This document shows, piece by piece, positions 1 to 23,782 of a stretch of DNA of 23,782 nt. This DNA comes from a virus: the IMG/VR virus record IMGVR_UViG_3300033146_006520, positions 1 through 23,782 of that record, one strand, 5' to 3'. The position numbers and the translations under genes are program-made. The stretch's first letter is position 1, and each line of letters opens with the position of its first letter. The notes beneath the pieces are model-generated. The model worked only from the letters and a program-made list of their open reading frames with translations. It was not told where the DNA came from and searched no databases.

Positions 1-1520
1 TTGCGAGTTTGTTTTTTAGCCGGCTGCTGTTTTGGTTGTTGTGCCGGTGGCTGATTTACCGGCTGTTGTTGCGGTGGCTGTTGAGGATTTTCTTCTGCCG
101 GCAGTTGATTTGCTGGAGGCGTTCCAGGTAAAGGCTGTTGATCCGGCTGTTGTTGTGGTGGTAATTGCTGTTGTGGTTCTTCTTCTTTTTTCTTTTCTTC
201 TTCCTCGGCGATCTCTTCCATCTTGGAAGTAGGTGCACCGATAATATCCATCAGCCAGGTTTTTTGCTCAATATCAGGTTCATGCTTTCCTTTCTGCACA
301 AAATCCAAAAATATCCCTGCTGCACGATATTCTTGTTCTTTACTCAATTCTTTAAATTTAATTTCCGCTTGAGCATCTTTGCCAAAATTTAGTTTCGTCA
401 ACGGATGAATAATGCGCCGATTAATAAGCGCAGTTAGTTCTTTATTCAGATTACGCATTACAGATAAAAATAAATTGAATTGCACATCGCCCATCTTGCC
501 GCCGAGACCGCCGGACGTATTCTGTGCGCCTGACATACCAAGCAAATCCGGCATTAATAGAGCACGTGCAATCATTAAGTTGTGCTTATTTATCGCCAGA
601 TCATACGCATCGCCAAAATTTGTTTTGCCACCATGCTCTTCAATTTCAAAATCTTTCGAAATAATCATAGAGGCTTTTGCTTGCAAATTTTTCAAAGCCT
701 TTTCAAAAACATCAAGAGTTTCATCATCGTTACTTGTAGCAGGAAATTTACCGACAAAGAAAGGCATGGCAACGCGTTCTAACCCGATGTTCCAAAATTT
801 TATGATATTATCTTTCGACCAATAAGAACGGTAGACGCTGATATTGAGATCAGAATTGCCATAAGGATTGCCAAACTCGCCCTGATAAACATAGAGCAAA
901 ACTTTTTCTTTCGGGATTTCAACTGTAGTTCCTTTGCTATCCCATTGCAAAATTTTAGAAAGATTGCCAAGATCATCAACATGAAGTTCGATCGAATGTG
1001 GTGGAACGGTTTTTAATTTTTTCAAAATCCAGTAAGGTCGATTTAGACCGGTAACAGTTTCTGAACTTAAAATTATTTCTGATAAACTGAAACCGTAATC
1101 AAATGCAGATAATATCTGGTAAAGTGTATTATCAAAAGTAACGCCATCATCATCAGAAAAATTTTCGCGCAAAGAATTTTCCCAAAAAGTTTTTACTTTT
1201 TCATCTTCAGTTTCAATATACCAGCCTGAACCTAATACGATGTACTTTTTAAATGCCAGAACAGCATGTACTTGATCATCTTCGCGAATTTTATCAAATA
1301 AATCGTAATTGCCACGCTTTTGATATAACTGCGCAGGATTATAAGGCTGGAGTTGAGAATTAGAATATAAAACGGACGTAACCGAAAGTAAGTCTTTTTT
1401 CAGAAGAGCTAAGCGTAGTTTTTGCCGCTGTTCTTCTGAAGAAACACTTTCGCGCGTATTCTGATAAATATGTTTATTGCTACTTGAAAAAAAGTTTTGG
1501 AAAAAAGAAGGCCAACGCAT
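1..1520 (-). CDS. Phage portal protein, Mu gp29/DUF935-like (3' end off window)
   Basis: Portal proteins form the dodecameric ring at the capsid vertex through which DNA is packaged. Reading from ATG at 1520 the frame stays open for 506 codons to the window edge, so the C-terminus is missing. Family-like features are the stretch GEFGNPYGNSDL followed by a Trp-rich helix, then GLERVAMPFFVGKFP, which matches the DUF935 pattern of a YG-containing loop and an 'E..G.P..VGK' segment; then GMSGAQNTSGGLGG. The last ~75 visible residues change abruptly to an EEEKKKEEE stretch and a Pro/Gln-rich tail (QQQ/PPQQQP units). AAGGAG sits 10 nt upstream of the start. It follows the large terminase after a 130-bp gap that holds one small hairpin (CTTGAT/ATCAAG). 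Portal identity is by motif memory, supported by the terminase context. Confidence 0.85.
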   Translation of the reverse strand, partial: MRWPSFFQNFFSSSNKHIYQNTRESVSSEEQRQKLRLALLKKDLLSVTSVLYSNSQLQPYNPAQLYQKRGNYDLFDKIREDDQVHAVLAFKKYIVLGSGWYIETEDEKVKTFWENSLRENFSDDDGVTFDNTLYQILSAFDYGFSLSEIILSSETVTGLNRPYWILKKLKTVPPHSIELHVDDLGNLSKILQWDSKGTTVEIPKEKVLLYVYQGEFGNPYGNSDLNISVYRSYWSKDNIIKFWNIGLERVAMPFFVGKFPATSNDDETLDVFEKALKNLQAKASMIISKDFEIEEHGGKTNFGDAYDLAINKHNLMIARALLMPDLLGMSGAQNTSGGLGGKMGDVQFNLFLSVMRNLNKELTALINRRIIHPLTKLNFGKDAQAEIKFKELSKEQEYRAAGIFLDFVQKGKHEPDIEQKTWLMDIIGAPTSKMEEIAEEEEKKKEEEPQQQLPPQQQPDQQPLPGTPPANQLPAEENPQQPPQQQPVNQPPAQQPKQQPAKKQTR

Positions 1521-1650
1521 AAAATCGAATCTCCTTGAGATTGAAATTTTAACTGCGCCGGCCTTTACAGCGTTTTTATTTTTTTACTCGTCTTTGTCTT
1601 GATTACAGCTATATCAAGTTTTTATTTTTACGTCAAGCAAAAATTGATAT

Positions 1651-3177
1651 TTACCAATCGGCTTTCGCACTAACACGATCACCGACGCTAGAAACTTTTG
1701 CACCACGCCGCACACAAGTAAGGCCATAAACTGCATACAAAAAAGCATCTGCTTCATCCGGACTGCCGGCACCAGTACGCGCTTTATATTCATCTTTTGA
1801 TTCGATCACCATTAAGCCTTGCTTATAAGTATATTGACGATTAGTTAACTGCGCGAACATATCGCCAGTATCTTCAATACCAATTTTTCTTTCCTCAATC
1901 AGTTCTGATGCACGTTTAAAAAGTTCTGTTACAAGATCTTTGCAAGTGTCGGCGTATTCTGAACTTACTGCCTCATTAAAGCCCACACCATATATTTGAG
2001 GCCTCCAATGCGCACCGCGGAAATGATCGCGTACCATATCAAAAACGCCACCGCCTAATCCGATAATATCAATAACAACTATCTGATAATGATCACGTTT
2101 GATTAAATAGATCAATTTATTTGCTGTTGTCACAAGATCCTGACCGTTATAACGCTCTTTGTAACACTCCTTCCAATCCTTAACACCAAAAATCACTGTA
2201 TCATCATCACCATAACGCGCCACATCACACGCTAAAACAGCTGGTCCCTTGCGTGGCTCGATATTCTCGTTGCGACATGCTTCTAAATCGGCAAGACCGA
2301 TCAAACTATTAGAAGCTTTTGAAGGAAATTGCGAGAGTACGCGCGAAGTAAAAAGCGGGCTATTTACGCCCCAGCGCTTCATACGATCCACCGCCCACTT
2401 AGGCGAGGTCAACGCTGGGAATGGATACTTCATCAATCGGAATTTTCTTTGCTGTTCTTCTTCAGGTAATGTTGCAAGTTCTTTTAACTTCTCTAATGAC
2501 GTAATTCCATTTGCAACAAAATTGGGATTTTCAAAAATATTTAAAACGATGCGTTTATTTGCTGTGTTTTGAAAACCGCGGTAAAAGTCTCCGGAAGAAT
2601 CGACTGGGTTACCTATGGCAAGTAGATGAGAGTTAGAAGAAGTTAAAAGCGTTCTTATTCCTTCCCATACTGCAGAATTTACAGCAGGACCTTCATCAAG
2701 AACACCTAAAAAATCTGTTGCGTGATAACCTGTAATGCGACTACTTACCTCCTCACCTTTTTCAATTTTGGGAGAAAGTCCTACTGCGAACCAGTCTTCG
2801 TCTAACTTCAAAAAAGTTTCGAGCGGCATAGGCACGCGTATATTTGATTTTTCTAGAATACGAATTAACGGCGATTTTTGCCATATGCGTCTGATCTCTG
2901 CCCATAATAATAACTTTACTTGCGCCCAGCCAGGCGCACTAGTAACGATTTTTGAATTAGCGAAAACAAAAAGAAAAGTTAAAACACAAAGCGCTGCAGT
3001 AAAAGTTTTGCCGGCACCGTGATACGAACGAACATAAGTTTCAGGCTCGAAAATTACAGACTCAATTATCTGCTCTTGCTGTTTATAAAGTCTATAACGC
3101 TGCGGCAAAAATAGTGAGTAAGTAGCAAGTAAAGGATCTTGTTTCCATTTCTCACGTTCTTTCGCGAGTTCATTCAT
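1651..3177 (-). CDS. terL: Terminase large subunit
   Basis: ATPase-nuclease motor that packages DNA into the prohead. The 508-residue length is typical. N-terminal ATPase: Walker A SYHGAGKT at residues 51-58, Walker B FLGVLDE at 156-162 with the catalytic Glu, and the coupling motif AIGNP at 187-191. C-terminal RNase H-like nuclease: VLACDVARYGDDD with D318, IVVIDIIG with D370, and GSPDEADA near 471-478 supplying the remaining acidic metal ligands. All key residues are present, so it should be active. It overlaps the small terminase gene by 8 bp (ATGAATGA-type junction) and precedes the portal gene, the classic packaging order. Confidence 0.95.
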   Translation of the reverse strand: MNELAKEREKWKQDPLLATYSLFLPQRYRLYKQQEQIIESVIFEPETYVRSYHGAGKTFTAALCVLTFLFVFANSKIVTSAPGWAQVKLLLWAEIRRIWQKSPLIRILEKSNIRVPMPLETFLKLDEDWFAVGLSPKIEKGEEVSSRITGYHATDFLGVLDEGPAVNSAVWEGIRTLLTSSNSHLLAIGNPVDSSGDFYRGFQNTANKRIVLNIFENPNFVANGITSLEKLKELATLPEEEQQRKFRLMKYPFPALTSPKWAVDRMKRWGVNSPLFTSRVLSQFPSKASNSLIGLADLEACRNENIEPRKGPAVLACDVARYGDDDTVIFGVKDWKECYKERYNGQDLVTTANKLIYLIKRDHYQIVVIDIIGLGGGVFDMVRDHFRGAHWRPQIYGVGFNEAVSSEYADTCKDLVTELFKRASELIEERKIGIEDTGDMFAQLTNRQYTYKQGLMVIESKDEYKARTGAGSPDEADAFLYAVYGLTCVRRGAKVSSVGDRVSAKADW

Positions 3178-3772
3178 CTTCCTCTTCTTCCAAGATAAAG
3201 CGATTACTTTCTATTAACTTCGTCTGCTTTCTACGCTCATAACCTTCGCGCAAAAGATCTGCTAGCGTTTGATCTAAGCCATGTACTGTATGCTGTTCTA
3301 TTTGATCGCGCCAGCCAGCGCGATTTTTGAGCCAAAACATTGCAGCACCTAACCAAGACTTTTCATAATGATCTGGATCAGCAGCAACTTTAAATAACGA
3401 CGTTGTTACTCGTACAATACCTTCGCTCAAGCCTTTTTCGCATTCTTCAAAAATTTTTTTGAGATCAGGATTAGCGTCTAAACGGTCTTGATTAAATTGC
3501 CGGCGCGAGAAGCCAAGGAAATTTGCAATTGTAACCTTATCCACGCCTATAGAAGCTAAGCGCTTGACATCGCTTAACCGGATGCGTCGCTCGCCTTGAT
3601 AAAACACCCAATCTTCGCCGCTGATCTTTTTCAACATAATGCCATGATTTTTTTTAGGTCTGCCGCGCTTGGTCTCAATAAAATCGATATCACTAACGCC
3701 GCGATCATGTTTGCGTCCATGAGCCCGACTGATCTTTCTGAGTGTTTTATACGCTTTGCGTCGATCGACCAT
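3170..3772 (-). CDS. terS: Terminase small subunit, with AT-hook-like motif
   Basis: DNA-recognition subunit of the packaging motor. The 200-residue protein has a basic N-terminus with KRGRPKK at about residues 35-41, which resembles an AT-hook core (RGRP), then a helix-turn-helix region (VTIANFLGFSRRQF, about 80-93) and a helical segment ending in FWLKNRAGWRDQ, a pattern common in small terminases. The tail is acidic (EEEEDE). The start is placed at ATG 3772 because AGGAGG (3782-3787) is 9 nt away; the in-frame ATG at 3781 would touch the ribosome site directly. The gene overlaps the upstream methyltransferase by 26 bp and the large terminase by 8 bp, so it is translationally coupled to both. 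Confidence 0.85.
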   Translation of the reverse strand: MVDRRKAYKTLRKISRAHGRKHDRGVSDIDFIETKRGRPKKNHGIMLKKISGEDWVFYQGERRIRLSDVKRLASIGVDKVTIANFLGFSRRQFNQDRLDANPDLKKIFEECEKGLSEGIVRVTTSLFKVAADPDHYEKSWLGAAMFWLKNRAGWRDQIEQHTVHGLDQTLADLLREGYERRKQTKLIESNRFILEEEEDE

Positions 3773-5102
3773 ATGTAACATCCTCCTGACATACTAACCA
3801 GCCCTTTACATTTAGTACTTCTGGTATCGTTGACGGATATATGGCTATCAACTGTCGTGCATAATGATCTGCCATCGATATATCTTTACGATGATAAGCA
3901 GCGATACGGAATAAAACATTTAATGCAATCGGATTAGCAGGATCAGCTTGCAAAACTTTCAAAAGAATTTGTTCTGCAAGTCTTGTATTATTGTCAAGAG
4001 TTTTTTCTGTATTCGGTTCACCCCAATTAAAAAAAACATTTGCGGCAAAATGAACATCAGCATGCAGATTATTAAAAATCTTTTTTACACGATCGTAAAG
4101 TTCTCGTTCACGTTTTATATCTTCAACAATTTCGCGCTGCGTTGATAGGATTAAATACGCATCAAGATAACGCGGATAAATACCGATTGCAGTCTCGCAA
4201 AGCTCTAGCATTTGCTGCGGTGTAATCTGTGGAGAAGTCGCTTTCTTCAGAACATCCATAGCTTGCTTTTGCGTTTGCAAAATTCTTTCTACTTCACGAT
4301 AATCGTCCGCGCTTTCAATCGTACCTTCACTTGTCTTTTTACTCAAAGTTGCATAACCATATACATAATCATCACGCTTAAAAATTTCAAAACCAACTTT
4401 TTTTAGAAGATTATCAAACGATCTTTTTGAAAAAACATTATGATGATTGAGATGATAAAGTTCTTCAAACTCCAGACATGCTTTGCCTGATACTTCGCGC
4501 AAATCACAAAGATAATCCGGAACAGCAATGTATAACGTGCCGTCATCTTTCAAAACACGCTTTACCTGTCGCAAAACTTCAGCCGGCCTAGTTACATGCT
4601 CAAGTGTGTGATACAGAATAACTAAATCAACAGATTTTTCTTCCAGCTGTTCAACTTTATCAATTACAGAAATTTTTTGAGCTCGTTGAGCATAACGAGC
4701 TAAACTTTCAGAATATTCAATGCCGTAAATTTTGGCATCAGGAAATAGACCGCGGATAGAACCAAAAGAACAGCCAATATCTAAAATGGAAAAATTCTCC
4801 TTTTCTTGTTGTGCGCGAAGTATGAAATCGTTTGTCAAAAAGTTGATATGAAAATAAATTTTTTTAGTTGCCTGCGCAATCATTTGCGATGTTACTATTG
4901 GCCGACTTTTGCTGTAACGTTTTTTTAGTTCTTCTTCACTCCAGCGCGGAGTATAAGTTAAAAAGCCGCACTCTTTGCAGACCTTAAAACCAATCTCTTC
5001 ATCAAAAATAATATTTGCATCAAACCAATATTCCTTGTTGCGTAAATAGTCCAGAGAATGCCATTCTTTCGAATTACAAATATCGCATGTGTGTTCGCTC
5101 AT
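3747..5102 (-). CDS. Zinc-binding SAM methyltransferase with TPR-like C-terminal half
   Basis: Class I SAM-dependent methyltransferase, 451 residues. N-terminal Cys pairs C6-x2-C9 and C42-x2-C45 form a likely zinc site, as in methyltransferases of sugar and O-antigen clusters. SAM motif I is ILDIGCSFG at about 106-114; an acidic residue follows in YGIEYSES, and LYHTLEHVTRP plus DDGTLYIAVPD are typical of the Methyltransf_23 fold. Residues from about 270 onward are helical and repetitive (AIGIYPRYLDAY, ILLKVLQADPANPIALNVL), consistent with TPRs. Start ATG 5102 has GGAG at about 10 nt; the TTG at 5111 touches the ribosome site and is rejected. It is last in the cargo run and overlaps terS by 26 bp. 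The substrate is unknown; a sugar or glycan is inferred from neighbours. Confidence 0.85.
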   Translation of the reverse strand: MSEHTCDICNSKEWHSLDYLRNKEYWFDANIIFDEEIGFKVCKECGFLTYTPRWSEEELKKRYSKSRPIVTSQMIAQATKKIYFHINFLTNDFILRAQQEKENFSILDIGCSFGSIRGLFPDAKIYGIEYSESLARYAQRAQKISVIDKVEQLEEKSVDLVILYHTLEHVTRPAEVLRQVKRVLKDDGTLYIAVPDYLCDLREVSGKACLEFEELYHLNHHNVFSKRSFDNLLKKVGFEIFKRDDYVYGYATLSKKTSEGTIESADDYREVERILQTQKQAMDVLKKATSPQITPQQMLELCETAIGIYPRYLDAYLILSTQREIVEDIKRERELYDRVKKIFNNLHADVHFAANVFFNWGEPNTEKTLDNNTRLAEQILLKVLQADPANPIALNVLFRIAAYHRKDISMADHYARQLIAIYPSTIPEVLNVKGWLVCQEDVTYGRSTQSV

Positions 5103-5125
5103 GTTTTTCAATCTCCTTTTTATGA

Positions 5126-6007
5126 TTATATTTTAAAATCAGAATAAAAACACGGAATATCACGCCGAAGCAGCCAATAATAAATATATTTTTCGAAATC
5201 CTCTGTCGATAAAATCTGATCTTTATCAGTTTGAGATAAAGTTGGATCATTCATAACTTCAACCATAAAATTTTTGACGCCTAATTGAAATGCTGCTCTA
5301 GTCATCGCTGCCACATCAATTCTTTGACCACAAGCATGACTCGGATCAAAACACAACTTTATATCAAAACGTTCAGTCAAAATCCGGAGCAAACCTTGAA
5401 AATCCGGCATCCATCGCCGCGCCTCTGAGCGGCAAAAAGTATTGATGCCGCGCTCGATGATGACAGGCTCATAACCATACCTTGCTACACAGATATCATG
5501 TATACCGATAATTTCTTCAATGGTCATGCCTGGTCCGCGTTTAATCAGAATTTCTTTCTTATCAATTCTAGGCAAGTATTTTAAGGCCTCCAGCAAATTG
5601 TAATTTTGCGAATTACGGGCGCCAATCCAAATAAAGTCAAAGTCGCTTAAATATTCAATCTCATCTGGAGTACTTATATCGCATCCAATTTTTATATTAA
5701 AAATATTTCTAACGTTTTGTAAGATTTTGACGCCGGCCTGTCGAATACCAGGTTTAAATTTTTTCAAATTTGTTCCACCGCCAAAGAGTTTGCAACGGAA
5801 TTTTATTTCAATTTTATTCAAAAAAGAACTTCGTGGAGTAGAATTTAATTTTGAAAAAAATTCTGCTGTTTTAAAACAATCTTCAATTTCTAATTGATTA
5901 TCATTCAGTAAACAAGGACCAGCATAAATTGTAATTTTATTTTTTTTTGCAAGTTGTGCAACGATTTCAGAAGAAGTTTCGGTTTCTGGAAAATTATTAT
6001 AAGCCAT
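5126..6007 (-). CDS. DAHP-synthase-family aldol enzyme (3-deoxy sugar acid synthase)
   Basis: Class I DAHP/KDO8P synthase TIM barrel, 293 residues. Such enzymes condense phosphoenolpyruvate with an aldose phosphate. Visible motifs: YAGPC with metal ligand C32, IGARNSQNYNLLEA (128-141, close to DAHP synthase IGARNMQN), LIKRGPGMTIEE with K156, ERGINTF (185-191), CFDPSHACGQR with H224, MVEV with E250, and TDKDQ with D261/D263. All four metal-ligand types are present. The usual GGAFKPRTSP phosphate-binding loop is replaced by RCKLFGGGTNLKKF (71-84), so the aldose substrate may differ from erythrose-4-phosphate. No other shikimate gene is nearby, while a sugar cytidylyltransferase is, so a role in an activated 3-deoxy sugar is inferred. 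Its ATG lies just beyond the TAA of the upstream gene. Confidence 0.85.
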   Translation of the reverse strand: MAYNNFPETETSSEIVAQLAKKNKITIYAGPCLLNDNQLEIEDCFKTAEFFSKLNSTPRSSFLNKIEIKFRCKLFGGGTNLKKFKPGIRQAGVKILQNVRNIFNIKIGCDISTPDEIEYLSDFDFIWIGARNSQNYNLLEALKYLPRIDKKEILIKRGPGMTIEEIIGIHDICVARYGYEPVIIERGINTFCRSEARRWMPDFQGLLRILTERFDIKLCFDPSHACGQRIDVAAMTRAAFQLGVKNFMVEVMNDPTLSQTDKDQILSTEDFEKYIYYWLLRRDIPCFYSDFKI

Positions 6008-6008
6008 T

Positions 6009-6305
6009 TTAGAACTCTCTCCTTTTTAACTGTGTGTGAACCTTCCGGTACCACGCGTTAAACTCATCTGCACGCGGACCGAACTTTTGAATCAATCCGC
6101 GAGAATATAATTCTTTCTCAATTTTAGCCTGTTTGCGCAAAATATCAAGTAAAACTGTTTCTGGCAAAATTGTTCCAATTTTTTTGCCCTCATTACGTAA
6201 CCATTGACAAAGGGCTTCATAAAGATTGATTAATGCACGGTCAGAAATTATTGGTAATTGCAAAACGAATTTTTCTAAACTTATTTTGATAAGGTCTTGT
6301 GCCAT
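6009..6305 (-). CDS. Hypothetical helical protein in the cargo operon
   Basis: 98 residues from ATG 6305 (MAQDLIKISLEKF). GGAG lies 11 nt upstream of this ATG; a GTG at 6314 sits only 2 nt from it and is less likely. The protein looks all-helical and charged, without cysteines pairs, signal peptide or membrane segment. I do not recognise a family. The gene begins inside the last 25 bp of the SDR gene and ends one base before the DAHP-synthase-like start region, so it is tightly coupled to both and probably serves the same pathway, perhaps as a small partner subunit (inference). Confidence 0.7.
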   Translation of the reverse strand: MAQDLIKISLEKFVLQLPIISDRALINLYEALCQWLRNEGKKIGTILPETVLLDILRKQAKIEKELYSRGLIQKFGPRADEFNAWYRKVHTQLKRREF

Positions 6306-7171
6306 TCTACACACTGCTCCATTCCGTGGCTAAAAGAAATTTTTGGTTGCCACTTGAAATATAATTTTGCTTTTTCCCCACTGATCAATTGACGATAGAT
6401 TTGACCAGGTCGTTGCTCAACGTGTTTAACGTTTGCTTTTTTGCCAGTAATATTTCGAACTGTACGCACAACATCATTCATGCTTATTTCTTCATCACCT
6501 AAAACATTAAAAACCTGAATATTATTCGTCACTGAGTCCTTATTTTCTAAAATAAAATCGCATGCCTTAATAATCGCAGCAGCAACATCAGTGACGTAGA
6601 TAAAACGTCGCGTCTGCTCGCCATCACCGTGAATAAGAATTTCTTCGTTATTTAAAATCTTGCGAATGACAATGTCGGTAAAAAGTGTATCGCGCATTTT
6701 CGGTCCATAAAAAGTTCCGAGTCGTAAGATAATTGCCTTCAAAAAGCCCGCACAATTAAGCGCGTTTTCACCTGCGAGTTTACTCCATGCGTAAGTTTCT
6801 GTCGGCCGCGGCATTGAGTCTTCGTCTGTAAGTTTACGTAATGATTGATTGCCATACAGACAACAAGTCGAGATATAAACGAGTGGAATTTTTAAAATCG
6901 AGCAAATACGTGCAATAAAGAAAGTTCCGAGAACATTCACCTTAAAATTTTTTTCCAGATCATTATCTGACTCATACAGATCTGCAACTGCTGCAGCATG
7001 TACGACTACATCAGGCTTTTGCTGCATGCAAAAAAGAATAAAAGCATCTTGCGATAAAATATCGCGGCCATCGCGTAGATCATACGAAAAAATCTCATGC
7101 CCAACTGCTCGCGCTTCTAACAATAAATTAATTCCAAGAAAGCCTATTGCTCCAGTAACTAAGATTTTCAT
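6281..7171 (-). CDS. NAD(P)-dependent sugar epimerase/dehydratase, extended SDR
   Basis: Extended short-chain dehydrogenase, 296 residues, a normal length for nucleotide-sugar epimerases, dehydratases or reductases. The Rossmann signature TGAIGFLG (G7, G10, G13) opens the protein; VVHAAAVAD (56-64), YISTCCLYG with T102, and the catalytic pair Y127-x3-K131 in YAWSKLAGE follow. HGDGEQTRRFIYVTDVAAA matches the substrate-binding part of GalE/RmlB-like enzymes. The active site is complete. Its ATG overlaps the stop of the cytidylyltransferase-glycosyltransferase gene in an ATGA arrangement. The exact reaction cannot be told from sequence alone. Confidence 0.9.
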   Translation of the reverse strand: MKILVTGAIGFLGINLLLEARAVGHEIFSYDLRDGRDILSQDAFILFCMQQKPDVVVHAAAVADLYESDNDLEKNFKVNVLGTFFIARICSILKIPLVYISTCCLYGNQSLRKLTDEDSMPRPTETYAWSKLAGENALNCAGFLKAIILRLGTFYGPKMRDTLFTDIVIRKILNNEEILIHGDGEQTRRFIYVTDVAAAIIKACDFILENKDSVTNNIQVFNVLGDEEISMNDVVRTVRNITGKKANVKHVEQRPGQIYRQLISGEKAKLYFKWQPKISFSHGMEQCVEWHKTLSK

Positions 7172-8538
7172 TTGACTTCTATGCCCTCCCTCTCAAGTCG
7201 CTCTCTGACGATCTGACGCTTTTTATCATTTTCCGGATCAGTTTTTTGACCTGGATGTCTGCGGTAATGCCATAATGCAGAACGAATTACAGTAGTTGAA
7301 TATAACTTTTCGAAGCGATGCAAAAATTCATCACCTTCAAAGTATTCCAAACCATCGCGATATTTAATCTCATTGACGCATGCTTTGCTTAACAAACAAC
7401 ATGCAGGATGTTTTTTAAATCGATTATTTTCAGGCAAAATTGTTATTCCTGAATTTTCATCATCTTTAAATTCATTATAACCTGTAAATACACCTTTTAT
7501 TCTTGGTTCTGATTCGATTTTTTTCAGCATCTCTTGCAGCGCATACGGCGCTAAAATATCATCAGCATCAAGTCGTAAAATATATTTCCCACGCGCATTT
7601 TTTAAAGCACGATTGCATAGAGTTGGCAAGCCAAGATTTTTTTCATTTACAAAAACTTGGCAACGTTTACGTAATTCAAACGAACTTTGTGTTAAGAATT
7701 TCATGATCTGTTTTACGCTGTCGTCGGTTGAATTATCGTCCCAGATGTGTAATTCCCAATCCTGGAACGTCTGCGCAAAAACAGATGCAATTGCTTCCAA
7801 GACATATTTCGATTGATTGCAATTAGCGATATACACAGTAACTTTTGGCAATGCGTTAATCGCAAGCAGATGACGATTACGCTTGATGTAATGGATCACA
7901 TCAAGAATTTTGTAATCGTGCGGAAGGTTAGAAAGTACCGTGCGGATTAAAAGCAAGTCCTCCGGATAATCCAGAGTAAAGCGAAATGGGAACTGATAAT
8001 TTGCTTCAGGAAAATACTCTGTAAACTTAAACTCATCAGTTTTTAAAAGATACGAAATAAATTCTATTGGTTTATCACCCACCTTTTTTACGATTTTGCG
8101 CAGCGCATCCATACGAATAACTTCTGCAGCAAAGCCTTCCGGACACGTGCCCATGTAGACGTAGTCATAATCGTTATTGATGCAAAAGTTTACTTGTCGA
8201 CGTAAGAGCATCTGATCAATAAAAAGATCATCAGCTGTTACGCGAATAATATAATCCCATTGCTTTTGATTACCGACTGCAACTAATCGATGCAATGGTG
8301 ATTCATCTTCACCGCGATAAATTTCAACGGGAATATTGTCTTCTTCAACTGCACGCACAATTTTGTCATTCTTCTGCGACTTTGGAATAGCGAGAACGAC
8401 GGGGAAAAATTTATTCGAAATGATCACGTGTTCAAGCAAGATTTGCAGCGCGCGTTTATTTCCGATACGCCGCAATATCTTGTTGGGTAATCGTTCTGAG
8501 TCCACTCTTGCAGTAATGCAGATTCCGATCTTTTTCAT
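7168..8538 (-). CDS. SpsF/NeuA-like cytidylyltransferase fused to GT2 glycosyltransferase
   Basis: Two-domain enzyme, 456 residues. Domain 1 (about 1-225) looks like the SpsF/CMP-sugar cytidylyltransferase group: ICITARVDSERLPNKIL (6-22, the nucleotide loop), IYRGEDESPLHRL (73-85) and IIRVTADD (97-104). Domain 2 (about 231-456) is a GT-A family 2 glycosyltransferase: VTVYIANCNQSKYVLEAI, WDDNSTDDS (266-274) and LRLDADD (321-327) with the DxD metal site. The fusion suggests that activation of a sugar and its transfer, or transfer of a related residue, are coupled. The start at 8538 has GGAG 9 nt away; an ATG two codons upstream (8544) is only 3 nt from it. It is 18 bp downstream of the radical SAM gene and overlaps the SDR by 4 bp. 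Confidence 0.88.
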   Translation of the reverse strand: MKKIGICITARVDSERLPNKILRRIGNKRALQILLEHVIISNKFFPVVLAIPKSQKNDKIVRAVEEDNIPVEIYRGEDESPLHRLVAVGNQKQWDYIIRVTADDLFIDQMLLRRQVNFCINNDYDYVYMGTCPEGFAAEVIRMDALRKIVKKVGDKPIEFISYLLKTDEFKFTEYFPEANYQFPFRFTLDYPEDLLLIRTVLSNLPHDYKILDVIHYIKRNRHLLAINALPKVTVYIANCNQSKYVLEAIASVFAQTFQDWELHIWDDNSTDDSVKQIMKFLTQSSFELRKRCQVFVNEKNLGLPTLCNRALKNARGKYILRLDADDILAPYALQEMLKKIESEPRIKGVFTGYNEFKDDENSGITILPENNRFKKHPACCLLSKACVNEIKYRDGLEYFEGDEFLHRFEKLYSTTVIRSALWHYRRHPGQKTDPENDKKRQIVRERLEREGIEVK

Positions 8539-8556
8539 ACTCATTTTCTCCTTTAA

Positions 8557-9609
8557 CTATTTTTTGTAACTCATGAAACTAGAACATTTTTCGCATACAG
8601 GCAAAAAATCAAAATCATTTTTTTGAAGTTGCGAAATTATTTTTTTACGCCAGTTTGAGTTCACAATATTTTGCATGCTATCTCTTATAGCAAGTTTGCC
8701 CAAAGTTAGACTGCCATGTTCAAAATAATTCAGACAGCATGCATGCACTTTGCCATTAGCACCAATCACAATTCTTTGCGATGGCTGCTTGCAATAACGG
8801 CGCTTTAATTTACCTTGCCGCCATAACTCGTAATAACTTTTTTCTTTGTCTGCAAGTTCAGAATTATTTCGTGGCTGAGCAGGTTTTGAATTAAATTCAA
8901 GATAGTCAAGTTTATTTTTAAATTCTTTGATTTCACCTAAAGACGCTGAAAGTTTTGTCAAAAGCAAATTTGTTTTAAGCATAATCTCAAAAAAATTATC
9001 TGTCTCACTTTCCGGAATTGTACGACGCTGAATGACAAGTCTTTTCTTTCTTGGATCAAAATTGTCAATCAACTTTGCCAAATTTTTTGTGACTTCATCC
9101 AAGTAAGCCGGATAACGTAATTTTTCATACAACTCCGATTTTATTGTATCAAGAGAAACACGGATTTCTGTAAAATATTCCAAATTTTCTTTTGAAATCT
9201 GAAGTCGCGAATTTGCCAAGTTAGTATTTACTATCACATCCAAAAAGCCGTACTCTCTTGCAGCTTTAGCAATCTCCATTGCAAAACATGGTGTGCAACA
9301 GAAAGAATCTCCACGCCAATTTAATTTTATCGAACGAAAGCCAGTTTTATAAGCCTCACGCAAGATTATAAAAATTACTGGACTGATCTCTTCTTCCGGA
9401 GAAAGATTACGCCAAGTTTTTGTTTGACGAAAACAGAAAGGACACTTGAGATTGCAAAGGGTGGTTAGTTCAAGATCGAGATGCACAGGCCTATGATCAA
9501 ACAAGGCAGGGAAATTAAACTTCAATCTGTATAAAATCCACTGAAAACTTTTTTTTGAAAACCCATAAAACTTAAATCCTCGCGTATACTCTTTGAGTAA
9601 TCTTAGCAT
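8557..9609 (-). CDS. Radical SAM protein with SPASM-like C-terminal cluster domain
   Basis: 350 residues. The radical SAM 4Fe-4S motif C52-x3-C56-x2-C59 lies in TTLCNLKCPFC, followed by LNWRGDSF, a plausible GGE-like SAM contact, and VIVNTNLA. The C-terminus has RYCKQPSQ, HACCLNYF and PVCEKCSSF, the cysteine layout of a SPASM/twitch domain that holds extra iron-sulfur clusters. Radical SAM-SPASM proteins tailor peptides, sugars or other carbon centres; the product here is not predictable. It is the first gene of the cargo run, with AAAGGAG 11 nt before its ATG and a weak promoter-like site 31 nt upstream. Being in one unit with sugar genes, it may perform a sugar dehydration, epimerisation or C-methyl-type step (inference). 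Confidence 0.88.
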   Translation of the reverse strand: MLRLLKEYTRGFKFYGFSKKSFQWILYRLKFNFPALFDHRPVHLDLELTTLCNLKCPFCFRQTKTWRNLSPEEEISPVIFIILREAYKTGFRSIKLNWRGDSFCCTPCFAMEIAKAAREYGFLDVIVNTNLANSRLQISKENLEYFTEIRVSLDTIKSELYEKLRYPAYLDEVTKNLAKLIDNFDPRKKRLVIQRRTIPESETDNFFEIMLKTNLLLTKLSASLGEIKEFKNKLDYLEFNSKPAQPRNNSELADKEKSYYELWRQGKLKRRYCKQPSQRIVIGANGKVHACCLNYFEHGSLTLGKLAIRDSMQNIVNSNWRKKIISQLQKNDFDFLPVCEKCSSFMSYKK

Positions 9610-9639
9610 AACAGTAACTGCTCCTTTCTCGAGAGTAGG

Positions 9640-9668
9640 AGTATAAAACTTAAACTTTTAAAAATAAA
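9640..9668 (-). promoter_or_regulatory. Weak promoter-like site before the cargo operon
   Basis: TATACT (-10, 9640-9645) with TTTATT 17 bp upstream (9663-9668). The -10 is good and the -35 poor. It would start an RNA about 25 nt before the radical SAM ATG, leaving room for its AAAGGAG site. In a very AT-rich gap such matches can arise by chance. Confidence 0.25.
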
Positions 9669-9699
9669 AAAACTTTTTTTCTTTCTAAAACTATTCTTT

Positions 9700-9724
9700 A
9701 AAAAAATCAAGAAAAAAATCTTGA
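9700..9724 (-). terminator. Weak AT-rich hairpin plus T run
   Basis: On the minus strand TCAAGA, a six-T loop and TCTTGA are followed by about seven T. The stem is only 6 bp and A/T-rich, so termination would be partial at best. It would separate the replication genes from the cargo genes. Confidence 0.3.
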
Positions 9725-9812
9725 AAATGAACGACACAAACGAGCACTAGTCTTGATTTCAAGAAGTGAAACTTTTGTTATAAGTAGTTCTTAGTATTCA
9801 TTGAAAAAATAA

Positions 9813-9841
9813 TTGACTTACTTTTCTAAAAGTAGTATATA
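9813..9841 (+). promoter_or_regulatory. Plus-strand promoter-like site with internal operator-like palindrome
   Basis: TTGACT (9813-9818), a 17-bp spacer and TATATA (9836-9841). The spacer is almost filled by TACTTTT-CT-AAAAGTA (9819-9834), an inverted repeat where a dimeric repressor could block polymerase. It points rightward, against all genes, into a region with no plus-strand gene, so any product would be a noncoding or antisense RNA. Confidence 0.4.
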
Positions 9842-10043
9842 TATAAATTATTAATAAATACAAGCATATTAAGTACGTATTGAAATTCTAACTAAACAGG
9901 TCTTCAAAAAATTTTTTTGCTTTATTCCGGATTCCGGAAATTGAAATTTTAATCATCGCGAATCCCCTTCAAAAAAATCGTCAAAAAGTGGCTGTACAGA
10001 CCAACTAACGTATATGGTATAAAAAAGTAACTTTGCGCGAGAA

Positions 10044-10117
10044 TGCCGTTTATTTCTTAAAAAATTTTTGGCGGGTATACTTAATCATTTCTGCCGAGAA
10101 GTCGCAAATAAACGGCA
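10044..10117. repeat. Long-range 12-bp inverted repeat
   Basis: TGCCGTTTATTT (10044-10055) and AAATAAACGGCA (10106-10117) are perfect inverted copies flanking 50 nt. The enclosed part can add GGCGG/CTGCC pairing. No T run follows on either strand, so it is not a plain terminator. It could be a structured RNA, an operator pair or a recombination site. Confidence 0.65.
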
Positions 10118-10140
10118 CCCTCGTCTAAATTTAGGCCATT

Positions 10141-10410
10141 CTAGAAGTCGTCTGAGACCTGTTTTTCTTCTGCGTCATCTCGGAACATGTCGATTTGCAC
10201 CGGCGCAAGCTGAAAAAATATCTTCTCATCCGGATGAAATTTTAAAATTTCTTTTGCGACATGATCGACTTGATTGCCTTTGACCTGCAAAGTAATCTGC
10301 AAAATGCGTTCTGCGTCTGCTTCGGCGTCTTTTGGTTTTTGCCATTTGGTCTGCGTTTTAGAAATTTCTCCTGCAAACTCAACTTCCCGATTTGATTTTG
10401 GTTTTGCCAT
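10141..10410 (-). CDS. Hypothetical small acidic protein of the replication operon
   Basis: 89 residues, no family recognised. AAAGGAG lies 8 nt before the ATG, which selects this frame over an overlapping lysine-rich frame. The N-terminus is basic (MAKPKSNREVEF); the middle AERILQITLQVKGNQVDHVAKEILKFHPDEKIFF resembles a small alpha/beta domain; the C-terminus is acidic (DMFRDDAEEKQVSDDF). It is the last gene of the replication run and ends at the gene-free segment. Single-strand-binding or accessory replication roles are possible but unsupported. Confidence 0.7.
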   Translation of the reverse strand: MAKPKSNREVEFAGEISKTQTKWQKPKDAEADAERILQITLQVKGNQVDHVAKEILKFHPDEKIFFQLAPVQIDMFRDDAEEKQVSDDF

Positions 10411-10440
10411 TTTGTTTTCTCCTTTCGCGTTTTGATTTTT

Positions 10441-10821
10441 TTATTGGCCATGTATTTGAGCCAATCGCTCGAGATGCTTAATCTCGTTGCTTAAAAACAG
10501 CATGAATTTAAAATGCCGAACTTTACTCGGCTCTACTTTGGGATCGTTTTTATCTGCGTAAGCATACAGCCAACGCGAATATTCAGCCCAATAGATTTTT
10601 TTATTTTCCTCGAAGACTGATTTAAGCATTTTCAGTCTGCGCTCGCATTCGCAATCTAAAACCAAAAGTTTTGGTGCGGTGTGCAGTGGTGATATAAACT
10701 CACTTTTCTGCATGCCGCAGATAGAGCAAAAAACAGGCGGATCAGTAGGTTTAAGATTTTTTTTTGCACGCTCTAAAAGATTTTCTTTCTCAGAGTTCAG
10801 AAAAATTTTAATTGTCTCCAT
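10441..10821 (-). CDS. Small zinc-binding replication-associated protein
   Basis: 126 residues. A Cys set C32-x2-C35 (VFCSICGMQ) and C57-x-C59 (LDCECERR) resembles the zinc site at the N-terminus of phage DnaC-like helicase loaders, but no Walker A ATPase domain follows: the rest is a helical region (IYWAEYSRWLYAYADK, FKFMLFLSNEIKHLERL). It may be a stand-alone or degenerate loader module, or an unrelated zinc protein. GAGG lies 9 nt before the ATG and the gene overlaps the G39P-like gene by 14 bp, linking it to replication. Confidence 0.75.
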   Translation of the reverse strand: METIKIFLNSEKENLLERAKKNLKPTDPPVFCSICGMQKSEFISPLHTAPKLLVLDCECERRLKMLKSVFEENKKIYWAEYSRWLYAYADKNDPKVEPSKVRHFKFMLFLSNEIKHLERLAQIHGQ

Positions 10822-11272
10822 GACTACTTTCCTCTTCTAAGAGTAATCTAGAAAAATTATTTTTCTCAAGAAAATCACGATAATATTTCAAGAAATCTTT
10901 TTTGAGAAATAATAAATCACGATTAGACATTTCACGCAAGAAATCTTTTCCTCCAACGGCGTCAATTGCGTTATAAAAAACTTCGTCCGTTGGTTCTGGA
11001 ATAAAACTGCCGTCGATGTAATTAAAAAACTTTTTGCTTAATTCTGCTTCTGAGTTGTCTTTAAAAAATTCTGCATGTTCGCGTAGTTCCGCAATCGTTG
11101 GAAAAAATCTGCAATGCAACAAACAACGCCGCGTTGCTTGTAATAAAATTTTATCTGGCAGATCGTTGAGTAGTTCTTGATAAACCGCGACAAACTCATC
11201 CGTGGTTTGTTTATCCTGAAAAACACATGCAAGCATCGCGAGAGCTTTAATCACCGTCTTTTTTGATGCCAT
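10808..11272 (-). CDS. G39P-like replicative helicase loader/inhibitor
   Basis: 154 residues. The segment FVAVYQELLNDLPDKILLQATRRCLLHCRFFPTIAELREHA is the signature of the phage SPP1 G39P group: Tyr-x-x-x-Leu-x-Asp/Asn-Leu-Pro, a helix, then FFPTIAEL. G39P binds the DnaB-type helicase and hands it to the origin complex. Here it follows the initiator gene directly (26-bp overlap), the same logic as G38P/G39P in SPP1. The C-terminal half is charged and unlike anything I recognise. No helicase gene is in the window, so host or distal phage DnaB would be the partner. Confidence 0.75.
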   Translation of the reverse strand: MASKKTVIKALAMLACVFQDKQTTDEFVAVYQELLNDLPDKILLQATRRCLLHCRFFPTIAELREHAEFFKDNSEAELSKKFFNYIDGSFIPEPTDEVFYNAIDAVGGKDFLREMSNRDLLFLKKDFLKYYRDFLEKNNFSRLLLEEESSHGDN

Positions 11273-12344
11273 TTTTTTCTTCCCCCTCTTCAGCAGTTAT
11301 TTTTTGCATTGCTTTTTTTAGCACGCTCATGTTGCGGTCGTATTTCGAATTGCTTTGCATCGACAAGTTATCATAACGGCCTTCCATGACGCGCACATGC
11401 GTGTCTGGCCGTAATAGCCAGTCAAAATTTGCACGCCAGTTGGTATTACTCTCACCAAGGCAAAATCTTGACTTGAGAATCCGATCAATCACCTGCGCCC
11501 AGTATTCCGGATCAGGTTTTTCTTTGAGCCGCGCTTTGATTGCCGTCTTGCGTTTCTGCGTGACCGTAGTTACGAGCGGCAGAAAATTTTTAACCTTCTC
11601 GTTCCAAAGACCAGGCAAATCAAAAATTTGCTTAGATTCGTCATCGCAAAATTTTTTGCGCGATGACAATTGTTTTCGACTATTGCACTTGTCTAAAAGT
11701 GGTGTTTTCTTAAAATCACTATTACACTCGTTGCTTACTTCTGAAGTACCACTAGAAAACGATAGTATTTCTTTTACTTCTACTTCTACTTCTTCTTCTT
11801 CTTGTTTCGAAAGGGTTTCGAAAGGGTTTCGAAAGGCTTTCAAAAGGGTTTCGAAACCCTTTGGTTTTTTTTCTTCTAAAAATCGCGAAAACTCTGAAAA
11901 TAAAAGACTATTTGGGATTTCTCCTAATGCCGTAACAGCACCCTTGATTTTATTGGGATTATCCAGTGGTTTATGCTTTAACCAGTTTTTTATCCAAATT
12001 GTCTCATTTTCCCAATCATAAGCTATTAATTGGCTTTCGATAAGGTTTCGTAGTGCTTTCAAAACTCTTTCATAAGCCTTTCTAAAGGCTTTCGAAAGGG
12101 TTTCAGAAGGGTTTTGAAAGGGTTCCGAAAGAGTTTCAGAAGGGTTTTGAAAGGGTTCCGAAAGAGTTTCATCTAAACAAAAAAGATCTCTAATAATATA
12201 AGTTATTGGTAACAAAAATAATCCTATTAAATTTGAATGTTTACAGGTCAAAAGATAAAGAAAAAGAAATTTCGAATCAAAATCTAATTTTCTAAATTTT
12301 TGATCATCATAAATTGAAACAAGGACTTTCTGGTGTCTTCTCAT
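11247..12344 (-). CDS. Replisome organizer / replication initiator carrying origin iterons
   Basis: 365 residues. The N-terminus (RRHQKVLVSIYDDQKFRKLDFDSKFLFLYLLT) resembles the winged-helix start of phage replisome organizers. The C-terminal region LWNEKVKNFLPLV, TQKRKTAIKARL, YWAQVIDRILKSRF and NWRANFDWLLRP...VRVMEGRYDN (about 246-324) is the conserved tail of phage DnaD/O-type initiators. The middle is low-complexity and is encoded by two arrays of 11-bp DNA repeats (residues about 60-103 and 162-180), giving the ETLSEPFQNPS repeats. As in lambda O, the origin probably lies inside the gene. GAGGTGA precedes the ATG; a promoter and a structured leader RNA lie upstream. Confidence 0.82.
   Translation of the reverse strand: MRRHQKVLVSIYDDQKFRKLDFDSKFLFLYLLTCKHSNLIGLFLLPITYIIRDLFCLDETLSEPFQNPSETLSEPFQNPSETLSKAFRKAYERVLKALRNLIESQLIAYDWENETIWIKNWLKHKPLDNPNKIKGAVTALGEIPNSLLFSEFSRFLEEKKPKGFETLLKAFRNPFETLSKQEEEEVEVEVKEILSFSSGTSEVSNECNSDFKKTPLLDKCNSRKQLSSRKKFCDDESKQIFDLPGLWNEKVKNFLPLVTTVTQKRKTAIKARLKEKPDPEYWAQVIDRILKSRFCLGESNTNWRANFDWLLRPDTHVRVMEGRYDNLSMQSNSKYDRNMSVLKKAMQKITAEEGEEKNGIKKDGD
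11805..11859 (+). repeat. Five tandem 11-bp iterons, array 2
   Basis: Five head-to-tail units starting at 11805, 11816, 11827, 11838 and 11849, consensus TTTCGAAAGGG; two are identical and the others differ by 1-3 bases. The last, TTTCGAAACCC, completes the 14-bp palindrome GGGTTTCGAAACCC (11846-11859). Each core TTTCGAAA is itself palindromic. They lie inside the initiator gene and are likely initiator-binding sites. Confidence 0.85.
12035..12166 (+). repeat. Twelve tandem 11-bp iterons, array 1 (candidate origin)
   Basis: Twelve consecutive 11-bp units from 12035, nearly all starting TTTC; the left five are diverged (e.g. TTTCGTAGTGC), the right seven close to TTTCGAAAGGG. Units 7-9 and 10-12 (TTTCAGAAGGG, TTTTGAAAGGG, TTCCGAAAGAG) are an exact 33-bp duplication. 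An AT-rich stretch (12172-12390) follows and could be the unwinding element. The period is close to one DNA turn, placing sites on one face of the helix. Confidence 0.85.
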
Positions 12345-12379
12345 TTAATCACCTCATTTTTTAATTTTACAATTTTTAT

Positions 12380-12513
12380 AAAAAAAATAGTGCGCCTGGT
12401 CGGGGCGCCGCCGATGCAGCGGTCTGCGAGTAACGCAGAAAACCAAGCGCACTATTCAGGAAAATTGGATGATGGTAAGAAAAATTTCTCATAATCTTTT
12501 AGCCCCGTAAGTG
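12380..12513 (-). ncRNA. GC-rich three-way-junction RNA with terminator-like 3' end
   Basis: Not a recognised RNA family. On the minus strand AATAGTGCGC (12447-12456) pairs perfectly with GCGCACTATT (12386-12395); a U.G pair and TGGT/ACCA extend this to 15 bp. The U.G pair would be C.A on the other strand, which favours minus transcription. Inside are hairpins CTGCG/CGCAG (12424-12438) and CCGC/GCGG (12408-12422). The junction strand GCCCCG (12401-12406) is complementary to CGGGGC at 12502-12507, close to the predicted 5' end, allowing a pseudoknot. About six further T follow the closing stem. The core is about 64% G+C in an AT-rich genome. It could be a free small RNA or an attenuator in the initiator leader. 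Confidence 0.7.
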
Positions 12514-12519
12514 ATTTTG

Positions 12520-12548
12520 ATTATAATTCATATTTATTTCAAAATCAA
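12520..12548 (-). promoter_or_regulatory. Sigma70-type promoter before the structured RNA and initiator
   Basis: TTGATT (12543-12548), 17-bp spacer, TATAAT (12520-12525): the best promoter match in the window. Predicted start near 12513. Just upstream are TATCGGTA and the palindrome ATATCGATAC-like segment (12561-12580), which could bind a regulator. Confidence 0.7.
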
Positions 12549-12592
12549 CTTTGGATTGCCTATCGGTAGGGTATCGATATACTTATCACATA

Positions 12593-13066
12593 CTAACATC
12601 GTTCGAAATGTGCCAAAAAATAATCTAAATCAAATATTCCTTTTTTTCCTTCCCAAAAAATTCTTTTTAAAAGATCATCTTTTAGCCAGACCTCGCGGCT
12701 TCTGAACTCACTCCAGCTAAAAATTAGAAGCCGGTTTAGTCTTTTTTGACCTGGTTTTGTTTGTCGAATATTCAAAAAAAGAAACGTCGGAATATCATAA
12801 GTCTTTTCTAATTCATCCAGATTTTTTATCTGAATATCACGCATGTATTTTATTCCGAACGCTTTATATTCTCGCAGCATTTTACCTTCAATCGCGACGA
12901 ACTTATCATAAATCGCCGCAAAAATATCGCATGGTTTCGCAACATTAAAACGCATTTGTTTTACATCACCGAAATATGAAGTCGGCATATCCGGAATTTT
13001 ATAAGCATAAAAACCAAGTGCTTTTAAAGAATTTTTAATCTCGGTATTGAAAACTTTTTCACGCAT
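12593..13066 (-). CDS. RecU/Hjc-like PD-(D/E)XK nuclease, active-site copy
   Basis: 157 residues. The core CDIFAAIYDKFVAIEGKM places D47, E60 and K62 in the D...E-x-K order of PD-(D/E)XK nucleases; DIQIKNLDEL with Q79 follows, as in RecU-type Holliday junction resolvase-like phage nucleases. A Trp-rich C-terminus (FSWSEFRSREVWLKDDLLKRIFW) precedes a conserved GIFDLDYFLAH end. It is clearly paralogous to the product of 14478-14993, sharing N-terminus, QMRF, CDIFA-IY, REVWLK and GIFDL. A role in resolving recombination or replication intermediates is inferred. It is the last gene before the leader RNA. Confidence 0.75.
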   Translation of the reverse strand: MREKVFNTEIKNSLKALGFYAYKIPDMPTSYFGDVKQMRFNVAKPCDIFAAIYDKFVAIEGKMLREYKAFGIKYMRDIQIKNLDELEKTYDIPTFLFLNIRQTKPGQKRLNRLLIFSWSEFRSREVWLKDDLLKRIFWEGKKGIFDLDYFLAHFERC

Positions 13067-13109
13067 AATTTCCCCTTTTTATTTTTTCGGACAGCAGAAA
13101 TTCATTTTT

Positions 13110-13295
13110 TTATTCTATCATCATTTCTGCCGGCCATAAACCAGCATGATCAATCGCTTTTTCAATGCGCTCGATTTTTATTTTTAGTTCGTTATATTGT
13201 TTTAATAATTCTTTTTTCTCGGCCGAAAGCCGGCCAAAATGGAAGGCAAAAAAGATTGCGATTAATGCAAAAATAATACGACTGAAAGTTTCCAT
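13110..13295 (-). CDS. Small membrane-anchored coiled-coil protein
   Basis: 61 residues. Residues about 5-22 (SRIIFALIAIFFAFHFG) form one hydrophobic membrane segment; the rest is a charged heptad-like helix (KKELLKQYNELKIKIERIEKAI), ending in LWPAEMMIE. This N-in membrane plus coiled-coil plan resembles small phage membrane proteins such as i-spanins, but there are no other lysis genes nearby, so function is open. A good ribosome site (AAAGGAG) lies before the ATG. Confidence 0.7.
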   Translation of the reverse strand: METFSRIIFALIAIFFAFHFGRLSAEKKELLKQYNELKIKIERIEKAIDHAGLWPAEMMIE

Positions 13296-13339
13296 TTAAT
13301 CAACTCCTTTCAGAAAAATTTTTTCTTTATACTATTCTT

Positions 13340-13570
13340 TTATTTATTTCTCAGATGATAGACTATTTCTGCTAACCAAATACTTCGATTAAATCGTTTA
13401 TAATTTCTTTCCCACAAAGAACAATGTTTTGCGCCCCATAGATACCAGTCAGGATGTTCTTTTGCTAATAGATCATAATCATGATATTTTTTCCACCACA
13501 TTAATCCTTGCCAACATGCCCCTACCCTTTCAGCTTCCTCTAATATTTGTTCCCACCATTTTATTTTCAT
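13340..13570 (-). CDS. Small Trp-rich protein coupled to the octapeptide-repeat gene
   Basis: 76 residues from ATG 13570, which overlaps the upstream stop as ATGA and has GAGG 7 nt away; an ATG at 13588 has no site. It contains many Trp/Tyr (KIKWWEQ, GLMWWKKYHDY, HPDWYLWGAKH, SLWERNYKRF). The pattern GACWQGLMWW...HPDWYLW looks like a short module that I recall next to or fused with repeat-solenoid phage proteins, but I cannot name it. Tight coupling suggests it works with the solenoid protein. Confidence 0.65.
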   Translation of the reverse strand: MKIKWWEQILEEAERVGACWQGLMWWKKYHDYDLLAKEHPDWYLWGAKHCSLWERNYKRFNRSIWLAEIVYHLRNK

Positions 13571-14421
13571 TGTTTTACCTCTGTCCATTTTCCTTCAAAA
13601 AACCTATACCGCTTTCCGGCCATTTCCTTGGTAACGATGCGGGAAACCACCTTAATTTTACCCCCTTTGTACCACCACCCCATCTGAATAGTATCAGTCC
13701 CAGCCTCCTGAATACTTCCATTGCCTGCCCTTTGGATACTCTTATTACCGGCCTTTTGGTTGCTATTGTGTCCCGCTTCCTGAGTGCTACCAAAACCCGC
13801 TTTTTGCGTACTGTTATTATCAGCTATCTGGATACTACGATTACCCGCCTGTTGATAACTATTACCACATGCCTCCTGAGTACTGTAGCTACCGGCTTTT
13901 TGTTTACTAAAACAACTTGCTTTTTGGATACTGTGACATTTTGCCTTTTGGGTACTGTAGATACTGGCAAACTGGGTACTGTTGTTGCCCGCAATCTGAA
14001 TACTAACGAATTTTGCCACCTGAATACTATCATTACCAGCTTTCTGCTTACTATTATTACCTGCTTTTTGATAACATCCATTCTCACCTATCTGTTTTAT
14101 ATAACTAACGTCAGTATTCTGTCCTATTATATGTGCTCCATACCATGCAGGCAATTCTTCTCTAGCTCTTTTTTCATCCACCTCAGGAACATACCACGGT
14201 GGTAGGTAATCCTGACCTATTTTATAAATCCACCTACTCAGTGGGGCATCATATTGTGGTATATAATTATTTGTTGGTGGCGCAATCTCTATTCTGACAA
14301 AATCCGGCTTGTTTGTTCTATCGTTTAGCTTATACTGTTCTATTATTTCCTCGTGGGAATTAGTTCCCGGTAACCACAACACTTTGTCTTTTGTTAACAC
14401 GAAACTTGCTGGTCTACACAT
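13567..14421 (-). CDS. Octapeptide-repeat solenoid protein, ice-nucleation-like repeats
   Basis: 284 residues. Residues 1-111 form a distinct N-terminal domain (MCRPASFVLTKDKVLWLP, SHEEIIEQYKLND, VRIEIAPP, WIYKIGQDYLPPWY, KRAREELPAWYG); this head recurs, as far as I recall, in uncharacterised phage proteins with variable repeat tails. Residues 112-247 are 17 units of 8 residues, consensus A-G-x-x-S-x-Q-x (AGFGSTQE, AGHNSNQK, AGNKSIQR). The pattern is close to the AGYGSTQT octapeptide of bacterial ice-nucleation proteins, which form a beta-solenoid. A short C-terminal cap (WWYKGGKIKVVSRIV, FFEGKWTEV) closes it. There is no signal peptide. AAAGGAG lies 7 nt before the ATG. Structure is inferred, function unknown. 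Confidence 0.8.
   Translation of the reverse strand: MCRPASFVLTKDKVLWLPGTNSHEEIIEQYKLNDRTNKPDFVRIEIAPPTNNYIPQYDAPLSRWIYKIGQDYLPPWYVPEVDEKRAREELPAWYGAHIIGQNTDVSYIKQIGENGCYQKAGNNSKQKAGNDSIQVAKFVSIQIAGNNSTQFASIYSTQKAKCHSIQKASCFSKQKAGSYSTQEACGNSYQQAGNRSIQIADNNSTQKAGFGSTQEAGHNSNQKAGNKSIQRAGNGSIQEAGTDTIQMGWWYKGGKIKVVSRIVTKEMAGKRYRFFEGKWTEVKQ
13681..14088 (-). repeat. 17 coding 24-bp repeats (octapeptide units)
   Basis: In-frame 24-bp period encoding 17 octapeptides, residues 112-247 of the solenoid protein. Ser at position 5 (Thr or Gly in two end units) and Gln at position 7 are nearly invariant, while Ala-Gly at 1-2 is relaxed in the middle units (AKFV, ASIY, AKCH, ASCF, ACGN). DNA copies have diverged, so this is a protein-level rather than recent DNA-level repeat. 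Confidence 0.85.
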
Positions 14422-14477
14422 TTGATTACTCCTTTCTAGTTGTTGTATATCGGCTAGTAATAAAAATCCGCATTCTT

Positions 14478-14993
14478 TTAATCAAATTCATCAAAACAAC
14501 TTCCGCGATCAAAGAAAAGAAAGTCATTATGATCGATAAAAGGTTCTAAATCAAAAATTCCATTTTCCGCTTCGCAATATTGTTTTTCCAATCTTTTCAT
14601 CAGATATTCTTTTAGCCAGACTTCACGGTCTTTAAATTCGTCCCAAGTGTAAAATATAAATCGATTGTTTTTTTGACCAAAAAGTTTTTGCTTAAAAGCC
14701 AAAAAAACAAAAGTTGTGACATCATATTTTTCTAACAAATTCAAATTTCTTATTTGAGAACCTCGCATATTTTTAATTCCAAACGTTTTAAATCTTTGCA
14801 AAAATATTGTTTTAATTGCAACGAAACGGCCATAAATCGAAGCGAAAATATCACAAGTTCTAGTGACTTCAAACCGCATCTGTTTTACCTCATTATTTTT
14901 TTGCGAAGTTGATAAATCTGGAATTTTATAAGTATAAAAACCTGATTTTTCTAAAGACTTTTTTATTTCTGCAATGAAAGTTTTTTCATTCAT
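14478..14993 (-). CDS. Degenerate paralog of the RecU/Hjc-like nuclease
   Basis: 171 residues from ATG 14993; GAGG is 8 nt away. It aligns with the 12593-13066 product throughout (IKKSLEKSGFYTYKIPD, VKQMRF, CDIFASIYGRF, FKDREVWLK, GIFDLEPF). The catalytic block reads VAIKTIFL where the paralog has VAIEGKML, so the Glu and Lys of E-x-K are both lost (K61 and I63), while D48 remains. The reading frame is intact and well started, so it is not a simple pseudogene: it may be a regulatory or DNA-binding version, or a dimer partner of the active copy. It overlaps the upstream repeat-protein stop by 8 bp. Confidence 0.75.
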   Translation of the reverse strand: MNEKTFIAEIKKSLEKSGFYTYKIPDLSTSQKNNEVKQMRFEVTRTCDIFASIYGRFVAIKTIFLQRFKTFGIKNMRGSQIRNLNLLEKYDVTTFVFLAFKQKLFGQKNNRFIFYTWDEFKDREVWLKEYLMKRLEKQYCEAENGIFDLEPFIDHNDFLFFDRGSCFDEFD

Positions 14994-15696
14994 ACTTTTT
15001 TCCTCGTTTCTTTTTTTTAGAATGATAACCTCTTTTTGTCTTGATATATACGTCATGCCAATACCAGATCTTATACCAATACTCACCATCGTCATATTCA
15101 ATTGCCGGTCCGCCATCATCTCTATGTCTCTCATCATGTCGATACCACTCTCGTGTACATCCATCCCCAGAGATAACCGCAGGAGCACCGACTCTATCAA
15201 GTTCTCCTCGCGCGTTATGCCAATAACGAGTTCCATCTGCTTCTTTTACAGCTGGTCCGAAAGGATTATATGGTATGTCATTTATATACCAAAAATAGTC
15301 ACGTCGCTTGCCTTTGCCGTATATAGATGCTGGTCCGCCTAATCTATGTAATTTCCCTTTAAAAAACCACTCTTCTGTGCTATCAGTTTTAATTAGTGCT
15401 GGTGTTGTCAAAGAATGTAATTCGCCTTTTTTATTGAATTTTAAAAGTTTATATCCACTTTTCAGCATCATTTTCTGACATTTGCCAGCCATGATGTCTT
15501 TAGCAAGTCCTGGCGGGATGGAAGGGTAAGGGGATTCTTCTTCTTTACCACCTTTTATTTTCCAAATTTTTCTGATGAGTTTAAATCGCTTTGCTACTGT
15601 AAATTTTAGTCCATGTTGTTCTATCTGCTCATCAGTAATCCAATAGCATTTACCATCGTCAGTCTCTATCCAAGCAGGAAAAGACAAACCGCTCAT
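14986..15696 (-). CDS. W-x-x-G / GPA repeat protein
   Basis: 236 residues. Residues about 93-215 contain five units of ~24 residues of the form LHRxGGPAxxxxDGTxxWxxNG: LHSLTTPALIK, LHRLGGPASIYG, PYNPFGPAVKEADGTRYW, LDRVGAPAVISGDG, RHRDDGGPAIEYDDGEYW. Repeats with HRxDGPA and W-Y-x-x-G are common in phage and bacterial proteins of unknown function and have a MORN-like beta-hairpin look. The N-terminus repeats part of the theme (FPAWIETDDGKCYW). The C-terminus is very basic (KKKKRGKK). No signal peptide. GGAGG lies 11 nt before the ATG. Likely a binding scaffold; the ligand is unknown. Confidence 0.75.
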   Translation of the reverse strand: MSGLSFPAWIETDDGKCYWITDEQIEQHGLKFTVAKRFKLIRKIWKIKGGKEEESPYPSIPPGLAKDIMAGKCQKMMLKSGYKLLKFNKKGELHSLTTPALIKTDSTEEWFFKGKLHRLGGPASIYGKGKRRDYFWYINDIPYNPFGPAVKEADGTRYWHNARGELDRVGAPAVISGDGCTREWYRHDERHRDDGGPAIEYDDGEYWYKIWYWHDVYIKTKRGYHSKKKKRGKKYE

Positions 15697-15747
15697 GTCA
15701 AGTATCCCCTCCTTTTTAATCGATCACTTTTCGCGTTATATTGTATA

Positions 15748-16149
15748 TTATATTACTGTTGTTATTATCATTGTTACATCATGCTTATAATTATTCTTCC
15801 CGCGACTATAAAGCGCAAAAATAATGACACCGCGATCTGTTAAGAGTTGCATGTATTGCACACTTTTAACCTGGTGATCAATCAAGCATTTTAAATCGCT
15901 AGGCATATTCTCAGAACTATGGGCGAATTTAAAATCAATAATTTTTGCACCGATGAAATCGGAAAAATCAGCAGTCTTTTTAGAAGAACAAGAAAGAAAA
16001 CCACAAGCATTAGAAATTTGCGGATCAAAATCGATAAGCAAAGATATAGTATAATAAGTCAATGTCGAAAATTTAACATCGATTTTAAATCCGAAAAAAT
16101 CTTCACCATCGACTTTTTCGATTTTTTCTATTATAGAATTTTCAAACAT
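15748..16149 (-). CDS. Hypothetical protein
   Basis: 133 residues, not recognised. Alternating hydrophobic strands (FFGFKIDVKFSTLTYYTISLLIDF, IGAKIIDFKFA, GVIIFALYS) suggest a beta-rich domain. AGGA lies 11 nt before the ATG, inside the 3' end of the upstream coiled-coil gene, and the two genes are 3 bp apart. Position after recT, exonuclease and coiled-coil gene suggests an accessory recombination or early function, without direct proof. Confidence 0.6.
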   Translation of the reverse strand: MFENSIIEKIEKVDGEDFFGFKIDVKFSTLTYYTISLLIDFDPQISNACGFLSCSSKKTADFSDFIGAKIIDFKFAHSSENMPSDLKCLIDHQVKSVQYMQLLTDRGVIIFALYSRGKNNYKHDVTMIITTVI

Positions 16150-16152
16150 TTT

Positions 16153-16875
16153 TTATTTAGTCCTGATCGCTAAACTTTCAATTTGTTCAATTTCTAAACC
16201 ATCCTTTTTATAATTTTTAATATTCATCTGCCGCGCCCATTGTTTTATGCGTGTCTCTTTGATCTCTAAAATTGTTTCCGGTAAGAGACCATTAGCAACA
16301 GCTTTGATTACTAACTTTGGATCGATAATCTTTACCGACCAATCTTTTTTGCCTGTTACCATACCTAGCTCGCTACTTTCACTTTTACGCACAGTCGGCT
16401 CAACAATAACCGGCGGCGCCTGAACTATCGTTGCTTGCTCAAGTAGCATCTCTGCTTTTTCAGCATCGCCTTTTTTCTCAGCTTTTTCAGCGCGTTTTAA
16501 AAGTTTCTCCTGTTCAGCGCGTTCGCGTTTTAAGCGTTCTTCTTCAGCTTTGCGTTGCGCCTCTGCAGCTTTACGCCGTTCTTCTGCTCTGTAAGCAGTA
16601 ATTTTATTTGTAATAATTTTATCGGCCGAATCAAAAATTCTCGTGATTGAATTTTCTTTGTCGCAGATTGCTTTCCATGCCTTATGTGCGGCCTCGCGCA
16701 TATCTTTAAAAAACGTCTTTACTTTTTTTCTGTTCTGTCGAACTTGAATTAGAAAATTATTTGCCTGCAACATACTCTCATGATTTTCAATTTTTAATTC
16801 TTCTGCTTTTTGTACTAATAGTTGTCCTTCCTGCTTCAATTCCAATTCCTTGTTTGTGTTTTTGTTCTCAGTCAT
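16153..16875 (-). CDS. Coiled-coil phage protein of the recombination cassette
   Basis: 240 residues. A helical N-terminal half leads to a long charged coiled coil (about 95-150: EERRKAAEAQRKAEEERLKR, KAEKKGDAEKAEMLL). The C-terminal part, VTGKKDWSVKIIDPKLVIKAVANGLLP ... KKDGLEIEQIESLAIRTK, matches a small domain often seen in phage proteins encoded beside RecT and exonuclease genes; in those it usually ends with an 'IPGV...EE..VAVR'-like segment. It may modulate host nucleases, as Gam-type proteins do, but there is no clear homology to Gam. It overlaps the exonuclease stop by 8 bp, so the three genes form one unit. Confidence 0.7.
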   Translation of the reverse strand: MTENKNTNKELELKQEGQLLVQKAEELKIENHESMLQANNFLIQVRQNRKKVKTFFKDMREAAHKAWKAICDKENSITRIFDSADKIITNKITAYRAEERRKAAEAQRKAEEERLKRERAEQEKLLKRAEKAEKKGDAEKAEMLLEQATIVQAPPVIVEPTVRKSESSELGMVTGKKDWSVKIIDPKLVIKAVANGLLPETILEIKETRIKQWARQMNIKNYKKDGLEIEQIESLAIRTK

Positions 16876-17485
16876 TTTTGGATATCTCCTTCCATTTTTG
16901 TATTGCTAGCGCACTTAAAAAATAATGCAAGTGGCTGCTATTTTTTTCGATTTCAAAAAATCGATAACCTTCTTCGTCAAACTTTAATTGTAAAAAATAT
17001 CGATGTTTGATTTTGGGATTTGGCTTATAACTCTCGTTATAAGCCTGGACGTATGCCGCCGTTTGTAGTGTATCGCATGTATGATTATACTTACGCGTCT
17101 TGATATCGATTAGACATGGTACACCGCGCACAGTCGCAATAAGATCAAGTCTGCCTGCATACTGATAAGCTTTTGACACAACTGGCAACTCTACTTCTTT
17201 TACTTCTATTTGCTGCTCTTTTTTACATTGCTGCCAGTCATCCAAAATCTTACGCAATATAGGATCTAAACACTCAAGATCAAGACAATTAGTCTCGTAT
17301 AACTCGATTGTCTTATGGACTGCTATCCCAAATTGCGCGGCTTTATTTAATACATCAGGCGGTACATCTGAGTAATCGTATAATAATTTTAGAACGGTAG
17401 TTACAGAAGGGTACCGGATTTTTTTGTCATCCCAGAATCCGGTGTAGTAGCCGTCTTCCCCTCGCGAGATTTTTCTTTCAGCCAT
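16868..17485 (-). CDS. PD-(D/E)XK (RecB/Cas4-like) phage exonuclease
   Basis: 205 residues. Motifs in order: GIAVHKTIE (53-61, the His motif), YAGRLDLIA (109-117), CLIDIKT with D127-x-K129, and LQTAAYVQAY with Q141-x3-Y145. This set defines the PD-(D/E)XK exonucleases that pair with RecT/Bet annealing proteins to make recombinogenic 3' ends. The active site is complete. The gene starts inside recT, overlapping it by 85 bp; GAGGGGG 10 nt upstream supports ATG 17485. The overlap removes any spacer and presumably balances the two products. Confidence 0.85.
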   Translation of the reverse strand: MAERKISRGEDGYYTGFWDDKKIRYPSVTTVLKLLYDYSDVPPDVLNKAAQFGIAVHKTIELYETNCLDLECLDPILRKILDDWQQCKKEQQIEVKEVELPVVSKAYQYAGRLDLIATVRGVPCLIDIKTRKYNHTCDTLQTAAYVQAYNESYKPNPKIKHRYFLQLKFDEEGYRFFEIEKNSSHLHYFLSALAIQKWKEISKND

Positions 17486-18510
17486 TTTGTGTAAGCCCCC
17501 TCAATATAATCTAACGCTTTTTGCGCGCCTTCTTTTTTTAAGATCGCTTCCGCAATCTCAGTCTTATCTATTCCCCATTGCATCTCATCCATCATATCGA
17601 CTATCTGAGTATACAGCTCCGCATCTTCTGGCGATAACTCCGGCTGAGTATGCATAGGTGGAATTATATTTTCTTCTTGTTGTTGTGATGATTGAGTTTT
17701 GGCCTGTGGCATAGATACTACAGGCTTGCCTGGCAGAGTTTCAACTAAAAAATCATTGTCTTCAAATTCTTCGCGCGAACTTTTTTCTGTTTCAACAAGT
17801 TCATCAAGCGCAACTGCTTTATCAATTGTCGGTGAGAGATTAAGAGTCTTCATCGCGCGTCGTATCGTCGTTTTTTTGCGCATCTCATCCGTATCAGTTA
17901 CCCACGGTCCGTCATTAGCAGCTTTTGAACGCCGGCGACATGCCTGTATTTCTTCCTCCCACATAAAGGTAAAAGTTTTGATACCATTACGCAGTTGTAA
18001 TACTGTATATGCGCCGATAACTTCACCGCGTTGATGTGGCGGTAGTGGTGTATGTTCAAGTATACGTTCTGTTCCCTCGCGGATTGTAAAGGGCTCTCTG
18101 GAATAAACAACTCGTGAATAGCAATCAACAATTTCTCCGGATTCTTTTGCAAGCTGAATAAAACCTTTATAGCCTGGCATCAACTGCGCTTCGTAGCTAT
18201 TTTTATGCTTGTTCCAAAACGGAATTATATATGCGAGACCTCTAATATCATCTGGCGGGATACCAAGTTGCGCTGCTTGCATAACGCAACTGTATACAGA
18301 GATAGGCGTGCACTCAGCAATTTTGGGTGTACGTCTGATTGAGTTCATAACAATCGCGATCATCTTATCAACTGTGATATGCCGTGGCAATGTTGCTTTA
18401 ATCTTTTCAGCATTTTGTTGTAATACTTGTTCAATACTTTTTGCCTTCTGCGCTATATTTACTAGAGCAGTGGAAGCAGTAGAATTTGAATTTTGTTTTT
18501 TAGTAGCCAT
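17401..18510 (-). CDS. recT: RecT single-strand annealing protein
   Basis: 369 residues. Family-typical segments are LPRHITVDKMIAIVMNSIRRTPK (about 41-63), SVYSCVMQAAQLGI, AYIIPFWN, LMPGYKGFIQLAKESG (110-125) and the later EMRKKTTIRRAMKTLNLSP. RecT promotes annealing and strand invasion during phage recombination together with the exonuclease encoded downstream. After about residue 260 the sequence is low-complexity and Gln-rich (QAKTQSSQQQEEN) before a helical tail that overlaps the exonuclease start. The start is preceded by GGGGG at 5 nt. Confidence 0.92.
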   Translation of the reverse strand: MATKKQNSNSTASTALVNIAQKAKSIEQVLQQNAEKIKATLPRHITVDKMIAIVMNSIRRTPKIAECTPISVYSCVMQAAQLGIPPDDIRGLAYIIPFWNKHKNSYEAQLMPGYKGFIQLAKESGEIVDCYSRVVYSREPFTIREGTERILEHTPLPPHQRGEVIGAYTVLQLRNGIKTFTFMWEEEIQACRRRSKAANDGPWVTDTDEMRKKTTIRRAMKTLNLSPTIDKAVALDELVETEKSSREEFEDNDFLVETLPGKPVVSMPQAKTQSSQQQEENIIPPMHTQPELSPEDAELYTQIVDMMDEMQWGIDKTEIAEAILKKEGAQKALDYIEGAYTKWLKEKSREGKTATTPDSGMTKKSGTLL

Positions 18511-18534
18511 AATTTCCCCCTGATATTTTATTTT

Positions 18535-18840
18535 TTATCTGTTATCAAGATATAAATTTGCTATAAAACTAAAATCATCAAGATTAGATTGCAGATATTC
18601 TTTGTACCACATTTTGACATATGGTTCCGCATAGCAACTACTCCAATACTCGCGGATTCGGTCGCTAAATTCATCGTACGAAATTTTCGGCGTGCGAAAT
18701 TCTATATAACGTTTGAATTTTATTTTTTCAAACGTACCGGTTTGAAAAAGTTCTTTTTTCTCAGTATCAGTCAAATTTACATATTGTTGCCTTTTTTCCG
18801 TCGGCCGAAAAATCCTTTGTAAAATATCTTTCGGAAACAT
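18535..18840 (-). CDS. Hypothetical protein before recT
   Basis: 101 residues, not recognised. Rich in aromatic residues (YWSSCYAEPYVKMWYKEYLQ) with basic KIKFKRYIEF. AAAGGGG 7 nt before the ATG supports expression. It lies 24 bp before recT and probably shares its transcript. No signal peptide, cysteine pairs or membrane segment. Confidence 0.65.
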   Translation of the reverse strand: MFPKDILQRIFRPTEKRQQYVNLTDTEKKELFQTGTFEKIKFKRYIEFRTPKISYDEFSDRIREYWSSCYAEPYVKMWYKEYLQSNLDDFSFIANLYLDNR

Positions 18841-18864
18841 CTTTTTGCCCCTTTCGTTTAAAAA

Positions 18865-19092
18865 TTACTTCATATCGATCTTCCATTTTTCTTCAATATC
18901 GTCGTGATTAGTCAACTTTTCAAACTTAAAGTTCCCTCCTTCCATGCACCGCGCAAATAACCACAGCGCAATATTAACCAGTTGATATAACCTGTAATTC
19001 GGAAATTTCTGTTTTAATTTACTCATCAATTTTTTTGTCTCCGGCAGCATTAAATAACTGCCTGATTTAGTGTATTCTGTTTTCGCCCTCAA
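18865..19092 (-). CDS. Hypothetical small protein, probable TTG start
   Basis: 75 residues if started at TTG 19092, which has GGGAG 7 nt upstream; the in-frame GTG at 19101 touches that site and is unlikely. Sequence RAKTEYTKSGSYLMLPETKKLMSKLKQKFPNYRLYQLVNIALWLFARCM looks like a strand followed by two helices, which would suit a small ribbon-helix-helix-like DNA binder, but there is no diagnostic motif. A promoter-like site lies 35 nt upstream. Confidence 0.6.
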   Translation of the reverse strand: MRAKTEYTKSGSYLMLPETKKLMSKLKQKFPNYRLYQLVNIALWLFARCMEGGNFKFEKLTNHDDIEEKWKIDMK

Positions 19093-19126
19093 AAGAATCA
19101 CTCCCTTTAAAAATATTTTTAAAAAA

Positions 19127-19155
19127 AGTCTAAAGTAAAAAATATTTTTTGTAAA
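19127..19155 (-). promoter_or_regulatory. Promoter-like site before the recT run
   Basis: TTTACA (19150-19155), 17-bp spacer, TAGACT (19127-19132), in the 82-bp AT-rich gap before the 75-residue gene. It would serve the recombination genes separately from the small-gene cluster. Confidence 0.4.
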
Positions 19156-19174
19156 GAAAAAACATTTTTATTTT

Positions 19175-19450
19175 CTATCTTTCTTTCATTGCATTATTCG
19201 CTTTCTCAAGAAAAGTCTCCGCCCATTTATAAGCCTCGTCAACATATCGCGTTGCCCCCGCACGTCTGGCATTTGAATAATTGCGTTTTATTATACTGCT
19301 AAAAATCTGCAAGGCCACTTGATCTTTAACGGTCAATTCTGGATAATAATTTACTTTTTTTCCTCTCCTTTCATAATGTTCAAATTCATCGCCAGCAAAA
19401 CAATTTCCGCAGAGTAAAAGGACAACAATACTGAATAAAATCTTTTTCAT
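19175..19450 (-). CDS. Small secreted or periplasmic protein
   Basis: 91 residues. The N-terminus MKKILFSIVVLLLCGNCFAGDEF is a textbook signal peptide with likely cleavage after CFA; a lipobox is not convincing. The mature part is about 70 residues, charged and helical (VALQIFSSIIKRNYSNARRAG, DEAYKWAETFLEKANNAM). Its ATG overlaps the stop of the upstream gene as ATGA and GGAGG is 7 nt away. Phage proteins exported this way may act in the periplasm, e.g. superinfection exclusion; that is a guess. Confidence 0.75.
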   Translation of the reverse strand: MKKILFSIVVLLLCGNCFAGDEFEHYERRGKKVNYYPELTVKDQVALQIFSSIIKRNYSNARRAGATRYVDEAYKWAETFLEKANNAMKER

Positions 19451-19821
19451 TTTCCTTCCTCCTTTCCAATTATTAACGAATTATAATTTGCTAAAATTTT
19501 TTCTTCCATTTTTTGTTTCTTTTCTTTTTCTTTTTGTTTTTCTAATTGTGCTCGCTTTTTTTCTTCCAATTCTTTCTGTTCAAAATGTTTTTTTAGTTTT
19601 TCCAAATCCTTCTGCCATGGTCCATATTTTTTCCATCCATAATATTCTGTCCAGCCTGGCTGACCGCCTAATATACCATATACCTCTACTTGATCATCAG
19701 GATCATCACCGCAAATATAAACATGAAAATAATATCCTCTTGCATGACGACCTGATTTTATTTCTAATTTTCCATATTTCCCTGATGGTATTATTGCCGC
19801 GTATTCTTTAGCTCCATCCAT
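19447..19821 (-). CDS. Hypothetical protein with basic coiled-coil tail
   Basis: 124 residues. The first 75 residues are beta-like and aromatic (GKLEIKSGRHARGYYFHVYICGDD, QVEVYGILGGQPGWTEYYGWKKYGPW); residues about 76-112 are a Lys/Glu coiled coil. Not recognised. GGAGG lies 7 nt before the ATG; 4-bp overlap with the secreted-protein gene indicates coupling, so the two may work together although this one lacks a signal peptide. Confidence 0.65.
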   Translation of the reverse strand: MDGAKEYAAIIPSGKYGKLEIKSGRHARGYYFHVYICGDDPDDQVEVYGILGGQPGWTEYYGWKKYGPWQKDLEKLKKHFEQKELEEKKRAQLEKQKEKEKKQKMEEKILANYNSLIIGKEEGK

Positions 19822-19823
19822 AA

Positions 19824-19976
19824 TTAGCCCTCCTTTCCGGTGATTAATTGTAATGCGTGTTTATATGCCATCAACTTTGCATTGATTCTGACGTTAAACA
19901 CACCTTCGGCGCGTAATGCGTCCTGCAATTTCTGATACTTCGCAATTTCTTTTTTTAATGAAGTGATTGCATACAT
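19824..19976 (-). CDS. Very small hypothetical protein
   Basis: 50 residues from ATG 19976 (MYAITSLKKEIAKYQKLQDAL), with GGGGGAG about 4-5 nt upstream. The in-frame extension to 20033 has no ribosome site and runs into the upstream gene. Helical and basic, no family recognised. Two bases separate it from the next gene. Confidence 0.55.
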   Translation of the reverse strand: MYAITSLKKEIAKYQKLQDALRAEGVFNVRINAKLMAYKHALQLITGKEG

Positions 19977-19998
19977 TTTTCTCCCCCTTTTTATTTTT

Positions 19999-20184
19999 TC
20001 ACCACAATAACCACGTAGTACTTTTAGAACCACAATTACGCTCTAACTGCTTCTTCAACTCCACAATTTTCTTTTCCGCTTCCTGGTACTTTTGGTACCA
20101 GCAGTACATACAATGTCCTCGATAGACTCTTCTTTCTCGCCGGCATCGCCGGCAGCGACCTGAAACCGTCAATTTCATTTCCAT
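19999..20184 (-). CDS. Small zinc-finger protein
   Basis: 61 residues from ATG 20184 with AGGGG 7 nt upstream. Two Cys pairs, GRCRRCRRERR and GHCMYCWYQ, form a probable four-Cys zinc ribbon, followed by a short coiled coil (AEKKIVELKKQLERN). The upstream in-frame ATG at 20238 lies in the previous gene and is not favoured. It may bind nucleic acid or a host protein. Confidence 0.65.
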   Translation of the reverse strand: MEMKLTVSGRCRRCRRERRVYRGHCMYCWYQKYQEAEKKIVELKKQLERNCGSKSTTWLLW

Positions 20185-20198
20185 AAAATCGCCCCTTT

Positions 20199-20555
20199 CT
20201 ATTTTTCTCTCTCTATATTTCTCCCACATGATGGACATATATCATCATGCGTTAAAACATCACATTCCTCACAATAATTGCTTGTTATGCAATATTCACA
20301 AGGTGCCAGTTCTGGCCTAATGCGACAAGTACATTCTATCGCCCCAAGCTTTTCTCTTAGTTCTAATTCACGTTTTCTTTCCCGTTTTTCTGCCCACCGT
20401 TTTTTCATCGCGCGACTTTTCCGCGCTTTTGTCAAAGGATGGTTCTGCGCCTGTTTTCTTCGCTCTTGGATTTTTTGAGTTCGAACTTCGGCAAGTTTTA
20501 ATAATATTTTTTGCCGACGTTCACACGCTTCTATAATTTTATCAAAATCAATCAT
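20199..20555 (-). CDS. Basic helical protein with C-terminal zinc ribbon
   Basis: 118 residues. A long basic helix (about 10-70: RRQKILLKLAEVRTQKIQ, KSRAMKKRWAEKRERKRE) is followed by a Cys-rich end: CTCRIRPELAPCEYC, NYCEEC, and ICPSCG, i.e. eight or more Cys that could hold two zinc ions. The KSRAMKKRWAEKRERK part resembles small phage nucleic-acid-binding segments. Not assignable to a named family. GAGG lies 9 nt before the ATG. Confidence 0.65.
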   Translation of the reverse strand: MIDFDKIIEACERRQKILLKLAEVRTQKIQERRKQAQNHPLTKARKSRAMKKRWAEKRERKRELELREKLGAIECTCRIRPELAPCEYCITSNYCEECDVLTHDDICPSCGRNIEREK

Positions 20556-20570
20556 AATCTCACCCCTCTT

Positions 20571-20933
20571 TCATTTTTGTTTTTTTTCTAAATGATTTAC
20601 GACTAAAAATAATTTTTTCACTTCTTTTGAATTTTCTATTGCCCATTCGCCGCGCGCATAATCAAATCCAACCACATATTCCTCGCCATCTAAAAACACG
20701 AGATCATTCTCATAGATACGCGTACGATTTTTATCAAAAAAGCCAGTGAATAATTCTAATTGACAATCAATTTTCTCTGAATTCGTTCCTGTATTAATAT
20801 ATACCCAAAGTTTTATTTCTCCTGATGATTCTGAAAAAATACTTGTAACTTTTGCCGTCGGAATAATCTCTCCCGCACCTTTACGTCGTACTCGTGCAAA
20901 CCATAAAGTCGAAGAGTCAAAAGAATTGATCAT
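20571..20933 (-). CDS. YopX-like protein, copy 1
   Basis: 120 residues. FTGFFDKNRTRIYENDLVFLDGEEYVV fits the YopX core 'TG..D.NG..IYEGD.V' of phage proteins of unknown function. The N-terminus LWFARVRRKGAGEIIPTAKV is nearly the same as in the next gene upstream, including similar DNA, so they are tandem duplicates. GGAGG sits 10 nt before the ATG within a leader repeat shared with two other genes. Confidence 0.7.
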   Translation of the reverse strand: MINSFDSSTLWFARVRRKGAGEIIPTAKVTSIFSESSGEIKLWVYINTGTNSEKIDCQLELFTGFFDKNRTRIYENDLVFLDGEEYVVGFDYARGEWAIENSKEVKKLFLVVNHLEKKQK

Positions 20934-20935
20934 TA

Positions 20936-20963
20936 TTTTTCTTCCTCCATCAATTTTTTAAAA
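20936..20963 (-). repeat. Shared translation-leader repeat, copy 1
   Basis: About 28 bp including ATTGATGGAGGAAGAAAAA on the minus strand, carrying the ribosome site of the YopX-like gene at 20933. Near-identical copies precede 21369 and 23503. Confidence 0.7.
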
Positions 20964-21009
20964 CGATGTCAAAATAGTAATTACTCTAATACCCGCGAAT
21001 CCAATCCAA

Positions 21010-21369
21010 TCATTTTTTTAGTCGATGTCGAACTCGACATAATGCTTCTCGCCGAAATAAATTTTCAATTTCCCATCTGCCATTTAATGAATTGAAAAAG
21101 ACAATATATTTTTTGCCTTCAAACCAAACAATATCGTTTTCATAGATATAATTGCCTTCCGGGTAAATAAAGCCAGTGGACATTTCCAATTCACACTCTA
21201 TCCAGCCAGAAGTTGACTCCGGAACATTCAACCAGGCTCTTATTTGACCATGAGGCTCGCCGTGTATTTCGGTAACTTTTTCTAACGGAATTATTTCCCC
21301 TGTGTCTTTACGTCGTGCCCGTGCAAACCAAAGTGGCTTAGGACAATCAGTTCTTTTCTTTATCTTCAT
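21010..21369 (-). CDS. YopX-like protein, copy 2
   Basis: 119 residues. STGFIYPEGNYIYENDIVWFEGKKYIV corresponds to the YopX core; PLWFARARRKDTGEIIPLEKVTEI matches copy 1. The middle has diverged more (GQIRAWLNVPESTSGWIECELE versus the copy-1 equivalent), so the duplication is not very recent or part has been exchanged. GGAG lies 8 nt before the ATG. Confidence 0.7.
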   Translation of the reverse strand: MKIKKRTDCPKPLWFARARRKDTGEIIPLEKVTEIHGEPHGQIRAWLNVPESTSGWIECELEMSTGFIYPEGNYIYENDIVWFEGKKYIVFFNSLNGRWEIENLFRREALCRVRHRLKK

Positions 21370-21391
21370 TTTTCTTTCTCCATCAATTTTT
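21369..21391 (-). repeat. Shared translation-leader repeat, copy 2
   Basis: About 23 bp including AAATTGATGGAGAAAGAAAAA on the minus strand, one base different in the ribosome-site core from the other two copies. It initiates the second YopX-like gene. Confidence 0.65.
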
Positions 21392-21420
21392 CCTTTTTTG
21401 TTTTTTCTTATTCTCCAAAA

Positions 21421-21939
21421 TTAATTTTCAGTTTCCCATGCTTCAGAAAATTCTTGGTCAGAAAATAATTCAGCTAAACCTGTAATTTGTTTTAATCTCA
21501 AAACTTCATCAGGTTCCATCCCAAGTTCTTTGGCAATTTTTTGATCACTCCAATTTCTCCGAGCTAATTCTTGTACTATTTCTGACATTGCTCCTACTTG
21601 ATGTTTTCCTCTAGCTCTATTATGTCTAATAGTAGCAGCAATCCGATCATTTCTACTTGTTCTATCTGAATTAATAATTACAACTGGCAACAAAGACATT
21701 CCTAATTTTTTGCCTACTAAATGTCGGTGAAATCCATCGACTACTTCATAACCATTTTTAACTTGCCAGACTACTATTGGTTGTGTAAAACCGTTACTTA
21801 AAATTGATAGTTCCAACAATTCCATTTCTGGTTTCGCTACTGTATTAGGATTATAATCATTCGCAAAAACTTTTGAAGCCTCTACCCAAATAACTTTTGA
21901 TACGGGATGATTTTCTTTTTTACTTAAATCAATTTCCAT
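21421..21939 (-). CDS. ParB/IbrB-like nuclease-fold protein
   Basis: 172 residues. ParB-like N-terminal fold: VIWVEASKVFANDYNPNTV (16-34), LLELSILSNGFTQPIVVW (41-58), YEVVDGFHRHLVGKKLG (64-80, the box II equivalent) and RHNRARGKH (105-113), then a helix-turn-helix (SDQKIAKELGMEPDEVLRLK). This is the IbrB plan, and the gene follows an IbrA-like gene with a 16-bp overlap. In E. coli IbrAB regulates Eib expression; ParB/Srx-fold proteins can also bind nucleotides or cut DNA. Here it probably acts with its partner on nucleic acid or nucleotide. GAGG lies 8 nt before the ATG. Confidence 0.85.
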   Translation of the reverse strand: MEIDLSKKENHPVSKVIWVEASKVFANDYNPNTVAKPEMELLELSILSNGFTQPIVVWQVKNGYEVVDGFHRHLVGKKLGMSLLPVVIINSDRTSRNDRIAATIRHNRARGKHQVGAMSEIVQELARRNWSDQKIAKELGMEPDEVLRLKQITGLAELFSDQEFSEAWETEN

Positions 21940-23138
21940 AATTGCCGCCTCTTTTCCATTAATTTTAAATATTTTTTATAAGCAGTGCTCTTATGTTGCG
22001 AAAAACTTAATCCTTTACACCAATAATCATTTCTAAGCAATGCTTTACATATTCTGCGCCATGAAGGAACTTTTTTGTCAGCTTCATCTTTAGGATCAGC
22101 TTCATCAGGTATTAAACCATAAGAATAACCTCGACATTCCCACCAATGAAGAAAAACAGCTATTTTATTTTCATAATGATTTCTTGTTTTCGCTGGCATT
22201 GATGCTAATAAAAGTTCAGCAAAACTTTTCCAAGTATGACCTGGAGGTTTGTTTATTTTTATTCGGCCTAATATGTTACCTGTTTCTTGGGCATATAATG
22301 CGCCTTGATTAGCTCCATTCACTCTTGCAATAATTTTCCCCCAAGTTTCTGGTTCTATCACATGAAATAACCATAAACCTTTTCTTTGGTCGTCACCATA
22401 AGGTTGGCAAATTCTCATTTGATCAATAGTTAAACCAGCTTGATACATACGATCATATAATTGATTATATATTTTTTTAAATTTATTTAAATAAATCCAA
22501 TCATCTTTTGTTTTCCAATCATATAATGGATAGATATTATAAAGATATTTCCCGCACCATGTAGTCCAACATTTATTATCAATTGTTGTTTTTTTAGTAG
22601 AAGTAATAGTTCGCCAACGATTCAAACTTTCGGTCGTTCTTATTCCGACAAAACATGCTGTTAATTTACTTTGACTATACCAATGACCAAATTCAGGCAC
22701 AAATTCTTCAAATTCCATTCCATGTTTGAAAAATGGGAAATAATTTTGATCAGTTATTGCAATATCAGGAGGTTGCCGTACCCAAATTTCTTTTTTTGCT
22801 TTATCCCAACAAATCCATTGTGGTTGATATTGTGAGACCGCATTGCGAAGATTTATAGGAAGTGCAATCCAAAATGGCTCAATATTATTTTTATAAAGTT
22901 CAAAACATTCTTTAATGTGATCTATTGTCAATTTATATTGTGCTTCAAGATCAACAAAAAGAAGACCAATTTTTTTATTGCGTTTAATAGCTTCATCCAT
23001 TACAAGGTGAAGCATACATGTCGAATCTTTCCCCCCACTATAACTTAAATAAATACGTGGGAAATTATCAAATACCCAAGCAATTCTCTGTTTGGCAGCC
23101 TCCAAAACATTTATGCCGAGATATTTTTTGTCAGCCAT
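21924..23138 (-). CDS. IbrA-like PP-loop ATPase (PAPS reductase family, DUF3440)
   Basis: 404 residues. The PP-loop YSGGKDST (33-40) defines the PAPS reductase/ATP pyrophosphatase group, which adenylates substrates in sulfur and tRNA chemistry. Length and the C-terminal region (TWCGKYLYNIYPLYDWKTKDDWIYL, IEPETWGKIIARVNGANQG, GHTWKSFAELLLASMPAKTR) agree with IbrA rather than with CysH; LTACFVGIRTTESLNRW resembles the IbrA/DUF3440 'G.R..ES..R' motif. It pairs with the ParB-like gene. Related PP-loop proteins (DndC) take part in phosphorothioate DNA modification, so DNA modification is one option; sulfur metabolism is another. Confidence 0.88.
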   Translation of the reverse strand: MADKKYLGINVLEAAKQRIAWVFDNFPRIYLSYSGGKDSTCMLHLVMDEAIKRNKKIGLLFVDLEAQYKLTIDHIKECFELYKNNIEPFWIALPINLRNAVSQYQPQWICWDKAKKEIWVRQPPDIAITDQNYFPFFKHGMEFEEFVPEFGHWYSQSKLTACFVGIRTTESLNRWRTITSTKKTTIDNKCWTTWCGKYLYNIYPLYDWKTKDDWIYLNKFKKIYNQLYDRMYQAGLTIDQMRICQPYGDDQRKGLWLFHVIEPETWGKIIARVNGANQGALYAQETGNILGRIKINKPPGHTWKSFAELLLASMPAKTRNHYENKIAVFLHWWECRGYSYGLIPDEADPKDEADKKVPSWRRICKALLRNDYWCKGLSFSQHKSTAYKKYLKLMEKRRQLWKLI

Positions 23139-23503
23139 TCCTTAACCTCATCCTCTGATATTTTTTTTATATTTCCTTCATTATCAACTTCAATAAAATA
23201 TCTTAATGTTCTTTTCCAAGAAACTTTTTCTTTCACATCATAAATTTTGCCAGATTCTAATTCAAAATAAGCATAGATGCCTCTGCTTCCTCTATTATTT
23301 GATTTAGAATAATCTTTTTTGCCACGTAAAAATAATCTTTTAAATTTATATTTCTTATCAAAGCCAATTATTTTGGCGACAAAATAAGGTGTGGGTATTT
23401 TTCCAAAACTTCCTGGCATAATGTTTTCCATTATCTTTTTCATTGCCCGAAACATTGAATATGAATCAGAACCAATTAATTCCATTTTAAATTGAGCTAA
23501 CAT
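23111..23503 (-). CDS. Hypothetical protein upstream of the IbrA-like gene
   Basis: 130 residues, not recognised. Basic, beta-rich middle (TPYFVAKIIGFDKKYKFKRLFLRGKKDYSKSNNRGS) and a strand-rich end (GIYAYFELESGKIYDVKEKVSWKR...RYFIEV). GGAGG 7 nt before ATG 23503 supports this start over an internal ATG. It overlaps the IbrA-like gene by 28 bp, so it may be the third member of that module. Confidence 0.7.
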   Translation of the reverse strand: MLAQFKMELIGSDSYSMFRAMKKIMENIMPGSFGKIPTPYFVAKIIGFDKKYKFKRLFLRGKKDYSKSNNRGSRGIYAYFELESGKIYDVKEKVSWKRTLRYFIEVDNEGNIKKISEDEVKEWLTKNISA

Positions 23504-23739
23504 TTTTCTTCCTCCATCAATTTTTTTAAAATGAAAATTCTTTGATCGTCTTTAAAAAGAAAACCGCCGGCGTCAGTATTAGTCAACGCCGGCAGTCCAT
23601 CTGCATACCAAACGCCGATCGAGCCATTACTTGCAGTACCAACAGTTACGTAAGAAAATTCTTGGTTTGTAGGATCGATCTCAAATTTCAATTTCAGTCC
23701 AACTTCGGAAAATTTTTGAACTGGGATTTTTTTTATCAT
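23497..23739 (-). CDS. Small hypothetical protein
   Basis: 80 residues, not recognised. Beta-like sequence with Gly/Ser/Thr (GLKLKFEIDP, YVTVGTASNGSIGVWYADGLPAL) and a charged helical end. AGGGGGG lies 8 nt before the ATG. First gene of the visible transcript and overlaps the next by 7 bp. The remaining bases to the window edge hold no recognisable feature. Confidence 0.65.
   Translation of the reverse strand: MIKKIPVQKFSEVGLKLKFEIDPTNQEFSYVTVGTASNGSIGVWYADGLPALTNTDAGGFLFKDDQRIFILKKLMEEEKC
23503..23532 (-). repeat. Shared translation-leader repeat, copy 3
   Basis: About 30 bp, matching copy 1 over ATTGATGGAGGAAGAAAAAT. Here it also encodes the C-terminal KKLMEEEK of the upstream gene, which suggests the other copies are remnants of such a gene end moved together with the ribosome site. 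Confidence 0.65.
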
Positions 23740-23782
23740 CGTTTTTGCCCCCCTGAAAATTTAGATAGAATATCAAACACAA

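Follow-up and report, generated by a model that had tools for sequence, protein, structure and literature searches.

A conserved six-gene cassette beside the terminase genes of a phage family, with a possible role in virion glycosylation

Overview

In a stretch of viral DNA of 23,782 nucleotides (IMG/VR record IMGVR_UViG_3300033146_006520; the whole stretch is called the window here), six genes form one tightly packed minus-strand unit that runs from position 9609 to 3747 and continues into the genes for the small and large terminase subunits (terS and terL) and the portal. It is about an even bet (probability roughly 0.5) that the enzymes of this cassette synthesise an acidic 3-deoxy-2-ulosonic acid for the virion, activating and tailoring it as well, and that a Maf-like enzyme attaches it, most likely to the tail tube. 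A narrower proposal is held more tentatively: that this phage family has its own flagellin-style glycosylation, in which a synthase derived from DAHPS, with altered specificity, would lead to a new CMP-ulosonic acid and a minimal Maf would decorate the tail tube.

Organisation of the cassette

The order on the minus strand is radical SAM/SPASM protein, cytidylyltransferase-GT2 fusion, SDR, P0004, DAHPS-family protein and zinc/methyltransferase protein, followed by terS, terL and portal (Table 1). Gaps and overlaps between neighbouring genes are no larger than about 35 nt, and terS overlaps the 3′ end of the methyltransferase gene. Shine-Dalgarno-like AGGAG or GGAG sequences precede the radical SAM, cytidylyltransferase-GT2, P0004, DAHPS-family and methyltransferase genes, and a weaker GGGAGG lies upstream of the SDR gene. 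Two starts were corrected: the methyltransferase begins at the ATG at 5102 (not the TTG at 5111) and P0004 at the ATG at 6305. Within the window, no RNA families were found and promoter-like matches were not above chance.

An earlier note on this DNA had described six genes at this place and in this order and had read them as a coupled sugar-modification unit adjoining terS. Open reading frame and Pfam checks agree with the description and show all six on the minus strand, the layout bears out the unit, each enzyme falls in a family used in sugar work, and the family assignments hold in profile searches, including Pfam.

Table 1. Positions of the cassette and packaging genes in the window
Feature	Position	Strand	Basis
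P0001, radical SAM/SPASM protein, first cassette gene	8557..9609	-	350 aa; SPASM match, orthologues
P0002, SpsF-like cytidylyltransferase fused to GT2	7168..8544	-	Pfam matches, orthologues, motifs
P0003, extended SDR / nucleotide-sugar epimerase-dehydratase	6281..7171	-	PF01370, phrog_540, motifs
P0004, small conserved helical protein without assigned function	6009..6305	-	98 aa; conserved in both relatives
P0005, predicted DAHPS/KDO8PS-family PEP-aldose condensing enzyme	5126..6007	-	profile, motifs, fold matches
P0006, SAM-dependent methyltransferase with N-terminal zinc motif	3747..5102	-	profile, invariant Cys
terS, terminase small subunit	3170..3781	-	phrog_309 E 5e-10; G001 orthologue, 39%
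terL, terminase large subunit	1651..3177	-	phrog_2 E 1e-23; 60% identical to G001
Mu-like portal, cut by window end	3..1520	-	Portal_Mu 162.7 bits; 56-59% to G001

Conservation and inheritance

The same six genes in the same order precede terS and terL in two independent relatives: G001, a complete IMG/VR phage of 39.8 kb whose terminal repeat is 127 bp long, and L007, a contig binned in a Phycisphaerae MAG (bin G002). The earlier note had proposed a search of viral and metagenome contigs for this order next to terminase genes; it is found there, and its presence in three independent assemblies rules out a chimera or other assembly artefact. Identities between the window and its relatives are 43-66% for the cassette proteins, on a par with the 56-60% for TerL and portal (for TerL of L007, 56% over the first 55 residues). 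In six of six cassette genes, conservation falls from codon position 2 to position 1 to position 3; all six are under protein-level selection, and active-site motifs are kept. The cassette is more than a chance arrangement, because its order recurs in two independent relatives and this codon pattern is found in every gene.

The window and G001 have the cassette and packaging genes in common, while just one gene of the window's early region has a counterpart in G001. Judged by this shared gene content and by the matching identities, the cassette travels with the virion and packaging genes and is a conserved part of the phage lineage rather than recent cargo. The description of the cassette in the earlier note as cargo inserted between replication and packaging genes is not supported: neither an empty site nor a cassette-less relative was found, and a recent insertion is unsupported. 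An ordinary cellular operon was also rejected, as none was seen in two draws of about 390 genomes each from Planctomycetota, the only phylum sampled.

Among 392 Planctomycetota genomes, the cassette DAHPS-family protein and the Maf-like protein described below were each found only in bin G002, where searches for major capsid and portal proteins found none. Profile scans of IMG/VR with A1, A5, A7, A8 and A10 returned only G001, plus one distant TerL (L009, 23%); single-protein viral scans with P0002 and P0008 gave no match, the query peptides probably being too specific.

The putative synthase

The best family match of P0005 is DAHP synthase (PF00793, DAHP_synth_1, 84.5 bits). Its profile finds DAHPS and KDO8PS structures, and its predicted model, which is of low confidence (pLDDT 55), has the (β/α)8 fold and matches DAHPS/KDO8PS in Foldseek at E ~1e-9. 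The metal ligands C32 (GPC), H224 (D-x-SH), E250 (EVM) and D261 are invariant in all three phage copies, and the PEP-binding residues in GAR, IKR and ERG are retained. However, GGGT replaces KPRT in each of the three copies, whereas KPRT is present in solved structures and in those cellular homologues for which the alignment extends that far. P0005 lacks this PEP/erythrose-4-phosphate motif and is therefore not filed as a DAHP synthase. Nor does it belong with KDO8P synthases or NeuB-type ulosonate synthases (KDO8P_synth 31.3 bits versus a cut-off of 314), which it may resemble only in how it works. The phage copies are 57-66% identical to one another and are separated from cellular enzymes by 505 versus at most 88 bits.

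Because GGGT stands in place of KPRT, P0005 is, by its sequence, a distinct subfamily, and its aldose substrate probably differs from that of DAHP synthase; without KPRT, it could also catalyse a different reaction. K73 is a candidate to set against the missing KPRT lysine, and the model is too weak to place it. In the phage collection the synthase has no match over 80% of its length, and a literature search turned up no phage genes for DAHP synthase, sialic acid synthase or CMP-Kdo.

The cytidylyltransferase-GT2 fusion and the other cassette proteins

Residues 1-230 of P0002 are an SpsF-like cytidylyltransferase (CTP_transf_3, 50.9 bits versus a cut-off of 22.6), which aligns end to end with cytidylyltransferase 6oew, and residues 231-458 are a GT2 glycosyltransferase domain (Glycos_transf_2, PF00535, 101.8 bits). 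The orthologues in G001 and L007 are 60-61% identical. The motifs ARxDSxRLPNK, TADD, LDYPEDL, DDxS and LDADD, including the catalytic motifs of the cytidylyltransferase, are invariant, as are D269 and D270 (DDxS) and D326-x-D328 (DxD) of the GT2 domain.

P0001 has the radical SAM motif CxxxCxxC (C52/C56/C59; the Cys triad is present in the window and G001, L007 being cut before it) and a SPASM domain, which scores 37.3 bits (above cut-off) and is present in all three copies. The Radical_SAM profile gives the window copy 23.4 bits (E 7e-5), below the cut-off of 29.5, and the G001 copy 52.5, above it. The orthologues (G001 L004:1950-2981; L007 1-717, cut) are 45-46% identical. P0003 matches PF01370 (129 bits) and phrog_540 (E 9e-56), and its motifs TGxxGFLG and YAWSK are invariant. 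P0004 is 47-59% identical to its counterparts at the same place in the two relatives; profile searches gave no family match, and its predicted fold of three helices no significant or confident structure match. Peptide maturation of the RiPP type by the radical SAM enzyme was considered and rejected, there being no precursor-like open reading frame and P0004 being a conserved helical protein.

P0006 combines a methyltransferase fold (Methyltransf_23, 60.2 bits; DIGCxFG invariant) with a zinc motif, CxxC-x32-CxxC, whose four cysteines (C9, C12, C45 and C48) are invariant. It had been called a zinc/TPR methyltransferase; zinc and methyltransferase stand and TPR does not, as the window protein matches no TPR family at E≤0.01 and G001 has one weak sub-threshold TPR_14 match (E=0.035). 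No relatives of P0006 were found among 50,697 phage records.

A Maf-like gene beside the tail-tube gene

Two Maf/PseD-like genes are known, both in relatives and far from the cassette: G001 L005:3790-4818 and L051:9-1037, the latter on a second contig of bin G002, which is linked to L007 only by the shared bin and similar composition. In both G001 and L051 the Maf-like gene lies just upstream of a tail-tube gene (Phage_tube_2, PF18906). The protein contains the PF01973 domain (Maf_flag10, 74.8 bits in G001 and 93.4 in L051, cut-off 34.6). Its nearest NCBIfam model is PseD (E 7e-8 and 6e-15, respectively) and its nearest solved structure is 5mu5 (E 2.6e-5). It has 342 aa, a GxGxS motif and a single central domain, without the further N- and C-terminal domains that flagellin Mafs have. 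With 31.5 and 54.8 bits against the PseD cut-off of 670, and without the three-domain architecture, it is therefore named Maf-like rather than a PseD member. The PF01973 family also takes in archaeal MptE pterin kinases. Since the window stops within the portal gene, the Maf-like gene of its own phage cannot be seen; it would lie beyond the left end, at about 7 kb from the portal.

Maf enzymes attach nonulosonic acids to flagellin by O-glycosylation, and the C. botulinum Maf accepts CMP-Kdo as well (PMC11339370). The position of the Maf-like gene next to the tail-tube gene does not prove that the tail tube is the acceptor.

Proposed pathway and alternatives

We infer each chemical step, substrate and acceptor as follows. 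P0005 would form a 3-deoxy-ulosonic acid by condensing PEP with an aldose that is probably other than erythrose-4-phosphate, and the SpsF-like domain of P0002 would convert this acid to its CMP-activated form. The SDR, radical SAM and zinc-methyltransferase proteins would have a part in building or tailoring the sugar; a second sugar is possibly added by the GT2 domain. The Maf/PseD-like transferase would then move the CMP-sugar to a protein of the virion, the tail tube being the most likely one, as Maf does on flagellin. The roles of the GT2 domain, the radical SAM protein and P0004 in these steps are not covered by this reading and count against it.

The earlier note had suggested a pathway that builds, activates, attaches and tailors a 3-deoxy sugar. 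The PEP-dependent synthase and SpsF-like cytidylyltransferase make the route likely. Attachment by the GT2 domain is doubtful by analogy, because SpsA, the GT2 member of the legionaminate pathway of B. subtilis, is dispensable for CMP-Leg transfer (PMC7439481).

The same note left the target as host envelope or virion. Under one alternative the cassette acts on the lipopolysaccharide, capsule or S-layer glycan of the host envelope while the phage infects or lysogenises the cell, so that superinfection is blocked or the surface altered; this is unlikely, and the best placed of the alternatives. Phages commonly modify envelopes by means of epimerase, GT2 and nucleotide-sugar genes (phrog_540, GtrB-like families), and cyanophages carry LPS-type genes (PMC9602691). 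However, the cassette includes no flippase, polymerase or membrane-anchored transferase, its proteins have no clear transmembrane helix, and it is co-inherited with packaging genes rather than early ones. Nothing recognisable as an integrase, a flippase or a membrane-bound transferase is linked to the cassette in the complete G001, which also has no unassigned open reading frame of integrase size. Serotype conversion of the gtrABC type (membrane flippase/transferase plus integrase) is likewise not seen in the cassette or G001, the window being incomplete. Because G001 lacks these functions and the Maf-like gene adjoins the tail tube, the virion is the likelier target.

Next comes glycosylation of the head (capsid) by the GT2 domain, with the Maf-like protein unrelated, for example in tail assembly; this too is improbable. 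The cassette adjoins head and packaging genes, and in Corndog the portal and protease genes flank an O-methyltransferase and glycosyltransferases that are proposed capsid modifiers (PMC4351075). However, this leaves unexplained why a Maf/PseD-like protein occurs in phages with a CMP-ulosonate-type cassette, and CMP-ulosonates are not usual substrates of GT2 enzymes.

Hypermodification of DNA bases with sugar, for evasion of restriction, has very little in its favour. The cassette precedes the packaging genes, and phage DNA hypermodification uses glycosyltransferases and radical SAM enzymes; yet the families of the window and G001 include no nucleobase hydroxymethylase, thymidylate-synthase-like protein, base kinase or GT-B DNA glucosyltransferase, and the cassette has no DNA-binding domain. 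Least probable is that P0005 is, as its best family match suggests, an ordinary DAHP synthase serving host aromatic amino acids as an auxiliary metabolic gene among unrelated passengers, given the lost KPRT, the distance from cellular enzymes and the same five partner genes in the same order in three phages.

Virion glycosylation by way of the Maf-like enzyme is preferred among these readings; of the earlier note, the observation is confirmed and the interpretation as a whole partly supported.

Comparison with known systems

The cassette resembles the Maf/PseD flagellin CMP-Pse/CMP-Leg pathway of Campylobacter, Aeromonas and Clostridium (PMC11339370, PMC4065374), in which a PEP-dependent synthase and a cytidylyltransferase give a CMP-activated 3-deoxy-2-ulosonic acid (here predicted) and a PF01973-domain transferase is encoded near the gene for a tubular polymer protein. 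In contrast, the present system is phage-encoded, its synthase is DAHPS/KDO8PS-like rather than NeuB-like, its Maf is short and single-domain with the tail tube rather than flagellin as neighbour, and it has extra radical SAM, GT2 and methyltransferase proteins of predicted activity. In the Bacillus subtilis sps legionaminic acid pathway (PMC7439481), whose sugar decorates a proteinaceous surface layer, a cytidylyltransferase (SpsF) and a GT2 protein (SpsA) are likewise encoded together; here the two are fused in one protein, and NeuB, aminotransferase, acetyltransferase and hydrolase genes are absent from the cassette.

Phage capsid and tail-tube glycans exist, according to work cited in PMC12619734; for mycobacteriophage virions, glycans at both sites are reported (Freeman et al. 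2023, as cited there). Mycobacteriophage Corndog gp35-gp38 (PMC4351075) similarly place a methyltransferase and glycosyltransferases among structural genes, but no ulosonic acid synthase or cytidylyltransferase is described for mycobacteriophage virion glycosylation, and here the set lies ahead of terS, with a Maf-like protein as the proposed transferase. Cyanophage LPS-type sets (e.g. S-SCSM1, PMC9602691) share phage-borne epimerases and GT2 proteins; unlike the present family, these are large myoviruses with fucose/LPS-type genes, and the six-gene cassette beside the terminase was not found in the phage collection.

Implications

No precedent for such a phage glycosylation system was found in the collections and literature searched. 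If the proposal is true, a small phage would itself encode the steps that lead from PEP in central metabolism to an acidic virion sugar, and bacterial flagellin sialylation would be linked to phage tails through a protein-glycosylation system that is short and possibly self-contained. The purpose of sugar genes in small phages would become testable, as the proposal names the donor, the transferase and one particular acceptor. The family would also supply a synthase whose substrate specificity has changed and, for structural studies, a minimal Maf.

Organization and conservation of the cassette

The window is an entire IMG/VR record and represents a fragment of a phage genome. Its minus strand carries the six genes in the position and order that the earlier note described; the TPR part that it assigned to the methyltransferase finds no support in the family assignments. 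Adjacent genes overlap or are separated by gaps of a few to about 25 nt, most are preceded by an AGGAG/GGAG-type ribosome-binding stretch, and downstream of the cassette lie terS, terL and a Mu-like portal gene that is truncated at the window end. Upstream of the first gene is an AT-rich stretch of ~530 bp (9610-10140), without a minus-strand ORF of at least 60 aa, which is probably a regulatory region.

Genes of the cassette, in order of reading
Gene product	Position	Strand
Radical SAM/SPASM	8557-9609	minus
Cytidylyltransferase-GT2	7168-8544	minus
SDR	6281-7171	minus
Unknown (P0004)	6009-6305	minus
DAHPS family (P0005)	5126-6007	minus
Zinc/methyltransferase	3747-5102	minus

A viral scan with the DAHP synthase (DAHPS)-like protein P0005 identified a second contig, IMGVR_UViG_3300035698_005042 (G001, 39.8 kb), which has a 127-bp direct terminal repeat, and therefore its assembly closes. 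Read over the join, its gene order is radical SAM, cytidylyltransferase-GT2, one extra ORF, SDR, P0004-like, DAHPS, methyltransferase, two small ORFs, terS, terL and portal. A genome profile scan revealed a third copy in the 6.35-kb contig L007, which is binned with a Phycisphaerae metagenome-assembled genome (bin G002); here the order is radical SAM (cut), cytidylyltransferase-GT2, SDR, P0004-like, a small Zn-ribbon ORF, DAHPS, methyltransferase, a DUF5681 ORF in place of terS and the beginning of the same TerL. The cassette proteins are 43-66% identical pairwise (TerL, 60%) and, in every cassette gene, the second codon position is the best conserved and the third the worst; therefore, selection acts on the cassette proteins. 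The cassette is conserved, and the chimeric assembly that had been raised against it is not borne out, as it recurs in G001 and L007; that it is real is practically certain.

The DUF5681 protein beside the cassette in L007 (L007:5821-6171) is unrelated to the small terminase, though TerL is orthologous, which suggests that the small terminase was swapped while the cassette and TerL stayed. Elsewhere in G001 (piece L004:3911-4184) are low-complexity tandem repeats whose overlapping minus-strand frames read MAMAMA or GNGNGN.

Inheritance with the packaging genes

The window and G001 have in common the six cassette genes, terS, terL, portal and one early-module ORF (10808-11272), whereas the remainder of the ~14-kb early region is unrelated. 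As the cassette is shared together with the packaging and head genes and the early region is not, "inserted cargo", as the cassette had been described, is not what the data show: it belongs to the core of the lineage and is passed on along with those genes. This argues for, but does not prove, a virion-related role.

The early region upstream of the cassette includes DnaD/O-like replication, RecT, exonuclease, ParB-like and PAPS-reductase-like genes. The ParB-like gene overlaps a PAPS-reductase/DUF3440 gene, the two forming an IbrB/IbrA-like pair at the window's early end (21421-23138, minus). Two Holliday-junction-resolvase-like paralogues, 53.5% identical, occur in this one phage (12593-13066 and 14478-15236, minus), as does another, adjacent paralogue pair, 44% identical (20571-20933 and 21010-21369, minus). 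An ORF of 284 aa (13567-14421, minus) has many short S-x-Q-x-A-G-x-x repeats and weakly matches the ice-nucleation repeat, at E 1e-4, which is under the cut-off.

The cassette enzymes

A profile built on P0005 recovers DAHP synthases of type I and, with weaker scores, KDO8P synthases, and the predicted structure of P0005, a weak model (pLDDT 55), still has DAHPS/KDO8PS folds as best matches. The metal ligands (C32, H224, E250, D261) and the GAR, IKR and ERG motifs of the PEP site are invariant in the three phage copies. In all three, the KPRT loop is GGGT; KPRT is kept in the cellular homologues whose alignment reached the loop. Against the family profile, the phage copy of bin G002 reaches 505 bits, compared with at most 88 for ordinary Planctomycetota DAHPS, and the bin also carries an ordinary homologue (contig C22). 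In DAHPS, KPRT helps to bind PEP and the phosphate of the acceptor; its loss suggests, from sequence, a different, perhaps unphosphorylated, aldose as substrate. The cassette has no phosphatase gene.

In the cytidylyltransferase-GT2 protein, the N-terminal half aligns end to end with the cytidylyltransferase 6oew, and the motifs of sugar-CMP synthetases are retained in it. The other half, C-terminal, belongs to the GT2 enzymes and has DxD. Motifs are likewise kept in the SDR, radical SAM/SPASM and methyltransferase proteins, which are putative enzymes by sequence. P0004 is helical, and neither family searches nor predicted-fold comparison found relatives of it outside the cassette. Glycan work is very probably what the cassette serves, and an ulosonic acid is the probable subject of that work.

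A Maf-like protein beside the tail tube

Among the unassigned proteins of G001, one of 342 aa (L005:3790-4818, minus) matches PF01973 (Maf_flag10/MptE-like) with 74.8 bits (cut-off 34.6). Of the NCBIfam models, that of the flagellin modification protein PseD comes nearest to it, and its sole significant solved relative is 5mu5, the Magnetospirillum Maf. The 5mu5 structure has three domains, the central Maf_flag10 domain being similar to the sialyltransferase Cst-II (PMC11339370). A family search of bin G002 found a second copy in the 4192-bp contig L051 (L051:9-1037, plus). In both, the order is Maf-like, small ORF, tail tube (PF18906, Phage_tube_2), small chaperone-position ORF and tape measure, with identities of 58-59% (Maf-like), 58% (tail tube), 36% (chaperone-position ORF) and 23% (tape measure).

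L051 and L007 are alike in GC (48.3 and 47.8%) and nearer each other in tetranucleotide usage than to other sampled contigs of the bin, which is what fragments of a single phage would be expected to show. In a set of 392 Planctomycetota genomes, G002 alone has the Maf-like protein (E<=1e-15) and the cassette synthase (E<=1e-30); relatives of the Maf-like protein were not detectable in PHROGs or in 50,697 phage records. With three cassettes and two Maf-like genes, the sample is small, and relatives were drawn from IMG/VR, GTDB contigs and Planctomycetota only. Two phage contigs in the bin, C110 and C135, differ in composition from the other sampled contigs, and could belong to a phage that infects this host or have been misbinned; the bin is weak evidence of the host.

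Possible role of the cassette

Maf enzymes O-glycosylate flagellin using CMP-activated nonulosonic acids, and that of C. botulinum also takes CMP-Kdo (PMC11339370). In the sps system of B. subtilis, legionaminate transfer requires the cytidylyltransferase gene and not the GT2 enzyme SpsA (PMC7439481). Mycobacteriophages are known to carry glycans on capsid and tail tube (Freeman et al. 2023, as cited in PMC12619734), and in phage Corndog modification genes lie among those for the head (PMC4351075). Glycosylation of virions and Maf-type glycosylation of flagellin are each already known; the collections and literature searched contained no small phage that unites the two through an ulosonate-type pathway of its own, a synthase lacking KPRT and a minimal Maf next to the tail tube.

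Modification of the host envelope is possible, but the cassette includes no flippase or membrane transferase, and the complete relative G001 has no recognisable integrase; no clear transmembrane segment is seen in any cassette protein. Modification of DNA and a role in aromatic metabolism are poorer fits.

A virion protein is somewhat more likely than not to be the target of the cassette product. The sequences themselves show gene order, conservation, selection, motifs and synteny; we infer the chemistry and the acceptor alike, and also that, past the left end of the window, its phage carries a Maf-like gene. The most economical reading, with a probability of about one half, is that the cassette would supply a CMP-ulosonic acid, which the Maf-like protein would transfer to a protein of the virion, the tail tube coded beside it being the likeliest acceptor, while the GT2, radical SAM, SDR and methyltransferase enzymes would build or decorate the glycan.
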